From contig NC_018025.1 of NCBI RefSeq assembly GCF_000266945.1, forward strand, positions 2,418,001 to 2,482,000: a stretch of 64,000 nucleotides of DNA. Direction: 5' to 3'. Positions 1 to 64,000 of this stretch are shown here, piece by piece. Source of the stretch: Desulfomonile tiedjei DSM 6799. GTDB lineage: Bacteria > Desulfobacterota > Desulfomonilia > Desulfomonilales > Desulfomonilaceae. The position numbers and the translations under genes are program-made. Under the pieces are notes generated by a model, which saw only the letters and a list, made by a program, of their open reading frames with translations, did no database searches and was not told the origin of the DNA. Each line of letters opens with the position of its first letter. The first letter of the stretch is position 1.

Positions 1-33
1 TTCGAAAGAACTCGATCATTTTGGAGGTATGCT

Positions 34-687
34 TTGACACAATTCACGATCTTTGTTCTTCTGTTCACGTGCCTCTTTACTTGCGTTCCTTTGCTCTTCG
101 CACAGGAGAATAAGGCTGTAGCTTTGGATAAGAAAGTGAAAGCCTTCCTGAATAGCCATGCACGGGAGTGGCACGATTGGAACGTTCCTGAAGCGGACGC
201 AAGGCTGCTTTACGATATTATCATCCAGAACAAGTATACGAAAGCGCTTGAGATCGGTACTTCAACGGGCTTCTCTTCGATCTGGATTGCTTGGGCGCTG
301 AGTAAAACCGGCGGCAAATTGATCACCATAGAGGTTGACGAATCCAGATATAGAAAGGCAGTGGACAATTTCAGGAAAGCCGGACTATCTGAATATATCG
401 ATGCACGGCTCGCGAATGCCCATACGTTGGTCCCTGGGTTGCAGGGACCGTTCGACTTCGTCTTCTCCGACGCGGACAAGGAGTGGTACAAGAATTACTT
501 CGATGCTGTAGCGCCGAAATTAATCGTCGGGGGCTGTTACACGACGCATAACGTTTCCGATCGCATGAACACCGGGTTCGGATTAGAGAGTTACGTTGAA
601 TATCTCAAGAACCTGAAAAATTTCGAAACTACTTTTGACGACAGAGGCGCAGGCGTGGCAATCAGCTATAAGAAGTCGGGAAAGTAG
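34..687 (+). CDS. Secreted class I SAM-dependent O-methyltransferase
   Basis: The 217-residue protein has an N-terminal hydrophobic signal peptide (about residues 1-23, ending LLFAQ). The rest looks like the catechol/caffeoyl-CoA O-methyltransferase family: a SAM-binding motif I (ALEIGTSTGFSS, near 72-83), an acidic residue ending the second strand (ITIEVDE), and the metal-site-like segment DFVFSDADKEWYKNYFD near 140-156. Start is TTG at 34, preceded six bases earlier by GGAGG; the ATG just upstream is out of frame and stops at once. An exported SAM enzyme is unusual, because SAM is not expected in the periplasm, so the substrate and true location are open. Neighbours give no clue; the upstream gene is outside the window. 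Confidence 0.8.
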   Translation: MTQFTIFVLLFTCLFTCVPLLFAQENKAVALDKKVKAFLNSHAREWHDWNVPEADARLLYDIIIQNKYTKALEIGTSTGFSSIWIAWALSKTGGKLITIEVDESRYRKAVDNFRKAGLSEYIDARLANAHTLVPGLQGPFDFVFSDADKEWYKNYFDAVAPKLIVGGCYTTHNVSDRMNTGFGLESYVEYLKNLKNFETTFDDRGAGVAISYKKSGK

Positions 688-804
688 ATAGTGAAGGGGA
701 GCGCTCTGTAGCCTGAAGAGTAGCAAGCGGTCTATAATAGGGGGGTGTCTTATCCAATGGCTTTCAGCCGTGATCCAGATTTCGCAACAGCTCCTGGAGG
801 ACCA

Positions 805-2721
805 TTATTCCTGCGTTTCCTCTTCATCGCAACCGAGAGTATTCATATAGTGTTTCAGGGAATAGCGGGAAATTCCCAGCAGTCTAGCTGCCTCTACTCT
901 GCTGCCCTCTGACAGTCGCAGTGCTTCAATTACCATAAACCGTTTCAACTCCCGAGTCATCTCGTTGAGAGACTGGCTGTTCGGAAATGACACGGTGAAG
1001 GATACTCCTTGATTTCCGGGAAGCAGACCCCTGCCTTCAGTCAGTCCCAGATGGGAAGGATCGATCTCTTTTCCGGATGAGAGCATTACAGCCCGTTCAA
1101 GTACGTTTCGAAGTTCCCGTACATTTCCGGGCCATCTGTATTTCTTGAGCTCATCTATTGCAGAAGGACTAAGGATCGGCATTTTATGAATCTGCATTTC
1201 GGAGCGAATTGTATGGAGAATCTCCTGGACCAGAATCGGAATGTCGTCTCGTCGGTCTCGCAGCGGAGGCACCGGGATGGACACGACGTTGAGCCGGTAG
1301 AATAAGTCTTTTCTGAAATCTCCCTCCTCGACCGCCTTCTTCAAATCTCTATTGGTTGCTGCAATGAGTCTGGCACTGACAGGGATTTCCTTCTCTCCAC
1401 CGACACGAGTGAATGTCTTTGTGTCCAAAAAAGTCAATAATTTTGCCTGCAGTCGGAGCGGCAGATCGCCAATCTCATTCAGCAGGAGAGTCCCACCCTC
1501 AGCCAATTCCAGGAGTCCTCGTTTTCGTCCTAGAGCACCGGTAAAGGCCCCTTTCTCATGACCGAAGAGTTCCGATTCTGCAAGCTCTGAGGCTATAGCC
1601 GCACAATTGACGGAGAAATACGGGCCGTTGGCCTGGTTTGAATGTTCGTGGATGTAATTGGCAAGATAGTCCTTGCCACTGCCGCTCTCGCCGATCAGTA
1701 GAATGGTAGAGACTCCCTTTGCTGCAACTTTCGCCTGGTTCAATGTGGCTTGCATAGCCTCGGAGACGTATTCTGCCTTCATCGGGGGGATGGGCACTTC
1801 TGCTCTTTTCCGATCAGTGATGTCGTGCAATATGGTCGAGATGCCTGTGACCTCGTTCAAAGTTCCCCGGAGTGGAGTCCTCGTGGCGAGAAACTTCATA
1901 GGTGCACTTCGAACAATGAGAGTGTCTTCGTCTTCTATTGCCTCTCCCTCCAAAACCCGCAGTTCTATGCCTCTGACACGGTCCGGCGCATCCTCCGGGA
2001 ACAAATCTTCGTGCCTCTTTCCAATAATTTCGGAGGCTCGAACTCCAATAAGGTTCTCGAAAGCCGGGTTTACCTGAACATATCGTAATGACCGATCCTT
2101 CAAAAATATGCAGTCCTCGGCTCCTTCAAAGATTGACCTGAATCGTTGCTCACTCTGCTCAAGCGCCTGTTCCGATCTCTTTCGGTCTGTCAAATCCGTT
2201 GCAATTGTTCGGCAGTCAGTCACGTGCCCATCAGAGTCCCTGGCCGGAGCGCTTTCAAGCCTCACGAACTTATGCTCGCTGTTGATGTTCAGCCTGATCT
2301 CGCAGACTTGCCGATCCCCGTCGTCAAAGACTTGTCGTAAGTGTAGGAGGAACGTGCGAACATCATCGGGATGAACGAATTTCGAGAAAGGGGTGTTGAC
2401 CAGGAAAGATCGTGGCCTATTGGACAGGAGTCGAGTGCCCGCTAAATTAACTTGTCGAATAAAGCTGCGCCGGTCAAACGTGAAATAGCCCGTCGGCGCA
2501 AATTCATAGAGTTCGGAATACTCGGCCTGCGCGGTTTCCAGTTCGCTTTGCATCTGACGCAGTTCCTCATTTTGTATATCCAACTCTATTTGGTGTACCC
2601 GCAATTCGTGGATCATCTTTTTCAAGTCGTCCGGAGAGAGATCAGATATGTCATGGACATCCTCACTGCGAGCTTCGAGAAATTTCTCTGCCCAGTTACG
2701 TAATTTCTCGGGTTCGTCCAC
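805..2721 (-). CDS. PAS-domain sigma-54 activator (enhancer-binding protein)
   Basis: A 638-residue transcription activator. Order: N-terminal coiled coil (about 20-70), two PAS domains (about 70-180 and 190-305), an AAA+ sigma-54 interaction domain (about 315-550) and a C-terminal Fis-type helix-turn-helix (SRVEAARLLGISRYSLKHYM, near 608-627). The AAA+ domain has Walker A GESGSGKD and the sigma-54 loop GAFTGA. Its Walker B reads GGTLLLNEIGD, with Asn where the family usually has Asp. The start is GTG with GGAG upstream. It lies 19 bp after the CheB-CheR fusion gene on the same strand, so the two are probably cotranscribed and may form one signalling path. There is no receiver domain, so control is likely through PAS ligand sensing. 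The target promoter is not known. Confidence 0.9.
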   Translation of the reverse strand: MDEPEKLRNWAEKFLEARSEDVHDISDLSPDDLKKMIHELRVHQIELDIQNEELRQMQSELETAQAEYSELYEFAPTGYFTFDRRSFIRQVNLAGTRLLSNRPRSFLVNTPFSKFVHPDDVRTFLLHLRQVFDDGDRQVCEIRLNINSEHKFVRLESAPARDSDGHVTDCRTIATDLTDRKRSEQALEQSEQRFRSIFEGAEDCIFLKDRSLRYVQVNPAFENLIGVRASEIIGKRHEDLFPEDAPDRVRGIELRVLEGEAIEDEDTLIVRSAPMKFLATRTPLRGTLNEVTGISTILHDITDRKRAEVPIPPMKAEYVSEAMQATLNQAKVAAKGVSTILLIGESGSGKDYLANYIHEHSNQANGPYFSVNCAAIASELAESELFGHEKGAFTGALGRKRGLLELAEGGTLLLNEIGDLPLRLQAKLLTFLDTKTFTRVGGEKEIPVSARLIAATNRDLKKAVEEGDFRKDLFYRLNVVSIPVPPLRDRRDDIPILVQEILHTIRSEMQIHKMPILSPSAIDELKKYRWPGNVRELRNVLERAVMLSSGKEIDPSHLGLTEGRGLLPGNQGVSFTVSFPNSQSLNEMTRELKRFMVIEALRLSEGSRVEAARLLGISRYSLKHYMNTLGCDEEETQE

Positions 2722-2740
2722 GGCTTTCTCCTCACTTCCA

Positions 2741-5725
2741 TCAGGGCCGGTCGGTGATGTCTTGGATGACTAGGAGAATAAGTCTTGGTTTGTCTCCGTC
2801 GGCATCAATCTGCTTTGCATCCAAGGACATTTTCCGCCTCCCTATGGATTCGAACTCATGCTCCACTTCGAATCCCTTGACTTCCTTATGTTCCGGAATG
2901 ATTTTTTCGAGAAGCTGCCGCAAGTCGGGAATATCCCACTGCCGATTCCCCAGATCGTAGAGCCGTCTTCCAATGGTGTCTTCCTTGCGCACAGCAAACG
3001 CCTCGTAGAATTGGCCATTCGCCGAGGTCACGGTCAATCTCTCGTCCAAGACCAAGAAAATCTCACGTGCCATGTTCATGATACTCTCACAGAGCACGTT
3101 CTCCGCCATCTGCTGCTTTTGGAAGGTTATCTCCACAAACGTCAGAACTACCCCTTCAATGACGTTTTCCGTCGTTCTGTAGGGCTGCATACGCATCACG
3201 AACCAGCGACCGTCTTTCGTCTGAACTTCTCTCGTGCGTGGAATCAAGCTTTCGAGAACACGCCGAGAGTCCTCGACAATCCTGTCGTAATTAAGGTTTG
3301 AGACAATATGAGCCAACGGCCTACCTATATCGCTTTGAATCAGGTTGATCAACTCCGTGACTGCAGGGGTGAAACGCAAGACGTTCATATCTGTGTCAAG
3401 AAATATCGTTCCGACCTGCGTGCTGGCGAGCAGGTTATTCATATCATCATTGACCTTGGACAGTTCCTCTATCTTTTGCTGTAATTCTGAATTGACCGTA
3501 GCCAGTTCTTCATTCACGGACTGCTGTTCTTCCTTGGAAGTTTCCAGTTCCTCATTCGTACTCTGGAGCTCTTCATTGGCCGACTGCAATTCCTCATTCG
3601 TTGATTTCAACTCTTCGTTTGAGGTTTCCAGTTCTTCAATGGTGGTCTGCAGATACTCCTTAGCGGACGCCAATTCATGCTCGAGCTCGCGGTTTCTTGC
3701 CTGGACGTCGCTCTCATCCTGGGGCAGGGGCACATCTTCCGATTCCTTTGTTCCCTTCGCATACGTTGCTTCCTCGAATAGTATGAGAAGCAGGTGTCTG
3801 TTGGACGGAGCGAGCACGGGTCGAACAATGAGGTTGACTGCCTCAGAGCCCTGTTTACTTTTCAGTCGCAAGCCGGGGCGTACCACTGTCTTGTTCTCGG
3901 TCTGAGCTCTCCGTACAGCATTGGCGAGTTCGAACCTCAGTTCTTCACGGGCCATTTTGAGAAGGTTGAAACTCGCTTCTCCTGAGGCCGGCGACAAATA
4001 TCGCGCTGTGGAACCGTAGAAATAAATGGCATCAAGTTTCTCGTCAGTCACAACACCTGCTGCATGGTAGGCCTCTAGCAACGCCTTTTCTGCAATGTCT
4101 CGGAAAGTGGCTTTCGTCAATCTCAATTCAGTTTTGATCTCGGGCAATTCCGAAGACTCGCGGAACTGAAGATTTGGCTGCAGGGCCGCCATGGTGGCCG
4201 TGTCCTTTCGCTGGTACAGTTTCCATTTGCGATCCGCCATGGTAAACAATGTCGAATAAGACCCGACTGACTCCGAGGCACCCAGAAAAAGGAATCCGTC
4301 GGATTTTAGGGCATAATGAAAGAGGTGAATCAACCGTTTCTGCAATTCGGTATTCATGTAGATGAGGAGATTTCTGCAGCTAATGAGGTCCAATTTCGAA
4401 AAAGGCGGGTCTGAAATGACGTTCTGGAAAGCGAACACGATCATTTCCCGAAGCTCTTTCTTGATACGGAATTGGTTCTCTTCCTTGATAAAGAATCGTT
4501 CGAGCCGTTTGGGGTTGACATCTGCTGCGATGCTCAACGGATAGACTCCAAGGCGAGCTTTTTCTATGGCTTCTTCGTCTATGTCCGTGGCAAATATCTG
4601 CAGGTGAAAGTCGATCTTTGCTTCTGCCGCATATTCTTGCACAAGCATTGCAATGGAATACGCTTCCTCGCCGGTTGAACACGCAGGCACCCATATTCGC
4701 ATGTACTGGCTGTCCCCGTTCAGTATTTTGGGAAGGGCTTTCTTCTGTAATGCCTCGAATGCATCCGGCTCACGAAAGAAGTTCGTCACTCCGATGAGGA
4801 GTTCTTTGAAAAGCGTCTTCACCTCTAACGGATCGTCTTGAAGAAAACGCAAGTAATCCTGCTTCTTGAGGAGCTGGTGAACGGCCATACGTCTCTCGAT
4901 GCGGCGGATGATCGTGTTTTTCTTGTAATGGGTGAAATCGTGATGAGTCCTTGCCCGAACCAGGATCAGGATCTTCTGGACAATGTTGCCGTCTTCACCC
5001 GTCGGCTCGACGTCTGCCGTAGGTATGGCACCGGGGGCATGCCGCACATATGCCAGCAAATGGTGCGGCATTTTGTCAGGCGATACGACATAGTCAACCA
5101 GTCCGGTGGCGACTGCGCTTCTGGGCATTCCATCGTACCTGGCCGTTCCGGGGTCCTGTACCATGACCATGCCGCCTTCACCCTTGATGGCTCGTATGCC
5201 CAGGGTTCCCTCGCTTCCGGTTCCGGACAGCACAATGGCGATGGCTTGCTCTTTGAGGTCTTCCGCCAAGGATCGGAAGAAGAAGTCTATGGGCTGACGC
5301 AAACCTCTCGGGGAAGAGGGGTCCATGAGGTAAAGCGTGCCGTTCAAGATGGCCATGTCTTTGTTCGGCGGGATGACGTAGACATAGTTGGCTTCGATCA
5401 CCGTGCCATCTGTGACTTCCCTGACCTCCATCCGGGTATACTTCTTGATCAGGTCGGTGAGAATGCTCTTATGGGTGGGGTCAAGATGTTGGACAAGCAC
5501 AAATGACAAGCCTGTATCGGGAGGGAGATTGGTGAAGAAATGTTCGAAAGCTTCCAGGCCACCGGCTGACGCACCGATACCGACAACTCGGAGCGTTTGC
5601 CTGTCTCTTTGTCTCGATTGTGATTCAATAAGGACCTTCTGGTTTGCAGGTTTGATTCCCTCTGAAGTCCCCTGCAATTTGTGCTTCTGACCCTCTTTCC
5701 CATCTGCGCTTTTCTTCTTAGCCAT
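2741..5725 (-). CDS. CheB-CheR-PAS fusion signalling protein
   Basis: A 994-residue fusion: CheB methylesterase (about 45-230), CheR methyltransferase (about 245-510), a linker, a long coiled coil (about 675-760) made of repeats such as ELETSNEEL, ELKSTNEEL and ELQSANEEL, then two PAS domains (about 765-880 and 890-990). CheB shows the catalytic Ser in GIGASAGG and the His in VQHLDPTHKS, but the usual catalytic Asp of the GSDG loop is Glu here (LSGTGSEGTLG). CheR shows the SAM-site region VPACSTGEEAYS and the RNLLIYM motif. No chemoreceptor gene is nearby, so the fusion probably works as a sensory scaffold feeding the sigma-54 activator 19 bp downstream. A GGGGA ribosome site precedes the start. 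A candidate -24/-12 promoter lies just upstream. Confidence 0.92.
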   Translation of the reverse strand: MAKKKSADGKEGQKHKLQGTSEGIKPANQKVLIESQSRQRDRQTLRVVGIGASAGGLEAFEHFFTNLPPDTGLSFVLVQHLDPTHKSILTDLIKKYTRMEVREVTDGTVIEANYVYVIPPNKDMAILNGTLYLMDPSSPRGLRQPIDFFFRSLAEDLKEQAIAIVLSGTGSEGTLGIRAIKGEGGMVMVQDPGTARYDGMPRSAVATGLVDYVVSPDKMPHHLLAYVRHAPGAIPTADVEPTGEDGNIVQKILILVRARTHHDFTHYKKNTIIRRIERRMAVHQLLKKQDYLRFLQDDPLEVKTLFKELLIGVTNFFREPDAFEALQKKALPKILNGDSQYMRIWVPACSTGEEAYSIAMLVQEYAAEAKIDFHLQIFATDIDEEAIEKARLGVYPLSIAADVNPKRLERFFIKEENQFRIKKELREMIVFAFQNVISDPPFSKLDLISCRNLLIYMNTELQKRLIHLFHYALKSDGFLFLGASESVGSYSTLFTMADRKWKLYQRKDTATMAALQPNLQFRESSELPEIKTELRLTKATFRDIAEKALLEAYHAAGVVTDEKLDAIYFYGSTARYLSPASGEASFNLLKMAREELRFELANAVRRAQTENKTVVRPGLRLKSKQGSEAVNLIVRPVLAPSNRHLLLILFEEATYAKGTKESEDVPLPQDESDVQARNRELEHELASAKEYLQTTIEELETSNEELKSTNEELQSANEELQSTNEELETSKEEQQSVNEELATVNSELQQKIEELSKVNDDMNNLLASTQVGTIFLDTDMNVLRFTPAVTELINLIQSDIGRPLAHIVSNLNYDRIVEDSRRVLESLIPRTREVQTKDGRWFVMRMQPYRTTENVIEGVVLTFVEITFQKQQMAENVLCESIMNMAREIFLVLDERLTVTSANGQFYEAFAVRKEDTIGRRLYDLGNRQWDIPDLRQLLEKIIPEHKEVKGFEVEHEFESIGRRKMSLDAKQIDADGDKPRLILLVIQDITDRP

Positions 5726-5751
5726 GAACTATTCCCCGCACGACGGTGGGA

Positions 5752-5767
5752 TGCAAAATTAATACCA
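5752..5767 (-). promoter_or_regulatory. Candidate sigma-54 promoter of the CheB-CheR/activator operon
   Basis: Read on the minus strand the site is TGGTATTAATTTTGCA. It has GG and GC exactly ten bases apart and a perfect -12 TTGCA, but two mismatches in the -24 TGGCAC. The predicted start, about 12 bases after the GC, would leave a short leader holding the GGGGA ribosome site. Since the operon itself encodes a sigma-54 activator, self-control is possible. The match is only moderate. Confidence 0.4.
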
Positions 5768-6010
5768 AGAGCTCACTTCCTGTCATGTTGTAAGGTTATT
5801 ATGTTCACAACCGTGTGGCAAGGGAATAGTGGAATTGCAGAACCGATTCTCTCTCAGGTTTATCTATGATTTTTCCCGAGCATGCGTACTGTTTGTATTA
5901 CTCTTCATCACCGGCTCAGGAAAAACCTCATGATGTTGGACTCCTGGAGGGACGGCTGATACGCAAATTCCTGGTAATGAAGAGACTGCTGCAAGATTAT
6001 TTTGAGCAAC

Positions 6011-6161
6011 AAAATCGTGCCACGATTCTCCATCCGTGTAGGGGCAGACCAACGTGTCTGCCCTTATTTGGGCGGACGCTCTGGTCCGCCCCTACAGTCA
6101 GGCCGGAAAGCTAATGAGAAGATCGTGCCACGATCTGGGGTGAATTTCGACTATTGAGACA
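6011..6161. repeat. Foldback repeat, family C copy 1
   Basis: This lies in the 645-base gene-free stretch 5726-6370. GTAGGGGC (6038-6045) pairs with GCCCCTAC (6088-6095), and inside are two smaller hairpins (GGGCAGAC with GTCTGCCC, GGGCGGAC with GTCCGCCC). The flanks carry CGTGCCACGAT on each side, and the right end reads GACTATTGAGACA. The right half matches the copy at 20551-20753 closely. The left end is not clear here. I see no gene in the rest of the gap. Confidence 0.7.
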
Positions 6162-6370
6162 GCTTCTGAATTACCAGGCTATTTTCTTTAGTCTCTGCGG
6201 GACAGAACTTTCGGCAGAAGTATAATTGTCTGTATCCAAAGATCGAGTTCAAGTGTCCAAGATTAACGAGCAGAGGCTATTCCATTTAGCTGGAAGCCTG
6301 TGGGACGGAGTTGTACAGCAATTAACAGGAATGCAAATCATATAAAAACTACTTATTCGGGATATAGAAA

Positions 6371-7144
6371 ATGGCAAAAAAAGGTTCAGCAAAAAGAGTC
6401 GAGATCCTGGAAAAAGGAAATATCTATTTTCTCTATCGTCCCAGGGTCGAGAAGAAGAAAGCCACAGGTCCTTCGGCCGTTCAACGACTGTACATGGTCT
6501 TGAGTCCCGAAGGGAAAAAGGCAGCCCGACTCACCGTGATCGGCCAGAAAGAAATGCCAGACCCTGAATCAAAAGGTCAGCGCTATTGGGGTTTTGTGGA
6601 GATGATTGCGAAGCACCCCGAGTCGATTCGTGATGAACTCGGAGGGAAACACTATTCCACAAAAACAAGAGTCGAACGACATATGTCACCGGCCAGACCC
6701 GCCGGGGAAGGGGTATATGAGATTTTGCGACATGGAGACCATACTCATCTCGTGTACGCTCTGGAATTGCCGGAAAGTCCTGGAGATGTTCAGGAGGATT
6801 TCAACATCGAGGAGGAGGCGAGTTATATCATTGCCGTGAAGAATCCTGAACGCAGCTCTCCACCGAAAACAGGTTTGCCCAAGAAGGAAAAAGCCGACTA
6901 CCCGAAAAAGCTCCAGGAACAGTTTCAAGACAAAGCGTTTACAAATGCCGATCCAACGGAGCTGTTGGACAGGGAAGGGGTCGAATTCGTCCTGATCTCT
7001 GCAGCAGAGGACATAAAAAAGGAGCTTGGTATCCAACTCAAAACCGAGCACGAATCCGAATCGTCAGCGGACATATTTAGAGAATTGAGATTGGACAAGT
7101 CGAATCGTCCGGTGGAGCCTTTATTTCACGGAGAATGGGTCTGA
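6371..7144 (+). CDS. Conserved protein of unknown function
   Basis: A 257-residue, charged, soluble protein starting MAKKGSAKRVEILEKGNIYF. I recognise the general sequence type (segments such as YFLYRPRVEKKKA and RLYMVLSPEGKK) as a conserved bacterial family without an assigned role, but cannot name a domain. No signal peptide, membrane segment or obvious catalytic motif is seen. It sits 9 bp before a small membrane protein of the low-affinity iron permease family in the same direction, so the two are probably one transcript. The ribosome site is weak. Confidence 0.75.
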   Translation: MAKKGSAKRVEILEKGNIYFLYRPRVEKKKATGPSAVQRLYMVLSPEGKKAARLTVIGQKEMPDPESKGQRYWGFVEMIAKHPESIRDELGGKHYSTKTRVERHMSPARPAGEGVYEILRHGDHTHLVYALELPESPGDVQEDFNIEEEASYIIAVKNPERSSPPKTGLPKKEKADYPKKLQEQFQDKAFTNADPTELLDREGVEFVLISAAEDIKKELGIQLKTEHESESSADIFRELRLDKSNRPVEPLFHGEWV

Positions 7145-7153
7145 GATCTTGGG

Positions 7154-7576
7154 ATGAACGAAAAGAAGAGTGAACGTTTTAATGAGCTCTTCCGGAAATT
7201 TGCTCACAAGTGTTCGGATATTGCGGGCTCTCCGTGGATTTTCTCCGCGGCCGTCACAATCATCCTCCTCTGGGGGATAACCGGTCCCTTCTTCGGATTC
7301 TCGGATACATGGCAGCTCATCATCAATACGAGCACCACAATTATTATCTTCTTAATGGTGTTCTTGATTCAGAATACTCAAAACCGGGAATCGAAAGCGG
7401 TTCAACTCAAGCTTGATGAATTGATCAAATCCATGAAAGAAGCACGTAACAGTTTTATCGATCTGGAAGAGCTATCCGACGAGGAACTGGAGTCTCTTCA
7501 GAAACAGTTCAAGCGACTGCAGCAACGTGACAGCTCCGACAGAGGGGCAAGCAAGGAAGATGCCGAAAGAGAATGA
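7154..7576 (+). CDS. Low-affinity iron permease family small membrane protein
   Basis: A 140-residue protein with two hydrophobic segments (about 28-52 and 58-75) followed by a charged helical tail (LKLDELIKSMKEARNSFIDLEELSDEEL). The pattern FRKFAHKCSDIAGSPWIFSAA...WGITGPFFGFSDTWQLIINTSTTIIIFLMVFLIQNTQNR fits the PF04120 family (named after yeast Fet4, whose bacterial members have no proven iron transport). It is 9 bp downstream of the conserved unknown gene. The iron role is inherited from the family name only. Confidence 0.85.
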   Translation: MNEKKSERFNELFRKFAHKCSDIAGSPWIFSAAVTIILLWGITGPFFGFSDTWQLIINTSTTIIIFLMVFLIQNTQNRESKAVQLKLDELIKSMKEARNSFIDLEELSDEELESLQKQFKRLQQRDSSDRGASKEDAERE

Positions 7577-7585
7577 AACTCAGTG

Positions 7586-8353
7586 CTACTCCACATAGAT
7601 CATCTTCTTAGTCATTCCTCCATCCACAATGAAGTTCTGACCGGTAACAAATCCTGCTTCGTCGGAAATCAGGAAAGCGGCCAGGGTAGCGATGTCTTCC
7701 GGTTTTCCTACGCGGCCTGCTGGATGCTGAGCATGATCCTGTTCGGTAAAATGCGGCTTTTTGGCAAATCGGCTCTTTTTCCACTCGCTCACATCGATCC
7801 AACCCGGGCTGATGCAATTGACACGGATATCCGGTCCCAGGCTCATGGCCAAAGCATGGGTAAAAGCCAAAACCCCTCCCTTCGTGGCAGAATACGCTTC
7901 AGTATTTGGTTCCGATTGGAGTGCTCTGGTGGAAGCAATGTTGACTATGGCGCCTCTGGCACGCCGCAGGTGCAAGACACTATGCTTGACGCAGAGAAAC
8001 ATTCCGGTCAGGTTGATCCCAATCACTCTGTTCCAATCCTCCAATCGAAGCTCATGTACAGGCGCATTACCCGGATGGGCAATGCCTGCATTATTCACGA
8101 GCGCATCCAGTCTGCCGAAATGTTCAATGGTCTGATGAACTGCACTTTCAACCGAAGCTTCATTGCTCACGTCCGTTTCGCAAAACCGGACCGGCCCAAG
8201 ATGCTTGAAGCTCTCTTCAGCCTCTCCTCCTGCTTCAACGTCAATTTCGGCTATCACAACAGCCATTCCATGGCCAAGCAAGTGCCTCACGATACACTTG
8301 CCTATACCTTGGCCGCCGCCGGTTACGAGAGCAACTCTTCGATCATGTGTCAT
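7586..8353 (-). CDS. SDR-family NAD(P)-dependent oxidoreductase
   Basis: A 255-residue classical short-chain dehydrogenase. The Rossmann motif TGGGQGIG is near residues 11-18, NNAG near 85, the catalytic Ser in NIAST near 139, and YSATK (Tyr and Lys) near 153-157. The C-terminal segment VTGQNFIVDGGMT is typical. The 254-260 residue length is usual for the family. A ribosome site (AGAGGA) precedes the ATG. It converges on the iron-permease-family gene, 9 bp away, so it is its own unit. The substrate cannot be read from sequence. Confidence 0.92.
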   Translation of the reverse strand: MTHDRRVALVTGGGQGIGKCIVRHLLGHGMAVVIAEIDVEAGGEAEESFKHLGPVRFCETDVSNEASVESAVHQTIEHFGRLDALVNNAGIAHPGNAPVHELRLEDWNRVIGINLTGMFLCVKHSVLHLRRARGAIVNIASTRALQSEPNTEAYSATKGGVLAFTHALAMSLGPDIRVNCISPGWIDVSEWKKSRFAKKPHFTEQDHAQHPAGRVGKPEDIATLAAFLISDEAGFVTGQNFIVDGGMTKKMIYVE

Positions 8354-8444
8354 TTACCGGTCCTCTTGCTCCCATTTTTCGGGACTGTGTTCCGAAAATA
8401 TGCGCTAAAATTCATCGAGATTGAAGGATAATGTTCATCTCTCA

Positions 8445-8761
8445 TACCGATTCGCTTTTCTTTTCATATACCGATTCTCAAAAGTAATCACGGATTGTGA
8501 AGAGCAGTTCCCAGCAATTGGTAGCGCCGGTCTCCGTGCCGGCGAACAATTCACCAAACAAATCAATAAGTTCTCGCCGGCAGGGACGCCGGCGCTACTG
8601 ATTCTTCTCATTGCAGGCATTGGATTCCGTCAAGACTTTCGATAACCGCTATAATCTGAGAGGCTGGGGTATCCTTCGCTCCGGACGACGCAAAGCCGTC
8701 TGATCACTCCGCTCAGGACACCCCAGCCTTCGCTATCTTATATGCATAACTGCGAAATGGT
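8445..8761. repeat. Foldback element B, copy 1, interrupted by element A
   Basis: Element B is about 132 bp when the insertion is removed. It starts TACCGATTCGC and holds an internal inverted repeat in which GGCTGGGGTATCC pairs with GGACACCCCAGCC. It matches the uninterrupted copy at 35336-35468. The match breaks at 8467/8653, where a 183-bp element A plus a TA duplication is inserted. The right end is slightly diverged from copy 2. Confidence 0.82.
8469..8651. mobile_element. MITE-like element A, copy 1, nested in element B
   Basis: A 183-bp element nearly identical to 40833-41015 (two differences over 189 aligned bases). The ends are imperfect inverted repeats: TATACCGATTCTCRAAAG against TATAGCGGTTATCGAAAG. 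It is flanked by TA on both sides, and the empty site is seen in element B copy 2. Inside is a strong hairpin (TAGCGCCGG...CCGGCGCTA). It has no coding capacity. TA duplication suggests mobilisation by an IS630/Tc1-type transposase, which is inference. Confidence 0.82.
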
Positions 8762-8766
8762 CTCAG

Positions 8767-9225
8767 TCAAGTACCGCTATCGGGTGGTAGCTTGGCAACT
8801 TCAGTCCAGAATTTTTCAATTGACTGTACCGCGGCTGTGAATTGATCCACATCAACGGGTTTGGTGATAAAACAGTTCGCTTGGAGAAAGTAGGCTTCAC
8901 AAATATCGCGCGGTTCGTCCGAAGTGGTCAAGACAATAACCGGAATATGTAAAGTGAACGGATTCCCCTTAATTTCTTCCAGGACTTCCGTGCCGCTCAT
9001 GCCTGGCAAGTTCAAGTCTAAGAGAACGAGATCGGGGCATGGAATATCCGTATCTCGCTGTATACATTTTTGGTGCAAAAAATGTACGGCATCGGCCCCA
9101 TTTTCGACCACATGCAGCCGTAGGTTGATCTTGCTGTCTTCTAGTGCTCTTTTGGTGAGAAAAATATCAAAAGGGTTGTCTTCAACCAACAGAATATTTA
9201 ATTTCCGACCTCTTTCTGAAATCAT
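8767..9225 (-). CDS. Single-domain response regulator (Rcp1-like)
   Basis: A 152-residue receiver domain with no output domain. It shows the acidic pair in LLVEDNPFD, the phospho-acceptor Asp in DLVLLDLNLPGMSG, Thr in VIVLTTSDE, and the switch Lys in CFITKPVD. The insertion-bearing shape resembles the Rcp1 group, partners of phytochrome-type and PAS histidine kinases. I choose the ATG at 9225 because GGAGG stands a few bases before it; a longer reading frame upstream adds 34 residues that do not resemble a receiver. No kinase gene is adjacent, so the partner is unknown. Confidence 0.9.
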   Translation of the reverse strand: MISERGRKLNILLVEDNPFDIFLTKRALEDSKINLRLHVVENGADAVHFLHQKCIQRDTDIPCPDLVLLDLNLPGMSGTEVLEEIKGNPFTLHIPVIVLTTSDEPRDICEAYFLQANCFITKPVDVDQFTAAVQSIEKFWTEVAKLPPDSGT

Positions 9226-9534
9226 GACACCCTCCAAGTGAATACAAATCCACCTTTGTACAATTCTTGTCGAATCCACACTGAGCCAATTCTCAGCATT
9301 CATCCTTCCAATAATCAGTCTAATCACTCACAATAAATTCTCAAATGCATCGAAAAGGCTGATTCATAGTCGCGAAGCGTTCACTTCATCGGGACGAGTG
9401 CGATTCCTGCTTGACGTTTTCAAATCCGTCTCAGCTAGTCGTGAAAGCGATGAACTTGAGCCTGTTCAAGACCCCTTCCTATCGGTCACGGCTGCTTCTC
9501 GATCCAGCCGGGTGGTTGTGGGGTTACTATGACG

Positions 9535-10674
9535 TCACTTCGATTGCATCGCAGTCATAACGGCGTTTCTCAATCCAATCATGCGCACGTCGCCGCCAGG
9601 ATTCGCTTCGAGTTTGTTCATTACATACGAAAAACACAGCCTGGAGTCCGGGTCCATCTCAAGCCAGGACCCGCCGAAGCCACCCCAGTAGAACGAACGT
9701 GGACTTAAGCATGGAAGCGCTTCGTTGACCAAACCGAAACCCAATCCGTATCGCACGGGCGCACCGAGCACAACGTCCGTGCCATTGTACTGTTCTTCGA
9801 TTGCGTGATCGATTGTCGCCTGAGAAAGCAACCGCAGACCGTCCAACTGGCCTCCGCAAGCCAGAAGTGAGCCAACTCGAGCTGCGGAGCGAGCGTTCCC
9901 GTGTCCGTTGCTGGAAGGGATTTCCGCAGCTCTCCAGGCTCTGTCGGAATACCCCGGGATGATCGGCGGATTAAAGAGCGTTCTCGCTGCAAATGATTCC
10001 GGGTCGAAAACCGGTGGCTCCATCGGCGGCGGCGGGATGAGTTCTGCAACGCGAGCGTCGTGCTCCCTGCGTAAACCAATGTGGAAATCAGCTCCCAGCG
10101 GAACCGAGACCTCGTCACGGAAAAACGAACCCAGGGTCTTTCCGGAAATGCGTCGGACCAGTTCTCCGACGAGATACCCGAACGTCACCATATGGTAACC
10201 ACTTTGAGTTCCGGGTTGCCACCACGGCTCTTGACGTGCCAGGATTTCTGTAATTCTGCCCCAATCATAGAGTGCTTCCATTGGAAGGGGCTCGTTGATG
10301 CCTGCTAGTCCCGCGCTATGGCTGAGCAGCCAACGGACTATTATTTCGCTCTTTCCCCCTTGCGCAAATTCCGGCCAATAGTCAGCCACCGCCGAATCCA
10401 GATCAAGTTGACCGCGATCGACCAGCATGAGCGCACACAGGGTTGTCATCACTTTTGTGGTTGAATATACATTCGTGATCGTATTCCGTTCCCACGGCAT
10501 TGTTTGCGCTGCATCCGCGTGCCCTGCCCAAAGATCGACTACGTATTCCGAATCGAGCGTGACCGCAAACGACGCTCCCACTTCTAAACCGGACTCGAAG
10601 TTCCCGGCAAATGCGTCCTTCACTGCCAGGAAGCGTTGATCGCAATAACCATGAATTTCAGTTGATTCTTTCAC
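9535..10674 (-). CDS. Serine hydrolase, class C beta-lactamase/EstB family
   Basis: A 379-residue beta-lactamase-fold hydrolase. The nucleophile motif S-x-x-K is STTK (VYSTTKVMT, near residue 80), followed by a Tyr-containing motif (SGYHMVTFGY, near 165) and a C-terminal YWGGFGGSW segment. These enzymes usually act as esterases or peptidases. The start is GTG at 10674, with GGAGG five bases upstream; an earlier ATG adds 16 residues without a ribosome site. No signal peptide is seen, so it is probably cytoplasmic. It is a single-gene unit. Confidence 0.88.
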   Translation of the reverse strand: MKESTEIHGYCDQRFLAVKDAFAGNFESGLEVGASFAVTLDSEYVVDLWAGHADAAQTMPWERNTITNVYSTTKVMTTLCALMLVDRGQLDLDSAVADYWPEFAQGGKSEIIVRWLLSHSAGLAGINEPLPMEALYDWGRITEILARQEPWWQPGTQSGYHMVTFGYLVGELVRRISGKTLGSFFRDEVSVPLGADFHIGLRREHDARVAELIPPPPMEPPVFDPESFAARTLFNPPIIPGYSDRAWRAAEIPSSNGHGNARSAARVGSLLACGGQLDGLRLLSQATIDHAIEEQYNGTDVVLGAPVRYGLGFGLVNEALPCLSPRSFYWGGFGGSWLEMDPDSRLCFSYVMNKLEANPGGDVRMIGLRNAVMTAMQSK

Positions 10675-10905
10675 AACGTCCTCCAAAAATTGCAGTATGT
10701 CGTCAAGACAACTCGATGACAATAGGCTTTACATACTTTGTCTTGCTATAGAAGGTCCAAGTTGCAGTGCGCCATCGATCGGTATAATCTTGCCAAAGCC
10801 GCTATTAGTCAAGGAGTATAATACTTTCCATTCACTTCGGTTCCGATAATCGCAAAATTAGATTTCGATGTTTCAAGAGGATCGGATAGAAAGCCGATTC
10901 TTGGC

Positions 10906-12507
10906 TCATTTGTCGCGATCGTATTCGTAAATGAGATGAGAGGCTGTCGGAGGCGAGTCGCCAAGATGAAAACCTTTCACCCGGTCTTCAATTGCACGGT
11001 CTGAAACCGTCATGCGGGCATGTTGCCGCAGGTGCTCGGCCCAGGAATCCAGGACAAACGTCTCTACATATCTTCCTGACATTGCAAGGTCGCGAAACAA
11101 GCCCCATTGTCTCGCTCCATCGCGTCGTCGAATGTTGCCCAGTCGGTACATTGCGTGAACGAATTCGTTCGCATTGCCGGGATCGATGGTGTACTCCAGC
11201 ATTATCAGCACAGGACCTTCTTCGGGGTCCAGCGGTACGGTCACGCTGGGTTCCGGCCAATGAAGCGAAGGCGTCAAGTCTGCGCCGGGTCCGGGCCTCA
11301 TCGGCCAAATTCTGGCAGTGACAAGGCTTCCCAAAAGCCCAAACGCAGCACAAGTGAGAGCAAGAGTACTTCCGAAGTGCTGAGTGATTGTTCCCCATAT
11401 AACGCTGGCAATAGCCATGCCTCCCTGGAACGAGAGTACGTAAAACCCCAGCGCCCGAGCCTGAACCCAGGACGGCACGGCTATTTGTGCCGCGACGGTG
11501 AAGCTGGACATGGCTGCCATCCAGCCTGCTCCCGCGAGAATCATGGCACTGTACAACAGACCGATGTTCCGGACATATCCCATGATCAGGAGCACAACCG
11601 CCAGCGCAACAGTGGCACTGCTTATGAGCACATTCGTGGCAAACTTGCGTCTCAGGATAGGCAGAATTGCAGCGCCTATCAGCGCTCCAACTCCGATACA
11701 GCCGAAAAACCATCCGAATCCGATAGCATCCATACCCAGCTTATAGCGTGCGACCACCGGCATGAGTGCCCACAAAGCACTGGCAGAGAAAATGAAGACC
11801 GAACAGCGCACAAGCACGGCACGAAGTTCCGCAGCGTGAACTGTATATCGTGCCCCTGTCCGAATGGCTTCTATCACGTGTTCCGGGGGCAGCGAACGCT
11901 CGGCTGGAGAGAACTTCCATCCGTACAAAACCGCAATAACACCTGCGAATGAAGCGGCATTAAGGAGAAACACGGGTCCCGGCCCGGCTATGGCGACTAT
12001 AATGCCTGCCAGCCCGGGCCCCAAAGCTCGAGCTATATTGAACGCCACACCGTTCAAGGCTACAGCAGATGGCAGTTCGTCCCTCGAAACGAGTCCGGGG
12101 ACAACAGCTTGCCACACCGGCATGTTTGCCGCCGCTCCCAACCCGAGTGCGAATGTGAAGAGAAGCAGGAGCCATGGAGTGGTCGCTCCCAGGATGGTAA
12201 GCACGCTCAGACCTGCCGCTGCTGCACACATCCATCCCTGGGTAAAAAGGAGCATCCTGCGCCGATCTACAATATCGGCCACCGCTCCAGCCGGAAGCAC
12301 GACAAGGAATACTGGTAGACTCGTGGCCGTCTGCATCAAAGCCACCATCAAAGACGACGTGGTGAGGGAAGTCATGAGCCACACCCCACCCACATTCTGC
12401 ATCCATGTCCCGATATTTGAGACAATCGCTGCTGTCCAGAGTGCTCGAAAAATAGAATGTCTGAGCGGACTCCAGGCAGAAGAGCTCGGATAATATTGAT
12501 CGGCCAT
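10906..12507 (-). CDS. MFS transporter with C-terminal ferredoxin-like/ABM-type domain
   Basis: About 533 residues. The first 410 carry roughly twelve membrane helices of the MFS_3 (enterobactin exporter EntS-like) group, with VADIVDRRRMLL as the cytoplasmic loop 2-3 motif. The last 100 residues are soluble (EYTIDPGNANEFVHAMYRLGNIRRRDGARQWGLFRD) and look like the monooxygenase-like domain that often ends this subfamily. The ATG at 12507 (MADQYYPSS) is preferred because AGGG lies six bases upstream; a start at 12579 is possible. The substrate is unknown and no siderophore genes are nearby. Confidence 0.85.
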   Translation of the reverse strand: MADQYYPSSSAWSPLRHSIFRALWTAAIVSNIGTWMQNVGGVWLMTSLTTSSLMVALMQTATSLPVFLVVLPAGAVADIVDRRRMLLFTQGWMCAAAAGLSVLTILGATTPWLLLLFTFALGLGAAANMPVWQAVVPGLVSRDELPSAVALNGVAFNIARALGPGLAGIIVAIAGPGPVFLLNAASFAGVIAVLYGWKFSPAERSLPPEHVIEAIRTGARYTVHAAELRAVLVRCSVFIFSASALWALMPVVARYKLGMDAIGFGWFFGCIGVGALIGAAILPILRRKFATNVLISSATVALAVVLLIMGYVRNIGLLYSAMILAGAGWMAAMSSFTVAAQIAVPSWVQARALGFYVLSFQGGMAIASVIWGTITQHFGSTLALTCAAFGLLGSLVTARIWPMRPGPGADLTPSLHWPEPSVTVPLDPEEGPVLIMLEYTIDPGNANEFVHAMYRLGNIRRRDGARQWGLFRDLAMSGRYVETFVLDSWAEHLRQHARMTVSDRAIEDRVKGFHLGDSPPTASHLIYEYDRDK

Positions 12508-12706
12508 ATCCATCCCTGGCAAAAAAAAGGTCCTGGAGTCCCTCATGCATGTACCGAAACGCTCCAGTCCTTCAATCATACTCTAACACATCTCGCGGAG
12601 GAGGAAAGTTCCGTGGAGATGCTTTCTCATATGAATCACTTTCAGATTTCATCCGGCTCTAATGCCGGGGTTTGTTCGTATCAGGTAACCTCCTGAAATA
12701 TATTGC

Positions 12707-12736
12707 TTGACCGAGTGCATTTGTCAGAGCTACATT
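12707..12736 (+). promoter_or_regulatory. Candidate sigma-70 promoter for the hybrid kinase gene
   Basis: TTGACC (12707-12712) and TACATT (12731-12736) are 18 bases apart in the gap 12580-12913, upstream of the plus-strand kinase gene. Four to five of six bases match in each box. The rest of that 334-base gap shows no gene. Confidence 0.35.
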
Positions 12737-12913
12737 AAAAAACCAGAGATCAACAGGACTCTTATTCTCATAAGGTGAATGCCGCTTGGAATTGGAAGAA
12801 TTCCATTCGGATCACTTTTTTCCTATCGGGGGAGGCTCCGACTGCTAGATTCTGGAGCAGACACCTACATAATCGGGGAATCGTCAGGACAATTCCTGAA
12901 CGGGAGGACAAGA

Positions 12914-15748
12914 ATGGCTGTACGCAGAAGAATGGTTATGACGATAGCCTTCTTCTTCATTGCCGCTTTTTTGATTGCGCCCGTTTCTTTTGTCCACGCC
13001 CTCACGCTTTCAAGTGCGGAACAGGAATATATTCGCAACAAACAAACCGTTTCGTTCATCAGCCAGACACGATATGCGCCTTTTGAGTTCGCGAATAAAG
13101 ACGGGCAATGCGAGGGCATGATGCTGGATGTGATCCGTTGGTTGGCAGTGGAAATAGGATTTCAGCCGGTATTCGCTGACGCAACCTTTCAGCAAGCACA
13201 GGAAGCCGTACTATCGGGAAGAGCAGACGTTCTCACCAGTCTCTTCTACAGTGACAGACGTGACGAGAAATTCGCATTCACCGAAACCTTGTACGATGTG
13301 CCGGCATCGATGTTCGTCCAGGCAGATAGAACCGATATTAAAGATATCAAGGATCTGAACGGCAAGATCGTTGCCGTACAGAAGGGTGATTATGCCAAGG
13401 AGTTCCTGGAATTCAAACAGATTCGTTTCGAGATACTCGATACGAACGATTTTGCTGAAGCTGCCGATATGGTCATTGCCGGTAAGGCCGATGCGGTGAT
13501 CGGTGACGAACAGATCGTGCTGTATCATATTTTCAGTAGTCGGCTTACGGATCGCATCAAGAAGGTTGGGGAACCTCTGTATACCGGTAGAAACTGTATG
13601 GCTTCGAACAAGCAAAATGCTTTGCTCATAGGCATTTTGAACAAAGGGATCCAGGAAGCCCGGAAGACGGGAGTTCTTGATAAGATCAGCAAAAAGTGGC
13701 TTGGCACAAAGTTCAGACCGGAAAAATCGTGGATAGATCATTATCTCTGGCATATTGTTATCGGAATTAGCGCTGTTCTCTTGCTCTCGCTCTGGGTTTG
13801 GGGATGGAATGCAAGGTTGAGGACAATTGTTCGGAGGAAAACCGAGGATATCAGACGGAGTGAAGAGGCCCTGCGGGAGAGCGAAGCAAAATATCGAGAC
13901 CTTTTTGAGAATGCGTCAGACATTATTTACACCCACGATATGAACGGCAGGTGTATATCGGTCAACGAGGCCGCAAGAAAAATCCTCGGATTCTCGTCAA
14001 CTGAATTTCAATCCCTGCATCTTCGAGATATCGTCGATCCTGAGTCTTTGCCGATTGTTGCAGAGGAACTCCGAAAAAAAAGCGAAGAAGGTGTGGAAAG
14101 GAGCGGTCCGTACGAAATCCTTGTCCGATCGAAAGACGGAACTTCTCACTGGTTCGAGATTAACTCCCGGGTCATTATAGGTGACGGAAAGCCGGTTGGA
14201 GTTCATGGCACTGCGAGAGACATTACTGAGAGAAAACGAGCGAAAGAGGCTCTCAGAGAATCGGAAGAGAAATATCGGCTGGTTGTGGAAAACGCGAATG
14301 AAGCCATTCTTGTGGCTCAAGGAGAGATGCTCCGATTTGTCAATCGGAAAGCAGTAGAAATCATGGGCTATTCCGAGGAGGAACTCACTTCCAGACCTTT
14401 CGTGGAGTTCATCCATCCCGACGACCGGGCCCTGGTGGCAGGAAGATACTCCCAAAGGCTTGCAGGGCTGAATCCTCCTCAGGTTTATGCATTCAGGATT
14501 GTTGACCGTCTCGGTAACCTCAAATGGATGGAAATCAATGCAGTGGCCCTGACATGGGAAGGCAAGCCCGCGTCCTTGAATTTCCTCGTTGACATAACCG
14601 GCAGAAGGAAGATGGAGGAAGAACTGGTAAAAATTCAGAAGCTCGAGTCACTTGGCGTTCTGGCAGGTGGCATCGCTCACGACTTCAACAATATTCTGAC
14701 TGCAATTTTGGGGAACATTTCTCTTGCAAAAATGCAGGCACATTTTCCGGAGAAGGCGACGATCAGGCTGACAGAAGCGGAAAAAGCCTGTCTCCAGGCA
14801 CAGGGACTTACTAAACAATTGCTCACTTTTTCAAAGGGTGGCATTCCGATAAAAAAGACTACGATTATTTCGCAATTAATAGCAGATTCGTGCAATTTCG
14901 CTGTTACAGGCTCCAGTTCCCGTTGTGACTTCCTGATTCCTGACGATCTCCTGCCGGTGGATGTGGATGAGGGGCAAATCGGTCAGGTCCTTAACAATCT
15001 CGTGATCAATGCCGTGCATGCCATGCCTCAGGGGGGCATGATTCAGGTTCAGGCCGAAAATGTCAGAGCAATCTCTACACAAGCGCTTCCGCTGGAAGAG
15101 GGGGATTATGTAAAAATATCGGTTCGCGATCAGGGTATCGGCATACCGGAAAGGGTTTTGCCGAAGATTTTCGATCCGTATTTCACCACCAAGAACAAGG
15201 GCAGCGGACTCGGTCTTGCCACTGCCTACTCAATCATAAAGAATCATGGTGGCTTAATTACTGCCGAATCCAAAGAGGGTGTCGGCACAACGATGTACAC
15301 CTATCTCCCGGCTGCACAAGCAGTGCCGAGAAGGTTGTTCGATGTAAACGGGCTCCCTCAGTTAGGAGATGGTAAGATACTGATCATGGATGATGAGCTT
15401 TCTATACGAGATGTTGTATGCGAAGTCCTCTCCACTCTGGGGTATACCGTCGTGCTGGCCAGGGACGGATCGGAGGCTATCAAGCTGTACAACGCGGCAA
15501 GAGAGTCATCACATCCTTTTGATGTAGTTGTTCTGGACTTGACCGTTGCAGATGGCATGGGAGGCGCCGAGACCATGCAGATGTTGCTTCATATAGATCC
15601 GAACGTCAAGGCTGTGGTGTCAAGCGGGTATTCCAACGATCCTTTGATGGCCGATTATGCCACGTTCGGTTTCAAGGCAATGGTAGCGAAGCCGTACACG
15701 GCAAAGCAGTTGAGCGATACTCTGAAGCGGGTAATGGCCCATTCGTAA
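12914..15748 (+). CDS. Hybrid histidine kinase with periplasmic solute-binding domain
   Basis: A 944-residue membrane sensor. Signal peptide (about 1-30), extracytoplasmic SBP_bac_3 domain (about 33-265), membrane helix (about 277-298), two PAS domains (about 315-435 and 440-555), HisKA with His in GGIAHDFNN (near 587), HATPase with NNLVINAVHAM and DQGIGIP, and a C-terminal receiver with phospho-Asp in VVVLDLTV (near 874). An amino-acid-like or other small solute probably binds outside. The start is the ATG at 12914, with GGGAGG six bases before; a longer frame from 12779 lacks these signs. It may be paired with the PilZ-like gene downstream. It resembles the kinase at 55325-57448. Confidence 0.92.
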   Translation: MAVRRRMVMTIAFFFIAAFLIAPVSFVHALTLSSAEQEYIRNKQTVSFISQTRYAPFEFANKDGQCEGMMLDVIRWLAVEIGFQPVFADATFQQAQEAVLSGRADVLTSLFYSDRRDEKFAFTETLYDVPASMFVQADRTDIKDIKDLNGKIVAVQKGDYAKEFLEFKQIRFEILDTNDFAEAADMVIAGKADAVIGDEQIVLYHIFSSRLTDRIKKVGEPLYTGRNCMASNKQNALLIGILNKGIQEARKTGVLDKISKKWLGTKFRPEKSWIDHYLWHIVIGISAVLLLSLWVWGWNARLRTIVRRKTEDIRRSEEALRESEAKYRDLFENASDIIYTHDMNGRCISVNEAARKILGFSSTEFQSLHLRDIVDPESLPIVAEELRKKSEEGVERSGPYEILVRSKDGTSHWFEINSRVIIGDGKPVGVHGTARDITERKRAKEALRESEEKYRLVVENANEAILVAQGEMLRFVNRKAVEIMGYSEEELTSRPFVEFIHPDDRALVAGRYSQRLAGLNPPQVYAFRIVDRLGNLKWMEINAVALTWEGKPASLNFLVDITGRRKMEEELVKIQKLESLGVLAGGIAHDFNNILTAILGNISLAKMQAHFPEKATIRLTEAEKACLQAQGLTKQLLTFSKGGIPIKKTTIISQLIADSCNFAVTGSSSRCDFLIPDDLLPVDVDEGQIGQVLNNLVINAVHAMPQGGMIQVQAENVRAISTQALPLEEGDYVKISVRDQGIGIPERVLPKIFDPYFTTKNKGSGLGLATAYSIIKNHGGLITAESKEGVGTTMYTYLPAAQAVPRRLFDVNGLPQLGDGKILIMDDELSIRDVVCEVLSTLGYTVVLARDGSEAIKLYNAARESSHPFDVVVLDLTVADGMGGAETMQMLLHIDPNVKAVVSSGYSNDPLMADYATFGFKAMVAKPYTAKQLSDTLKRVMAHS

Positions 15749-15920
15749 TGCATGGACGATCTACCGCAGAAATTTATTGCCACAGGGACAGAGTGGTTCT
15801 AGAATAAAATATCGACTCTTTTTTAGATAAAGCGGCTTAAGCTGCTGAATCAAATTTCTGCCGTCGTTTGTTTTGAGAGGCGCTTGGAAGTCTAACGGCG
15901 ATCCGCATATGGGGGGCGAC

Positions 15921-16445
15921 ATGACGTGCCGGAAGAGAATAAGGGCTCAGGATTTCGTGAGAGAATTCCGAGCGGGGATGACCGACGTCCAGCTCATGAA
16001 GATTTTCGGTCTCACTTCTACCGAACAACTGAACAGCATTTTTCGGAAACTCCTGGACTCAGGAATTCTGAACGAGTTCGACCTGGCGAACCGAACAACA
16101 GAGCGTATTCCCGATGTAGTGGATCGTGATCTAAGAAGGTTCAGGCGGAGCAAACCTCTCGGCAACGTTCCCGTCTATGACATGAATGACGTATTCTCAG
16201 AATTTATTGTCATGGACATTTCCGAAGATGGGATCAAGGTGGGACGAATTAAGAGCGTTCGGGGAGAAAAGCGAACCTTCCTGATAAAGGCATTAGAGTT
16301 CGACGAAATGCAAACATTTTCATTCGATGCGGTTTGCCGTTGGGCCAACCGAGGAATGGCTGGATTTGCCATAACCAGCATAAGCCCTTCCGCTGCAATC
16401 CAGCTCAAGCGGTTCATCAATCGGTTCACCTTTTGTGAAGACTGA
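15921..16445 (+). CDS. PilZ-like domain protein (possible c-di-GMP binding)
   Basis: About 174 residues. The N-terminal third (FVREFRAGMTDVQLMKIFGLTSTEQLNSIFRKLLDSGIL) is a helical module often found in proteins of this phylum. The rest fits a PilZ domain: an RxxxR-like motif in RRFRRSK and a DxSxxG motif in MDISEDGIKVG, about 27 residues later. These two motifs bind c-di-GMP in characterised PilZ proteins. GGGGGG four bases before the ATG at 15921 supports this start. It follows the hybrid kinase in the same direction by 170 bp. The PilZ call is from motifs alone. Confidence 0.65.
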   Translation: MTCRKRIRAQDFVREFRAGMTDVQLMKIFGLTSTEQLNSIFRKLLDSGILNEFDLANRTTERIPDVVDRDLRRFRRSKPLGNVPVYDMNDVFSEFIVMDISEDGIKVGRIKSVRGEKRTFLIKALEFDEMQTFSFDAVCRWANRGMAGFAITSISPSAAIQLKRFINRFTFCED

Positions 16446-16676
16446 GTGCGCTGAGAAGTTCAATTTCATCCATCGCCCTGTTTCAAAGTTTCCATTCATC
16501 AGAAACCAATTCCACGGGTAGTCAAGCATTGTGGCGAGACCTGTCGTGCGAGTAACGAGCCTTGACGCCGCTGAAAAAGATCTTGAAGAGGGATGCCATT
16601 TCTTATCAGAGCATTTTGATCTAGCATCATTCTACAGATGTCTCTTCATATGGTCATTGATATGGGGACGACTTTT

Positions 16677-19514
16677 TCATGGATAAAATGTATCCTTAAG
16701 CCATCGCAGAAAATGTGCACCTACTGGCGACTTGAACAGTCCGGCATTATCTTCCACGATCTTCATGGCTTCTTGAGGCTTTCCCGCTAAACACAACGCA
16801 TAGATCCTGTAATAAGTTGCATGCGTCCCGAGCAAGAGTCGCTCGAGTTCTGCAAAATATCTCTCTGCTTCAGTGAAGTTGCGGTTCGCAAGAGCGTGGG
16901 CGGCAAGGCGCAGCACCAGTTCGCTATCCTTTTCTCTTGAAGGAGCATTGCGGATTTCTGTCGTATCGATTTCAGCACACTCCGATCCTCCTACGGCCCA
17001 GAGTATGGGAAATCTCAAGGATGTATCCTTCAAGATGCGATGCATTGTCTCTATGTTGAAGATAGCCGTCTCCGGTACGGGTTTCAGGAACAATTCATTG
17101 AGGAATTGTTGAACTTCAAATAAATCTAAAGACTTGGAGACCAGCGCATCAGGCCATATTGAACCAATCGCTTTTGACGTCTGAAATCTTTCGGTGGTTT
17201 TGCTCACTTCCATTGCTGATTCCAGACTGTCTGCAGGATCTTCAGCGGAACGTCTCCCGAAGATTCTTTTCGGAAAATTGTCTACTACCGGATTCCTGTC
17301 TTTAGTCCATTCCTTGATGTGGGAGGCGTCCATAAGGAATGCAGTCCCGAGTTGCTCGGGAACCTCAAACCCGCAGTAACGTATGCTCGGACCGACAAGA
17401 GGGTCTTCCCACTGTTTGGCGAAATGCTTTTCGGACACTTTTGCGCCGTTTCCGCGAGTTCCTACCATAATCCACTCGAACCCTATTCCTGTCCAAAGAG
17501 TGCAATTTTCAAAAACGTTGCAGAAAGCTTTCAAGACAGACTTTGACCCTGCCACGCCCAGTTGCGCAACCGGTAGCCAGTACGTAGCTATTCCGCCTTC
17601 TTTCAAGCTATCATGAATAAGCTGAAAGTATTCCTGCGAATACAGGTTCACCACTCCTGCCAACCATGGGGGAGGCGGCTCTCCGGTAATGACGTCGAAA
17701 CGCTGTGTAGTCGTTTGCAGGAAGAATCTCCCATCCTCTACGTGAACCCTGACTCTGGGATCGTTCAGCGGATTCGAGATGTCATCACGGAAAATCACCC
17801 GAGAGCCTTCGAGAATATCTTTCGAGATGTCCACAACGGTAATGGACTGGAGCGATTTTGTATCGGATAATGCTTTTGCGGTGCTGCCCACGCCGAAGCA
17901 TATGAGCAAAGCGTCCTTTGGGTCTGCATGAAGAGCGACCGGAAAATACACGAAAAAGTTCATGTACCGCTTTCCAAGAAGCTCAGTGGACGACATTGCG
18001 TGATTATTCGTAAAGAGTCTGGTGTTGACGAGACTTCCCGACAATCCCTTCTGCCAGTATTGGCTGGTTTCCGTGAGGCCTTCCCGAACAGCAGCCATGC
18101 GCCATCCGGATTCATCTCCGCATAGTCTCTCTCCCACTGCATGCAGGTGTTTCTGCATCGAACCGAACGGAAAGAGCAGGATGCAAACGAGAAACAGTGC
18201 TGTCGATGCTATGAGCGAGAATACATTCTTCCCAGGAGGGAATCGCTCCGGCAAAACCAGAAGAGTGAGGATTCCATAGCCAAGAGCAATGATGAAGAAA
18301 GATTTTTCCATTCCAAGCAACGGAAGCAGTACAAACCCACCCAGGAGAGACCCCAGGGTTGCTCCAAGGGTATTTGCAAGCGTGAAGCGACCGGTGGTTT
18401 CGATACTCCCCAGGATTTTGCGATGCGCCGCATCTGCAGCCATGGTAAACAGGATTCCGGAAAGCAGCGAAACAGGAAAGACCAGAGGAAAGGAGTAATA
18501 GATTGTGTTGGACAGCTCCGAGAAATACTCTGACCCCGGTTGAGCCAGAAATCCGAAAGAACCGTACGTCAGCACGCATACAGCTCCTGTCAGAAGAGAA
18601 ACCGCCGGGAGGAGAGCTGAGAAATCCCACTGAAAACGGAACAGCAGAGATGCAATGAGCCCTCCCAGTCCGATCCCACTGAGAACGAGAGCCAGCATAA
18701 TAGCAAATGCCAGGCTGTGGGCATTGATGAAAAGAACGAGAAAGCGGAACCATATGATCTCGAGAGCGAGGAAAAGGGCTCCTGAGAGAAAACCGGCCAT
18801 GAGAAAACGGACGCCCTTCGAATAGGGTGGCGAAGCTTCAACAGTGTGTTGGACAGATTTCGATTTTCCCAGATTTCTGGACAGCATCAAGGCGCTTGCC
18901 GCACAGAATAGATCCGTAACGCATGCCACAATGCCTGTTCCTCTTATGCCGAACATTCCGATAAAGTACATTTCCGCTGCAACGGCTCCAGCTACAGCGC
19001 CCAATGTATTGAGACCGTACAACAGTCCGAGCACTCTTCCGAAATGCGGACCTTCCGTATGAAGAGCTTTCACCATCAACGGCAAAGTTACTCCCATCGC
19101 CGTTGCGGGAATCAGCATCAGTATGAACGCAAGGAACAATCTCAAGGGATTAATTACCAGGGGATTGTCCACAAAAGGCCTGAAGAGCGGAACAAACCAT
19201 CCGGTGAGAAAAGGCAACGCAAGAACCAGAGCCAATCCGCTGACCGCTACGGCGACTTCGGCGAAAGCGTACGTTCCGATGGGATTCCGAAAGTTTCTGC
19301 CGCGAACTGCCGCAAGTCCGTTTCCGAGCGCGATGCCTGCCATAAAGCTCGACAGAACCACTGCTCCGGCCCAAACACTGTTTCCGAAAGTAAGACCCGC
19401 CAGCCGAAACCAGAGTGTTTCAAAAATTAACGCAGCAGCACCCGAAAGAAAAAAGATCAGGCACAACATGTACAAGGTGATGTTCAGATTGCCTCCCGGA
19501 AGAACAGACGCCAC
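16677..19514 (-). CDS. Large membrane protein with spermidine-synthase-like domain
   Basis: A 945-residue protein. About 1-450 hold many hydrophobic helices (for example ITLYMLCLIFFLSGAAALIFETLWFRLAGL). About 500-700 form a spermidine-synthase-like Rossmann domain (ALLICFGVGSTAKAL, ITVVDISKDIL, VHVEDGRFFL). The last 150 residues are helical and TPR-like (LRLAAHALANRNFTEAERYFAELERLL). Where true spermidine synthases have a catalytic Asp followed by DP, this protein has TGEPPPPWL, so polyamine synthesis is unlikely. The function is unknown. The start codon is uncertain: the GTG at 19514 has a purine-rich run almost touching it. It stands alone. Confidence 0.82.
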   Translation of the reverse strand: MASVLPGGNLNITLYMLCLIFFLSGAAALIFETLWFRLAGLTFGNSVWAGAVVLSSFMAGIALGNGLAAVRGRNFRNPIGTYAFAEVAVAVSGLALVLALPFLTGWFVPLFRPFVDNPLVINPLRLFLAFILMLIPATAMGVTLPLMVKALHTEGPHFGRVLGLLYGLNTLGAVAGAVAAEMYFIGMFGIRGTGIVACVTDLFCAASALMLSRNLGKSKSVQHTVEASPPYSKGVRFLMAGFLSGALFLALEIIWFRFLVLFINAHSLAFAIMLALVLSGIGLGGLIASLLFRFQWDFSALLPAVSLLTGAVCVLTYGSFGFLAQPGSEYFSELSNTIYYSFPLVFPVSLLSGILFTMAADAAHRKILGSIETTGRFTLANTLGATLGSLLGGFVLLPLLGMEKSFFIIALGYGILTLLVLPERFPPGKNVFSLIASTALFLVCILLFPFGSMQKHLHAVGERLCGDESGWRMAAVREGLTETSQYWQKGLSGSLVNTRLFTNNHAMSSTELLGKRYMNFFVYFPVALHADPKDALLICFGVGSTAKALSDTKSLQSITVVDISKDILEGSRVIFRDDISNPLNDPRVRVHVEDGRFFLQTTTQRFDVITGEPPPPWLAGVVNLYSQEYFQLIHDSLKEGGIATYWLPVAQLGVAGSKSVLKAFCNVFENCTLWTGIGFEWIMVGTRGNGAKVSEKHFAKQWEDPLVGPSIRYCGFEVPEQLGTAFLMDASHIKEWTKDRNPVVDNFPKRIFGRRSAEDPADSLESAMEVSKTTERFQTSKAIGSIWPDALVSKSLDLFEVQQFLNELFLKPVPETAIFNIETMHRILKDTSLRFPILWAVGGSECAEIDTTEIRNAPSREKDSELVLRLAAHALANRNFTEAERYFAELERLLLGTHATYYRIYALCLAGKPQEAMKIVEDNAGLFKSPVGAHFLRWLKDTFYP

Positions 19515-19604
19515 TCCTCGGCTTCAGAATGAACACCACCATACTGTACCATTCCCGAAAACGTCAATCAGCAAAAGCGATCGAACCGGAGGCTTCAGTC
19601 TCGG

Positions 19605-19845
19605 GCGGTGGTTTGAGAGTATTTTGTCTGAGTACGTAGGCTGCCGGTGAGCGAAGCGAAGCAATCCCATGAAAGTGCAGGCACGTATCAGGAGATTGCC
19701 ACGTCGCTCCGCTCCTCGCAATGACATGGCCCCCAGCGTCTCACTTCCGTGGGCAACTGAAGGAACACGATCGAGCCGGAGGCTCAAGCACCCTAGCCGA
19801 TTCGTGCTCACAGAATTCTATCCCTCCCGCTGTCAGGTTTTTTTG
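19605..19845. repeat. Imperfect inverted-repeat element with internal hairpin
   Basis: In the gap 19515-19958. The left part (19605 on: TATTTTGTCTGAGTACGTAG) pairs loosely with the reverse of the right part (near 19800-19835: CGTGCTCACAGAATTCTAT). In between, AGCGAAGCGAAGCAATCCC faces GATTGCCACGTCGCTCCGCT, a hairpin type seen widely in bacterial gaps. Two near-direct copies of CGATCGARCCGGAGGCT lie near 19575 and 19775. Boundaries are approximate. No gene is seen in this gap. Confidence 0.45.
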
Positions 19846-19958
19846 CTGGCTCCGACTACTTAGGCAGATGACGCAGAAACGGCTGTAAGGTCTTTCGACC
19901 TGCTGATTCCGGCTCAGGACGACTTCCTCGTCCGAGCAACAACATTAAGGAGAAGACG

Positions 19959-20207
19959 ATGAAGAAAGCTGTTCAGTTCATAATGGTCATAGTGGCATTA
20001 ATGGCTTTTGCCTCAGCCACTGTCGCTGTCGCTGCAAACGAATTCTATGTAGCCAAGGACTCTCAGGGGAAGGTATCCATCCTGGATAAGAAACCCGCGG
20101 ACCCGGCCTCGATCGTTAAGGGTCCTTTCGCGAGCAAGGCAGAAGCTGAGAAGGCCATGAAGGCTGCCCAGACCGGGAAGCCGGCAGACCCGACTCCCGG
20201 CAAGTGA
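19959..20207 (+). CDS. Small secreted protein of unknown function
   Basis: An 82-residue protein with a clear signal peptide (KKAVQFIMVIVALMAFASATVAVAA, cleavage near residue 27). The mature part of about 55 residues is lysine-rich and ends in a Pro-rich tail (GKPADPTPGK). The middle (FASKAEAEKAMKAAQ) recalls the SPOR-like pattern of alternating small residues but is too short to call. AAGGAG stands before the ATG. No neighbour explains its role. Confidence 0.75.
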   Translation: MKKAVQFIMVIVALMAFASATVAVAANEFYVAKDSQGKVSILDKKPADPASIVKGPFASKAEAEKAMKAAQTGKPADPTPGK

Positions 20208-20253
20208 GATCTAGCTGTCTGATGCACTAAGGTTGGAGTTCTGCTCAGGATAG

Positions 20254-20296
20254 GCGGGGAGGTCATGGGTCTCCGTATGAGACAACGCTTCCCCGC
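20254..20296 (+). terminator. Two-tier hairpin after the small secreted protein gene
   Basis: GCGGGGA (20254-20260) pairs with TCCCCGC (20290-20296), and inside GTCTC (20269-20273) pairs with GAGAC (20279-20283). No T-run follows, so it may be a factor-dependent terminator or a stabilising 3' structure. It lies 47 bases past the stop codon. Confidence 0.45.
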
Positions 20297-20387
20297 TTCA
20301 CTTACAACGAGAAATCGCTCTTAACTCAACCATTCAGTTACGCATGAGAGAGATTTCTTCGGCTCCGAAGGGGCTACGCAACGATAG

Positions 20388-20407
20388 CCGTGGGTGCAAA
20401 CCCACGG
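20388..20407. repeat. Eight-bp-arm hairpin with GCAA tetraloop
   Basis: CCGTGGGT and ACCCACGG pair perfectly around GCAA, a GNRA tetraloop if transcribed. The surrounding GCTACGCAACGATAG context looks like a dispersed intergenic element rather than a terminator, since no T-run follows. Confidence 0.55.
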
Positions 20408-20550
20408 AAGCAATGCGACAAATCCTTTGTCTTCCAGTACCCTGGAATAGTCCACCAATAACATTTGGGAATCATTGACCTTTTGGTTGACCCTTTCAAG
20501 GCCGCTGAACCATGCTTATGAATATGGCGCTGTCCACGGGTTAACGAAAG

Positions 20551-20753
20551 TGTCTCAAAAGTCATGAATCCACATTAAATTGTGGCACGATTCATCATCC
20601 TTGTAGGGGCAGGCCTCGTGCCTGCCCTCCCGCAATGACCGGCACGGAGGCCGGTCACTACCGGGCATCCACGAGGGGCGCCCCTACAATCAGGCCAGCG
20701 AGACCATGAGAACTTCGTGCCACGATCTGGGATAAAATTCGACTTTTGAGACA
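20551..20753. repeat. Foldback repeat, family C copy 2
   Basis: A 203-bp element with 13-base perfect inverted ends (TGTCTCAAAAGTC at 20551-20563, GACTTTTGAGACA at 20741-20753). Inside each end is a CGTGCCACGA-type motif, then hairpins based on GTAGGGGCAGGC and TGACCGG/CCGGTCA. Its right end and core match 6011-6161. It encodes nothing. The rest of 20208-20883 shows no gene. Confidence 0.75.
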
Positions 20754-20883
20754 GTCTCCTACGCCCGTGGCTACTCTACTATTGGGTCGTCCTTCCAGGG
20801 CGCAGATTCCCTATTGCCCACGCGAGACCGAACGATTACCTACTAACAATTTGCGATTACCAAGAATCATAATAGGAAGAATT

Positions 20884-21378
20884 TCAAGTGATTTCCATAA
20901 ACTTGGTCCCGTCGACTCCACAGTACGGGCACTTTTTCGGCGCCTTGCCCCGGACAGTGTGGCCGCACGTCGGACAAACGTAGAAGTTTGCCGAAGCATT
21001 TTCGGACTCACTCTCCAACGCTTTCTGAAAGAGCTTGTGATGCACCATTTCAATGGACATGGCATATTCGAAACTATGCCTGGCTTCAATTTCATTATCC
21101 GCAACTGAATCTTTGACCATGGCAGGGTACATTTCTTTGAACTCAAAGGCTTCCCCATGCACAGCGGTTTGGAGATTCTCTTCAGTCTCCCTTATCCCTT
21201 GCATGGCACGCAAGTGATTGAACGCGTGAACCTGTTCCGCTCTGGATGCTGCCCTGAACAATCGGGCCGCCCCTGGAAAACCCTCTGAATCTGCCTTCTC
21301 GGCGAATGCCTGGTACCGCATGCTGGCCTGACTCTCGCCAGCAAATGCCTCTTTAAGGTTCTCTTCTGTTTTGCTCAT
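20884..21378 (-). CDS. rbr: Rubrerythrin
   Basis: A 164-residue non-haem iron peroxidase. The N-terminal ferritin-like di-iron domain has the expected Glu residues (AFAGESQASMRYQAFAEKA, RAEQVHAFNH, EAFEFKEMYP, EIEARHSFEYAMSIEMVHH). The C-terminal rubredoxin-like Fe(SCys)4 site has CPTCG and CPYCG (near 135-155). It reduces hydrogen peroxide using rubredoxin or related donors in the cytoplasm of anaerobes. GGGG precedes the ATG. It lies just after the RamA-like gene, with an 86-bp gap, and may be a separate unit. Confidence 0.96.
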   Translation of the reverse strand: MSKTEENLKEAFAGESQASMRYQAFAEKADSEGFPGAARLFRAASRAEQVHAFNHLRAMQGIRETEENLQTAVHGEAFEFKEMYPAMVKDSVADNEIEARHSFEYAMSIEMVHHKLFQKALESESENASANFYVCPTCGHTVRGKAPKKCPYCGVDGTKFMEIT

Positions 21379-21464
21379 GGTAACCCCTTTTCACTGTAAT
21401 TCTCAGGCAATCATGATCCGGAGACACAATAATCACCGACCATGATTGCGATCGATACTGAAGG

Positions 21465-23090
21465 TTATTCTTTGAAAAATCGCTCAAGGGAGAATCCTTT
21501 GGGGGGACAAGCGCGTTCGCACCTCCGGCAAGCCACTCCATTGCATAACGATTGATCCAGTATCAAGACCGGAGGATCTGAGCCTTCGAGATGCCGAATT
21601 GCCTTCTCCGGGCATGACGCCACGCATTCGAAACACGCGGTACACTCTTCGAACTGGACCTGGACTATCTGTCCCACGTCCGGAACAGTTACCAATCCGA
21701 GACGACCGAGATCGTCGATATCGCGGCGGACTGTGCGGATTACTTCCGGAGATCCTTCGATAGTGAGCAGCTCAGGGAAGCCGTACCTCCTGAGAAACGC
21801 CTGATATTGGGAGAAAGGCATTCCTTCGGTCCAAAAAGAGAGTTCCAGAATGTATATTTTCTCAAAGACTTTGGATGCAGCAAACATGCAGTGAGTCTGG
21901 CGAAGGTTCTTCGCGAGGTCACTCATCATGTCTAACTTTTTCGGGTCGAGTACAAGGTCGCGCGCCATAGCGAGGGACGTGTTTCCCACCTGGTAGATGG
22001 TTTTGACTCTGGGAGGAATCATGCCGAGCCGCTGTGCTTTCAGGGCATCCACGTATGTTCCGGAAGCACCGGACATATACGCTGTCACCACATCTCCCAT
22101 GTCGATGCCTGCCTCATGGCAGAGCGTTACATGCCCGGCTCGTACCGATCCTATGGCTTTCCCTGCTTCTTTGAGATCTTCTTCAGTAAAATTGATGTCC
22201 GATGAAAGATGAAATTCGGCATCGAGAGTATTTATACGGGGCAGACGAACGAGATTGGCTTCCAAACCTTGACTTACGATGGCAACCGTTCCTGTTCCGG
22301 TTATCCCGACAGGCTCGATCTCTCCCGCTTCCCGGACATTTCCGGTCTCCAGATTGATCAGCGGTCCCATGATAGACAACATGTCTTGATCCAGGACAAT
22401 CAACCTGTGGAGATGATCGACTCTGTTCAAGTCGGAAATGGCTCCAGGCATGGCCAGCATGCCACAGGTAATCTGTTGACCTTCCAGAGCAGGTCCTGCG
22501 GCAGTGGAGCCCGTGATTACCTGTCCTTGATGGAACAGTGCCATTTCAGCATTTGTCCCGTAATCTGTCGTAAGAGAGGTCTCGTCCCGCTCCAGCATAC
22601 CGGTTTGGATCATCATGGCCAGAGCGTCCGCGCCAATCTCGTGACGGACAGCAGGAGGAATAAGCACTTCTGCCTCGGCAGGAATCATAAGGCCGCGAAT
22701 CTGAGAAGCTGTGAGAACCGTGGCATCACGCTTGGGCGGGACGACTCCGAGCGCCTCCAGCTTTCTTTTGCCGGCAAACGCCAGATCCCGGATTTCTATC
22801 CTCTGAAATAAAGAAAGCTGAATCGGATTTCCGCAGACAGCGAGACGCACCACGTCATCCAGAGGAACTCTGAGCCTTCCCAGAACCTTGTTGACCGCTT
22901 CCATCATCACATTGCCGGCAATCTCAACGCTCATCTCCAGAGCAAAATGTAGATGATCTATGACATTGGCTCCGGGCAGAGGATGCCGAGTAGTAATAGC
23001 GGTGGATATGATTTCGCGGGAGTTCAGGTCGATGGCATGAGCTCTGAAGCCGCTGGTTCCGAGATCCATTGCAATCGCCAACCGAGTCAT
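21465..23090 (-). CDS. ramA: RamA-like ATP-dependent reductive activase of corrinoid proteins
   Basis: A 541-residue protein that matches the methanogen RamA layout from end to end: an ASKHA-type N-terminal region (IAMDLGTSGFRAHAIDL; AVCGNPIQLSLFQ; TDYGTNAEMALF; AYMSGASGTYVDA) and a C-terminal two-cluster ferredoxin domain (CTACFECVASCP and CNGVACRRCERACP, near 470-530). In methanogens RamA reduces inactive Co(II) corrinoid to Co(I) at the cost of ATP. Here the likely client is the MtaC-type protein about 5 kb away. AAGGA stands before the ATG. The longer bacterial RACE activases usually have an N-terminal 2Fe-2S domain, which is absent here. Confidence 0.92.
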   Translation of the reverse strand: MTRLAIAMDLGTSGFRAHAIDLNSREIISTAITTRHPLPGANVIDHLHFALEMSVEIAGNVMMEAVNKVLGRLRVPLDDVVRLAVCGNPIQLSLFQRIEIRDLAFAGKRKLEALGVVPPKRDATVLTASQIRGLMIPAEAEVLIPPAVRHEIGADALAMMIQTGMLERDETSLTTDYGTNAEMALFHQGQVITGSTAAGPALEGQQITCGMLAMPGAISDLNRVDHLHRLIVLDQDMLSIMGPLINLETGNVREAGEIEPVGITGTGTVAIVSQGLEANLVRLPRINTLDAEFHLSSDINFTEEDLKEAGKAIGSVRAGHVTLCHEAGIDMGDVVTAYMSGASGTYVDALKAQRLGMIPPRVKTIYQVGNTSLAMARDLVLDPKKLDMMSDLAKNLRQTHCMFAASKVFEKIYILELSFWTEGMPFSQYQAFLRRYGFPELLTIEGSPEVIRTVRRDIDDLGRLGLVTVPDVGQIVQVQFEECTACFECVASCPEKAIRHLEGSDPPVLILDQSLCNGVACRRCERACPPKGFSLERFFKE

Positions 23091-23285
23091 TGCGAATCCT
23101 TCCCATACCTTGCCATTTCAAAGCAGTGGCTCGGAAAATCCTTCTTCTATAAGGAAGGTTCTCCAAGCCTTACTTCTTTGATTGCGAATCGGTTTCACGG
23201 GTAGCATTCCGATGGTTTATTCTATATAATCTGAAAAAGTAAGTTGGATTCCAAAAAAATCTTGCTCCGACAATGAGATAACGTA

Positions 23286-23507
23286 ATGAAAGCTTGCACT
23301 CGCTGTGGTGTCTGGCATACAGACGCTGAAAAACGTGCCGGACATTACCTGTCATGCACAGAAGTGAAACAGTATTGGTCTGATCTTAAACGCCTCCACA
23401 TGGAGGCCACGGGCCATCTCGCAATGATCAAAATCAGTAAAGACGGCCGCGTTTTATGCATAAAGTGCGGCCAAGAACTTACTGAGGATCCGTTGAAAAC
23501 TTACTGA
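23286..23507 (+). CDS. Small double-CxxC zinc-ribbon-like protein
   Basis: A 73-residue protein with CTRC near the N-terminus, a middle cysteine, and CIKC near residue 59, suggesting one or two metal sites. It is otherwise charged, with no signal peptide. The ribosome site is weak. It converges on, and overlaps by 7 bases, the 191-residue gene on the minus strand. The function is unknown. Confidence 0.55.
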   Translation: MKACTRCGVWHTDAEKRAGHYLSCTEVKQYWSDLKRLHMEATGHLAMIKISKDGRVLCIKCGQELTEDPLKTY

Positions 23508-24076
23508 CCGTCGAAACCGAACAAGACGGTACCCGTGCCCCATTCATCCTTTTCATCGAAGTACCTGTTCTTCAGAAATACGTCTCCTGCGGTGGAAGGA
23601 AAGCAGAATATGTAGTCTCCGAATTCTTCAAGACCTGGCAAGCATTCTTCGGCACCAAGAGCAGGCAATTCAAAGCAGCACTTCTTTGCGACTATGTCTC
23701 CGGGAAAATCGACTCTGTCCTTGTAGATCACGAAATTTTTATGAAGAAAGAATGCATTCGGTTGTTTTTGCAGGTCCTCGATTCGTGATGGGTCACGGAC
23801 CTCCTCGCCTACGATTTCATCATCTTTTTTCAGAAGCATGTGGGACTGACAGCCCCACTCGAACTCCATTGTCGTGATGGCAAGGAAGACATGCTTGGAA
23901 CGGAGCACGTCCCGGATTCCGCTGTTGTAGCACAAGCCCATGCCCATGAAAGCTTTCTTTTCCGCCTCGGTTTCGATGTCCAGCAGTTGGAAACGATCTG
24001 CGTGTTCCAGCTCAAACGCTGCGAGTATTCCCTTTATGGCTTGGAGACAGTCCAGGATCGGGTCACGAACAGGCAT
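23501..24076 (-). CDS. Unknown protein downstream of the CobW-type GTPase
   Basis: A 191-residue soluble protein with no signal peptide. It has several cysteines (LDCLQ, GLCYN, EWGCQ, KKCCFEL, EECLPG, IFCFPS) but no standard Fe-S spacing. I do not recognise the family. It begins 14 bp after the GTPase gene stops, so the two are almost surely cotranscribed. Placed between that GTPase and the RamA-like activase, it may help handle metal or corrinoid, which is inference from position only. Confidence 0.7.
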   Translation of the reverse strand: MPVRDPILDCLQAIKGILAAFELEHADRFQLLDIETEAEKKAFMGMGLCYNSGIRDVLRSKHVFLAITTMEFEWGCQSHMLLKKDDEIVGEEVRDPSRIEDLQKQPNAFFLHKNFVIYKDRVDFPGDIVAKKCCFELPALGAEECLPGLEEFGDYIFCFPSTAGDVFLKNRYFDEKDEWGTGTVLFGFDGQ

Positions 24077-24090
24077 TTATCCCCCTGACT

Positions 24091-25059
24091 TCATTCTTCC
24101 CGACACTCGTCCAGTGCAGCGTCCATTGCCTGGGGCTTCATTTCCTGGCCGATTATGGACAGCGCACTGTATTCCGCTATAGGTGCGGCTTCAACGTGCA
24201 CCTCGCCGGAAGCAAGCTCTACTTTTATCCAGTCCTCAGGAGTTTGGAAAATTCCTTTGGCACGAACCACTTTTCCATAGCCGCCCGATCTCAAAGCCTC
24301 AAAGAAAGATACCAGACAAGGTCGAGAAAATGAGTCGGAGTATTTTCGTCCAAAGGATTCAAATTGATCTGCCAGCCCGTGATCGTGACCGTGAGCACCT
24401 TCCGAGACAAACGTTCCCTCAAATTCTTGCAGAAACTCTGTTACCTCATCCCTGTCGCCGGCACTTCCCAGAAGTTTTTTCAAGACAGAATCCTGAAGCC
24501 GAGCGAAGCGAGTGGGGTACACAATCGCATTAGGATTGATCTCTTTTATAGAACTTACCAGAAGGTCAAGCATCGCCGGCTTTACTCGATCCATCTTGTT
24601 GAGAAGCACTGCTCTACTGCGTCGGATCTGGTTTTCCATGAAATGCCGATGAGACTTGATGAAAGACAAGAACTCCGACGCGTCCAACAGGTGAATAAGA
24701 TTAAGATCTGAATACAAAGGCCGCATGTCTTCAGATTCGAGTATCTGCATGATCTGGGATATGGTGGCTACGCCGGTGGGTTCGACAATAATCCTGTCCG
24801 GAGCGAAACGGTGGCACAAATCCAGGAGTTGACGTCGAAAATCGCTGGCTATAGTGCAGCAGATGCACCCGGAAGGCAATTCTATGACTTCGGCCACCTG
24901 AGCACCATGACCGGACAACACAAGACCGTCAATTCCGACTTCTCCGAATTCATTGACGATAATGACCACTTTTTCGCTCTGGGGCGGATTCTCCATCATA
25001 TATCGTATGAAGGTAGTTTTCCCGGCTCCCAGAAAACCGTACACAACGTTCACGATCAT
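24091..25059 (-). CDS. CobW/COG0523 G3E GTPase (metallochaperone-type)
   Basis: A 322-residue G3E GTPase. Walker A GFLGAGKTT is near 8-16, the metal-binding C-x-C-C motif (PSGCICC) near 63-69, the EPTG switch near 96, the NKMD guanine-specificity motif near 155, and a His-rich patch (GAHGHDHG) near 220. The C-terminal CobW_C domain covers about 235-310. Family members deliver or manage zinc, cobalt or nickel. Next to a corrinoid methyltransferase cluster, cobalt or corrinoid delivery is attractive. AGAGG precedes the ATG, and the partner gene follows by 14 bp. Confidence 0.88.
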   Translation of the reverse strand: MIVNVVYGFLGAGKTTFIRYMMENPPQSEKVVIIVNEFGEVGIDGLVLSGHGAQVAEVIELPSGCICCTIASDFRRQLLDLCHRFAPDRIIVEPTGVATISQIMQILESEDMRPLYSDLNLIHLLDASEFLSFIKSHRHFMENQIRRSRAVLLNKMDRVKPAMLDLLVSSIKEINPNAIVYPTRFARLQDSVLKKLLGSAGDRDEVTEFLQEFEGTFVSEGAHGHDHGLADQFESFGRKYSDSFSRPCLVSFFEALRSGGYGKVVRAKGIFQTPEDWIKVELASGEVHVEAAPIAEYSALSIIGQEMKPQAMDAALDECREE

Positions 25060-25545
25060 GGGAACACCTCTACCGCTATCGCACTGTGAGTCCGCAATAC
25101 CTGTTCAGACGATCTACTCTGATATGCATCGCTCACACTTTGCATGGTGAGTATCTTCTTGTCTCATGTCAAGTGGATGCCGTACGAAAAAGCCTTTAGA
25201 AGAGTTTGACACTTGAAGCCATCCTTGTGTAAACGCCTTCCTCACTCCTTCCAAGAAACTGACATGTTGCCGCAAGCCCGGCATTGCAAGTGAGAAGTTC
25301 TCGGAAAGGGGCTATCTTCTTGCCACTTGAAAATGCTGCCGCCCTTTGGGTTCGCTCGCCCTGCAATGTGATCGCCATAGACTGTGCCCATCGTCCAAGC
25401 AGGTTGAACGGGTATCATCGACTTACGTTATTTCCGTCGTGCCATCAGGCGGAGCATGGTCATTCGATGTCCCGGAAGCGCTCAAAGCAATGAAAGTCTT
25501 GAACGACCTATAACCTCTATGCTCCAAACAAAGACATCGAGAGAT
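25060..25545. other. Gene-free stretch between the GTPase and the channel gene
   Basis: About 490 bases. Short open frames occur on both strands (for example a 60-codon minus frame near 25196-25378), but none has a ribosome site or recognisable protein. No clear promoter, hairpin or tRNA is seen. Confidence 0.5.
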
Positions 25546-26076
25546 TTAGAACGGAAACGCTCCTGCGGTCATCATGTAGAAGGCTGGTACCCAGAGGCCA
25601 AACACTACCCACACGATCAATGACCAGGCAAGGACAGGAGTAGGGAATTTCCCGTAAGCGTTAAGCCAAACCATGAACGTCAAGGCAGCGTAACCCGCAC
25701 ACGCGAACGCCAGATAGTTGCTCTTCACTATCAACAGCTTGCCGTCTTCCAGAACCGGTCCCCCGGTGAAGAAGAGGATCATGTAAATGACGGACACAAG
25801 AGCAGTGTAAAGACTCACGTTACCGACGGATCTCAGATCGTCCAGGCCGGTGAGCAAGGCGTATGCTACGGAGCAATAGAAGATCCCGTGTGCGAAGAGG
25901 AGTCCTGCCACAAAAGGGTCTTTGAACACGGTGGCTTGAATTATTGCCCCCAGAATTGTAACAGACCCTACAAAGCCGGTGATCGCTCCAGTACCTTTGG
26001 GCTCTCCTTTTCCAAGGAAAAATATCGCCACCGCCAACCACATTGCACCAATGGCTATGAGCACTGGCATTGCCAT
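25546..26076 (-). CDS. AmiS/UreI-like small-solute channel
   Basis: A 176-residue membrane protein with six or seven hydrophobic helices, the size and helix pattern of the AmiS/UreI family (proton-gated urea channel of Helicobacter, amide channel of Rhodococcus and mycobacteria). Useful segments are ITGFVGSVTILGAI, GLLFAHGIFYCSVAYALLTGLDDL and the C-terminal VPAFYMMTAGAFPF. The ATG at 26076 has GGGGG six bases upstream, so the longer frame from 26121 is not used. No urease or amidase gene is near. The next gene upstream is mtaB, and a terminator lies between. It may pass methanol or another small neutral substrate, which is inference. Confidence 0.72.
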   Translation of the reverse strand: MAMPVLIAIGAMWLAVAIFFLGKGEPKGTGAITGFVGSVTILGAIIQATVFKDPFVAGLLFAHGIFYCSVAYALLTGLDDLRSVGNVSLYTALVSVIYMILFFTGGPVLEDGKLLIVKSNYLAFACAGYAALTFMVWLNAYGKFPTPVLAWSLIVWVVFGLWVPAFYMMTAGAFPF

Positions 26077-26285
26077 TCGCTTCCCCCTTTCGTGAGTGGA
26101 AGGATTGTTTCCAGGTCCCATGAATGCCGTCCATCATCGATGGGATCGTCTTCCATCTATGTGGCCCGATGTCTTACGTATAGCAGATGTGTGTCCACTC
26201 CTTTTCTGCAGAGGTCAACGCGTGTGCGTCCGGATTCTCAGCTAGATCGCGGTTTTACAGCAAACAACCTCACATAGCGGTTTGG

Positions 26286-26323
26286 AAAAATATGGCCAAG
26301 ACCGCCATTGGGCGGCCATGGCC
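26286..26323 (-). terminator. Rho-independent terminator after mtaB
   Basis: On the minus strand, GGCCATGGCCGCC pairs imperfectly with GGCGGTCTTGGCC around CAAT and is followed by ATATTTTT. It lies about 85 bases past the mtaB stop and separates the methyltransferase genes from the channel gene. Confidence 0.7.
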
Positions 26324-26408
26324 GGGGCAAGTCTCACTATTGGACGATTAATGCACGCTTTCGATACGGGTTAAGACCGCAAATGATCGGTCTTTCCCAT
26401 CTCAGGCG

Positions 26409-27776
26409 TTACAGACCGTACGCTGCAGGGACAAATCCCTTAACTTTTGAATACTTCTTGAGGCACATGTCAATGAAGTCTCCTTCCTTATCGGGAAGAG
26501 CTTGCATGTCCTTCATGTACCCCTGGAGCATCTCTTTTTCATACGCAGTCAGCTTGAGCATCGGATCGCCCAACATGAGTTCCCCGCATTTCATTGCTGC
26601 TGCTTTGGCTCGGCTATACAGGCTGGCATTGTTGTCCACCAGCGCTTTACCTATTTGCCATGCATTGTCAGGGCTCAGCATAAAGGCGTGAGGGCCGCGA
26701 TACTTGTCAGAGTTCACGAGGCACGCCTGGAACTCTTTCTGGTATCCCAGATCGATGGCCGCGTTCATTGCCGCAACGTCATAACCGAGTATCTCCGCGA
26801 AAACTGCGGTGGTAGTGCCGCCGAACATGTCGTGGTATTCCACGGCTTCATTGGACCATACGTCGGTTACCGCCGCAATGACATTGCCACAGAGGTCTGC
26901 ATGCGCACAGGCACTGGTCTTTCCTTCGCAAGAGATGGGCACTCCTGTTACGGACTTGATGATGGGATCTTCGTACGCACAGTCCTTGGTCGGCCCCGTC
27001 GCTCCGCATTCATACGCCACGAGGGTCCGGCTGGCGCAAATTGCCCGTGACAGAGCAGCCAGAGTGTGCGGCACATCTTTGGACAGATAACCACCTGCCA
27101 TAAACATGGCTGTGTTTGCCTCGGAGCAGTTCGTGTCACCACCGGGAATGCAGTTGTGCTTCTTGGCGATGGCTACGATCTGTGTCCACATCCATTCCAT
27201 GTCTCTTCCGCCCAACACCGCCTGGCCGAACAGGAGGCCTGCAATATCGTTTCGGATGATGGCATGGTCGAAGACTTCTTTGCCGCCCATGGATTCAATG
27301 GATACGATGTCAGCGTACTTGGCGCATTCCTCGAAGGTCTCGAGAACCTCTCTCGTATAATCGGAATCTCGCATGTTCACCATGTCAGGCTTGCGTAAGT
27401 CTGCAGGAGTGGCCCTATATGCAGCTTTCAGCCCGTACTTCTGCAGGTATTCATCCATCTGCCTTGCGGTTTGGGCAGCGATTTCACCTCCCCACTTGGG
27501 GTTGTGAGTCATCTGGAAAATATGCTCGTTTTCTATCTGGAGTTGTGGATGTCCCACGATAACACAGCGCTCCAGTGCGTCGCCATTGGCTCTTTCGTAC
27601 TCGCGCAGCAATGTCTTCATTGTCTTTTCGCTGCCGGGCCGTGGATGAGGAACGACCTCAGGAACAACATGACCGCCGCCCAATACGATGCCTCGTTTGG
27701 TCGTGACCGGCTTTTTCGCTGTCCCGAATATCATTTCGTCTGCGCTCTTATAGGCCATTTCACTGCTCAAATTCAT
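26409..27776 (-). CDS. mtaB: Methanol:corrinoid protein methyltransferase MtaB
   Basis: A 455-residue protein that follows Methanosarcina MtaB over its full length. The zinc ligands are all present: Glu in SIESMGGKEVFD (near 162), Cys in GGDTNCSEANTAMF (near 217) and Cys in TKDCAYEDP (near 264). The start motif MAYKSADEMIFG and the end KGFVPAAYGL also fit. MtaB splits the C-O bond of methanol and moves the methyl group to Co(I) of MtaC. A strong AAGGAGGAG site precedes the ATG. It follows mtaC by 51 bp and ends at a terminator. Related TIM-barrel methyltransferases act on other methyl donors, but the zinc-site match supports methanol. Confidence 0.93.
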   Translation of the reverse strand: MNLSSEMAYKSADEMIFGTAKKPVTTKRGIVLGGGHVVPEVVPHPRPGSEKTMKTLLREYERANGDALERCVIVGHPQLQIENEHIFQMTHNPKWGGEIAAQTARQMDEYLQKYGLKAAYRATPADLRKPDMVNMRDSDYTREVLETFEECAKYADIVSIESMGGKEVFDHAIIRNDIAGLLFGQAVLGGRDMEWMWTQIVAIAKKHNCIPGGDTNCSEANTAMFMAGGYLSKDVPHTLAALSRAICASRTLVAYECGATGPTKDCAYEDPIIKSVTGVPISCEGKTSACAHADLCGNVIAAVTDVWSNEAVEYHDMFGGTTTAVFAEILGYDVAAMNAAIDLGYQKEFQACLVNSDKYRGPHAFMLSPDNAWQIGKALVDNNASLYSRAKAAAMKCGELMLGDPMLKLTAYEKEMLQGYMKDMQALPDKEGDFIDMCLKKYSKVKGFVPAAYGL

Positions 27777-27827
27777 GACTCTCCTCCTTGGATCCAGGAT
27801 CAGGGTTGGCTGTAATGAGGCGACTGA

Positions 27828-28577
27828 TTAGCCGTTCCACTTACCTCTCATCGCTTGCCAGTTGTCGCCGGAGAGAGCATCTTCGGCCATTCCGGGAGCC
27901 TGATTGGCCTCCTTGCCCCAGACACCCAGCTCGAAGCTCGTGACGTATTCCTCGCTGACTGCCCCTCCGCCGCACACGAAAGGAATAGCCAGTCCCAGTC
28001 TTTTCAACTGAGCAGCAATCTTCGGAAACGCAGTCATGGTGGTAGTCATGAGTGCAGTGCCGGTGACCATGACCGGATTGTGCGTTCTGCAGGCTTCAAC
28101 TACCTTGTCCACCGGGACATCCGCACCAAGATTGATAACATCAAAACCATTCGCATTCAGGAGCGCATTCACAATGACCTGTCCGATATCGTGAATATCT
28201 CCTTCTGCGGTATGGGTCACAACCTTGGCTTTCTTATCCATGGATTTACCCATTTTCTCTTCACAAAGAGCAATGCCTGCGTTCATGGCATCTGAAGCCA
28301 ATATGACCTGGGGCAGGAAGTAAACCCCTTCGTCCCACAGTCGGCTCACTTCATTCATACCAGGGATGAGTCCTTCGTTGATGACTTCCATGGGCGACTT
28401 TTTCTGCAGCACTTCTTTAGTCAATACTGCCGCCTGGTCTTCGTCCCCTTTCACAACGGCATCAGCCACCTTCTGGAGAAGCTCGTCCTTGGCCACTTTG
28501 CGTGCCGATTGACGTGCTACTTCGATGTTGAGGTCGTACCGTGTGAAAATGTTTGCATAGTCCGTCAAGTACTTCAT
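27828..28577 (-). CDS. mtaC: Methanol corrinoid protein MtaC
   Basis: A 249-residue cobalamin-binding protein. A helical cap covers about 25-115 and a Rossmann B12 domain about 118-240. The base-off motif is EGDIHDIG (His near 130), with GTALMTTTM and FVCGGGAV completing the corrinoid pocket just as in Methanosarcina MtaC. It carries the methyl group between MtaB and the MtaA-type enzyme. GAGGAGG precedes the ATG. Gene order on the strand is mtaA, mtaC, mtaB with gaps of 62 and 51 bp, so one transcript is likely. Oxidised Co(II) would be rescued by the RamA-like activase. Confidence 0.94.
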   Translation of the reverse strand: MKYLTDYANIFTRYDLNIEVARQSARKVAKDELLQKVADAVVKGDEDQAAVLTKEVLQKKSPMEVINEGLIPGMNEVSRLWDEGVYFLPQVILASDAMNAGIALCEEKMGKSMDKKAKVVTHTAEGDIHDIGQVIVNALLNANGFDVINLGADVPVDKVVEACRTHNPVMVTGTALMTTTMTAFPKIAAQLKRLGLAIPFVCGGGAVSEEYVTSFELGVWGKEANQAPGMAEDALSGDNWQAMRGKWNG

Positions 28578-28639
28578 CTTCGCCTCCTCGGGTTTGAAGG
28601 GTTGACACGGAAAGCCTTATAAGGCCTCATTCAACACGA

Positions 28640-29650
28640 TCAAGCGTACGTGTACTCCTCAGCTACTTGAACCATAGCCAAGAGATTAGCGGTCGGCGTG
28701 CCTGGAGCGATAGCGCATCCGGGAGCGAGAACATCCAACCCCATATCAACTTGTTCCCGCGAAGCATCTTTGACGACATCAGGACTCTTCATGAACAAAG
28801 TAGTTGCCGCATCTACTCCGCCAATGAGAATTCCTGAAGGACCTACGACTTTGCGAGCCAGTTGCGTGTCGCTCTTCGGCTCCAGACTGATCGCAGCGCA
28901 CCCGGTGTCGTGCATAAAAGGAATGATCTTGTCTACATTCCCGCAAATGTGCAGGATGACCGGCACGCTCAGGGCATCAACTTGCTTTTTCTGGTATTCC
29001 AACTCAAGGTCTCGATACGTATGCGGAGCGATAAGGTCCGGAGAAGCCTGCATGTCTTCTACTGCAATAAGATCCGCACCTGCCTCAATAAGCGCCTTGC
29101 CCAGTAGAGTCCCGGCTTTCTCTGCCACGTCCAGAAATGGGTGTAGTTTGTCCGGAGTCTTGAAACTCGCCTTCAGTATCGGTACCGCGTCAAGCATGGC
29201 CCCAGCGATGGTAAAAGGTCCTATTATCCCTCCGATGATTGCCGCCTTGTCGCCAACCTCCCGTTTCATTATCCGTATCGCTTCGATGAGCTGAGGAATC
29301 CTGCCTCGTTGCAAGAAATCATCAGGCAGAAAAGGCGCGTCATCGACTTTGTACAGCGTAGGATGATCTATTCCGGGAATGTTTTCTCTGCCACCAAGTT
29401 TGACTTTGCATCCGAGAGCTTCTGCCTCGAAAGTCTGACAAAACGGAGCTCTTACTGCATCGAACCCAAGCACCGTGTATGCAGCAATCGCCAGTTTCGC
29501 CATGTCCTCGGCCCGTTCGTGACCCTCGGGCCAGTAAGCGCCGACCTTATCCATCTGTTCATACGTCGGAGTGCCGTTGACACAAAAACAGGGCATTCGG
29601 TCGGGTTTCTCGTGATTGAATACCTTCATCACTCGTTCTTTACCTGTCAT
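28640..29650 (-). CDS. mtaA: MtaA/MtbA-type methylcobamide methyltransferase (UroD family)
   Basis: A 336-residue member of the uroporphyrinogen-decarboxylase-fold methyltransferases. The zinc-binding set of MtaA/MtbA is present: H-x-C in VILHICGN (near 231-233) and a Cys in LAPGCAIAPGTP (near 312). In methanogens this enzyme moves the methyl group from MtaC to coenzyme M. Most bacteria lack coenzyme M, so the real acceptor here (tetrahydrofolate, another thiol, or a corrinoid protein) is open. AAGGAG stands before the ATG. It lies between the AcsC-like gene and mtaC. Confidence 0.9.
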   Translation of the reverse strand: MTGKERVMKVFNHEKPDRMPCFCVNGTPTYEQMDKVGAYWPEGHERAEDMAKLAIAAYTVLGFDAVRAPFCQTFEAEALGCKVKLGGRENIPGIDHPTLYKVDDAPFLPDDFLQRGRIPQLIEAIRIMKREVGDKAAIIGGIIGPFTIAGAMLDAVPILKASFKTPDKLHPFLDVAEKAGTLLGKALIEAGADLIAVEDMQASPDLIAPHTYRDLELEYQKKQVDALSVPVILHICGNVDKIIPFMHDTGCAAISLEPKSDTQLARKVVGPSGILIGGVDAATTLFMKSPDVVKDASREQVDMGLDVLAPGCAIAPGTPTANLLAMVQVAEEYTYA

Positions 29651-29724
29651 GGTAGCTCCTTGTGTTGGTTCCTTCGCCCTCCATGGCCTGTTTGAACCAT
29701 CACCTCCTCTCTGAGTCTTCGATC

Positions 29725-30456
29725 TTATTGACCTATCAATCCCTCCTTGAGCAAAAACAGAGGCAACTCCAGGCCACTGACCGGGCCAACCATAACTTGC
29801 CAGCCGGTCACCTGCTTGATTTGACCTGCGAGATGCCTTGCCAGACCGGGTATCACGAGGCTTCTATGGTTCGCCATTGAGCCTACCGCCGTCTCCGTTA
29901 TCACCTTGAGGATCTCAAAGGGGGTGAATCTCTTTTCTTCCACTGCATTGTCCACGCTATATCCTTTGGTGTCGCTCACGAGGATGAACACGCTCATTCC
30001 GCAACTATCCAGGACATTCTCCAGGAGGTGCACCGTCTCACGGAAATTGCACGTTACGAGTACGGGAGAAGACGCGACGGGCAAACGGACGCTGATGAGG
30101 CCCGGAGATAAGCTCTCCATCATCACATTGAAAGGTATGGCCGGAGGAACGAAGTTCATGAGATTTCTCAAGACCGATGCGGTCTCGTCATTCAGCTCCG
30201 GACATCGCCAACTCGCCGGATTGCCTTTTATCAGGGCTTCCGCAAATGCCCGGCAGGATGAGTATCCGCACTCGGTACAATCCACATCCGGCAGATACTC
30301 GAGCAGACTCTCCGTTGTCAGCGGATAAATATCGGCAAATTCTTGTTCGATCACCCAGAACACTCCCGAATTACTCTGTGCCAATAGAGGACACCCATCC
30401 CCAGAGGGCGCGAGATCGATGGGCGTACGGACAGACCCGCAGTTGTTCCGAATCAA
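29725..30456 (-). CDS. Shortened corrinoid/iron-sulfur protein (AcsC/CdhE-like)
   Basis: A 243-residue protein. Its N-terminal part has the CFeSP 4Fe-4S motif (DCTECGYSSCRAFAEAL, then WRCPEL; Cys near 57, 60, 65 and 82). The C-terminal part (VIPGLARHLAGQIKQVTGWQVMVGPVSGLELPLFL) matches the corrinoid-contacting end of AcsC/CdhE. The central TIM barrel of the roughly 440-residue parent is mostly missing. No acetyl-CoA synthase genes are near. It is first in the mtaACB run, 74 bp before mtaA, so it may pass electrons to, or take methyl groups from, the corrinoid system. The start is uncertain: TTG at 30456 follows an in-frame stop. Confidence 0.75.
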   Translation of the reverse strand: MIRNNCGSVRTPIDLAPSGDGCPLLAQSNSGVFWVIEQEFADIYPLTTESLLEYLPDVDCTECGYSSCRAFAEALIKGNPASWRCPELNDETASVLRNLMNFVPPAIPFNVMMESLSPGLISVRLPVASSPVLVTCNFRETVHLLENVLDSCGMSVFILVSDTKGYSVDNAVEEKRFTPFEILKVITETAVGSMANHRSLVIPGLARHLAGQIKQVTGWQVMVGPVSGLELPLFLLKEGLIGQ

Positions 30457-30670
30457 TGGAGACTAATCCCCATTCTTCTCTTTCGGGAACCGAACCTCTC
30501 TGACTGAAAATCGACAGTGTGGAAAGCAGGTTAGGTTACGAATTCAGTTTATCTTCTCTGGCAATTTGTGCTCACCCCGTGTTCTCGGGGGCTGCAAGAG
30601 GGAACGCCCGGCCGACGAAGGCCATTCAGGTTATTAAGTAAACGTGTCCTGTACATTCGTAAATAGAGGA

Positions 30671-30686
30671 AGCAAATACTGTACCA
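30671..30686 (-). promoter_or_regulatory. Sigma-54 promoter for the methanol methyltransferase operon
   Basis: Read on the minus strand the site is TGGTACAGTATTTGCT: -24 TGGTAC (one mismatch to TGGCAC) and -12 TTGCT, with exact ten-base GG-GC spacing. It points at the AcsC-like/mtaA/mtaC/mtaB genes and leaves a leader of about 200 bases. The sigma-54 activator gene lies just upstream. Possible activator dyads upstream are AGTGTCACACT near 30696 and TGTTGGTT/AACCAACA (30766-30773, 30802-30809). Confidence 0.6.
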
Positions 30687-30892
30687 AATTGGTCAAGTGT
30701 CACACTGAAACAGGAGCATCTTGAGATTGTGTCAAATTGCTTGAGAAATTGAATAATTAAGTAATTGTTGGTTTCTGTGGTTGTTGAAAATGGAGACAAT
30801 TAACCAACAGTCGCCAGGCGGGTCTATGTGATTGGATTTAATGGTGAAGAGCGTTATCTGTAAGGACGACAAAGTAAGTAATGGCAAAACAA

Positions 30893-30943
30893 ATCGGACT
30901 TTTGTGTCTGACACGAATGTCATGTCAGACACAAAAGTCCGAT
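30893..30943 (-). terminator. Perfect 21-bp-arm hairpin after the NtrC-like gene
   Basis: Arms at 30893-30913 and 30923-30943 are perfect complements (ends ATCGGACTTTTG...CAAAAGTCCGAT) around a nine-base loop. In the minus direction the stem is followed by TTGTTTTG, so it can end transcription of the regulator pair. The inner GTGTCTGACA/TGTCAGACAC resembles REP-type palindromes, so it may be a captured repeat. Confidence 0.6.
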
Positions 30944-30962
30944 CGCCTCACGAGACTGTAGC

Positions 30963-32360
30963 TCATTTGAACTCTGCCTTATCCAGCCCAAATTGCTTCA
31001 TTTTGCGCAAAACGGTTCGAACGTCCACCTGAGCATCGGCCGCCGTAAGGCTCACTGTTCCCTTATTCTTCTTCAGCAGGTGTCTAAAATATCGTTCTTC
31101 CATGCGAGCCAGGGTCTCTTCTCTGAGTGCCTTTAAGGGGAGGGTAGGATCGAAAGGGAGACACAGCTCGTTGTCATTACTATGGTCGACTTGAGTGCCT
31201 GCAAGGGAGAACGGGATTTCGTCGATCAAATCGTCTTGCGCCATAATCATAGCGCGTTCAAGTACATTTTCCAGTTCGCGCACATTGCCGGGCCACGGAT
31301 GCTTCATCAAGCTGAACATTCCCCGGTGCGACAGGGTCAATTGGGATTTATTGTTATTAATGGCAAGTTTCTCGAGGAAGTGAGCCGCGAGAAGAGGTAT
31401 GTCATCCAAACGCTCTCTCAATGGCGGCAGGTGAATGGGAACCACATTGAGCCTGTAATACAGATCGAGGCGAAATCGATTTGCAGTCAATTCCTGAGAA
31501 AGGTCTTTATTGGTGGCGGCGATAATTCTGAAATTAAGTGATATCAGTCTATTACCGCCGAGTCGTTCAATCTTTTTGTCCTGAATCGTCCGTAGCAATT
31601 TGCTTTGCAGAGAATAGGGCATGTCACCTATTTCATCCAGGAACAAAGTGCCATGGTTGGCCTGTTCGAGTTTGCCCTGTTTTCGGCGTTCCGCACCTGT
31701 AAACGCTCCGCGCTCGTAGCCGAACAGCTCGCTTTCGAGAAGGGTCTCCGGGACTGACGCACAGTTTATGGCGACAAAGGGACCGCTTTTCCGAAGGCTA
31801 TGAAAGTGTATAGCCCTGGCTACCAGATCCTTGCCGGTGCCTGTTTCTCCTGTGATGAGCACTGAGGAGTCCATGTTGGACAACGATTCGATCAGATTGA
31901 AAATGCTCTGCATCCTCGGATGCTTGCCGACGAGATTTTCGAACCGGTATCTTTGCTGGAGATTCGCCCTTAAGGCTACTACTTCACGTTTGAGCTGCCT
32001 TTCTTCAAAAATCCTGCTGAGGACCAGAAGCAGTTTCTCGGGGACAACCGGTTTTTCGAGAAAATCGCTGGCCCCGGATTTCAGTGCGTCTACGGCAGTG
32101 CCGATCGAGCCGTATGCAGTGATAACAACGGAGAGCGTCTCCGGGTTGATCTCCACGGCTCGTTTGAGAAAATCAAGGCCATCCATCCCGGGGAGGATCA
32201 TGTCGATAATGAGAAGATCGTAATCGATCTCGCCAAGTAATGTCAGTGCTTCCTCGGCACTCGCTACATAATCCGTGGTGTATCCCTCGGACCCGAGTAT
32301 CCGAGCAAGGGTCTTGGCGGAATTGATATCATCGTCAACGATGAGCAATCGGTACTGCAT
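30963..32360 (-). CDS. NtrC-family sigma-54 response regulator
   Basis: A 465-residue three-domain activator. Receiver domain 1-120 with phospho-Asp in [13 protein letters not shown] (near 53) and switch Lys in [13 protein letters not shown]+ domain about 140-370 with Walker [15 protein letters not shown] loop and a standard Walker [14 protein letters not shown]-terminal Fis-type helix-turn-helix ([21 protein letters not shown]). GGTGAG precedes the ATG. It follows its kinase gene by 6 bp. Its position and the -24/-12 site beyond its end make the methanol methyltransferase genes the likely target. Confidence 0.95.
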
Positions 32361-32366
32361 AGAATC

Positions 32367-34283
32367 TCACCATATGGGTAAACAGATCATAGCCTTGGTC
32401 CCTCCGTTGGGACGACTCTCAAGGGTTACGGCTCCTCCGTGAACTCGGACGATATGATCCACCAGGGCCAGGCCCAGGCCCAACCCTCCTTCTTTTCTGG
32501 AATAAAAAGGTTTCATGACCTTTCTTATTTCTTCTTCTGCCAGGCCGGGCCCATCATCTTCAATCACAATCTGAGCAAATTCCAAACGCGGCTCCGGTCC
32601 GTGTCTGATCTTCAGCTTTCGGGTGAAAACCCACAGGTGGCCGTCACTGTTTATAGCTTCCATGGCATTCTTGATAATATTGTGGAAAGCCTGGTTCAGA
32701 AGAAACATATCTGCTCGTGTCATAGGCAAGTCAGGATCGAATGATGTCACGAGTTCCACTCTCGCGAGTTCCATCCATCCTTTAAATGAGTGAAGCGTAT
32801 TATTCAAGATGTCATTAATCGATTCATGACAAAGGCTTACGTCCTGTGTTCGAGTGTATTGGATAAATTCATTGATCATCCTGTTTATAAGCTCGACACG
32901 TTCTGTAATATTCTGAATGAGATCTTTCTTCTCACCTTCCTCAACATTATCCTGCCGCAACAAATGCAGAGCGTACACGAGGTTGTTCAGAGGATTTCTG
33001 ATCTGATGAGCTATTCCGGAAGCAAGCTCTGCAAGAAGAGCCATATTCCGGGAATGTTCTATTTCGTCAAGCAGGCGATCTTTGCTGAAAGATCTCTTAA
33101 AAGAATGAGAAGAAAACGATCTGCCGACGTGATCGATAATGAATCGCTGTGTTCTCTCCGCATCCCTTTTTTCCTTGGAAATAAGCTTAATCTGCCGTTC
33201 GAGATCTCCCATGAGAGAGATATGCTCAAGGAAGAGGCCTATCATGTTGAGGGCCGTCATGAGCAACCTGGTGTCCGCCGGCCGATTCTTAGTCTCTCTG
33301 AGCCCGAGAAAGCCCAGGCCTATAAGATCCCGGTGGTGCCGCAAAGCAAATTCCAGAACAGACTCTATTCCTTGCGATGTGAGATGTGCTTTCAGCACTA
33401 CAGGAAAACGGGGATGATCGGCCACAGATTGGATAGTAAAAGAATCTAGCTTCGACGAGTCGCCATAGAGGCGAATCTTACTTTCGAAGTAGTACCTCAA
33501 CCATGGATCTTCAATCCTTTTGGGATTGGATTTCGGAGACTGCAAGCTTACGCATTGTCCGGTATCCGGAAAATAAATGGCTCCCAAATTAGCTCTAAGA
33601 AGGGGTAAAATGGCTTCGAGCACACGGGTAAGAACGCCCTCAACATTGTAAGACTGTCCGATTACGTTGGCGATACTACTCAGGCAATATAATTCTTTGC
33701 TCAGATTCGCAGTAAGGGCCCGGAGAACCTCTGTCACTTTCTTTTCTTCATTCAGGGCATTCTGAAGTTGTGCAAGACTCCGATCCATCAACAAAATGGT
33801 AACATCTTTGCTGAAATTACTTAATTCCTGCCTGATAGCCAGGTCTTGATCGGATGAGATAAACGTAATCCCGCTGAACTCGATGTTCAGCGTCCCGAAC
33901 CAACGATGCGGCAAATCCAGGTAATAACAAAACTGGGACTTTAGAACGAAAGAGGGTCGTATTGCGTGTCCGGCACGACACGGACGGGGATGATTATCGT
34001 CAGGAATATCCGTTTCGACGTTCCATCTGCCCTGTTGTCGCGTGAGTCTTAGTCGAAGAATTCCCCGATTATTACTATTGTCTCGAACCAGAACAATGAG
34101 ACATTGTGCTCCAAATCGATCTCCCAACTGTGTCAAGACCCGGCAGGAATACTTTTCCAAACGGCTTTCCGCCTCTCCTTCTAGATCTCTGTACATGTCT
34201 TCGGCGATTGACGAAGATGAAGATTCCTGTTCCGTAAAAGGACTCAAACCTAAAAGATCGTATTCTTCCATAGCGGTAGGCAA
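32367..34283 (-). CDS. Soluble sensor histidine kinase, NtrB-like partner
   Basis: A 638-residue kinase without membrane helices. The N-terminal 180 residues are an unrecognised sensory region, about 195-355 look like a GAF domain, and HisKA follows with the phospho-His in ASGIAHQIRNPLNN (near 425). The HATPase domain has NIIKNAMEAI, DDGPGLAEEEI and GGLGLGLALVDHIV. TTG at 34283 or the ATG four codons later may be the start. It is 6 bp before the NtrC-like gene. A cytoplasmic signal, perhaps corrinoid, redox or methyl status, is likely. Confidence 0.9.
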   Translation of the reverse strand: MPTAMEEYDLLGLSPFTEQESSSSSIAEDMYRDLEGEAESRLEKYSCRVLTQLGDRFGAQCLIVLVRDNSNNRGILRLRLTRQQGRWNVETDIPDDNHPRPCRAGHAIRPSFVLKSQFCYYLDLPHRWFGTLNIEFSGITFISSDQDLAIRQELSNFSKDVTILLMDRSLAQLQNALNEEKKVTEVLRALTANLSKELYCLSSIANVIGQSYNVEGVLTRVLEAILPLLRANLGAIYFPDTGQCVSLQSPKSNPKRIEDPWLRYYFESKIRLYGDSSKLDSFTIQSVADHPRFPVVLKAHLTSQGIESVLEFALRHHRDLIGLGFLGLRETKNRPADTRLLMTALNMIGLFLEHISLMGDLERQIKLISKEKRDAERTQRFIIDHVGRSFSSHSFKRSFSKDRLLDEIEHSRNMALLAELASGIAHQIRNPLNNLVYALHLLRQDNVEEGEKKDLIQNITERVELINRMINEFIQYTRTQDVSLCHESINDILNNTLHSFKGWMELARVELVTSFDPDLPMTRADMFLLNQAFHNIIKNAMEAINSDGHLWVFTRKLKIRHGPEPRLEFAQIVIEDDGPGLAEEEIRKVMKPFYSRKEGGLGLGLALVDHIVRVHGGAVTLESRPNGGTKAMICLPIW

Positions 34284-34847
34284 GATAACAATGAGAGAAC
34301 TTTTCCTCGAATCAGGTACTTCTTTCGGCAGTCTATCTCAAGACAGTACGAAAAAGGCCGACGAGAGGGAAATTCGCTCGATGCGTTCGGTCGTTTGAAG
34401 AACCTGTCCCTTCAAGACCTAGCCCGGGGAATGAGGTCGGGCAAATCTATCCGAGATCCGCACAAAACTGCTTTGCCTGTTCTCACGAAGTACTACACTG
34501 CTATTTTCAGGATGACTGTATTATCTTTGTGTTATGTTACTTGGAAGCAGGCCGCGTGTCAATTCATTGATTTGAACGGGATAAGCCAAGAACAACAATG
34601 ACACGCCGATTGTTACGGAGAAAACAGACCGGCTCCGATGCTATGACCCGTTAATTTTTAGGTATTCTTTGCTTGAAATCCTTGTTTTCCCATAGTAGTA
34701 TACTTCGCCTAACATGCGGATACCGCATATATCAACTAAGCTTTCAACCCGCCGAGTAATGCCCTCCGCTGCTGCCTAGGGACCTCTGGGAAATAAATAA
34801 TTCCGAGTTCGGCCAGGATTGGAATCGAGTACATTGGAGTCTGTCTT
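34284..34847. other. Gene-free stretch between divergent genes
   Basis: About 560 bases between the kinase gene and a small plus-strand gene. Short open frames exist but lack ribosome sites or recognisable sequence. Promoters for both directions should lie here, but I see no convincing -35/-10 or -24/-12 pair. Confidence 0.4.
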
Positions 34848-35138
34848 ATGTCCAAGCAAAATAGCATAACGGAAATGGACCAGAAGGTGAAAGAAGGCCT
34901 GAAAATAGCCAGAGAAGCGATCGATGACGACGTCTTACTCAAGCTGTGTGATGATCTGGAATTCACGTGGGAAAATCTGTGTTCCAATCTCCTGATTGTG
35001 GCTGTAGGTCTTTCAGCAATGAAGTACCGTACCGCGGATCAGATCAGAACTCAGTTGGAGCAATATCTGTCGTCGATCCAGACGGCAAAGACCCAGAATG
35101 CCAACCTGTTTTTCCCGGATACGACCATGCCGAATTAG
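34848..35138 (+). CDS. Small helical protein of unknown function
   Basis: A 96-residue, acidic, mainly helical protein (MDQKVKEGLKIAREAIDDDVLLKLCDDLEF). There is no signal peptide; a mildly hydrophobic middle (NLLIVAVGLSAMKY) may be a buried helix. GGAG stands eight bases before the ATG. I recognise no family. It is followed by a gap with element B copy 2. Confidence 0.55.
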   Translation: MSKQNSITEMDQKVKEGLKIAREAIDDDVLLKLCDDLEFTWENLCSNLLIVAVGLSAMKYRTADQIRTQLEQYLSSIQTAKTQNANLFFPDTTMPN

Positions 35139-35335
35139 AAAAACAGAACTCCCGACATGGCCGGTTTGCCTTTGTGGTTGACCGGCTATGCTCTTCTCGC
35201 CCCGTCTGTCAAATGTAGCTGAGAGACTGCTCTTTGCAATGAGTTTCCAATCATCTATTTCTCTGGAACTTGAGCTCTACTTTCGAATCACCAAGCAATG
35301 GAATCTCTAAGATTCGCACCGGTTTCATCGTGTTA

Positions 35336-35468
35336 TACCGATTCGCTTTTCTGTTCATAATCAGGGAGGCTGGAGGTATCCTTCGCTCCGGACGACGCAA
35401 GGCCGTCTAATCACTCCGCTCAGGACACCCCAGCCTTCGCGATCTTATGTGCAACTGCGAAATGGTAT
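35336..35468. repeat. Foldback element B, copy 2 (uninterrupted)
   Basis: A 133-bp element with imperfect inverted ends (TACCGATTCGC and GCGAAATGGTA) flanked by TTA on both sides. The internal hairpin is GGCTGGAGGTATCC against GGACACCCCAGCC. It is the empty-site version of 8445-8761. The rest of the gap 35139-35848 holds no convincing gene. Confidence 0.75.
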
Positions 35469-35848
35469 TAGTAACTGTGAAATAACGATTCCAGACATCT
35501 GAATAATTGTGAGGAACCGGTATGATGGCCATGTGTCTCAATTTTTCAAATTACTTGTGGCTAGCCCGGGTGGCGATTGGTCATCCTCGGAATCGCTTAT
35601 GGTTCATACCACGCTGGTAGCAACTCCGGTTCGTCGTCGTGTGGTAGAAAGCCGAACAGGAGAGAAGATAGGCCGTCATCAAGCTAGCCCGCTGGAATAC
35701 GCGAATTGCAGGCCTTCTTCACCGGGTAGCCAATTGAACTGATTCAACCATAATCTCTGGTGTGAGTTACTCGCTGCGATTTTACAATTACGTCTTGCGC
35801 TCTTCGCAGGATCCCGGAAATCTGACGAAAAAACAAAAGGTCAACCGC

Positions 35849-37912
35849 ATGCCAAGAGACATCCCCGTCGGCAATGGAAAACTTCTCGTGTGTTTCGACA
35901 GTTACTACCGCATTCGAGACCTCTATTTTCCGCATGTGGGAAAGGAAAATCATGTCGGAGGCAACTATTTCCGTTTCGGCGTATGGATTGACGGCCGATT
36001 CTCCTGGGTGGGAGAAGACTGGAAAATTGATCTGCAATATATGTCCGACACTTTAGTAACCGATGTGAACCTGTACAATGAGGCTCTGGGAATTCTTCTT
36101 CGCTGCAATGACACCGTTGATTTTCATGAAAATGTTTTTGTAAGAAAAATGTCGATTGAGAACTTTCATGAGAAGAAACGGGAAATTCGCGTATTCTTTG
36201 CCAGTGATTTCAGCATATTCGGAAACGATGTCGGGGACACTGCGGCATTCGATCCCAAAACGGGCGGGATAGTTCATTACAAGGATGACATATATTTCCT
36301 CGTTAACGGCAAGACCGAAGATTCGGAGGGGCTCACGGGATTTGCCGTGGGCCAAAAGAGGCTTGGGGGCTTGGAGGGCACCTATCGGGACGCGGAAGAT
36401 GGCGAGCTCTCAGGAAATCCTATTGCTCAAGGGGCCGTGGATTCCGTTATTTCCATAAGCCTCCAAATTGAAGGCACGTCCACCGCAACAGCTTATGTTT
36501 GGATTTGCGCAGGTCGAAATTGGGAACAGGTGAGGGTGATTGATGGGCTTGTAAAGGACAAACACCCTGACACCATCATCTCGCGAACGTCTGACTACTG
36601 GCATCTTTGGGTAAGTAAAGAAAATCCCAGGCTGGAATTGCTGCCCGACGAACTCGGAAATCTCTATCGACGCAGCCTCTTGATTTTGAGAACCCAGATT
36701 GACTGGAAGGGAGGCATCTTGGCCGGTAACGACTCCGATGTGATCAGATTCAACCGCGATACATACTCATACGTCTGGCCGAGAGATGGGGCTATTGTGG
36801 CAAATGCTCTCGATCAAGCGGGGTTCTCCGAGCTTTCTCAAAGATTCTATCAGTTTGCTGCCGATACATTAGAGCAGGGCGGATACCTGCTCCACAAGTA
36901 CAACCCGGATGGGACACTCGCTTCCTCATGGCATCCGTGGTTGAACAAAGGGCATCCTCAACTGCCTATACAGGAAGATGAGACGGCTCTTGTGATATGG
37001 GCGTTGTGGCACCATTTCGTGTACCGCCGCGACGTTGAATTCATAAAGCCTCTCTATAAATCGCTTATCAAAAAAGCTGCTGATTTTATGTGTGATTACA
37101 GGGATAAAGAGACGGGACTCCCAGCTCCGTCTTACGATATATGGGAGGAACGACGCGGCATTCTGAGTTTTACGGTTGCGGCGGTCTTCAGTGGAATTAC
37201 TGCGGCCTCGCTGTTCTGTGAGGCATTCGGAGAAAAAGACGTGGCTAGCCGTTACATGCGGGCAGCCGCGGAAATTCGAGACGGAGCTTCTACCTATCTG
37301 TGGCGGCCTGAATTGAATCGTTTCTGCAGGATGATTTTCCGGGACGATAAAGGCGCACTACAAATTGATTCAACAAGAGATGCAAGCCTGGCCGGCCTGT
37401 TTGCTTTCGGACTCTATTCCCCTCACGATCCGAAAATCATTACTACCATGGAAGACCTAAGGGAGAGACTATGGGTCAAGACGGAGGTGGGAGGAATGGC
37501 TCGCTACGAAGGGGACATCTATCACCGGGTGAGCAACGACTTCCCCGGAAACCCCTGGTTTGTATGCACATTGTGGCTCGCTGATTTTTTTGCAGACAGA
37601 GCGGAAACAGAAATAGAGGTTTCCCCTGCCGTGGAACTCTTGAAGTGGGTGGCAAATCACGCTCTTCCTTCAGGCGTACTGGCAGAGCAAGTTCATCCCT
37701 TGACCGGGGCACCGTTGTCGGTATCGCCACTAACCTGGAGCCATGCCACATTCGTGGCCACGGTTCACCGAGTCCTTCGCCGCCTGGGAAAGATCAAAGT
37801 ATGCCCCGAATGCGGAATGGAAGTGACCGATCAGGCACCGAAGGAACACTGGCTTGAGAAGCTGTATGCAGATACCTGCAACACCATTTACAGTTTTTGC
37901 CAGGTGAGGTAG
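35849..37912 (+). CDS. GH15 glucoamylase/trehalase-like glycoside hydrolase
   Basis: About 687 residues. An N-terminal beta-sandwich-like region (about 1-260) precedes the (alpha/alpha)6 barrel (about 270-660). Key motifs are SYVWPRDGAIVANAL, QEDETALVIWALW, the likely acid Glu in SYDIWEERRG (near 432), and the likely base Glu in LAEQVHPLTG (near 612). The last 35 residues hold a CPECGMEV zinc-ribbon-like piece. No signal peptide is seen, so an intracellular glycogen, maltodextrin or trehalose substrate is likely. The ATG at 35849 (MPRDIPVGNG) fits the family start; a frame from 35762 is also open. zwf follows 270 bp downstream, which suggests glucose use through the pentose phosphate route. 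Confidence 0.88.
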   Translation: MPRDIPVGNGKLLVCFDSYYRIRDLYFPHVGKENHVGGNYFRFGVWIDGRFSWVGEDWKIDLQYMSDTLVTDVNLYNEALGILLRCNDTVDFHENVFVRKMSIENFHEKKREIRVFFASDFSIFGNDVGDTAAFDPKTGGIVHYKDDIYFLVNGKTEDSEGLTGFAVGQKRLGGLEGTYRDAEDGELSGNPIAQGAVDSVISISLQIEGTSTATAYVWICAGRNWEQVRVIDGLVKDKHPDTIISRTSDYWHLWVSKENPRLELLPDELGNLYRRSLLILRTQIDWKGGILAGNDSDVIRFNRDTYSYVWPRDGAIVANALDQAGFSELSQRFYQFAADTLEQGGYLLHKYNPDGTLASSWHPWLNKGHPQLPIQEDETALVIWALWHHFVYRRDVEFIKPLYKSLIKKAADFMCDYRDKETGLPAPSYDIWEERRGILSFTVAAVFSGITAASLFCEAFGEKDVASRYMRAAAEIRDGASTYLWRPELNRFCRMIFRDDKGALQIDSTRDASLAGLFAFGLYSPHDPKIITTMEDLRERLWVKTEVGGMARYEGDIYHRVSNDFPGNPWFVCTLWLADFFADRAETEIEVSPAVELLKWVANHALPSGVLAEQVHPLTGAPLSVSPLTWSHATFVATVHRVLRRLGKIKVCPECGMEVTDQAPKEHWLEKLYADTCNTIYSFCQVR

Positions 37913-38182
37913 CTGATATTCTCTGTATGCGAACTTGCGGTCAAGATAGTTCTCGTTGAGGCGACCTGCGAGCCAGGTCAGTGCGAAAAGGAAATTTCAA
38001 ACCGTATTATATATTGGAAAGCAAATTCCCACGAGTGTCGAGGCTGCCTTGGGGGAGTGCGAAAGTCAAGCGTTCGCGAGCAGCCACCAATTTTGGAACG
38101 TTTCTCTGAAAATTGCAGTCGAATAGAACGTATGAACAGCTCGGGCCAGAGAATTGCTTTGACCGATTGGGAGGGTGGAAAA

Positions 38183-39745
38183 ATGGCGTTGGACCGTGAA
38201 AGCCTTGACACATACGTTGACCTGATGGTGAAAGGCCAGGCCGCGGATGTGAAAATTTCTCCGCGGGCCTGTGTAGCGGATCGGCCTGTCGAACCCTGTT
38301 CACTGGTGATCTTCGGCGCCTCTGGAGACTTGACCACTCGAAAGTTGGCCCCTTCTCTTTACAATTTGTATCTATCCGAGGCGTTGCCTGAGTCTTTCGT
38401 TATCCTGGGTGCGGCTCGTTCGGAAATGTCCCACGAACAGTTCCAAGGCATGATAAAGCACGCTTTAGAAGGAATGGATTTGACCAGATGGGACGAGTTT
38501 GCTTCGCACCTCTATTACAAGCAAATGGATCTCAGATCCATAGATTCATTCCATGAACTTTCCAGCACACTCGAAAAGCTCGAAGGCAAGCATGGTACCC
38601 GGGCTAACAGAATCTTTTATCTTGCCATACCGCCTTCCGCATATGGAAGCGTAGCCGCTATGCTAGGCAAAGCAGGACTTTCCGGTGAGGCCGGGGACGG
38701 CAGTGCGTGGAGCCGCCTCGTCGTCGAGAAGCCTTTCGGGCACGATTTGAAATCAGCGCAAGAGCTGGATCGACAGCTTCACGAATACTTCAACGAATAC
38801 CAGATCTTCCGCATCGATCATTACCTCGCCAAAGAGACTGTCCAGAATGTTCTCATATTCCGTTTTGCCAATGCCATCTTTGAGCCGCTATGGAACAGAA
38901 TGTTCATAGACCGGGTACGCATAACTGCTGTTGAATCCCTCGGGGTGGAAAAGAGGGCAGCCTACTATGAAGAGGCGGGCGTTTTACGCGATATGTTTCA
39001 GAATCACATGATGCAACTCCTTGCTGTGACGGCAATGGAACCCCCGGCTGTTTTCGAGGCGGAACCGGTCAGGGATGAGCATGTAAAAGTGTTTCGGTCT
39101 CTCAGGCCCATTGAACGTGACGATCCGTCAAAGAACCTCCTATTGGGCCAATATGGCCCTGGAGTAGTAGAAGGGAAGCGAGTTCCGGGGTATCGGGAGG
39201 AGCCTGGAGTCAAACCGGATTCGTTCACTCCGACATTCGGCATGTTGAAAGTCTTCATCGACAACTGGCGATGGCAGGACGTTCCTTTCTATCTGACCTC
39301 GGGGAAAAGGCTAGCAAAAAAGCTGACGGAAATAGTCATTTATTTCAAGAACGTGCCTCACTTACTTTTTCAGAAAGTTCTCGATGAGGACATAATAGCC
39401 AATTTTTTGACACTCGGAATCCAGCCTGAGGAGAAGATAAACCTCACATTCGAGACAAAATATCCTGGCGCCAAAGTGTGTCTTCGATCGGTCACTATGG
39501 ATTTCAATTACCAACAGAATTACGAAGGGCCGATCCTGGATGCATATGAAAAGGCACTTATCGACTGTATGCAGGGAGATCAGATGCTCTTCTGGAGGCA
39601 GGACAGCGTCGAATTGTGCTGGGCTTTCCTGGACCCGGTCCTGCAGCACTGCGCAGATTGCGATAACCTGTCCAGACTCCTCTTGCCGTACGAAGCGGGA
39701 AGCTGGGGACCGGATGCTGCGCAGGTCCGGATCGCCCGTACATGA
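38183..39745 (+). CDS. zwf: Glucose-6-phosphate 1-dehydrogenase
   Basis: About 520 residues. The NADP-binding motif FGASGDLTTRKLAP is near 43-57, EKPFGHDL near 190, and the active-site motif reads RIDHYLAKE (near 209-217), with Ala where Gly is usual. The enzyme oxidises glucose 6-phosphate to 6-phosphogluconolactone and makes NADPH in the cytoplasm. The ATG at 38183 has GGGAGGG seven bases upstream; a longer frame from 38057 adds 42 unconserved residues. A terminator follows, so with the GH15 gene it forms a small carbohydrate unit. Confidence 0.94.
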   Translation: MALDRESLDTYVDLMVKGQAADVKISPRACVADRPVEPCSLVIFGASGDLTTRKLAPSLYNLYLSEALPESFVILGAARSEMSHEQFQGMIKHALEGMDLTRWDEFASHLYYKQMDLRSIDSFHELSSTLEKLEGKHGTRANRIFYLAIPPSAYGSVAAMLGKAGLSGEAGDGSAWSRLVVEKPFGHDLKSAQELDRQLHEYFNEYQIFRIDHYLAKETVQNVLIFRFANAIFEPLWNRMFIDRVRITAVESLGVEKRAAYYEEAGVLRDMFQNHMMQLLAVTAMEPPAVFEAEPVRDEHVKVFRSLRPIERDDPSKNLLLGQYGPGVVEGKRVPGYREEPGVKPDSFTPTFGMLKVFIDNWRWQDVPFYLTSGKRLAKKLTEIVIYFKNVPHLLFQKVLDEDIIANFLTLGIQPEEKINLTFETKYPGAKVCLRSVTMDFNYQQNYEGPILDAYEKALIDCMQGDQMLFWRQDSVELCWAFLDPVLQHCADCDNLSRLLLPYEAGSWGPDAAQVRIART

Positions 39746-39901
39746 TTCCCGCGCACGTGAGGCCTCAAGAGGAAATCTCCGATGCCGCTCGGTATTCGAG
39801 CGTGGGTCGAGCTACGTCCTCGGAACGAGAGTCTTCCCGTTTTCCGAGAAGTCCTGTTTGTCGAATTATAACAGAATAATACATCTTCATGGATAAGGAT
39901 C

Positions 39902-39928
39902 AAGGGGCACCGCTGCGCTGCCCCTTTT
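39902..39928 (+). terminator. Rho-independent terminator after zwf
   Basis: AAGGGGCA pairs with TGCCCCTT around a nine-base loop and is followed by more T residues. It lies about 155 bases past the zwf stop. Confidence 0.75.
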
Positions 39929-40063
39929 ATCTAACGAATAGTATTACAACCAATCTTGCCTACCATTGTTTGGCGAAATGTCGGAAACCAATGTTTTCAT
40001 ACAATGAGATTGCAGAAGTGTATTACATTACAGCTTATACCCCGACCGGGGTTTCTAGAAGCC

Positions 40064-40669
40064 TCAAGCCCGTCCGGGAGGACATGCTTGTCCCGCTGAA
40101 CCCCACCCGCTGTACGAGTACCCCTGGTAATAATTGGGAGCGGCCATGTACCTATTCTGATACGAGTTTCCGTAGAAGCCGGTCGAAGGGTTTTGGTAGT
40201 ACCCTTGCTGCGGTGCGGAACGGTACTGAGCAGGGTAGGTCGGTTGGTATGAGTACGCAGCAGATTGCAGTTGGCCCTGTTTGACAGGTGTTTGTCTTGA
40301 AGGGTGGCCGGCCTTTGCAGCAGCACTTTGGACCGGTTTCTTTTTTGCCGCTGGTTTGGTCGCCTGCCGCTGCATCTGATTTGTTCGGATGTCCGGAAGG
40401 CGCTCTTGATAAGCTGTCCCAGACGTGGCCTGTTGTTGCGCAACCACCCGCTGCCTATTCGGGACGGTCGCTGCCGGATAAGTCGGAACCTGGTACTGCG
40501 GGACCTTCTGATGAAGAGGCTGGCTAGGATTCGCTGAATTATATGTTTGTATTCGCACCGGTCCCTGATTGTACCCCATCTGACCATCGAGAGAATAGGC
40601 TTGCGCAGCGAACAATGGAAATAGGGTTAAGGCCAAGACAGCGACACACCACATCGATTTACTTTTCAA
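40064..40669 (-). CDS. Secreted Tyr/Gln/Pro-rich low-complexity protein
   Basis: A 201-residue protein with a signal peptide (MWCVAVLALTLFPLFAAQAYS, cleavage near 24). The mature chain is rich in Gln, Tyr, Pro, Ser and Asn, with short repeated pieces such as YQPTYPAQYRSAPQQGYYQN and SYQNRYMAAPNYYQGYSY. It is probably disordered, perhaps a surface or matrix protein. The start is TTG at 40669 with AAGGAGG six bases upstream. Nothing in the neighbourhood explains it. Confidence 0.75.
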   Translation of the reverse strand: MKSKSMWCVAVLALTLFPLFAAQAYSLDGQMGYNQGPVRIQTYNSANPSQPLHQKVPQYQVPTYPAATVPNRQRVVAQQQATSGTAYQERLPDIRTNQMQRQATKPAAKKKPVQSAAAKAGHPSRQTPVKQGQLQSAAYSYQPTYPAQYRSAPQQGYYQNPSTGFYGNSYQNRYMAAPNYYQGYSYSGWGSAGQACPPGRA

Positions 40670-40832
40670 AAGATCCTCCTTTGGGCAGCAGTCACATATA
40701 TTACTGAGGATATATGTATATTAAAATGTTAAAATAGTGTCAAGCACTAAATATGGAAAGGGCATATTGGGGTTCATGCGTGTGCAGAGAAGAGCGTGGA
40801 AATAGGCCATCGAATGCCAAGCTGAAGACATA

Positions 40833-41015
40833 TACCGATTCTCGAAAGTAATCACGGATTGTGAAGAGCAGTTCCCAGCAATTGGTAGCGCCGGCCTCCG
40901 TGCCGGCGAACAATTCACCAAACAAATCAATAAGTTCTCGCCGGCAGGGACGCCGGCGCTACTGATTCTTCTCATTGCAGGCATTGGATTCCGTCAAGAC
41001 TTTCGATAACCGCTA
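40833..41015. mobile_element. MITE-like element A, copy 2
   Basis: A 183-bp element with the same ends and hairpin as 8469-8651, two differences apart, again flanked by TA on both sides. It sits in the gap 40670-41172, which holds no gene. The near identity of the two copies points to recent movement or conversion. Confidence 0.82.
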
Positions 41016-41139
41016 TATTGCTTACAGAATTCGCCGAGCAAACCGATACGTTTGCATTGATGATCCGACCGTAGAGAGTTGTGCTCGCATGTCTCTCAAA
41101 ACGGTCGTGAGCTAAGCTTCCTGAGAAGATTTTTCCAAT

Positions 41140-41165
41140 AAAAAAGAGCCTTTCGGGGGCCCTTT
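41140..41165 (-). terminator. Rho-independent terminator of the small membrane protein gene
   Basis: On the minus strand AAAGGGCC pairs with GGCTCTTT (one mismatch) and a T-run follows. It begins 8 bases past the stop of the 81-residue gene. Confidence 0.75.
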
Positions 41166-41172
41166 GTATATG

Positions 41173-41418
41173 TTATCTAAATCTGGCCGGTTCGCTGTTA
41201 TGATTATGAAAAGTAAAAATAAACCTTTGGTCTTTGTTCAGTTCTTGTCCTTGTGTGGATTCGCAGACAGAGACTCTTTCCTGCAGATCGGCGATTTCGG
41301 CCTGATAATTATCAAGTAGGTAAAATAAGTAAACCATACAGAGTCCCATCACTATAATTAAAAAGCTCAGTAATTTTACCTTAAAAGGTGAAAAATAGAG
41401 TCTTGTCAATTCGCCCAT
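41173..41418 (-). CDS. Small single-pass membrane protein
   Basis: An 81-residue protein with one hydrophobic helix (VKLLSFLIIVMGLCMVYLFYLL, about 14-35) followed by a short coiled-coil-like stretch (NYQAEIADLQERVSVCE). AAGGA precedes the ATG and a terminator follows directly, which supports a real gene. The layout recalls FtsL/DivIC-like proteins, but I would not claim that. The function is unknown. Confidence 0.7.
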   Translation of the reverse strand: MGELTRLYFSPFKVKLLSFLIIVMGLCMVYLFYLLDNYQAEIADLQERVSVCESTQGQELNKDQRFIFTFHNHNSEPARFR

Positions 41419-41723
41419 AACTTTTCCTTTCTACATTTGCGTTCTGAAAAAGAACATAATTCGTTCACTTCGTGTTTCAAAGGAATTCCTGGAGGCGAAT
41501 GCTCGATCGCTGCAGCCTCCAACCAACGGTGCTCGATACTCTGAGAGAAAACGTACCTGATGGTATAACCGTGATGACATCTGAACACCGGCATTGGCGG
41601 CTCCGGAATTTCAGTTGAACGTTCACTTTTCTGAATCCTTTACAAGCAAACTGCATCTGGTACGTAAATTGTAAAAGTTTAGAATTTAGAGGACCTTCCG
41701 AGGAATGACCTAGAGGTAATAAC

Positions 41724-42050
41724 ATGAAAATCAAAGCATATATTAGTGTGGTGGTTATCCTGGCGGTCGGAATCTTTCTCGTGAATGCTTCAGTGCCCCG
41801 AGCTGTTTTTGCTGCAGGCCAGGCCTCCACCGGCTCTAGTTCCATTCAGTGCGTCGCTCCTGCAACTGGATGGTGTGTGCCGGCAACGGCCGGTTCAGGG
41901 GTTACCGGAACTTTTTGTGCGAACGCTCCAGTGCCAGCCGGTCCAACGAATCGAGTGGTTACATCCGCTGAAACTTTGGGAGAGACGATTGGCTCTATAC
42001 TGGCGGTTCCCTTTGTTGTGGCACAATGCATATTATTAGATTGCCCATAG
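41724..42050 (+). CDS. Small secreted cysteine-containing protein
   Basis: A 108-residue protein with a signal peptide (KIKAYISVVVILAVGIFLVNASVPRAVFA, cleavage near 31). The mature part of about 77 residues has five Cys (SIQC, GWC, TFC, AQC, LDC) and a Gly/Ala/Thr/Val-rich chain. AGAGG stands before the ATG. The gap before it, 41419-41723, has no other gene. It could be a surface or small secreted protein; I recognise no family. Confidence 0.65.
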   Translation: MKIKAYISVVVILAVGIFLVNASVPRAVFAAGQASTGSSSIQCVAPATGWCVPATAGSGVTGTFCANAPVPAGPTNRVVTSAETLGETIGSILAVPFVVAQCILLDCP

Positions 42051-42277
42051 CCCCGTGCCGAGGACAAACAGCGTTTGTAGTTGCAAGCAGCGTCGTTAGT
42101 TAGTTTATTAGGACTCGAGACAAGAGATACCTCTTTGGGTTGTGTAATATTGTCAAGAGATATCGCTTGCCTTTTGTCTGTACTTCGCCGTATTAACCGT
42201 TAATCTGATGGCTCAGACTCGTCCTGAGGAGACATCGCGTGTACGAATCCGTCTAGTGAATCTCTTCCGATGAATTC

Positions 42278-43303
42278 TTAGTATGCCTCCTCCTGAGCCA
42301 ATTCCTCAGCCGTGAGCCCATCTCTGAAAAGGTAGTGACTCCATACCTGGTAAGCGATAACAATTGGTACGAACGTCAATGCCACTCCTAACATGATCTT
42401 CAATGTGAGCGGGCTTGAGGCCGAATTGAAGACTGTGAGACTGTATGCAGAATTCAGACTGGATGGAAAAAGATTCGGGTACAATCCGGTCACTCCAAAC
42501 AGTGTCGCTCCCACAATCGTCAGGCAGGACGTAGCCCAAGCTTTCCACCATGCGCCTTTTGCTATGAATGCCCGCGTCGCAATCAGAGCCGCCACGGTCA
42601 CGATTGGAATGACCCAGAGAATGGGATAAGTCAAATAGTTGTTGTACAATTCTGTGAAAAACCATGTAGCAATCAGGAACACAACTGCCATTGCCAATTG
42701 AGCTATCCACAAAATGGCTGCCATATTGCCTGCTCTTTCTGCAACCGGGTCTTCAGTCTTGATTGCCAGCCATAAGGCTCCATGGACTGCGAAGAGAAGC
42801 ACGAACAGAACACCTCCCAGTAGACCGTAAGGATTCAACAGGGTCAGAAGATTGCCATGGAAAATGCCTTCCGCGTCAATGGGTATCCCCTGGAAAATAT
42901 TTGCAAAGGCAACTCCCAGTAAGAGAGCCGGTAAGAAGCTGCCCAGGAAAAGAGAAATGTCCCAGAATCGTCTCCAACCGGCAAATTCTTCTTTGCTCCT
43001 GAATTCCAAAGCCACTGCCCGAAAAATCAGAGCGAACAACAGCAGGAGAAGAGGCGTATACAAAGCGCTGAACATAACTGCATACGTCGTTGGAAATGCC
43101 GCAAACGTAACTCCTCCTGCGGTAATCAGCCACACTTCATTTCCATCCCAAAACGGTCCCATAGAATTGTAAACCGACCGTTTCTCATTGTCGTTGCGGG
43201 CCAAAACGGGAGTAAGTATTCCGGCGCCCAGATCGAAACCGTCGAGCATGAAATACACTGCCCAAAGAATACCCCACAATGCGAACCATATAGTTTCTAG
43301 CAT
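42278..43303 (-). CDS. cydB: Cytochrome bd oxidase subunit II
   Basis: A 341-residue membrane protein with eight to nine helices, usual for CydB. The N-terminus (ETIWFALWGILWAVYFMLDGFDLGAG) and GPFWDGNEVWLITAGGVTFAAFPTTYA are family hallmarks. Together with subunit I it takes electrons from quinol and reduces oxygen to water in the inner membrane. AGAGG precedes the ATG, and the start is 14 bp after cydA ends, so they are cotranscribed. I see no cydX-like gene after it. Confidence 0.95.
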   Translation of the reverse strand: MLETIWFALWGILWAVYFMLDGFDLGAGILTPVLARNDNEKRSVYNSMGPFWDGNEVWLITAGGVTFAAFPTTYAVMFSALYTPLLLLLFALIFRAVALEFRSKEEFAGWRRFWDISLFLGSFLPALLLGVAFANIFQGIPIDAEGIFHGNLLTLLNPYGLLGGVLFVLLFAVHGALWLAIKTEDPVAERAGNMAAILWIAQLAMAVVFLIATWFFTELYNNYLTYPILWVIPIVTVAALIATRAFIAKGAWWKAWATSCLTIVGATLFGVTGLYPNLFPSSLNSAYSLTVFNSASSPLTLKIMLGVALTFVPIVIAYQVWSHYLFRDGLTAEELAQEEAY

Positions 43304-43317
43304 GTTGCCACCTCTTC

Positions 43318-44703
43318 CTAGTTGTTCGTAGCCGACGCAGGTTCCGGCACCTGGGAATATGATTCGTCTTCTGCACCAATGTACTCGGGAGTTCTGGAAG
43401 GAGCCGGATCGGGACCTTTACGAGCGTATTTGGCAATCAAATAGAAACACGCTACCCCGAGGAAAGAATAGACTAAGATGAAAGCTCCAAGAGAAAGGCT
43501 CACTTGAGCCCCGATAAGACTTGAAGCAGCATCGGCGGTCTTCATCATACCGTAGACTATCCACGGTTGACGCCCCATTTCCGTCACAGTCCATCCTGCT
43601 TCCAAAGCTAAGTATGGAGCAGGAATAGAGAACAAGATCAGTCTAAGAAGCGCGGGATTGTTCTCAATATTGTTCCTTTTTATCCATCCGATAATACTGA
43701 CGATAACAAAGAACAGCCCAAGTCCGATCATCACCCTGAAGGACCAGAAGGTGAGGGCAACAGGCGGTCTCTCTTCTTTTGGCCAATCCTTGAGACCTCT
43801 ATAAACACCGTTTTTGTCGCCTGTAGCCACCCAACTCAACAAATTTGGAATGCCGAATAGTTCCACAGAGTTTCTTTCATTCGCCTCGTCCGGAATAGAG
43901 AACAGGTACAGCGGAGCTCCTTTCGTCGTCTCCCAAACAGCCTCTGTAGCGGCAGCTTTCAAAGGTTGAGCTTTCACCATTTCTTTTCCGTGAAAATCAC
44001 CAATGAAGATCTCGGCAACAGAAAAAATCACGGCAAAAGTCACTGCGATCCTGAAAGAACGTTTGAAGAAATCGATTTCTCGGCGTCTCAGTATGTGATA
44101 CGCACTTATGCCCATCATGAAGAAAGCGGCAAGAATGTAAGCACCGGCAATAACGTGGAGAAACATCCATATGGCATAAGGTTGCGTGACTACAGCCCAG
44201 AAATCGGACAGCTCCGCTCTGCCATTTCGTATTACATATCCTACCGGATGCTGCATCCAGGAGTTTGCAACCAGAATCCAGTAAGCAGATATGTTCGAGG
44301 CTGCTGCCACAAGCCAGATACATGCCGCATGTGCTTTGGGAGACAGCCTTTTCCACCCGAAGAGCCAAACTCCAATAAAAGTGGATTCGAGGAAGAAGGC
44401 TACCGTGGCCTCAATTGCCAGGAGTGAGCCGAATATGTCGCCAACATATTTGGAATAGCGCGACCAATTTGTACCAAACTGAAATTCGAGCGTTATTCCT
44501 GTTACCACCCCCAGGGCAAAATTGATCACAAATAACTTGCCCCAAAATTTTGCCATTCTCTTGTACTCGCTGTCTCCGGTTCTGACGAACTGAGTCTCCA
44601 TGATAGCCACTAATACGGAAAGTCCCAGAGTCAGAGGCACAAATAAGAAATGGAAGTAACAAGCAACAGCAAACTGCAATCTGGAAAGTGTTATGACATC
44701 CAT
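43318..44703 (-). CDS. cydA: Cytochrome bd oxidase subunit I
   Basis: A 461-residue membrane protein with nine helices. Expected haem ligands are present: His18 (ACYFHFLFVPLTLG), a His in MFLHVIAGAYI (near 185), and a Met in the GRQPW region. The proton-path Glu pair is in LLAIEATVAFFLEST, and TEMGRQPW is a signature. The quinol loop looks short, like the non-E. coli group. In sulfate reducers bd oxidase is linked to oxygen defence. AGGAGG lies before the ATG. A -24/-12 promoter about 85 bases upstream suggests sigma-54 control by the adjacent activator. Confidence 0.96.
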   Translation of the reverse strand: MDVITLSRLQFAVACYFHFLFVPLTLGLSVLVAIMETQFVRTGDSEYKRMAKFWGKLFVINFALGVVTGITLEFQFGTNWSRYSKYVGDIFGSLLAIEATVAFFLESTFIGVWLFGWKRLSPKAHAACIWLVAAASNISAYWILVANSWMQHPVGYVIRNGRAELSDFWAVVTQPYAIWMFLHVIAGAYILAAFFMMGISAYHILRRREIDFFKRSFRIAVTFAVIFSVAEIFIGDFHGKEMVKAQPLKAAATEAVWETTKGAPLYLFSIPDEANERNSVELFGIPNLLSWVATGDKNGVYRGLKDWPKEERPPVALTFWSFRVMIGLGLFFVIVSIIGWIKRNNIENNPALLRLILFSIPAPYLALEAGWTVTEMGRQPWIVYGMMKTADAASSLIGAQVSLSLGAFILVYSFLGVACFYLIAKYARKGPDPAPSRTPEYIGAEDESYSQVPEPASATNN

Positions 44704-44786
44704 GTCGTATTAACCTCCTAGTTTGTTTGGTGATTATGATTATTATGTGAGCCTGCTTTCGCTTTTGTGAGTTTTCATGTCCGTTA

Positions 44787-44802
44787 AGCAGGATATGTGC
44801 CA
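44787..44802 (-). promoter_or_regulatory. Sigma-54 promoter of cydAB
   Basis: On the minus strand the site reads TGGCACATATCCTGCT: a perfect -24 TGGCAC and a -12 CTGCT with exact ten-base GG-GC spacing. It is about 85 bases before the cydA start. Activator dyads lie 105-230 bases farther upstream, beside a sigma-54 activator gene. Confidence 0.72.
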
Positions 44803-44906
44803 CACGGTGTATAGAACGGTCGCGAAAAATAGTTAAGTAAAATTAGATACTAGCGATGTCGGCAGACAAAGACGAGGTGAGAGTCAATTGCAGTTATAGG
44901 GTGGAA

Positions 44907-45019
44907 ATGTGCGAATCCGCACGCTTTGATTTTTGGGTATGTGGAAGGTTTGAAGTTATGGCTGTTTTGTGATGTGCTATTTCGCACATCATGAAAAGTC
45001 TATGTGCGATTCCGCTCGC
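44907..45019. promoter_or_regulatory. Three ATGTGC-N6-GCACAT-type dyads, likely activator sites
   Basis: Copies begin at 44907 (ATGTGC, N6, GCACGC), 44972 (ATGTGC, N6, GCACAT, perfect, inside a 7-bp-arm palindrome at 44971-44990) and 45002 (ATGTGC, N6, GCTCGC, inside the activator gene end). They share arm sequence and spacing. Their place upstream of a -24/-12 promoter fits upstream activator sequences. Confidence 0.6.
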
Positions 45020-46838
45020 TCATGCTCTCAAGCAAACGCCTTAAGCTGAATCGAGAAATCCCCAGCAGCCGTGACGCCTCTTGTTTGTTTCCGCCGGTAT
45101 GATGGAGGCTCTCCTTTACCATGTCTTCCTTCAGATCGCGGATTACTTCATCCAAAGACGGAACCGGAGGAAATCTGAGAGTCCAGCACTTGTCAGCATG
45201 ACAGACTTCTTCTGCGTTCAAAAAGGAACCGTCAATCCTGTTTCCTCTGGACATGATGATTGAACGCTCGAGGAAATTCCGCAATTCTCTGATATTTCCA
45301 GGCCAAGAATAAAGGCTAAGTGTTTCGAGAGTGTTCTTATCGATATCCGGCACGCTCTGAAGTTGCATGTCTACTCTGAGAACATCGAGGATTTGCTTGA
45401 CCAGTATCGGAATATCTTCAGTGCGTTCCCGCAACGGTGGAACCTTGACCCAAACCACGTTTAACCTATGAAACAAATCCAGTCGAAAACGACCCGATAA
45501 CACTTCCGCCTGGAGATCTCTGTTTGTCGCTGCAAGTATTCTCGCGTTTACTTTGATTGGTTTTCTGCCGCCTAGACGTGTAAAGGTTCTGGTTTCCAGG
45601 AATGTCAACAACTTCGCCTGGAGTTGTAACGAGAGTTCACCAATTTCATTGAGGAGCAGCGTGCCTCCTTCGGCTAATTCCACAAGACCTCTCGAACGCA
45701 CACTTGCTCCGGTAAATGCCCCGGCCTCATGCCCGAAAAGTTCCGATTCCGCTAACTCCAAGGGTACTCCGGCACAATTCAGGGAAAAGAAAGGACCTGC
45801 CGTCCTATCCGAATGATCATGTATATACCGAGCGAGATAATCTTTACCGCTACCACTTTCCCCCGTCAAAAGCACGAGACTGTCGGTTACGGCTGCTAAT
45901 CTGGCTGCCTCCAGCGTCTTTCGGATTGATGCAGAAGGATAATCCGGATATGAGGGAAGAGCAGCTCGTAACACGTTTTTTCGATCGGTTATGTCTCGTG
46001 ACATACCGCAAATTCCTATGATTGTGCCTGTTGCATTCCTCAGCGGGACTCTAATGTCATGAAAAGTGAGCTGAACACCGTTCACAGGTCTTGTATGTTC
46101 TTCCTCGACGAGATCTCCTGTTAGCACCCGCAATTCAACTTCAGTAATATGTTTTCCGGCCTTTTCCCCGTAAACATCCTTGGCCTTTAATCCAATAATC
46201 TTGTCGGAAGGCAAAGACAGGAGCTTTTCCATTGCAGGATTAACGTGAGTATACGTATGATTAAGATCCTTTACAAAGATAATATCCCGAGCACTTTCGC
46301 ATATGGCGCGAAAACGCTCTTCACTCCCACGAAGTGCCTCTTGCGCAATTTCGCGTTCTCTTATTTCCAGAAGAAGCTTTTCATTCACGGCTTTTAGCTC
46401 TGCTGTCCGCTCTTCCACTCGTTTCTCAAGCTCTCTACTCGCATTACGCAACTCGTCTTCGGCTTGTTTCAGAGCAGATATATCTCGAGCCACATGCACG
46501 CTTCCGATTATCTGGCCGTTTGTGCCATAAATGGGGGATACGCTCACCCTGAATGTTCCGCCTAACCGTTCATCGCAAATCTCGGCAAAGTGTTCCCGTC
46601 CATCGTTCAAAAGCTGAGAGTGCGGACAACACGCAATCGGAGCATCCGTACAATGAAGAACTTCATAACAGTTCTTGCCGACGGGGTGCTGAGGAGAGGT
46701 ACCTAAGGCCTCAGCCATAGCCCTGTTCATCCGTACTATTCTATGATGATTGTCCAGGATCATGATGGCATCGGGGATAGCATCGAACGTATGCTCCCAT
46801 TCTCTCTGGATTTGATCAAATTCTTTTATCATGGTCAT
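45000..46838 (-). CDS. PAS-domain sigma-54 activator, probable cydAB regulator
   Basis: A 612-residue activator: PAS (about 10-130) with several Cys (GKNCYEVLHCTDAPIACCPHS), coiled coil (about 130-175), second PAS (about 175-290), AAA+ (about 295-530) with GESGSGKD and GAFTGA, and a Fis-type helix-turn-helix (NKQEASRLLGISRFSLRRLLE). Walker B reads GGTLLLNEIGE, with Asn replacing Asp, as in the activator at 805-2721. The Cys group in the first PAS suggests redox, haem or metal sensing. It lies directly upstream of cydAB on the same strand, with a -24/-12 promoter between. No clear ribosome site is seen. Confidence 0.9.
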   Translation of the reverse strand: MTMIKEFDQIQREWEHTFDAIPDAIMILDNHHRIVRMNRAMAEALGTSPQHPVGKNCYEVLHCTDAPIACCPHSQLLNDGREHFAEICDERLGGTFRVSVSPIYGTNGQIIGSVHVARDISALKQAEDELRNASRELEKRVEERTAELKAVNEKLLLEIREREIAQEALRGSEERFRAICESARDIIFVKDLNHTYTHVNPAMEKLLSLPSDKIIGLKAKDVYGEKAGKHITEVELRVLTGDLVEEEHTRPVNGVQLTFHDIRVPLRNATGTIIGICGMSRDITDRKNVLRAALPSYPDYPSASIRKTLEAARLAAVTDSLVLLTGESGSGKDYLARYIHDHSDRTAGPFFSLNCAGVPLELAESELFGHEAGAFTGASVRSRGLVELAEGGTLLLNEIGELSLQLQAKLLTFLETRTFTRLGGRKPIKVNARILAATNRDLQAEVLSGRFRLDLFHRLNVVWVKVPPLRERTEDIPILVKQILDVLRVDMQLQSVPDIDKNTLETLSLYSWPGNIRELRNFLERSIIMSRGNRIDGSFLNAEEVCHADKCWTLRFPPVPSLDEVIRDLKEDMVKESLHHTGGNKQEASRLLGISRFSLRRLLESMSERNRT

Positions 46839-47091
46839 CTGAATGAAATCTTTTTGGTTTTCTGAGTTCTTCAGGTGTATTTCTAAGAAATCCCGGGAAT
46901 TCTCTCTGACGTTAACTGTATTAAATCATATTTGGTTTCAAATACAAAACCAAAGAGAGAATACTTGGTAGCCAATGCAAACTCAAGGGATGAGAGTTCG
47001 TAAGTCTTCGAATCGTCAAGCATGTTGTAGAAATGCGTGGCATCATCCTGATTACGTGTTCACTTACTGCCGAAAAATGGATCGGTTGTCC

Positions 47092-47137
47092 TAAAAAGAA
47101 AATCCGCCCTAACGCAGTTCAAGCCACTAGGCGGATT
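47092..47137 (-). terminator. Terminator after tRNA-Arg
   Basis: On the minus strand AATCCGCC pairs with GGCGGATT across a 21-base loop and is followed by TTCTTTTT. It starts about 14 bases past the tRNA 3' end. The gap 46839-47150 holds nothing else I can name. Confidence 0.65.
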
Positions 47138-47150
47138 CTTGTATGATTTC

Positions 47151-47227
<77 letters not shown>

Positions 47228-47813
47228 TTATGTATAGATTTTTATTTTTAGTCCGTTCTGAACCTCTTGTCAATACTGTGCTAGATGTTTTCTTCTCGGC
47301 AGAATACGGTCTCCGCTGCACAGGTCTCCGTAAACAGAAGAAATCCGAGTCATCATCGGGCTAGAAATTGGGGATTGGATCAAGATTTTTTCTCTGGACG
47401 AATGCAGTTACAGTCCGGAGAAATCGTGTTCGATAAGCACCGGATTTGTTCCCCAAATTGGACGTGGCCCAATCGAACCTCTAAGGCAGATTGCTGTTCG
47501 GTCCATACGGAAGGCTCCAATTGAACTGATGCACCAGGTGAATTATATCAGAAGTTGGAGACTCCGGAATCCGGGACAGTCCGGATAGTTCATCTCCAGG
47601 AAATGACTAATTGCTCCAAGAAATAGCTTAAACAGATGATACCTGCTGAACGTCTAGAGAACAAATAAGGCTACATTGCTGTCTAAGAGTAGCAGAAATA
47701 CCTTGCAGAGCAGTGAAAATGGCAAGGTAAGAAGTTTCTGGTACAGGTTCAAGGGGGAGTAATTGGTTTTGGGTTGGTTGGTACAGTCGCCCTCATGCAA
47801 CAGGAGAAACAAA
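47228..47813. other. Gene-free stretch after the tRNA 5' side
   Basis: About 585 bases. A plus frame at 47285-47524 has no ribosome site or family look. No convincing promoter, repeat or RNA was seen apart from AGGAGA before the next start. The tRNA promoter should lie just right of 47227. Confidence 0.4.
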
Positions 47814-48323
47814 ATGCGCTCTCGAATCGAATTCGCAAAAGCAGCCCCCGAGCTGTTGAAAGCAGTACGACCATTTACCGATTATATACATAATTGTGGA
47901 TTGGAACCCTCTCTCATAGATCTTGTGATGCTTAGAGCTTCACAGATTAATGGATGTGCCTATTGTATCGACATGCATACAAAAAACGCCCGGGCTCGAG
48001 GCGAAACCGAACAGCGGATCTACGAGCTGAATGCATGGAGAGAAACACCTTTTTACACCGACCGCGAAATGGCAGCTCTAGCCTGGACTGAAGCCGTCAC
48101 ATTGATAACCGACAGACATGTGCCTGACGATGTCTACGAAGAAGCACGAAAATGGTTTACAGAAGCGGAAATAATAAATCTTACGGCGGCCGTTGCTCTC
48201 ATTAACGTCTGGAATCGCCTGAGTATTTCTTTCCGCTCCGTTCCCGGGACATATCGAGCCATTCGTTCCTCAACGACCAAGCTGGCGTCGGATAGAGTTG
48301 AAGAGGAGTATCAATTACATTGA
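47814..48323 (+). CDS. AhpD-like/carboxymuconolactone decarboxylase family protein
   Basis: A 169-residue all-helical protein with the redox motif C-x-x-C in NGCAYCIDMHTKNAR (near 46-60), including the downstream His. Members act as alkylhydroperoxidases or related disulfide enzymes. The ATG at 47814 has AGGAGA six bases upstream; a TTG-started longer frame is not needed. The hydrolase gene follows 138 bp later, in the same direction. Confidence 0.88.
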   Translation: MRSRIEFAKAAPELLKAVRPFTDYIHNCGLEPSLIDLVMLRASQINGCAYCIDMHTKNARARGETEQRIYELNAWRETPFYTDREMAALAWTEAVTLITDRHVPDDVYEEARKWFTEAEIINLTAAVALINVWNRLSISFRSVPGTYRAIRSSTTKLASDRVEEEYQLH

Positions 48324-48461
48324 GTGCAGCCACAAAGAATCCGTGATATGGATGGTGTCGGGTCTGACTTGTCGAGTCCCGGAAGTTCATATGCTGAGAA
48401 TCGGCAGCAAGGGCTGGGGTGTGTACGGACGATAGCTCTAATGACAGCGTATGAGGTTACT

Positions 48462-49232
48462 ATGAAGAGTATTCAATTCACCTATATCGGTGGACCGACA
48501 GCCCTCCTGGAAGTGAATGGGCTGCGATTGCTCACGGATCCCACCTTTGATCCTGCCGGCGAGGAATATGTCACGAGCATGTACACTCTGCAAAAACTGG
48601 CTTCCCCTGCCATGCTCCCTGAGTCTCTGGGCCGCATAGATGTTGTATTGCTCAGCCACGATCATCATTTTGATAATCTCGACTGTTCAGGTCGCGCTTT
48701 CCTCACAAGAGCGAAGACTGTTCTGACGACTCGGGCGGGAGCCGAGCGATTGGGCGGCAATGCTGTGGGGCTTGCCCCATGGCAGGAAATCGAGATACAA
48801 GCTCCAAATGGCAAAGTCCTTCGGGTAACGGGAACGCCGGCACGTCACGGTCCCATTGATGGAGATCGTGGCCCTGTCACAGGGTTTGTCCTGACTTCAG
48901 CAGACCTGCCCCAAAGCGCTATATACGTTTCAGGTGACACGGTCTGGTATGAAGGCGTGGCTGAAGTGGGCGCTCGATTCGATGTCCGAATTGCCATCTT
49001 GTTCATGGGAGCGGCCCGAGTGCCGGAAGTAGGGCCCGAGCATCTCACCATGACGGCCGATGACGGGATCAAGGCTGCTCACGCTTTCGGACATGCCGTT
49101 ATTATTCCCTTACATTACGAAGGATGGAGACACTTTTCCGAATCGCGACGGCAGATCGAGGATGCGTTCAGATCTGCCGGGATAGAACACCGCCTCAAAT
49201 GGCCGGAGCCTGGGAAAATCACCGATATATGA
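48462..49232 (+). CDS. UlaG-like metallo-beta-lactamase-fold hydrolase
   Basis: A 256-residue zinc hydrolase. The metal motif H-x-H-x-x-D is LSHDHHFDN (near 61-69), with more ligands in TPARHGP, SGDTVWY and IPLHYEGW. The YIGGPTALLEVNGLRLLTDPTFD start is typical of the UlaG/YtnP-like metal-dependent hydrolases. GAGG stands five bases before the ATG at 48462; an upstream GTG frame lacks conserved sequence. The substrate is unknown. It may share a transcript with the AhpD-like gene. Confidence 0.88.
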   Translation: MKSIQFTYIGGPTALLEVNGLRLLTDPTFDPAGEEYVTSMYTLQKLASPAMLPESLGRIDVVLLSHDHHFDNLDCSGRAFLTRAKTVLTTRAGAERLGGNAVGLAPWQEIEIQAPNGKVLRVTGTPARHGPIDGDRGPVTGFVLTSADLPQSAIYVSGDTVWYEGVAEVGARFDVRIAILFMGAARVPEVGPEHLTMTADDGIKAAHAFGHAVIIPLHYEGWRHFSESRRQIEDAFRSAGIEHRLKWPEPGKITDI

Positions 49233-49422
49233 GTCCCCGACAACCGGGTCGCAGAATCTTGTATTTGCTGCGAGGAGTAAGGGCACGAAAGAGACACTTT
49301 CTGCCTCGAATTGCCGACGTGATCGCGTAGCTGAATACCTACCCACAGGTTTCTCCTTCTCCACATTGATGAAAACATCTTTGATTCCATTTCATTAATA
49401 ACTTTCAAAACTGACGTTGCCG

Positions 49423-49452
49423 GAACAATGTTCTTGACACGAAACAGTGTTC
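49423..49452. promoter_or_regulatory. Candidate operator and -35 of the acyl-CoA operon
   Basis: The palindrome GAACAATGTTC (49423-49433) is followed at once by TTGACA (49434-49439), and a related imperfect dyad GAAACAGTGTTC (49441-49452). Overlap with a -35 box suggests a repressor site. The TetR-family gene at 52915-53538 is a candidate repressor. No strong -10 box is seen. Confidence 0.35.
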
Positions 49453-49514
49453 ATGGCACCATGAAGGTGAGCATTCTTCCATCTCTAACCCCTCCCACTT
49501 CCTGGAGGTAACCA

Positions 49515-51209
49515 ATGTACGAACAAAGTCAACTGAATCCCTATTCGTTCACTCCCTTTACTGAAACGATTCGAGGAATCGACTTCTATCGGGATGATCC
49601 TTTTCTGCAACAACTGGTCAAACACTACGCCGGAGATGACTGGCTTCTCGTTCATGAAAAGCTCCTCGCATTTTCTCCCAGAGTTTCCTATGAATGGCGT
49701 GACCTGGCTTCGGAAGCTGCACGTCCGGAATTCCGCCCGTTTCTTCAGCATTATGACGCACACAATAATCGCATTGACCGCATCGTGCGCTGCGGAGAAA
49801 CGGAATTGCTCGAAAAAGGGATTTTTGGCGAAGCGCTCTTTGCCGCACGAACTTCCCCCTGGGAACAATTCACGAAACGGCTGATGCTGCAGGAGCTCGG
49901 GGAAATTGGCGTCATGTGCCCGATTGCCTGTACCGACGGGCTCATCGCTCTGATAGAGGCTTTTCCGGAAGACCGCCACCCGGAAGTGGAAAGAATCCTC
50001 GTACACTGCAAGGAAGGTATTCAAGGCGAGTTCGGTATCGGAGCACAATTCATAACGGAAATCCAGGGCGGTTCCGACATCCCTGCTAATGTTTTGGAGG
50101 CGCATCCCCAGGCCGACCATTACAAACTTTACGGCAATAAGTTCTTCTGTTCGGCCATGCACGCCGACTACAGCGTCGTCACAGCGAAAGTTAAAGGCAC
50201 TGACCATATCGGAACGTTTGTTGTGCCTTCGTGGCATGGTGACAAAAAGTTGCAGAGACGAAACGGGTATCGTATCAATCGCCTCAAATGGAAACTCGGT
50301 ACCGTTGAATTGCCGACCGCAGAAGTGGATTATGACGGAGCCGTGGCTTACGCAATCGGCCCGGTAGATCGAGGCGTAGCCAATGTCGTGGGCATTGTAC
50401 TGACTCTATCGCGAATTGCCGTCGGTGTCTGCAGTGCTGCCTTAATGACCCGCTCTGCTCGTGAAGCTTTGATCTACAGCGAGTTTCGTGAGGCTTTCGG
50501 ACAAAAAATCTCCGAATTTCCACTTGCTGCCAAACAGGTGCAGGATGTGATTCGGGCTGCTCAACGGACAGCCGCAGGAGCATTCAAAGTCTATGACCTT
50601 CATCTCCGGCTGGGCAAAAGGCTTCAAGGAGGCCTTGGCTCGGATAGGGACAAGGAACGCAAGAAGGAGCAGTTCAACCTGAGAGAACTGATCATCATTC
50701 AAAAGATGGTGACAGCATATGAAACGGTTGACGTTATTCGAAAAGCAATCTCGCTCTTTGGCGGTCACGGAGTGATCGAAGATTTCTCTTCCTTGCCAAG
50801 GCTGCTTCGCGATGCCACGGTAAACGAGCTGTGGGAAGGGCCTCGTAACGTGCTTCTCATGCAGGTCTTCCGTGACCTGGATCGGGTAAAAGCCTGGTAC
50901 CCACCCGAAGAGTTTGTATCGAACATACTTGAAGGCGTAGCGAAAGATGTTGTCGGAGAATTTGCCGGAATGCTAAGGGAGTTTCTCGACAATCCGCCTT
51001 TCTTCAAACGGGATGAAGTGTCCATGGAACGTGCCGCCGCCTGGGAGCTCTTTTGGGATCGCTTGTTTCGAGTGTACCAGGAGCGTGCTCTTGATGAGGT
51101 CGGGACCCTGCCATTAGTCGCTGCAGCGAAATTACCAAATCATTCTATGCCACTCGACGGAGCTGTTCCGGAGGTTATACGCAAACAGGAAGTAGGAGGC
51201 CGAGGATGA
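49515..51209 (+). CDS. Acyl-CoA dehydrogenase family protein (large form)
   Basis: A 564-residue flavoenzyme. The middle domain has the FAD/substrate stretch QFITEIQGGSDIPANV (near 180), and the C-terminal helical domain has LFGGHGVIEDFSSLPRLLRDATVNELWEGPRNVLL, close to the AidB/large ACAD type. The Glu in NELWEGP fits the base or gate position. It oxidises an acyl-CoA and passes electrons to ETF. GGAGG precedes the ATG. It overlaps the ligase gene by 4 bases (ATGA), so translation is coupled. Confidence 0.88.
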   Translation: MYEQSQLNPYSFTPFTETIRGIDFYRDDPFLQQLVKHYAGDDWLLVHEKLLAFSPRVSYEWRDLASEAARPEFRPFLQHYDAHNNRIDRIVRCGETELLEKGIFGEALFAARTSPWEQFTKRLMLQELGEIGVMCPIACTDGLIALIEAFPEDRHPEVERILVHCKEGIQGEFGIGAQFITEIQGGSDIPANVLEAHPQADHYKLYGNKFFCSAMHADYSVVTAKVKGTDHIGTFVVPSWHGDKKLQRRNGYRINRLKWKLGTVELPTAEVDYDGAVAYAIGPVDRGVANVVGIVLTLSRIAVGVCSAALMTRSAREALIYSEFREAFGQKISEFPLAAKQVQDVIRAAQRTAAGAFKVYDLHLRLGKRLQGGLGSDRDKERKKEQFNLRELIIIQKMVTAYETVDVIRKAISLFGGHGVIEDFSSLPRLLRDATVNELWEGPRNVLLMQVFRDLDRVKAWYPPEEFVSNILEGVAKDVVGEFAGMLREFLDNPPFFKRDEVSMERAAAWELFWDRLFRVYQERALDEVGTLPLVAAAKLPNHSMPLDGAVPEVIRKQEVGGRG

Positions 51210-52711
51210 AATTCAACATTGGGAGAATGATGGGATATCGTGCGTATCTGTCCCCTGACAGAGAGGGATCGATTGGAGACGGATATCGCTATTCGTTCAG
51301 TGAGGCAAATGCCCGAGCGAACCAATTAGCCGATTATTTGAAAGAGCAAGGTATTGGCGGCGGAGATCGAGTTGCCATCCTTTGCAAGAATAACGAGCAT
51401 GTCGGCACCACACTTTTTGCCGCAGGAAAAATCGGAGCCATAGCTGTCATGTTGAACTGGCGTCTTCAGGTAGCGGAATTAGAGTACATACTCCGTGATT
51501 GCACCCCTTCCTGCCTCGTATACGACGCTGAATTCTCCGACGCTATTCAGGCTCTTAGAACCAATATCCCGATTCGGAACTTTATTCGGAAAGGATCGGA
51601 CGGTTCGGATATCGAATTTGAAGAAGCGCTCAAGGGTAGATCTGCAGTAGACCCGGAGTGTTCTGCGGGTGGTGACGATCCCGCAATAATCATGTACACG
51701 TCGGGAACCACCGGGAAACCCAAAGGTGCCGTCCTCACCCATGACAATCTATTCTGGTCTTCTACTGCGATTTCTCACACGATTGAATGGAATTACGATC
51801 ATCGATTCTTATCGATTGCGCCCCTGTTTCATATAGGCGGTTTGGCCCCTCTCATCACGAACGTGCACAAAGGGAGCACCACTTTTTTTATGCCGAATTT
51901 CGACCCGGTAGCCGTATGGAACACCATTGCAACCGAGCGAATTACGACCATGATGAGCGTTCCCCTCATGCTGCAAGCCATGCTCATGGTAGCTAAAGCC
52001 AGGACGGTGGATGCTTCCAGTCTTAAGACTATTACCTGCGGGGCGTCGAGTGTGCCGGAATCTCTTATCCGGGCGTACCTCGATATGGGCGTTAAAGTTC
52101 AACAAGTCTATGGTATTACCGAATATTCTGGAGCCGTAACCTTCTGGACTCACGACATGCCACTGGAGAAATCCAACTCCCAGGGGAAGCCGGTTTTTCA
52201 CGGTGATCTGAAGATTGTCGATCCGCAGTCGGGAGTACCGCTTCCCACAGGAGAAGTCGGAGAAATTCTCTGCAAAGGTCCTATGGTGTTCAAGGAGTAT
52301 TGGGATAATCCTGAAGCCACCCGAGCTGCATTTGTCGATGGCTGGTATAGATCCGGCGATTTGGGCAGAGTGGACACTGAGGGATTCTTCTATGTGGTGG
52401 ACCGGTTAAAGGACATGATCATCAGCGGCGGTGAGAACATATATCCAGCGGAATTGGAAGCCGTAATCTGTATGTGTCCGGGTGTGGCAGAAACCGCGGT
52501 TGTCGGCCTTCCCGATAGCAGATGGGGAGAAATTCCCGTCGCCTATGTCGTGGTGAAACCCGATCAGCAAGTCAGCGCTGAAGATATTATGAATGTGTGC
52601 AAACAACGGCTGGCGTCGTACAAGTGCGTCAAAGACGTTCGCTTTGTCGATGCTCTCCCGAAGAATCCGGTGGGAAAGGTCCTGAAGACTGCACTGCGAG
52701 ACGGTAATTGA
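51206..52711 (+). CDS. Acyl-CoA synthetase (AMP-forming ligase)
   Basis: A 501-residue ANL-family ligase. The P-loop-like motif is MYTSGTTGKPKGAVLTH (near 154-170), the core motif YGITEYSGA near 305, the hinge YRSGDLGRVDTEGFFYVVDRLKDMIISGGENIYP near 380-415, and the catalytic Lys in PKNPVGKVLK near the end. It makes an acyl-CoA from an organic acid, ATP and CoA. Together with the overlapping dehydrogenase gene it should activate and oxidise a fatty or aromatic acid. AGGAGG precedes the ATG. Confidence 0.93.
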   Translation: MKFNIGRMMGYRAYLSPDREGSIGDGYRYSFSEANARANQLADYLKEQGIGGGDRVAILCKNNEHVGTTLFAAGKIGAIAVMLNWRLQVAELEYILRDCTPSCLVYDAEFSDAIQALRTNIPIRNFIRKGSDGSDIEFEEALKGRSAVDPECSAGGDDPAIIMYTSGTTGKPKGAVLTHDNLFWSSTAISHTIEWNYDHRFLSIAPLFHIGGLAPLITNVHKGSTTFFMPNFDPVAVWNTIATERITTMMSVPLMLQAMLMVAKARTVDASSLKTITCGASSVPESLIRAYLDMGVKVQQVYGITEYSGAVTFWTHDMPLEKSNSQGKPVFHGDLKIVDPQSGVPLPTGEVGEILCKGPMVFKEYWDNPEATRAAFVDGWYRSGDLGRVDTEGFFYVVDRLKDMIISGGENIYPAELEAVICMCPGVAETAVVGLPDSRWGEIPVAYVVVKPDQQVSAEDIMNVCKQRLASYKCVKDVRFVDALPKNPVGKVLKTALRDGN

Positions 52712-52754
52712 TGCCGGATTAGCGTAACAAGACATCAGTAAGGATCGGCGTCCC

Positions 52755-52833
52755 CTATAGTTTTGCCCTCTTTGAGAATATTGAAACGCGCGGTTGGCGC
52801 GTTTCAATATTCTCAAAGAGGGCAAAACTATAG
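52755..52833. repeat. Perfect 37-bp-arm palindrome between convergent genes
   Basis: Arms at 52755-52791 and 52797-52833 are exact complements around GGTTG. The ends read CTATAGTTTTGCCCTC and GAGGGCAAAACTATAG, so each direction has a GC stem core then a T-rich tail; this fits a bidirectional terminator. It lies between the ligase gene (ends 52711) and the tetR gene (ends 52915). The arm length and perfection are far beyond a usual terminator. Confidence 0.9.
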
Positions 52834-52914
52834 TCTCCCCGTCGGTCCATTCTATCGATATTATTGATTATATTGAAGAGCCCGCACGTGCTACCTGACC
52901 GATCTCCACGTTTC

Positions 52915-53538
52915 CTACTTTCTTCTGTCTCTGGCAACGGCTCCTTCCCGGAAAATCTCCGCCATAATCGTGGCCAGGCGCTGTATGTGACGCCTGCTTT
53001 CTTCTTTCTTGCGACCCGGATAATTCCTGAAGGTGATCAGGAGACCGTTCAGGGCGGCAAAGAAAGCGTGTGAAATGAGACGAACGTTGCCTTGCACTCC
53101 TGCTTTGGTAAAAAGCTGGTCAAAGGTGCTCAAGAGGCTTCTTTCAACCTCGTTGAACCGCTCCAGAGCCTTTTCGGACATGCCGCCGTCAATCATGAAG
53201 TGCGTCATCATCTGGAAGAATGTGTCGTGCTCCATGAGGTATTCAACGAAGTCTACAGCCACTTTTTCAACCGGCTGATTGACACCTTCCTGCGCGATCT
53301 GCCTTATCTTGACGCCTATGGCTTCGCTTTCCCTCCAGAGCGCTTCGACAAAGAGAGCGTCTCGATCCGAGAAATAGCGATAAATCGAGGCAGGCGAGAG
53401 ACCTGCGCCGGCAGCTATATCTCGCATTCCGACTTGATTGAAGGGCTTCGTAGCGAACAATTTGATTGCAGCATCGATGATAAGGTGTCTGCGTGTTTCT
53501 CGTTCGCTTTCTCTCAACTTTGACAGAGTGGATTTCAT
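52915..53538 (-). CDS. TetR-family transcription regulator
   Basis: A 207-residue regulator. The N-terminal helix-turn-helix (about 18-62) is typical: RRHLIIDAAIKLFATKPFNQVGMRDIAAGAGLSPASIYRYFSDRDALFVEAL. The C-terminal ligand domain is helical and unspecific. It converges on the acyl-CoA dehydrogenase/ligase operon across a long palindrome. Acyl-CoA-responsive TetR regulators are common next to such genes, so it may bind the GAACAATGTTC site at 49423. That link is inference. Confidence 0.92.
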   Translation of the reverse strand: MKSTLSKLRESERETRRHLIIDAAIKLFATKPFNQVGMRDIAAGAGLSPASIYRYFSDRDALFVEALWRESEAIGVKIRQIAQEGVNQPVEKVAVDFVEYLMEHDTFFQMMTHFMIDGGMSEKALERFNEVERSLLSTFDQLFTKAGVQGNVRLISHAFFAALNGLLITFRNYPGRKKEESRRHIQRLATIMAEIFREGAVARDRRK

Positions 53539-53779
53539 GTGTCTTTTAAGCCGATTCGGGAAATACTCTCAGTCTGCAGCTCCGCATTCTTGCCCTCGAA
53601 CAAACCCCAGCAGATCGAGAATTTCCTGATATTTCGTGTTCAGGGCTCAGTTCTTATACCACAAAACAGCGAGGGTTCCTACGTGGATTCAGGAAACTGG
53701 TGACTGGCGGGATTCATCGTGGTACCCATGGCCATGCCTATTGTCAAGGTTGCACGTTCACGAAAGTGTACTATTGAGC

Positions 53780-54406
53780 CTAAGTTCGTTTATCCAGTGG
53801 AGAGTGATTATGCCGGGAGTAACTTTCGACGATCTCCTGCTTTCGGAAGCAATAAATCATATGATCGTTGACCATTCCGGTTGCTTGCATATGAGCATAA
53901 CATATTGTCGAACCGACGAACTTGAATCCTCTTTGACGCAGGTCTTTGCTCAGTAAGTCGGATTCGCGACTGGTCGCGGGACAATCCTTCAACTCTCTCG
54001 GTTCGTTAACAATCGGCTTCCCATCGACAAATCTCCAGATATAGGCGTCGAAGCTCCCGAATTCTTCGCGGATTTTCAGAAACCCTCGAGCATTGGTAAT
54101 CGCTGCGAGTATTTTCGCCTTGTTGCGGATAATACCTGGGTTTGCGAGAAGTGCCTGAATCTTCTGGTCATCGTACCCAGCCACTTTTTCGGGATCGAAA
54201 GAATCGAAGGCAATGCGGTAATTCTCCCGTTTTCTCAGCACCGTATACCAGCTCAATCCGGCCTGAGCCCCTTCCAGGATAAGGAATTCGAATAGAAGCC
54301 GGTCGTCGTGAACAGGGACGCCCCATTCTCGATCGTGATATTCGATGTAATCCGGTTTTGTGAGATCCACCCACGAGCAGCGGCGAATTGTTTGTTCTTC
54401 CTGCAT
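53780..54406 (-). CDS. tag: DNA-3-methyladenine glycosylase I
   Basis: A 208-residue base-excision repair enzyme. The start RRCSWVDLTKPDYIEYHDREWGVPVHDDRLLFEFLILEGAQAGLSW is characteristic of Tag, with the zinc ligands (Cys near the start and His; Cys and His near TICYAHMQATGMVNDH). It removes 3-methyladenine from DNA. It is a single gene and its start codon has no strong ribosome site. The 241-base gap before it (53539-53779) shows nothing. Confidence 0.94.
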   Translation of the reverse strand: MQEEQTIRRCSWVDLTKPDYIEYHDREWGVPVHDDRLLFEFLILEGAQAGLSWYTVLRKRENYRIAFDSFDPEKVAGYDDQKIQALLANPGIIRNKAKILAAITNARGFLKIREEFGSFDAYIWRFVDGKPIVNEPRELKDCPATSRESDLLSKDLRQRGFKFVGSTICYAHMQATGMVNDHMIYCFRKQEIVESYSRHNHSPLDKRT

Positions 54407-54479
54407 AGGCTAAACCACTGTGCTTTCAAAAACAGTACTATCTCGGGAATGCTCTGTAAAAAAGGTTCCCGGTTTTACC

Positions 54480-54875
54480 TCAAATCCGTTTCTCTTGTAC
54501 AGCACGTTTCGCAGCCTCAACCAGGAATGCAGATCGAGACATGTTTCTTCTGTGGGCGTACTCATCGATTATCTCGAGATCACTTTCCGGAATCGTGATA
54601 TTGATTCGTTTCGTCTTTGGATCGGGCACCTTCACCAAAAAATGAACTGCTCCAGTATTCTCAGGATTTGCTGTAATCTTATCAAGAGTGCTCGGAGACG
54701 GGATTGTTTCCCCGTCTTGGAGCATTCCCTTTATGTGGAGTTTCAGGGCTTCTGAAGCGTTCTTTTGTGCTTCTTCCAGTGTGGTTCCCGCAGTTATGCA
54801 GCCGGGGAAGTCCGGAAAATCCACACCATAATCGCTCTTTTCTTCTTTGCGCAAAAGTGCAATATACGTTGCCAT
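54480..54875 (-). CDS. hicB: HicB-family antitoxin
   Basis: A 131-residue protein. The N-terminal HicB fold (MATYIALLRKEEKSDYGVDFPDFPGCITAGTTLEEAQKNASEALKLHIKGM) is followed by a C-terminal ribbon-helix-helix-like part (KTKRINITIPESDLEIIDEYAHRRNMSRSAFLVEAAKRA). I use the ATG at 54875, where the conserved fold begins; the longer frame overlaps the toxin remnant. Normally HicB blocks the HicA mRNA interferase and represses its own promoter. Here the hicA just upstream is broken, so this antitoxin seems to be solitary. Confidence 0.88.
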   Translation of the reverse strand: MATYIALLRKEEKSDYGVDFPDFPGCITAGTTLEEAQKNASEALKLHIKGMLQDGETIPSPSTLDKITANPENTGAVHFLVKVPDPKTKRINITIPESDLEIIDEYAHRRNMSRSAFLVEAAKRAVQEKRI

Positions 54876-54888
54876 TTCATACTTCTTT

Positions 54889-55003
54889 CTAAGTAACGCG
54901 ACCCCGTTTTCTTGGATGTTTGAACTGCACATGACTCCCTTCTCGAGCACACCTCATGCCAACCATCCGCTTTCAAAAGTCTGATTATGTCTTTACTGGT
55001 CAC
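54889..55003 (-). pseudogene. hicA: Broken hicA toxin gene
   Basis: From GTG at 55003 the frame gives MTSKDIIRLLKADGWHEVCSR, a normal HicA start. An extra base near 54940 then shifts the frame; in the next frame the sequence goes on as GSHVQFKHPRKRGRVT, including the catalytic His region, and ends at TAG (54889-54891). About 25 C-terminal residues are missing. So there is both a frameshift and a C-terminal loss. Confidence 0.85.
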
Positions 55004-55324
55004 AGAACCACTAAGAAATCAACTTCATCTCACAGAATTACTATACACACTTATACACATTAAGTCAAAAAAGTTTCGGATAATCACCGTTTCAATCGCT
55101 GTCTGAGAGCTAAAGCAAACAGAACTATTAGAACAGGGCCCAGAAGACTCTGGACTGTAACTCAGACCGTACGTAGTTGAACTTACTTGTCAACATTTAT
55201 CTCAGAGATGATAGCTGGTCTCAAATGGATGTTTCTTGTGAAAGCCTTGTCTTTTTGTATTGACTTGTTGTTCCATAATTGTACAGTTACACGATTAATT
55301 GGAATCAGTCCAGGGGGGCCTACC

Positions 55325-57448
55325 ATGATTGACGCGCCAAGCCACGGCAGGGAATTGCCAAGTTTCGATGCCCTCGATAATGAAGAAGACGATGTTCCTA
55401 TAGCGAAACTCGGGACCGAAACAATCGACCTCAACGTGATGATTGAGGAACTCAAGTCTCCGGAAGTATGTGATTTTCGTCACGTCCCTGACACCACCTT
55501 CGGTAAGTTATTGCAATCCATGCCGGTTCCAAGTCTTTTGATCGATCAGTCCTGCTCGATCATTTTCCTGAATAATTCATGGGAGAGAATTAACGCGGCT
55601 TACCCGAATATCTTGGGACGTCCTTTTTCCTCTCTTTTTCCGAATCGTTCAGTAGCACAGGATGCTAACACATTGGTCCGGAGCGTCTTCGTCGACAGGA
55701 AAGGAATCTTACCGGGAGCGCTCCTGGAGATAGAGAAAACAGTTATATGGGGGCGTGTGCATTTCCGTGCGCTCAGGATGGGGAATGGTGAGGCTATTCT
55801 GGCTCTGGTCGAAGATCTTTCCGCCGAGCGAAGGCAGCTCCTCCTTACAGAACGTCATAAACGAGAGATCCTCAAAAGCCGAGATGAACTCGATCAACGT
55901 GTAAAGGAACGCACTGCAGACCTCAACAAAATTAATGAAAAACTTCTGCAGGAAATCACCCACAGGCGGCAAGTCGAGAAAACTTTGCATGCCAGTCAGG
56001 CAAGTTTTTCCAGTGTGGTGGAAAAAACGAAAGAAGGAATAGCGGTTCTCGATATTGAAGGATTGGTGCTCTATGCGAATCCGGCTGCCAAGATCCTGTT
56101 GAGCAAACCTGAAGGAATCGCTGGCACACGTTTTGAATTTGAGATAACTCCTGGCTCGATAGTCGAAAAAGAAGGCATCCGACCGAGCGGAGAAATGAGT
56201 GTCCTGGAATTTCGAGCTGAAGAAACGGACTGGCAAGGGAACCCGGCTCTGCTTGTGAGCATCCGGGACATTACGGAACGTAAAATGGTCGAACTCGAGC
56301 AGTTGAAGACGCAAAAACTGGAATCGCTCGAGCTGATTGCCAGCGGCATCATTCATGATTTCAATAATCTGCTTACAGGCAATTTGGCGAACATTTCTCT
56401 GGCAAAAATGCATATTTCCCGGGAAGGCCCGGCGTACGAGGCTCTCAAGAATGCCCAAAAAGCTGTCGAGGAAGCCAAGAATCTGACCCACAAGCTCTTG
56501 ACCTTCACAAAAGGGGGGCCGGTTGCTCCCAAACCGACATGCGTGAAGCAACTCCTTCAAGATAATGCGGCGTTAGCATTCAGCGGTTCGCATGTAAAAT
56601 ATCATCTGCAGGTGCCTGATGATATCTGGCCCGTAGAAATAGACCAGTCGCAGGTCGGTCAGGTCATGCAGAATCTTCTGATAAATGCGCAGCACGCAAC
56701 AATCGGAGGGGGAGTCGTTCGATTGAAAGCGGAAAATATGACGTTTCCGCGAAGCGGGCCGAAAGGTATTTCTTCTTTACAGTCCGGCAAGTACGTCAAG
56801 ATTTCAGTTGAAGACAATGGGTGCGGGATAGCACCCCAAGATTTGTCTCGTATCTTCGATCCCTATTTCACCACCAAACCTCATGGTACCGGTCTGGGGC
56901 TCACTACTGCATACTCTATCGTCAAAAAGCATGGAGGCTATCTCAGAGTACGATCCCGAGTTGGGATCGGCACGACCTTTTTCATCTATCTTCCCGCATC
57001 GGAAACGGAAGTCGAGAGATCTGTTGCGGATTCTGGTGAAAATCCTGTTTTCGGCTCGGGACGAGTCCTGGTAATGGATGATGACGAGACGATCAGGACT
57101 GTTTCAAAGGATCTGCTGAGTTTTCTGGGATATGAGGTTGACACGGTCAAGGATGGCTTGGAAGCAATTCAGGCGTACAGCTCCGCTATGAACTCCGATC
57201 GACCGTTCTCTGCGGCCATAATGGACCTTACCATACTCGATGGAATGGGGGGCAAAGAGGCCATTGAAAGATTGTTGCAGATAGATCCCCAGATCAGAGC
57301 CATCGTTTCCAGTGGCCATTTAACCGATCCTGCTATGTCGAATTATCAGGAGTGCGGATTCTGCGGCATTGTGCGAAAACCATACACTGCCACTGAATTG
57401 AGCCGTGCGCTCCATCTCGCTATTAACGGACCGGGAAATGGATCGTGA
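55325..57448 (+). CDS. Cytoplasmic PAS hybrid histidine kinase
   Basis: A 707-residue sensor with no membrane helix. PAS (about 59-180), coiled coil (about 185-225), second PAS (about 225-325), HisKA with His in SGIIHDFNNLL (near 342), HATPase (about 430-560; NLLINAQHA, DNGCGIAP, GTGLGLTTAYSIVKKHGG) and a receiver (about 575-707) with phospho-Asp in AIMDLTILDG (near 633). The ATG at 55325 follows GGGGGG by six bases. Its kinase and receiver parts closely resemble those of 12914-15748. The next gene converges 4 bp away. Confidence 0.92.
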   Translation: MIDAPSHGRELPSFDALDNEEDDVPIAKLGTETIDLNVMIEELKSPEVCDFRHVPDTTFGKLLQSMPVPSLLIDQSCSIIFLNNSWERINAAYPNILGRPFSSLFPNRSVAQDANTLVRSVFVDRKGILPGALLEIEKTVIWGRVHFRALRMGNGEAILALVEDLSAERRQLLLTERHKREILKSRDELDQRVKERTADLNKINEKLLQEITHRRQVEKTLHASQASFSSVVEKTKEGIAVLDIEGLVLYANPAAKILLSKPEGIAGTRFEFEITPGSIVEKEGIRPSGEMSVLEFRAEETDWQGNPALLVSIRDITERKMVELEQLKTQKLESLELIASGIIHDFNNLLTGNLANISLAKMHISREGPAYEALKNAQKAVEEAKNLTHKLLTFTKGGPVAPKPTCVKQLLQDNAALAFSGSHVKYHLQVPDDIWPVEIDQSQVGQVMQNLLINAQHATIGGGVVRLKAENMTFPRSGPKGISSLQSGKYVKISVEDNGCGIAPQDLSRIFDPYFTTKPHGTGLGLTTAYSIVKKHGGYLRVRSRVGIGTTFFIYLPASETEVERSVADSGENPVFGSGRVLVMDDDETIRTVSKDLLSFLGYEVDTVKDGLEAIQAYSSAMNSDRPFSAAIMDLTILDGMGGKEAIERLLQIDPQIRAIVSSGHLTDPAMSNYQECGFCGIVRKPYTATELSRALHLAINGPGNGS

Positions 57449-57452
57449 GTAA

Positions 57453-57836
57453 TTATGCTTCATCCAACCAGGCTTCCGCTTCTTTCTTGTCGTAAAACGA
57501 TTTAACCGGAAAATTTGTCTTCTCTGTCAGGCGATCCATCTGGAGCTTGAGAAAAGTCTCCTCTTTGTAGAGCCGTGCAGCCTTGCGCAATCCCGCGTCC
57601 ATTGCAAGCTTCTGTGCTTTGGCGATCTCATCCGTAAGAAGAATCGCGTTACTTTCCGTCCAATCGATAAATTCCGTGAAGCCGGGCTTACACAATTTGA
57701 ATGCCGCTGCAAGACCTTCGAGCCACCCTACGATTTGTTGAGGATTGGTCCAGGACCCGCGCATTGTAATGTAAACACGATTCTTGGTTCCTTCCACGGC
57801 AATAGTATACGAATCCGTTGAGACTACGGTCTTCAT
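57453..57836 (-). CDS. STAS/SpoIIAA-like small protein
   Basis: A 127-residue soluble protein. The pattern YTIAVEGTKNRVYITMRGSW...FTEFIDWTE...KSFYDKKEAEAWLDEA fits the SpoIIAA/STAS-like family (PF11964 type), which often ends in a short AEAWL helix. The function is not known; family members may bind lipid or take part in signalling. GGAGG precedes the ATG. It converges with the hybrid kinase gene. Confidence 0.65.
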   Translation of the reverse strand: MKTVVSTDSYTIAVEGTKNRVYITMRGSWTNPQQIVGWLEGLAAAFKLCKPGFTEFIDWTESNAILLTDEIAKAQKLAMDAGLRKAARLYKEETFLKLQMDRLTEKTNFPVKSFYDKKEAEAWLDEA

Positions 57837-58408
57837 GAGCCCTCCAGCGGGGTCCGGGGTTCATTCCGAATTCCCCTGAACTCGTCTTTTTAGTGCTCTC
57901 TCACCTCGATCTCTGCCGAACTCATATGCCATGGCCCTATACGGCCGAAAATGGGGCAAACAAAAATAAAGAAGTCAGCATCACAATTTTTTCACCTGAC
58001 AAAATTGTAATGTTATGGCCGTGCAAAAGTAGCCCAGTCTCTTTTGTCATATTTGATCTTACTCGTCAAGCTAGTTGTGAGTATCGGATTAACACGGTAT
58101 TATGCTACTACTTGAGCTAGTTCCTTTCTCGAAGAGTCGAACGAGCAGAAGACGGTATTCGCCTTGACAAGGAAAGTTGTGATCTGATAATTAAATTGGG
58201 ATTAGAGAGCTTCAATCGTATTCTTCCTCTTCGGCTCTTGATTAAGACTCATCACATCAGGCTCCTGAGGTGGTCAACCGGTGCACGGATACTCACCCCG
58301 TCGGGTCACAGCGCGCTTCAGTGCTTACTTGTTCTCCACGAAGCCCTTCGGTAAAGGGGTACTCCACATACCGTACGTTTTATATGTCTCTGTTCAAGGG
58401 GGTCCAAT
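57837..58408. other. Gap upstream of the acyl-CoA dehydrogenase operon
   Basis: About 570 bases with no convincing gene. An AT-rich dyad, ACAATTTT (57983-57990) and AAAATTGT (58001-58008) with a ten-base spacer, is a possible regulator site. I could not pick a promoter with confidence. Confidence 0.35.
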
Positions 58409-59572
58409 ATGAATTTTGATCTTCCAAAGGATGCGGAACTAACCAGGAAGGTCGTACGGGAATTCGCGGAAAAGGAAATCGCACCTGTCGCCCAGGAATT
58501 GGATGACAAGGAAGAGTTTTCATACGATCTGGTCAGAAAGATGGGTGAGCTGGATTTCTTCGGCCCATTCGTGCCCGAGGAATACGGAGGCAGTGATGTC
58601 GGTTATCTCAATTACATCATTACCGTCGAAGAGATCTCCCGCATAGACGGTTCACAGGCCGCGACCATAGCAGCAGGGAATTCTCTTGGAATAGCACCTA
58701 TCTATTATTTCGGGACCGAAGAACAGAAAAGGAAATGGCTGCCGGATCTGTGCAAGGGCAAGATACTTGCCTCTTTCGGGTTAACGGAGCCCGATGCAGG
58801 TTCGGATGCCGGAGCTTCCCAGACCACCGCAGTTCTGGACGGGAACGAATGGGTCATCAACGGGAGCAAGATCTTCATCACCAACTCATCGACGGATATC
58901 AGTGCAATCTGTACTGTGCAATGCGTTACCGATTCCTCGGACCCCAGGAAACCCGAAATCAGTTGCATCCTTGTGGAGAACGGCACCCGAGGTTTTACGG
59001 CAAATACCATGCATGGTAAAATGTGTTGGAGATCGTCAAATACTGGTGAATTGACTTTTCAGGATTGCCGGGTTCCCAAGGAAAACTTGCTGGGCAAACG
59101 AGGCGAGGGTTTTCACCAGATGCTCAAAACCCTGGACGGAGGCAGACTTTCCATTGGGGCAATGGGACTTGGAGGAGCCCAGGGCGCTTTTGAACTTGGC
59201 CTGGACTATTCGAAGAAGCGCAAACAATTCGGTAAGCCGATCGGCTCTTTCCAGGCTAATGCTTTCAAATTGGCGGACATGGCCACAGAACTGGAAATGG
59301 CCAGGCTTCTCCTTTACAAAGCCTGTTGGCTCATGGACAACAATAAGTTGAATCCGAAAATATCGGCTATGGCCAAGCTCGTGTGTTCCGAGACTTATTA
59401 CAGGGCAGCGAACCATGCAGTCCAACTCCACGGCGGTTACGGTCTCATGAAAGACTATGCAGTTGAACGACATTATCGCAATCAGAAGCTGCTGGACATC
59501 GGTGAGGGCACATCGGAAGTGCAAAGAATAGTAATCGCCAGAAATATCGGAGTTCCGGGCAGATCTATGTAA
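58409..59572 (+). CDS. Acyl-CoA dehydrogenase (butyryl-CoA type size)
   Basis: A 387-residue flavoenzyme of normal ACAD length. FAD and substrate motifs are LASFGLTEPDAGSDAGASQTTA (near 122-143), WVINGSKIFITNSS near 150, and QLHGGYGLMKDYAVERHYRN near 340. The catalytic Glu is in LDIGEGTSEVQRIVIARNIG. The chain length of the substrate cannot be told. Electrons should go to the EtfAB encoded 4 kb downstream and then to the Fe-S oxidoreductase. GGGGG precedes the ATG. Confidence 0.94.
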   Translation: MNFDLPKDAELTRKVVREFAEKEIAPVAQELDDKEEFSYDLVRKMGELDFFGPFVPEEYGGSDVGYLNYIITVEEISRIDGSQAATIAAGNSLGIAPIYYFGTEEQKRKWLPDLCKGKILASFGLTEPDAGSDAGASQTTAVLDGNEWVINGSKIFITNSSTDISAICTVQCVTDSSDPRKPEISCILVENGTRGFTANTMHGKMCWRSSNTGELTFQDCRVPKENLLGKRGEGFHQMLKTLDGGRLSIGAMGLGGAQGAFELGLDYSKKRKQFGKPIGSFQANAFKLADMATELEMARLLLYKACWLMDNNKLNPKISAMAKLVCSETYYRAANHAVQLHGGYGLMKDYAVERHYRNQKLLDIGEGTSEVQRIVIARNIGVPGRSM

Positions 59573-59611
59573 GTGCCGACGATCTGCAAATGGCGAAAGG
59601 ACTTTCAGACC

Positions 59612-60298
59612 ATGAATGAGAAGAACCTCAATACGTACGAAGATTTTAGAGAAACGGCCTCCGAGTACGGTGAAGAAAAAGAAGGTCACGATCTCTTGAC
59701 GGACCCGCAGGCTTTGGCGTCATCCCGGGAGAAGGTCGAAACTGACGAAGCGCTCAGTCACGGTGAGAGAATCCGTGCCGCTCGTGAAGGACTGGGGTTC
59801 ACCATCGAGGAACTTGCAGCCAAGACAGACATATCCGCCGAGGCGCTGAGCAGACTGGAAACTGGTGAAGGATTTCTTCCGCTGGGACAATTGATCAAGC
59901 TCAGTAAAGCGCTGCAGTTGAAGATGGCCGATGTCATTTCCAAAGGACAGGAGCCGTTCACAATCGTACGTGCCGATCAAAGAAAGAGTTTCACACGATT
60001 CGGCAAAGCACGCGAGTCGGGCTATGGATACGAATATGAGTCCCTTGCTCCCAACAAAAGAGACCGTCTCATGGAGCCATTCATTGTTACTCTGAACCCT
60101 GCCGCGGGTGAGGAGCCTTCCAGTCATGACGGTCAGGAGTTCATCTTCGTCCTGGAAGGTGAAATGGAAGTGCTCGTGGACGATACACGAGATGTGCTGA
60201 AGGCGGGTGACGCTATATACTATGATTCCACCAGCATGCATCTCGTGCGAGCGCACGGTGATAAGCCGGCAAAAATTCTAGCGGTGTTGATAAGCTGA
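59612..60298 (+). CDS. XRE-family regulator with C-terminal cupin domain
   Basis: About 228 residues. After an acidic leader, a helix-turn-helix (GERIRAAREGLGFTIEELAAKTDISAEALSRLETG, near 50-85) and a C-terminal cupin domain (about 140-225; SSHDGQEFIFVLEGEMEVLVDD). Such proteins often sense a small molecule in the cupin pocket. AAGGA lies upstream of the ATG at 59612; a GTG directly after the previous stop is a weaker choice. It follows the dehydrogenase gene by 39 bp and probably controls this acyl-CoA oxidation unit. Confidence 0.88.
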   Translation: MNEKNLNTYEDFRETASEYGEEKEGHDLLTDPQALASSREKVETDEALSHGERIRAAREGLGFTIEELAAKTDISAEALSRLETGEGFLPLGQLIKLSKALQLKMADVISKGQEPFTIVRADQRKSFTRFGKARESGYGYEYESLAPNKRDRLMEPFIVTLNPAAGEEPSSHDGQEFIFVLEGEMEVLVDDTRDVLKAGDAIYYDSTSMHLVRAHGDKPAKILAVLIS

Positions 60299-60351
60299 TC
60301 TTGGTGCAAAAATACGCCTGTGAATTGTATCTGTTCAGTTATTCGTGGGAA

Positions 60352-60437
60352 AAATCCCCCCTTCCCCCCTTTTTGAAAGGGGAGTAAGGAAGGCACGTGC
60401 AATTCCCCCCCTAATGAAGGGGAACTCGGGGGGATTT
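60352..60437. repeat. Nested foldback repeat of C-runs and G-runs
   Basis: The outer arms AAATCCCCC and GGGGGATTT enclose two smaller hairpins (CCCCTTTTTGAAAGGGG and TTCCCC...GGGGAA). This is the look of a common intergenic palindromic element. It lies between the regulator gene and the Fe-S oxidoreductase gene and may affect read-through. Confidence 0.7.
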
Positions 60438-60586
60438 AGAAGGTCAGCGGTATCATAATCACATGAGAAGACCTTCTCTATTCCGCGTAACTGAACGGTT
60501 ACTGCGAATTCACGCTGGGAGTCGTTGAACGTCGATCCGCTTGCGATCGCTCGATCGCAGCCCATCACCACCAAAGAGGTTTGTAG

Positions 60587-62620
60587 ATGACTCTCCTTGA
60601 GCCGGCAGATTTACCTTTGGCCGGTATTCCTGCTCCCACTGTTGCTGCGGTGATTCTCGTCGGCGCAGTTTCCTTCTTCTGCTACGTCATGTATCGCCGG
60701 ATGGATCTGCTGCGAAAGCTGATGCCTGATTTCCGATTTGACGACATCGGTGCACGTGTTCGCATGCTTGTGATCTACGGATTCGGTCAACTGAGGCAGC
60801 CTCGCTATCTGGGAGCCGGAATTCTGCATATTTTGCTTTTCGCAGGATTCATACTGCTCTCATTGAGATCGTTGACGCTTATCGGTCGCGGTTTTTCGAC
60901 TGGTTTTCATCTGCCTGGACTAACCGGCACTCCGGGGTTCGTGTACGAATCTCTGAAAGACTATACGGTGCTGATTGTTCTGGCGGTCTGTGTTATTTGC
61001 ATGATCAGGCGAGCAGTGTTCAAACCGGCTCGGTACGATCATCCGGGAGGGGCAGGTCACGAGCATGAGGCGTACGTAATCCTCGGTCTGGTGTCAGCCC
61101 TCATGATTACAGACATGCTGTACGACGGTAGCGCATATCTCGTTCATCCTGAAGCATCCGCAGTATATCTGCCCGCAGCCGCTCTTGCGTCGCTTTTCAT
61201 GTCCGGAGCAGATCCGGCTTTGCTGGAAAGACTGCATGTAGGCGGATACTGGCTGCACATTCTCGTCTTCTTCGGGCTTCTCAATTACCTGCCGATCTCG
61301 AAGCATTTCCACGTAATCACAGCCTTGCCCAACGTGTTTTTTGCTAAACTGCACAAGGGAGCGATAAAGCCTGTGCGCTATGGGGTAGAAGACTGGATGT
61401 CCATGGAAGAATGCGGTGTGGGCCGCTTTGAGGCATTCACGTGGAAAAATGTTCTGGATTTTTACTCCTGCGCCGATTGCGGTCGATGCACGGATAATTG
61501 CCCGGCAAATGCCGCCGGACGTAAGCTCTCTCCGAAAATGATCAGCATTAAGGCACGAGATTATGCGTACGAACACTATCCGATCTTCGGGCCTGCTGTG
61601 AATCCGGGTAACACCAAGTTCGTAGGTGACGTCATCACCGAAGAAGAAATCTGGTCATGCACCACCTGCGGAGCTTGCGAGCAGGAATGCCCGATATTCA
61701 TCGAGTACATCGATAAGATCGTGGACATGCGACGGTACCTCCTGGACCAGGGCAGCCTTCCTCAATCCCTGCAAAAACCCATGCAGCAGGTAAAGAAGAA
61801 AGGCAATGCATATGGAGGCAATAAAGTCAAACGTGCAGCCTGGGCGAAAGATCTCGAAGAGGTGGAAGTCAGAGAGCTGAAGAAAGGCGATTCTGCTGAC
61901 TACCTCTTCTTTGTAGATTCCTGCGGGTCTTTCGATCCGAGAATTCAGGAAATCACGAAAGCATTCGCACGAATTCTGTCCAAAGCTTCCTGTGATTTCG
62001 GCATACTCGGTCAGGACGAAACCGAATCCGGAAATGAAATCCGCAGGCTTGGCGAAGAAGGTCTCTTCGAACAGGTGGCTCAGAAAAACATCGATGCTTT
62101 TCAAGAGCGACAGTTCAGGGAAATTGTCACATTTGACCCCCACGCTTTCAATGTCATCAAGAATGACTATCCCGTAAAATTTCCTGTCCTGCATGCCTCC
62201 CAACTCATGGCTCAGCTCTTGAAATCGGGAAAGCTGCAATTGTCGGGAGATTATTTGCAGAGTAGGGTGGTGACATATCATGATCCGTGCTATCTCGGTC
62301 GGCATAACGACATGTATGAAGACCCGAGATTCGTTTTGGGGAGAGTTCCCGGCATGCGATTACGTGAAATGACCAGATCCTTTTCCCGTAGCTTTTGCTG
62401 CAGTGGCGGAGGCCTGTTGCTGTGGTACGAAAGCGAAGAAGAAAAAGAACGCATGGGAGAAAAAAGAGTCCGCATGGCTCAGGAAGTCCAGGCGGAAGTG
62501 ATTGTCACTGCCTGCCCGTTCTGCCTTATCAATCTTGAAGACGCAGTAAAAACGACCGGAAACGAAGGCAAAATCGAGGTTATCGATCTGGTGGAGCTTG
62601 TGGACAGGTCATTGACCTGA
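60587..62620 (+). CDS. Membrane Fe-S oxidoreductase, EtfQO-like (HdrDE-type fusion)
   Basis: A 677-residue protein. The first 250 residues hold about six membrane helices like the NarI/HdrE cytochrome part. Two 4Fe-4S motifs follow (CADCGRCTDNCP near 294, CTTCGACEQECP near 357), then two CCG-type domains (DSCGSFDPR; HDPCYLGRHND...FCCSGGGLLLW). This family is known beside etfAB in syntrophs and related anaerobes and is thought to move ETF electrons from acyl-CoA dehydrogenases to the menaquinone pool. AGAGG precedes the ATG. etfB starts 22 bp after it ends. Confidence 0.92.
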   Translation: MTLLEPADLPLAGIPAPTVAAVILVGAVSFFCYVMYRRMDLLRKLMPDFRFDDIGARVRMLVIYGFGQLRQPRYLGAGILHILLFAGFILLSLRSLTLIGRGFSTGFHLPGLTGTPGFVYESLKDYTVLIVLAVCVICMIRRAVFKPARYDHPGGAGHEHEAYVILGLVSALMITDMLYDGSAYLVHPEASAVYLPAAALASLFMSGADPALLERLHVGGYWLHILVFFGLLNYLPISKHFHVITALPNVFFAKLHKGAIKPVRYGVEDWMSMEECGVGRFEAFTWKNVLDFYSCADCGRCTDNCPANAAGRKLSPKMISIKARDYAYEHYPIFGPAVNPGNTKFVGDVITEEEIWSCTTCGACEQECPIFIEYIDKIVDMRRYLLDQGSLPQSLQKPMQQVKKKGNAYGGNKVKRAAWAKDLEEVEVRELKKGDSADYLFFVDSCGSFDPRIQEITKAFARILSKASCDFGILGQDETESGNEIRRLGEEGLFEQVAQKNIDAFQERQFREIVTFDPHAFNVIKNDYPVKFPVLHASQLMAQLLKSGKLQLSGDYLQSRVVTYHDPCYLGRHNDMYEDPRFVLGRVPGMRLREMTRSFSRSFCCSGGGLLLWYESEEEKERMGEKRVRMAQEVQAEVIVTACPFCLINLEDAVKTTGNEGKIEVIDLVELVDRSLT

Positions 62621-62642
62621 CAGCGGAATATGTGGAGGAGCG

Positions 62643-63434
62643 ATGGATATTATAGTCTGCATGAAATGGACGCCCGATACCTCCGAAGCCGATCTCGCGA
62701 TCGCCGGGGGAGGCAAGGACATCAAAAAGGATGACCTCAGTTATGATATGAACGACTGGGATCGATTTGCTATTGAAGAGGCTGTCCTTATCAAAGAAAA
62801 GACCGGAGGCAAGGTGATAGTGGTAACAGTGGCTCCGGAAGATGCGGAAGAAATGCTTCGAGAAAGCCTTGCCCGTGGAGCGGACGAGGCATTCCACATC
62901 TGGGATGAAGCCATGGAAGCCTCAGACGGGTTTGCCACTGCCCGTATTCTGGCTCAGTTCATAAGAAACCGCCCGCATGATCTCGTGCTCACGGGTACTC
63001 TCGCGGACGACAACTGCTCGGGTCAGACCGGCGGGATGCTCGCTGCGATGCTCGGAATCCCGGTGGCCACTCTCGCTTCAGGAATACAAGTGGAAGACGG
63101 GAAAGTGAAACTCCGCAGAGAATTGGAAGGCGGGCTCTACGAAGCAATCGAAATGGACCTGCCCTGTGTAATCTCCGTGGCAACAGGCTTAAACGAGCCC
63201 AGGTTCGTGTCCATTCGTGCAGTCCGCAAGGTTGCGAGTCTGGACATTCCGGTGCTGGAATTGGGCGATGTAGGACTCGATGCTTCTCAAGTGGGCTCAG
63301 ACGGCTCCAGACTGGAAACGGTTTCCATGTCTTTGCCGCCTGAAGGCGAAGGAGCCGAGATAATCAAAGGCAAAGCTGAGGAAGCCGCTGCACGGCTCGC
63401 TGAGATCCTGAAGGAAAAGGGAGGTATCGGCTGA
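62643..63434 (+). CDS. etfB: Electron transfer flavoprotein subunit beta
   Basis: A 263-residue ETF beta. The start DIIVCMKWTPDTSEADLAI is typical, with MNDWDRFAIEEAVLIKEKTGG, LTGTLADDNCSGQTGGMLAAMLGIP and the signature segment VISVATGLNEPRFVSIRAVRKV. It forms the AMP/FAD-binding ETF with the alpha subunit and takes electrons from acyl-CoA dehydrogenases. GGAGG precedes the ATG. Its stop overlaps the etfA start (TGATG), so translation is coupled. Confidence 0.96.
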   Translation: MDIIVCMKWTPDTSEADLAIAGGGKDIKKDDLSYDMNDWDRFAIEEAVLIKEKTGGKVIVVTVAPEDAEEMLRESLARGADEAFHIWDEAMEASDGFATARILAQFIRNRPHDLVLTGTLADDNCSGQTGGMLAAMLGIPVATLASGIQVEDGKVKLRRELEGGLYEAIEMDLPCVISVATGLNEPRFVSIRAVRKVASLDIPVLELGDVGLDASQVGSDGSRLETVSMSLPPEGEGAEIIKGKAEEAAARLAEILKEKGGIG

Positions 63435-64000
63435 TGAATATTTTCGTTCTGGCTGAGCATCGCAATAAACAATTGAGAGATACCACCTGGGAAGCACTGG
63501 CAGCGGGCAAGAAGATTGCATCGGATCTCGGCGGCGACGTAACCTGTCTCGTTCTTGCAGACGCAGTGGATGAAATGGCTGACAAACTGGCAAAAGAGTG
63601 CCCGAAAGTCATCGCAGTGGAGGATGACCGGTTTGCGACATTCAACTCCGAGGCTTTCATGAAAGCTCTTGCTGCCATCCTGAAAGATCGCGGACCTTTT
63701 GTCCTGCTGATGGGAAACTCTAATGCCGTAATCGATCTCGCTCCCGGCCTTTCCGTTGTATTGGATGCCGCACTCGCTATGGACTGCTTCGGACTGGAAG
63801 TTCAGGACGGCAAGCCGCTGGCTGTCAGGCAGGTGTACAGCTATAAGGTGAATACCACGGTATCTTTCAAGGATTCCGAACGGATCGTCATTACGCTGCG
63901 AGCGGGTTCATTTCCTTATTCACCGGCAGGCAGCGAATCGGGTGCTGTGGAGAAAATCGCATCACCATTGGGGGACGAACCGCTCAAAAAGAGATTTCTC
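63434..64000 (+). CDS. etfA: Electron transfer flavoprotein subunit alpha, cut by window end
   Basis: The first 189 residues are present (NIFVLAEHRNKQLRDTTWEALAAGKKIA...), with LLMGNSNAVIDLAPGLSVVLDAALAMDC and the YKVNTTVSFKDSERIVITLRAGSF segment. The C-terminal FAD-binding domain lies beyond position 64000. The ATG overlaps the etfB stop by one base. It is the partner of etfB in the acyl-CoA oxidation module. Confidence 0.93.
   Translation, partial: MNIFVLAEHRNKQLRDTTWEALAAGKKIASDLGGDVTCLVLADAVDEMADKLAKECPKVIAVEDDRFATFNSEAFMKALAAILKDRGPFVLLMGNSNAVIDLAPGLSVVLDAALAMDCFGLEVQDGKPLAVRQVYSYKVNTTVSFKDSERIVITLRAGSFPYSPAGSESGAVEKIASPLGDEPLKKRFL

Follow-up and report, generated by a model that had tools for sequence, protein, structure and literature searches.

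Methanol is often seen as a substrate of methanogens that is not shared with sulfate reducers. The window analyzed here, a 64,000-nucleotide stretch of the Desulfomonile tiedjei DSM 6799 genome, raises the question of whether a Gram-negative sulfate reducer encodes a methyltransferase route for methanol and, if so, where the methyl group ends. On the minus strand, from 30456 to 21465, lie the genes for a short CFeSP-like protein, MtaA, MtaC, MtaB, a UreI-type channel, a CobW-type GTPase, a 191-aa protein (U191) and RamA, all of them placed and ordered as in the original prediction, which had read them as a complete, archaeal-style MtaABC system with an activase. Since MtaB is present in just 6 of the 395 genomes of the phylum and the set is repeated in dozens of loci, a chance grouping is excluded. 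We consider it probable that the genes form an operon under sigma-54 control through which the cell uses methanol anaerobically, with the methyl group ending as methyl-tetrahydrofolate in the Wood-Ljungdahl pathway.

Enzymes of the cluster and their control

MtaB (455 aa, 26409..27776, minus strand), the candidate methanol:corrinoid methyltransferase, matched Pfam PF12176 with 704.5 bits (cut-off 25) and shares ~50% of its residues with MtaB of Methanosarcina barkeri (2i2x_A). The zinc ligands Glu164, Cys220 and Cys269 of 2i2x are E, C and C in the window protein and in 49 of 49 aligned MtaBs. Its score against the MtaB_Meth equivalog NF040651 was 667.1 bits, below the cut-off of 720, and it was therefore filed as a bacterial MtaB of PF12176; in a profile survey it was single-copy in this genome. 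Judging from what is known of the family, methanol would be its substrate. MtaC (249 aa, 27828..28577, minus strand) contains B12-binding domains (PF02607 and PF02310), has 2i2x_B as its best solved relative and keeps the cobalt-ligand motif EGDIHDIG (DxHxxG) intact, with a score of 267.8 against an equivalog cut-off of 420. The third enzyme (336 aa, 28640..29650, minus strand), of the URO-D type (235 bits), exceeded the cut-off of the MtaA/CmuA subfamily TIGR01463 (304.6 against 235.4) and retains the zinc ligands H234, C236 and C312. Because it reached 322.6 of the 400 bits required by NF040654 (methylcobamide:CoM methyltransferase), it was filed as MtaA-like. All three proteins thus lie under the NCBI equivalog cut-offs for the methanogen proteins. 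RamA (541 aa, 21465..23090, minus strand) scored 770.9 bits against TIGR04270 (cut-off 500) and carries the cysteine motifs CTACFECVASC and CNGVACRRCERAC and a C-terminal 4Fe-4S dicluster ferredoxin domain. Family scores and ligand residues bear out a complete MtaABC plus activase, with the metal and corrinoid residues all kept, as had been predicted. At the sequence level the enzyme set is complete, with intact ligands, operon order, a conserved promoter, and CODH/ACS, CFeSP and AcsE encoded in the genome.

Next to the cluster, also on the minus strand, a two-component pair is encoded by the genes of a 638-aa sensor histidine kinase (32367..34283; HisKA and HATPase_c), which comes first, and a 465-aa NtrC-type sigma-54-dependent response regulator (30963..32360; Response_reg and Sigma54_activat). 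In the related loci L001, L002, L036 and L044, orthologues of the kinase occupy the same place and orthologues of the regulator, 65-76% identical, lie upstream of the cluster. A terminator-like hairpin after the regulator gene (30895..30941, minus strand; 20 pairs, then a T-rich tail) sets the regulator apart from the methanol operon. A motif scan located a -24/-12 promoter, TGGTAC-N5-TTGCT (GG-N10-GC), at 30671..30686 on the same strand; the pattern had 2 matches in the window against 0.19 expected, and an equivalent site was found in 24 of 28 orthologous upstream regions, compared with 1.8 expected in shuffles. The operon is thus predicted to be sigma-54-dependent, based on the conserved GG-N10-GC promoter and the NtrC-type activator. 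The pairing of a conserved sigma-54 promoter with a two-component system is new here; the kinase, the regulator, the promoter and a plus-strand 73-aa gene were absent from the original prediction. No conserved protein gene in the direction of the cluster was found in the intergenic gaps; the gap between U191 and RamA held the opposite-strand 73-aa gene instead. No known RNA family was detected near the cluster, the sole RNA being one tRNA at 47154.

Accessory and small partner proteins

The CobW/COG0523 G3E GTPase (322 aa, 24091..25059, minus strand; PF02492 and PF07683) contains the Walker A motif GAGKTT (GxGKTT) and a CICC (CxCC) metal motif, is below the cut-off of TIGR02475 (102 against 332) and is probably a metal chaperone. 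The 73-aa protein is encoded at 23286..23507 on the plus strand, convergent with U191. It is unannotated and Cys/His-rich, with C4, C7, H11, C24, H38, H44, C58 and C61 invariant. The gene was found at nearly all related loci, with substitutions in excess at the third codon position. Family searches gave nothing above the families' own cut-offs, and fold comparison of its model (pLDDT 82, pTM 0.66) gave no useful match (best Z 2.3). From their neighbourhood, CobW and the 73-aa protein may supply zinc to MtaB and MtaA.

U191 (191 aa, 23501..24076, minus strand) matched no family in Pfam or NCBIfam. Its structure model (pLDDT 85, pTM 0.80) retrieved almost exclusively nitroreductase/BluB proteins among the top 33 matches (best Z 7.1 over 118 residues at 3.7 A; best Foldseek E 0.7), so that a nitroreductase/BluB-like fold is tentatively predicted. 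U191 and MtaB each occur in 6 of 395 genomes and share 4 of them (p about 2e-7). Together with the neighbourhood, the predicted fold suggests that U191 may be a flavin or corrinoid maturation factor. Several of the small partners that recur with the core enzymes are undescribed, and the 73-aa protein and U191 are new here; these two are small, conserved and readily deleted or expressed.

The AmiS/UreI-family membrane channel (25546..26121, minus strand) matched PF02293 with 39 bits (cut-off 25), and an alignment of homologues suggests that the conserved start is probably Met16, at about 26076. It is present in 13 of 47 mtaB loci, and a homologue in another genome adjoins an iron-dependent alcohol dehydrogenase; a literature search for a link between UreI and methanol returned nothing relevant. 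Its context is consistent with an alcohol channel. No convincing solved structure related by sequence was found for U191 or the channel. The short CFeSP-like protein (243 aa, 29725..30456, minus strand) fuses a PF04060 Fe-S domain straight to the C-terminal corrinoid part of PF03599 (positions 277-378), and the TIM barrel is missing. Owing to this partial match and a score of 126 against the 306 bits of the CFeSP large subunit (AcsC/CdhE) equivalog NF003195, it was not filed as CFeSP. Beyond RamA, a rubrerythrin-like gene, named from sequence inspection (164 aa, 20884..21378, minus strand), is a possible associated gene tied to the cluster less firmly than the other parts; homologues lie near RamA in L001, L002, L036, L009, L013 and L015.

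Distribution and relation to known systems

In trees built without named acetogen MtaBs, MtaB and MtaA fall in well-supported bacterial clades, mainly of Thermodesulfobacteriota and separate from methanogens, and the description of the system as archaeal-style is therefore right at most in part. The MtaB-MtaC-CobW-RamA cassette is shared by five bacterial phyla and the Methanomassiliicoccales, its members being kept in 41-45 of 47 mtaB loci (CobW-type gene in 41). RamA lies near MtaB in 43 of the 47, mostly bacterial, and is thus an ordinary component of such clusters. Two related loci, L006 and L007, carry acsE-acsD-acsC after the methanol genes, an arrangement that is new here.

The system shares with MtaABC of Methanosarcina barkeri and M. 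mazei the three-protein logic, the MtaB zinc ligands and the MtaC cobalt-ligand motif, and 2i2x and 4ay7 are its best solved relatives; COG0523 and Ram genes cluster with mta genes there too, according to the available part of one survey (PMC2770081). In contrast, the window proteins are only about 40-50% identical to their counterparts and form a separate clade, and the host has Wood-Ljungdahl metabolism, with ComB not found. Two-component/sigma-54 control, the UreI channel, U191 and the 73-aa gene are all in the window cluster, whereas none was seen at the archaeal loci fetched. The available part of the same survey noted, in 2009, a CobW-type gene beside mtaABC, with the mtaA and mtaB products both being zinc enzymes. 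Its COG0523 subfamily 13 resembles the window cluster in the GTPase adjoining mtaABC and Ram with zinc enzymes nearby, but that part describes neither the 73-aa protein nor U191 (PMC2770081).

Methanol methyltransferases with tetrahydrofolate as the acceptor are known in acetogens and in the Gram-positive Desulfotomaculum (Desulfofundulus) kuznetsovii, where bacterial MtaB and MtaC are likewise used, the methyl group enters tetrahydrofolate and the Wood-Ljungdahl pathway, and the system is methanol-induced (PMC5770442, PMC13391211). The Moorella methanol MtaA, at 29.7 kDa, resembles its counterparts in A. woodii and Eubacterium (PMC13391211), and this size suggests the PF00809 tetrahydrofolate type. 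In contrast, the window MtaA is a 336-aa URO-D-type protein and the host is a Gram-negative sulfate reducer. Type 1 mlp clusters similarly combine a bacterial MtaA-like protein, a corrinoid protein and an activase without a tetrahydrofolate methyltransferase, but contain three MtaA-like proteins instead of an MtaB-MtaA pair and were proposed for methyl-sulfur or methyl-selenium compounds (PMC10418091). With bacterial MtaABC to tetrahydrofolate and the CobW neighbour both published, the label little-described, given to the route in the original prediction, fits only in part; the core enzymes are of a known type, and it is the Gram-negative sulfate-reducer version that is thinly described. Indeed, mtaB was in none of the Gram-negative methanol-oxidising sulfate reducers examined in one study (PMC7808614). 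The cluster and about 15 relatives fetched predict a methyltransferase route to methanol in a subset of these bacteria, and supply candidates for two questions, the acceptor of the bacterial URO-D-type MtaA and zinc delivery to MtaB.

Fate of the methyl group

In the route that we propose, methanol would enter the cell, perhaps via the UreI-type channel, and Co(I) of MtaC would attack zinc-bound methanol on MtaB to give methyl-Co(III)-MtaC and water, while RamA, as is expected from its family, would reduce Co(II) to Co(I) after accidental corrinoid oxidation. The MtaA-like enzyme would hand the methyl group on, finally giving methyl-tetrahydrofolate for oxidation or carbonylation in the Wood-Ljungdahl pathway, whose genes lie elsewhere in the genome. 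The context points to tetrahydrofolate as the final acceptor, reached directly or through CFeSP and AcsE. This model is supported by the family assignments, the intact ligands, the recurrent cassette and the conserved promoter, by ACS, AcsC, AcsE and an AcsD-CODH fusion encoded outside the cluster together with the acsE-acsD-acsC genes of L006 and L007, and by the published precedents in acetogens and D. kuznetsovii (PMC5770442, PMC13391211) and for COG0523 beside mtaA/mtaB (PMC2770081). It is further backed by the co-occurrence of U191 with MtaB and by the UreI homologue beside an alcohol dehydrogenase. Against the model count the sub-equivalog scores of MtaB, MtaC and MtaA, two distant U191 relatives without MtaB nearby, and the literature searched, in which no report of D. 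tiedjei growing on methanol was found.

The known acceptor of MtaA-type enzymes that carry H-C-C zinc ligands is a thiol, coenzyme M, rather than tetrahydrofolate, and the cluster showed no tetrahydrofolate-type methyltransferase of PF00809. Both points argue against the proposed acceptor and justify the doubt over it already raised in the original prediction. The retained thiol-activating ligands would fit a methanogen-like outcome, in which coenzyme M or a different small thiol takes the methyl group from MtaA and the methyl-thiol is processed by a further enzyme, as would a strong ComA-family (phosphosulfolactate synthase) gene (278 bits) beside an MmgE/PrpD-type dehydratase gene. However, a genome search limited to ComA, ComB and ComE did not find ComB and gave no ComE above the cut-off, and a known coenzyme M pathway is therefore not demonstrated; the ComA family has a match in Bacillus subtilis too, so that ComA alone is no proof of coenzyme M. 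Moreover, the window MtaA lies outside the branch holding methanogen MtaA, acsE-acsD-acsC adjoins the cluster in relatives, and the published bacterial systems deliver to tetrahydrofolate (PMC5770442, PMC13391211). We regard methylation of a thiol as unlikely. The idea that ComA sits in a gene cluster for coenzyme M was rejected, its neighbours being the MmgE/PrpD gene, a peptidase-like gene and signalling genes, which form no recognised set.

It is quite unlikely that MtaA or MtaC instead passes the methyl group to the short CFeSP-like protein and from there to AcsE or acetyl-CoA synthase. The gene is first in the operon, its product retains the motifs of the corrinoid domain, most members also have the Fe-S cysteines, and the clusters of L006 and L007 lack it and have the full acsE-acsD-acsC in its place; but the protein is without the TIM barrel of true CFeSP, is absent from most mtaB loci and has partly lost the Fe-S cysteines in L014. 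We likewise think it quite unlikely that the physiological methyl or alkyl donor for MtaB is not methanol but ethanol, a chlorinated methane or some methoxylated compound. The score of 667 against 720 would allow it, the Methanosarcina methanol methyltransferases are also required for conversion of ethanol to ethane, according to the available part of one report (PMC12450230), and many other corrinoid methyl-transfer systems are encoded in the same genome. Nevertheless, about half of the residues match those of M. barkeri MtaB, every zinc ligand included, which argues for methanol, and the other clusters of the genome (URO-D, PF00809 and CmuA-like) can account for the use of methoxyl groups and chloromethane (PMC4197683).

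Methanol-to-tetrahydrofolate transfer thus remains our preferred reading. A more far-reaching reading, which we hold to be doubtful, is that Thermodesulfobacteriota have a methanol module of their own. Its MtaABC would be assisted by a previously undescribed zinc/corrinoid maturation set (CobW, the 73-aa protein and the nitroreductase/BluB-like U191), by an alcohol channel of the UreI family and by a CFeSP-like relay without the barrel, and the MtaA acceptor would not be coenzyme M. Among the other corrinoid systems, the trimethylamine MttB family was not found in the genome, and two CmuA-like corrinoid fusions were present, the number reported for D. tiedjei (PMC4197683).

Core enzymes and affinity of the methanol genes

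The methanol cluster consists of eight genes on the minus strand (30456-21465), encoding in order a short protein resembling the corrinoid/iron-sulfur protein CFeSP (243 aa), an MtaA-like enzyme (336 aa), MtaC (249 aa), MtaB (455 aa), an AmiS/UreI-family channel (191 aa), a CobW-type GTPase (322 aa), an uncharacterised protein, U191 (191 aa), and RamA (541 aa). MtaB is single-copy in the host genome, which comprises a single chromosome of 6,500,104 bp and a further replicon of 26.9 kb. It matched PF12176 with 704 bits in a profile search, and about 50% of its residues are identical in the crystallised M. barkeri enzyme. Its zinc ligands Glu164, Cys220 and Cys269 are present in the window protein and in each of 49 aligned relatives. 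The cobalt-ligand motif is present in MtaC, the MtaA-like enzyme retains the H-C-C zinc ligands, and RamA scored clearly above its family cut-off in the family-model search. These intact ligands and family scores therefore bear out the original prediction of MtaB, MtaC, an MtaA-type enzyme and RamA on one strand. A rubrerythrin-like gene (20884-21378) adjoins RamA, and six related loci likewise have a homologue close to RamA; maybe its product protects the Co(I) system from oxygen.

In the midpoint-rooted MtaB tree, the window protein fell inside a group of 20 sequences with full support, two of them from Chloroflexota and the others from Thermodesulfobacteriota (counting loci titled only 'Deltaproteobacteria'), apart from Bacillota, Actinomycetota and archaea. 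The MtaA tree gave the same bacterial grouping, with the M. mazei enzyme placed elsewhere. Because both trees group the window proteins with bacteria, the system as it now stands is bacterial and the label "archaeal-style" overstated the archaeal link; the midpoint rooting does not bear on where the system ultimately came from. The core is of a known kind, studied already in methanogens, acetogens and one Gram-positive sulfate reducer, so that "little-described" applies not to the core enzymes but to the set in Gram-negative sulfate reducers and its partners. What is new is a methanol system with a consistent extended gene set in these organisms, its predicted sigma-54 control and the uncharacterised genes beside mtaABC.

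Recurrent neighbours and predicted sigma-54 control

A scan of named genomes yielded 48 MtaB loci. Among 47 of them, some ending early at contig ends, MtaB was accompanied by MtaC in 45, RamA in 43, CobW in 41, MtaA in 26, U191 in 14 and UreI in 13; nine loci had a CFeSP-like match, full CFeSP in two cases. Across 395 genomes of the phylum, MtaB and U191 each occurred in 6 and together in 4 (hypergeometric p ~2e-7, relatedness of genomes ignored). The family model found UreI-family genes in 10 of the 395, 3 common to MtaB genomes, and missed a homologue in a fourth MtaB genome.

A 2009 paper already pointed out CobW-type GTPases adjoining mtaA/mtaB and a Ram gene, remarking that both MtaA and MtaB use zinc (PMC2770081); the GTPase may plausibly act as a zinc chaperone. 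In the interval separating U191 from RamA, the opposite strand encodes a 73-aa protein (23286-23507, plus). Its gene was present at 13 of the 14 Thermodesulfobacteriota mtaB loci that are not truncated, with position and orientation differing from locus to locus. Since substitutions between the window and relatives lie mainly at third codon positions (33, against 11 and 7 at the others, in comparison with locus L036), the reading frame is, on this codon pattern, a real protein. No family model matched it at its cut-off. C4, C7, H11, C24, H38, H44, C58 and C61 are invariant in the alignment, and a role in donating or sensing zinc would fit.

The structure of U191 (23501-24076, minus) was predicted with good confidence (pLDDT 85, pTM 0.80), and its structural neighbours are almost all nitroreductase-superfamily flavoproteins, the best being a BluB-like protein (Z 7.1, 118 residues, 3.7 A). 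As Foldseek with this model returned no significant match and a Z below 8 may be background, the nitroreductase/BluB-like fold is a lead, and the foremost idea is that U191 might act on the corrinoid in a flavin-dependent reaction. Genes for the UreI-type channel are found repeatedly in mtaB loci of Thermodesulfobacteriota, Chloroflexota and Bacillota. A homologue of 64% identity is encoded in a different genome next to an iron-containing alcohol dehydrogenase that has two-component genes of its own, which fits a short-alcohol channel. The short CFeSP-like protein (29725-30456, minus) keeps the Fe-S and corrinoid parts, lacks the barrel and may be a relay or redox partner.

Just upstream on the same strand, genes for a histidine kinase (32367-34283) and an NtrC-type regulator (30963-32360) are followed, toward the cluster, by a terminator-like hairpin and a sigma-54 promoter, TGGTAC-N5-TTGCT (30686-30671, minus). 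Of 28 upstream regions of orthologous clusters, 24 had a matching site, with 1.8 expected from shuffles preserving base composition only. A second strong sigma-54-type promoter match in the window, TGGTATTAATTTTGCA (5752-5767, minus), sits just upstream of a minus-strand ORF (2741-5725). Eight Bacillota loci (L017, L018, L026, L027, L031, L034, L046 and L047) encode, upstream of mtaB, a second MtaC-like protein whose cobalt-ligand motif is intact; its gene directly follows a sigma-54 activator and in most loci precedes a sigma-54 promoter, and the protein is perhaps a methyl-corrinoid sensor.

Fate of the methyl group

The chemistry of MtaB/MtaC and Ram proteins is established for methanogens. 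By analogy, MtaB and MtaC would activate methanol and RamA would re-reduce the corrinoid. The host genome has genes for CODH/ACS, AcsC, AcsE and an AcsD-CODH fusion outside the cluster, and the Wood-Ljungdahl route is therefore available. In the ACS cluster, a 1099-aa fusion (L139:11676-14975) joins a CFeSP small-subunit domain (CdhD) to a carbon monoxide dehydrogenase (Prismane) domain. The genome also carries two CmuA-like fusions, fitting the description of Desulfomonile tiedjei DSM 6799 (PMC4197683).

The original query over the acceptor was fair: URO-D-type MtaA is known to methylate coenzyme M, the window enzyme is of this type, and PF00809 genes are absent from the cluster, with eight elsewhere in the genome. 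In the host genome a ComA-family gene is present, ComB is absent and ComE had no match above the cut-off. The ComA-family gene lies directly 3' of an MmgE/PrpD dehydratase gene (L100:8012-10347), with no further coenzyme M genes beside it, and possibly marks a sulfonate or coenzyme M route not recognised so far. In contrast to the window enzyme, the Moorella methanol MtaA, a 29.7-kDa protein resembling those of A. woodii and Eubacterium (PMC13391211), is probably of the PF00809 type. Published bacterial methanol systems use tetrahydrofolate as the next acceptor (PMC5770442, PMC13391211), and at L006 and L007, two related loci, acsE, acsD and acsC come directly after the methanol genes, linking this variant to the tetrahydrofolate/CFeSP branch. 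On this evidence, methyl-tetrahydrofolate is most likely the end product, and the hand-over to it may be direct or may run through CFeSP and AcsE.

Two URO-D methyltransferase paralogues of the host genome (L075, C1:3795128-3796111; L077, C1:1030253-1031236) each contain one in-frame TGA, which falls exactly at the third zinc-ligand cysteine of MtaA (FAPG*DMPY) and suggests selenocysteine as a metal ligand.

Follow-up and report, generated by a model that had tools for sequence, protein, structure and literature searches.

HgcA, the mercury-methylating enzyme, uses the corrinoid domain of CFeSP without the CFeSP small subunit. MtaA-type enzymes normally transfer methyl groups to a thiol, and MtaA is not known to carry out a corrinoid-to-corrinoid transfer. 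CFeSP has a threonine, Thr374, on the alpha side of its cobalt, seemingly excluded as a ligand (PMC4934906). By alignment this residue corresponds to HgcA Cys93, a predicted cobalt ligand; Thr60 and Thr66 hydrogen-bond the cobamide in the HgcA/CFeSP domain, and in CFeSP the Fe-S cluster plays a part in reductive activation (PMC7305189). The methyl acceptor of MtaA in acetogens is tetrahydrofolate (PMC13391211, PMC5770442). The methanol mtaABC cluster of Moorella is described as flanked by only a mutase-like gene and a hypothetical gene, and its MtaA has a mass of 29.7 kDa (PMC13391211). Finally, CFeSP is the proposed methyl donor of MesB, a core methionine synthase (PMC7857596).

The gene described here lies in the window, the whole 64-kb stretch of DNA analysed, on the chromosome of Desulfomonile tiedjei (genome G000; 6,500,104 bases, with a small second contig). 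The overall reading presented below is a tentative one: a one-subunit corrinoid/Fe-S protein, from a distinct clade of the CFeSP-gamma/HgcA domain, that is expressed with and serves a methanol:corrinoid methyltransferase.

Operon and Promoter-Like Site

The genes surrounding this small protein are given in their order on the minus strand.

32367..34283, minus strand: sensor histidine kinase (domain matches, conserved neighbourhood)
30963..32360, minus strand: NtrC/AtoC-type sigma54 response regulator, conserved beside the small-protein gene
30671..30686, minus strand: sigma54-type promoter-like site TGGTAC-N5-TTGCT, the sole perfect match in the 64-kb window (0.02 expected)
29725..30354, minus strand: minimal corrinoid/Fe-S protein gene, 209 aa, GTG start at 30354; PF04060 and C-terminal PF03599
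28640..29650, minus strand: MtaA-like UroD-superfamily methyltransferase (MtaA/CmuA subfamily), above the TIGR01463 cut-off and below that of the methanogen MtaA equivalog
27828..28577, minus strand: MtaC-like corrinoid protein (domain and family matches)
26409..27776, minus strand: MtaB methanol:corrinoid methyltransferase (PF12176, 704 bits)
25546..26121, minus strand: AmiS/UreI-family membrane protein (domain match; conserved in the cluster)
24091..25059, minus strand: CobW-family GTPase (domain match; conserved in the cluster)
23501..24076, minus strand: conserved 191-aa protein (U191) with no Pfam or NCBIfam match
21465..23090, minus strand: RamA-type corrinoid reductive activase (TIGR04270, 771 bits, cut-off 500)

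The first-pass annotation had placed the small protein at the head of a methyltransferase operon. This placement is borne out: its gene is the first of the mta operon and lies about 320 bp downstream of the perfect −24/−12 site. Similar sites, agreeing at 10-12 of 12 positions, precede the orthologues as well. From sequence, the gene appears to head a sigma54 operon with mtaA-mtaC-mtaB-(AmiS)-(CobW)-unknown-ramA. Genes for MtaB, MtaC, MtaA (UroD-type, 336 aa) and an activase, those that make up an MtaABC-RamA operon, are all present, and RamA has Fer4-type 4Fe-4S matches of its own. The open-licence literature searched yielded no culture data on growth on methanol or methanol conversion by D. 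tiedjei. At least seven genomes (G000, G005, G006, G016, G304, G307, G454) carry U191 in their mta cluster, among them G304, which has no small corrinoid protein.

Start Codon and Domain Architecture

The open reading frame had initially been drawn from 29725 to 30456. It contains a real gene, but its first 34 codons, a TTG-initiated extension, are not part of it. The long TTG start at 30456 was rejected because these upstream codons show no conservation and relatives carry in-frame stops or unrelated sequence in their place. All relatives start at [MVA][IV]EQEF (VIEQEF, MIEQEF or AVEQEF); the DNA 5' of this conserved start cannot be aligned among them, and two have an in-frame stop there.

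The protein joins the CFeSP Fe-S motif to the C-terminal corrinoid region of CFeSP in a single chain, as first proposed. Residues from about 14 to 66 constitute a CFeSP/RnfB-type Fe-S domain (PF04060, E 5e-11), and the second match is to positions 277-378 of 387 in PF03599 (CdhD), the C-terminal part of that family (E 6e-16). A phmmer comparison with the CFeSP gamma subunit 2h9a_A aligns the protein gaplessly to residues 320-433, with residues 6-56 matched separately. Against the CFeSP gamma profile, residues 83-203 align with positions 325-445, and when profiles were compared, with ten C-terminal domains of CFeSP on the other side, the E-value was 1.7e-27 over 119 columns. Between about residues 66 and 83 there is no TIM barrel; the Fe-S and corrinoid domains are connected by the short linker PPAIPFNVMMES, and the chain ends at residue 209.

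The Fe-S cysteines C26, C29, C34 and C51 are invariant in the seven aligned relatives and present in the eighth (G454). T101, N103, T107, G131, N136, P169 and G170 are invariant too. AlphaFold models built from 2-sequence alignments have pLDDT values of 43 and 34, too low to be usable. The gene very probably encodes a real corrinoid/Fe-S protein, one predicted from its sequence to bind both a cobamide and a cluster. Its conserved cobamide contacts and cluster site suggest that it is probably complete and self-contained as a single subunit. Most probably it carries either methyl groups or electrons, as a protein so far uncharacterised.

A Distinct Clade and the Residue Beneath Cobalt

The corrinoid domain was aligned and placed in a tree with others from Desulfobacterota, 65 domains in all: 24 from CFeSP, 8 from HgcA, 8 from the small protein and 25 from another short family. 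A single branch sets off each of the four groups from the rest (supports 99/98, 100/94, 96/97 and 99/100), in a tree of only 123 columns with long branches that separates the four clades without fixing their branching order. The small-protein clade (96/97) falls outside that of CFeSP. This tree rules out that the small protein arose recently as a shortened copy of the CFeSP encoded in the same genome (G000:C1:283952). The first-pass description of a missing TIM barrel is accurate in that the 2h9a_A residues between the two matches are absent; "missing", however, suggests a deletion derivative, and the corrinoid domain forms a separate deep clade.

The position that aligns gaplessly with CFeSP Thr374 differs from clade to clade. 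It is Thr in 23 of 24 CFeSP sequences, Asn in all 8 members of the small-protein clade (Asn136 here) and Met in all 25 of the other short family; neither Asn nor Met played a part in sorting the sequences, whereas the Cys in 8 of 8 HgcA rows is a circular count, since these rows were picked by their Cys motif. The HgcA cap-helix motif NVWCA is replaced by SVDNA or SLDNA throughout the small-protein clade. T101 and T107, each conserved in 8 of 8, are equated with HgcA Thr60 and Thr66 by way of the motif T-x-N-[FY]-x-x-[TS], the ND132 sequence itself standing outside the alignment, and P169-G170 is kept.

This is a conserved and apparently undescribed clade of a known corrinoid domain, coupled to methanol methyltransferase genes; a limited search of the open-licence literature found no description of the short corrinoid/Fe-S form. 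The series Thr, Cys, Asn and Met beneath the cobalt is a natural test set for lower axial tuning of cobalamin chemistry, that of the HgcA Cys included.

The small protein was also considered as an HgcA and rejected, having neither the cap-helix Cys nor a C-terminal transmembrane domain, nor an hgcB in its operon. The genome's real hgcA-hgcB pair is at L122:6772-8139, where a 339-aa HgcA with NVWCA is followed by a dicluster ferredoxin. The Met clade carries an invariant Cys (GPVC), and at its loci (L074, L080, L081, L088, L094 and others) the same neighbours recur: a protein with a receiver domain, GlgC and an alpha-ribazole phosphatase of the CobC type.

Distribution and Co-occurrence with MtaB

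The small protein or its alignment, together with MtaB, was searched for in 459 Desulfobacterota genomes comprising 42 from the window genome's class, a sample of 395 from the phylum and 55 from the class to which G307 belongs. Eight of these have the Asn clade (G000, G003, G005, G006, G011, G016, G307, G454), and 9 have MtaB (G000, G003, G005, G006, G016, G307, G454, G304, G308). Seven of the 8 Asn-clade genomes encode MtaB; in the eighth, G011, the contig ends inside the same operon. The co-occurrence, 7 of the 8 genomes compared with 9 among all 459, has a Fisher p of 3.5e-13 in a test that ignores shared ancestry. Outside the Desulfomonile class, both Asn-clade genomes have MtaB, which is found in 4 of 417 genomes there (p 7e-5, again ignoring shared ancestry). 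Scans of viral contigs found no relatives of the small protein, and a plasmid search with it returned only weak CFeSP and RnfB-type matches. An additional scan of genome contigs used exact peptides, which reach close relatives only.

The mta operon with the small protein is conserved in six Desulfomonilaceae genomes. Besides G000, the cluster is complete in G005 and G006 and kept in G016, where MtaC was not called separately in gene picking; it is kept up to a contig end within MtaB in G003 and after MtaA in G011 (L037). The informative cases are G307 and G454, which belong to the same family but to different genera: their close relatives have neither the small protein nor MtaB, and the small-protein gene is unlinked to mta in both. 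In G454 it lies between the dihydrolipoamide dehydrogenase and lipoyl synthase genes. In both genomes the mta cluster runs directly into acsE-acsD-acsC, and a complete CFeSP lies beside mta.

Conservation of the operon in six genomes and co-occurrence with MtaB where the genes are unlinked uphold the tie to methanol methyltransferases that was originally proposed, and make a functional link to methanol methyl transfer likely. The coupling is not one of indispensability, as two of the seven MtaB-bearing genomes have the gene unlinked and G304 and G308 have MtaB and RamA but no small protein.

Several features of G307 and G454 stand beside these counts. At L107/L123 and L138, the contiguity of mta with acsE-acsD-acsC extends to NuoE/NuoF-like genes and links methanol use to the Wood-Ljungdahl CFeSP. 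A perfect sigma54-type site lies immediately upstream of mtaB in G454 (L138:8931-8946). In G307 (L068:1649-6356), the small-protein gene sits within an arsenic-type run of arsR, an ArsM-like methyltransferase, LMWPc, the small protein, rhodanese and an HdrD-like gene.

Possible Roles: Methyl Carrier, Redox Helper or Cobamide Handler

That the small protein acts specifically as a methyl carrier is possible, and is the likeliest of the roles considered. The C-terminal domain would hold a base-off cobamide with its lower face over Asn136, and the [4Fe-4S] domain would keep the cobalt at, or return it to, Co(I), like the gamma-subunit cluster in CFeSP. The open upper face could then dock a TIM-barrel partner, most likely MtaA of the UroD superfamily. 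Methyl groups from methanol would pass through MtaB and MtaC to the small protein, as second corrinoid carrier, and on to the CFeSP/AcsE branch of the Wood-Ljungdahl pathway, if the direction is as proposed. This role is favoured because RamA, encoded in the same operon, already covers reactivation. MesB, with CFeSP as its proposed methyl donor, is a precedent. Counting against the carrier role, the usual acceptor of MtaA-type enzymes is a thiol, G304 and G308 do without the small protein, and the gene is outside the mta cluster in G307 and G454, two genomes that also have a complete CFeSP beside mta.

The first-pass annotation had offered an electron donor for corrinoid reactivation as an option, and in its fullest form this is a redox accessory whose Fe-S domain would pass electrons of low potential to RamA/MtaC or to an MtaA-bound corrinoid, with the corrinoid-like domain as a docking or corrinoid-gripping surface. 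Such a reactivation helper would fit the invariant Fe-S ligands, the sharing of an operon with ramA and the redox neighbours in G307 and G454 (HdrD-like, rhodanese, thioredoxin, dihydrolipoamide dehydrogenase). The proposal is nevertheless weakened, and seems rather unlikely: the operon's RamA-type activase is full and has its own cluster motifs, and G304 and G308 retain MtaB and RamA alone. The core methanol cycle therefore does not need the small protein, and there is no compelling case for electron donation as its sole role. Moreover, fully conserved cobamide-contact positions and Asn136 would be unnecessary for a pure electron relay.

The other initial proposal, a methyl acceptor that replaces coenzyme M and feeds the Wood-Ljungdahl pathway, gains indirect support from the mta-acsE-acsD-acsC contiguity in G307 and G454 and from the ComB search, which found no match in the D. 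tiedjei genome. The missing match falls short of proof that D. tiedjei lacks coenzyme M; set against it is a ComA (phosphosulfolactate synthase) family gene at G000:C1:5533552-5534298 (L141:9501-10346), beside an MmgE/PrpD gene. An ordinary folate (THF) acceptor is possible as well, as the genome encodes three MtrH-type proteins, AcsE and several pterin-binding proteins. The boldest version is unlikely: that the proteins with Asn beneath cobalt form a fourth functional class within the CFeSP/HgcA domain family and, in bacteria that lack coenzyme M, accept methyl groups from a UroD-type MtaA. If true, methanol methyl groups would travel corrinoid-to-corrinoid into the Wood-Ljungdahl pathway with no free thiol or folate intermediate.

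Cobamide handling, in which the small protein would store or repair base-off cobamide, supply MtaC/MtaB with it or act as the operon's sensor of cobamide state, is more doubtful still. A single predicted cobamide-binding domain with no catalytic TIM barrel suits that task, as do the first place in the operon, a neighbouring two-component system and a CobW-type gene. The related Met-clade family adjoins a receiver protein, GlgC and CobC; this, however, is a different clade, CobW homologues are also chaperones for other metals, and loading gives the conserved Fe-S site no obvious purpose. HgcA-like methylation of a metal or metalloid, with methanol methyl groups used only indirectly, is very improbable despite the kinship of the corrinoid domains and the arsR, ArsM-like and LMWPc/ArsC-like genes of G307, given the exchange of the cap-helix Cys for Asn in 8 of 8, the lack of a transmembrane domain, and an mta operon context in 6 of 8 genomes against an arsenic context in one.

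The minimal methyl carrier is the preferred reading. As a dedicated corrinoid/Fe-S protein encoded in the operon, the small protein is a tangible candidate for the step missing from methanol methyl hand-over in those sulfate reducers whose MtaA is UroD-type, like that of methanogens.

Comparison with Known Systems

The gamma subunit of CFeSP (AcsC/CdhE; NF003195, acetyl-CoA decarbonylase/synthase complex subunit gamma) shares with the small protein an N-terminal four-Cys Fe-S domain, a C-terminal corrinoid domain, the contact Thr residues and the PG motif. The small protein differs in having no TIM barrel, an Asn in place of Thr374, a clade of its own and an operon with no small-subunit (AcsD) gene, and it scores 127 bits against the NF003195 equivalog, whose cut-off is 306. 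HgcA and the HgcAB-like fusion (NF040863, NF043039) resemble it in using the same corrinoid domain as a stand-alone unit paired with an Fe-S carrier. Their models give 65 and 86 bits, with cut-offs of 275 and 285; unlike HgcA, the small protein has neither the cap-helix Cys nor a membrane domain, and its Fe-S domain is N-terminal and of the PF04060 type.

Among the MtaABC systems of methanogens and acetogens, the likeness lies in MtaB, MtaC and the RamA-type activase. MtaA is UroD-type as in methanogens, and the 29.7-kDa Moorella enzyme is unlike it. The short CdhD-C family of other Desulfobacterota, the Met clade, is alike in build, with about 210-250 aa and the same two-part layout. It differs from the small protein in the Met at the cobalt position, in an Fe-S motif kept in just 7 of 25 members and in neighbours that are not mta genes.
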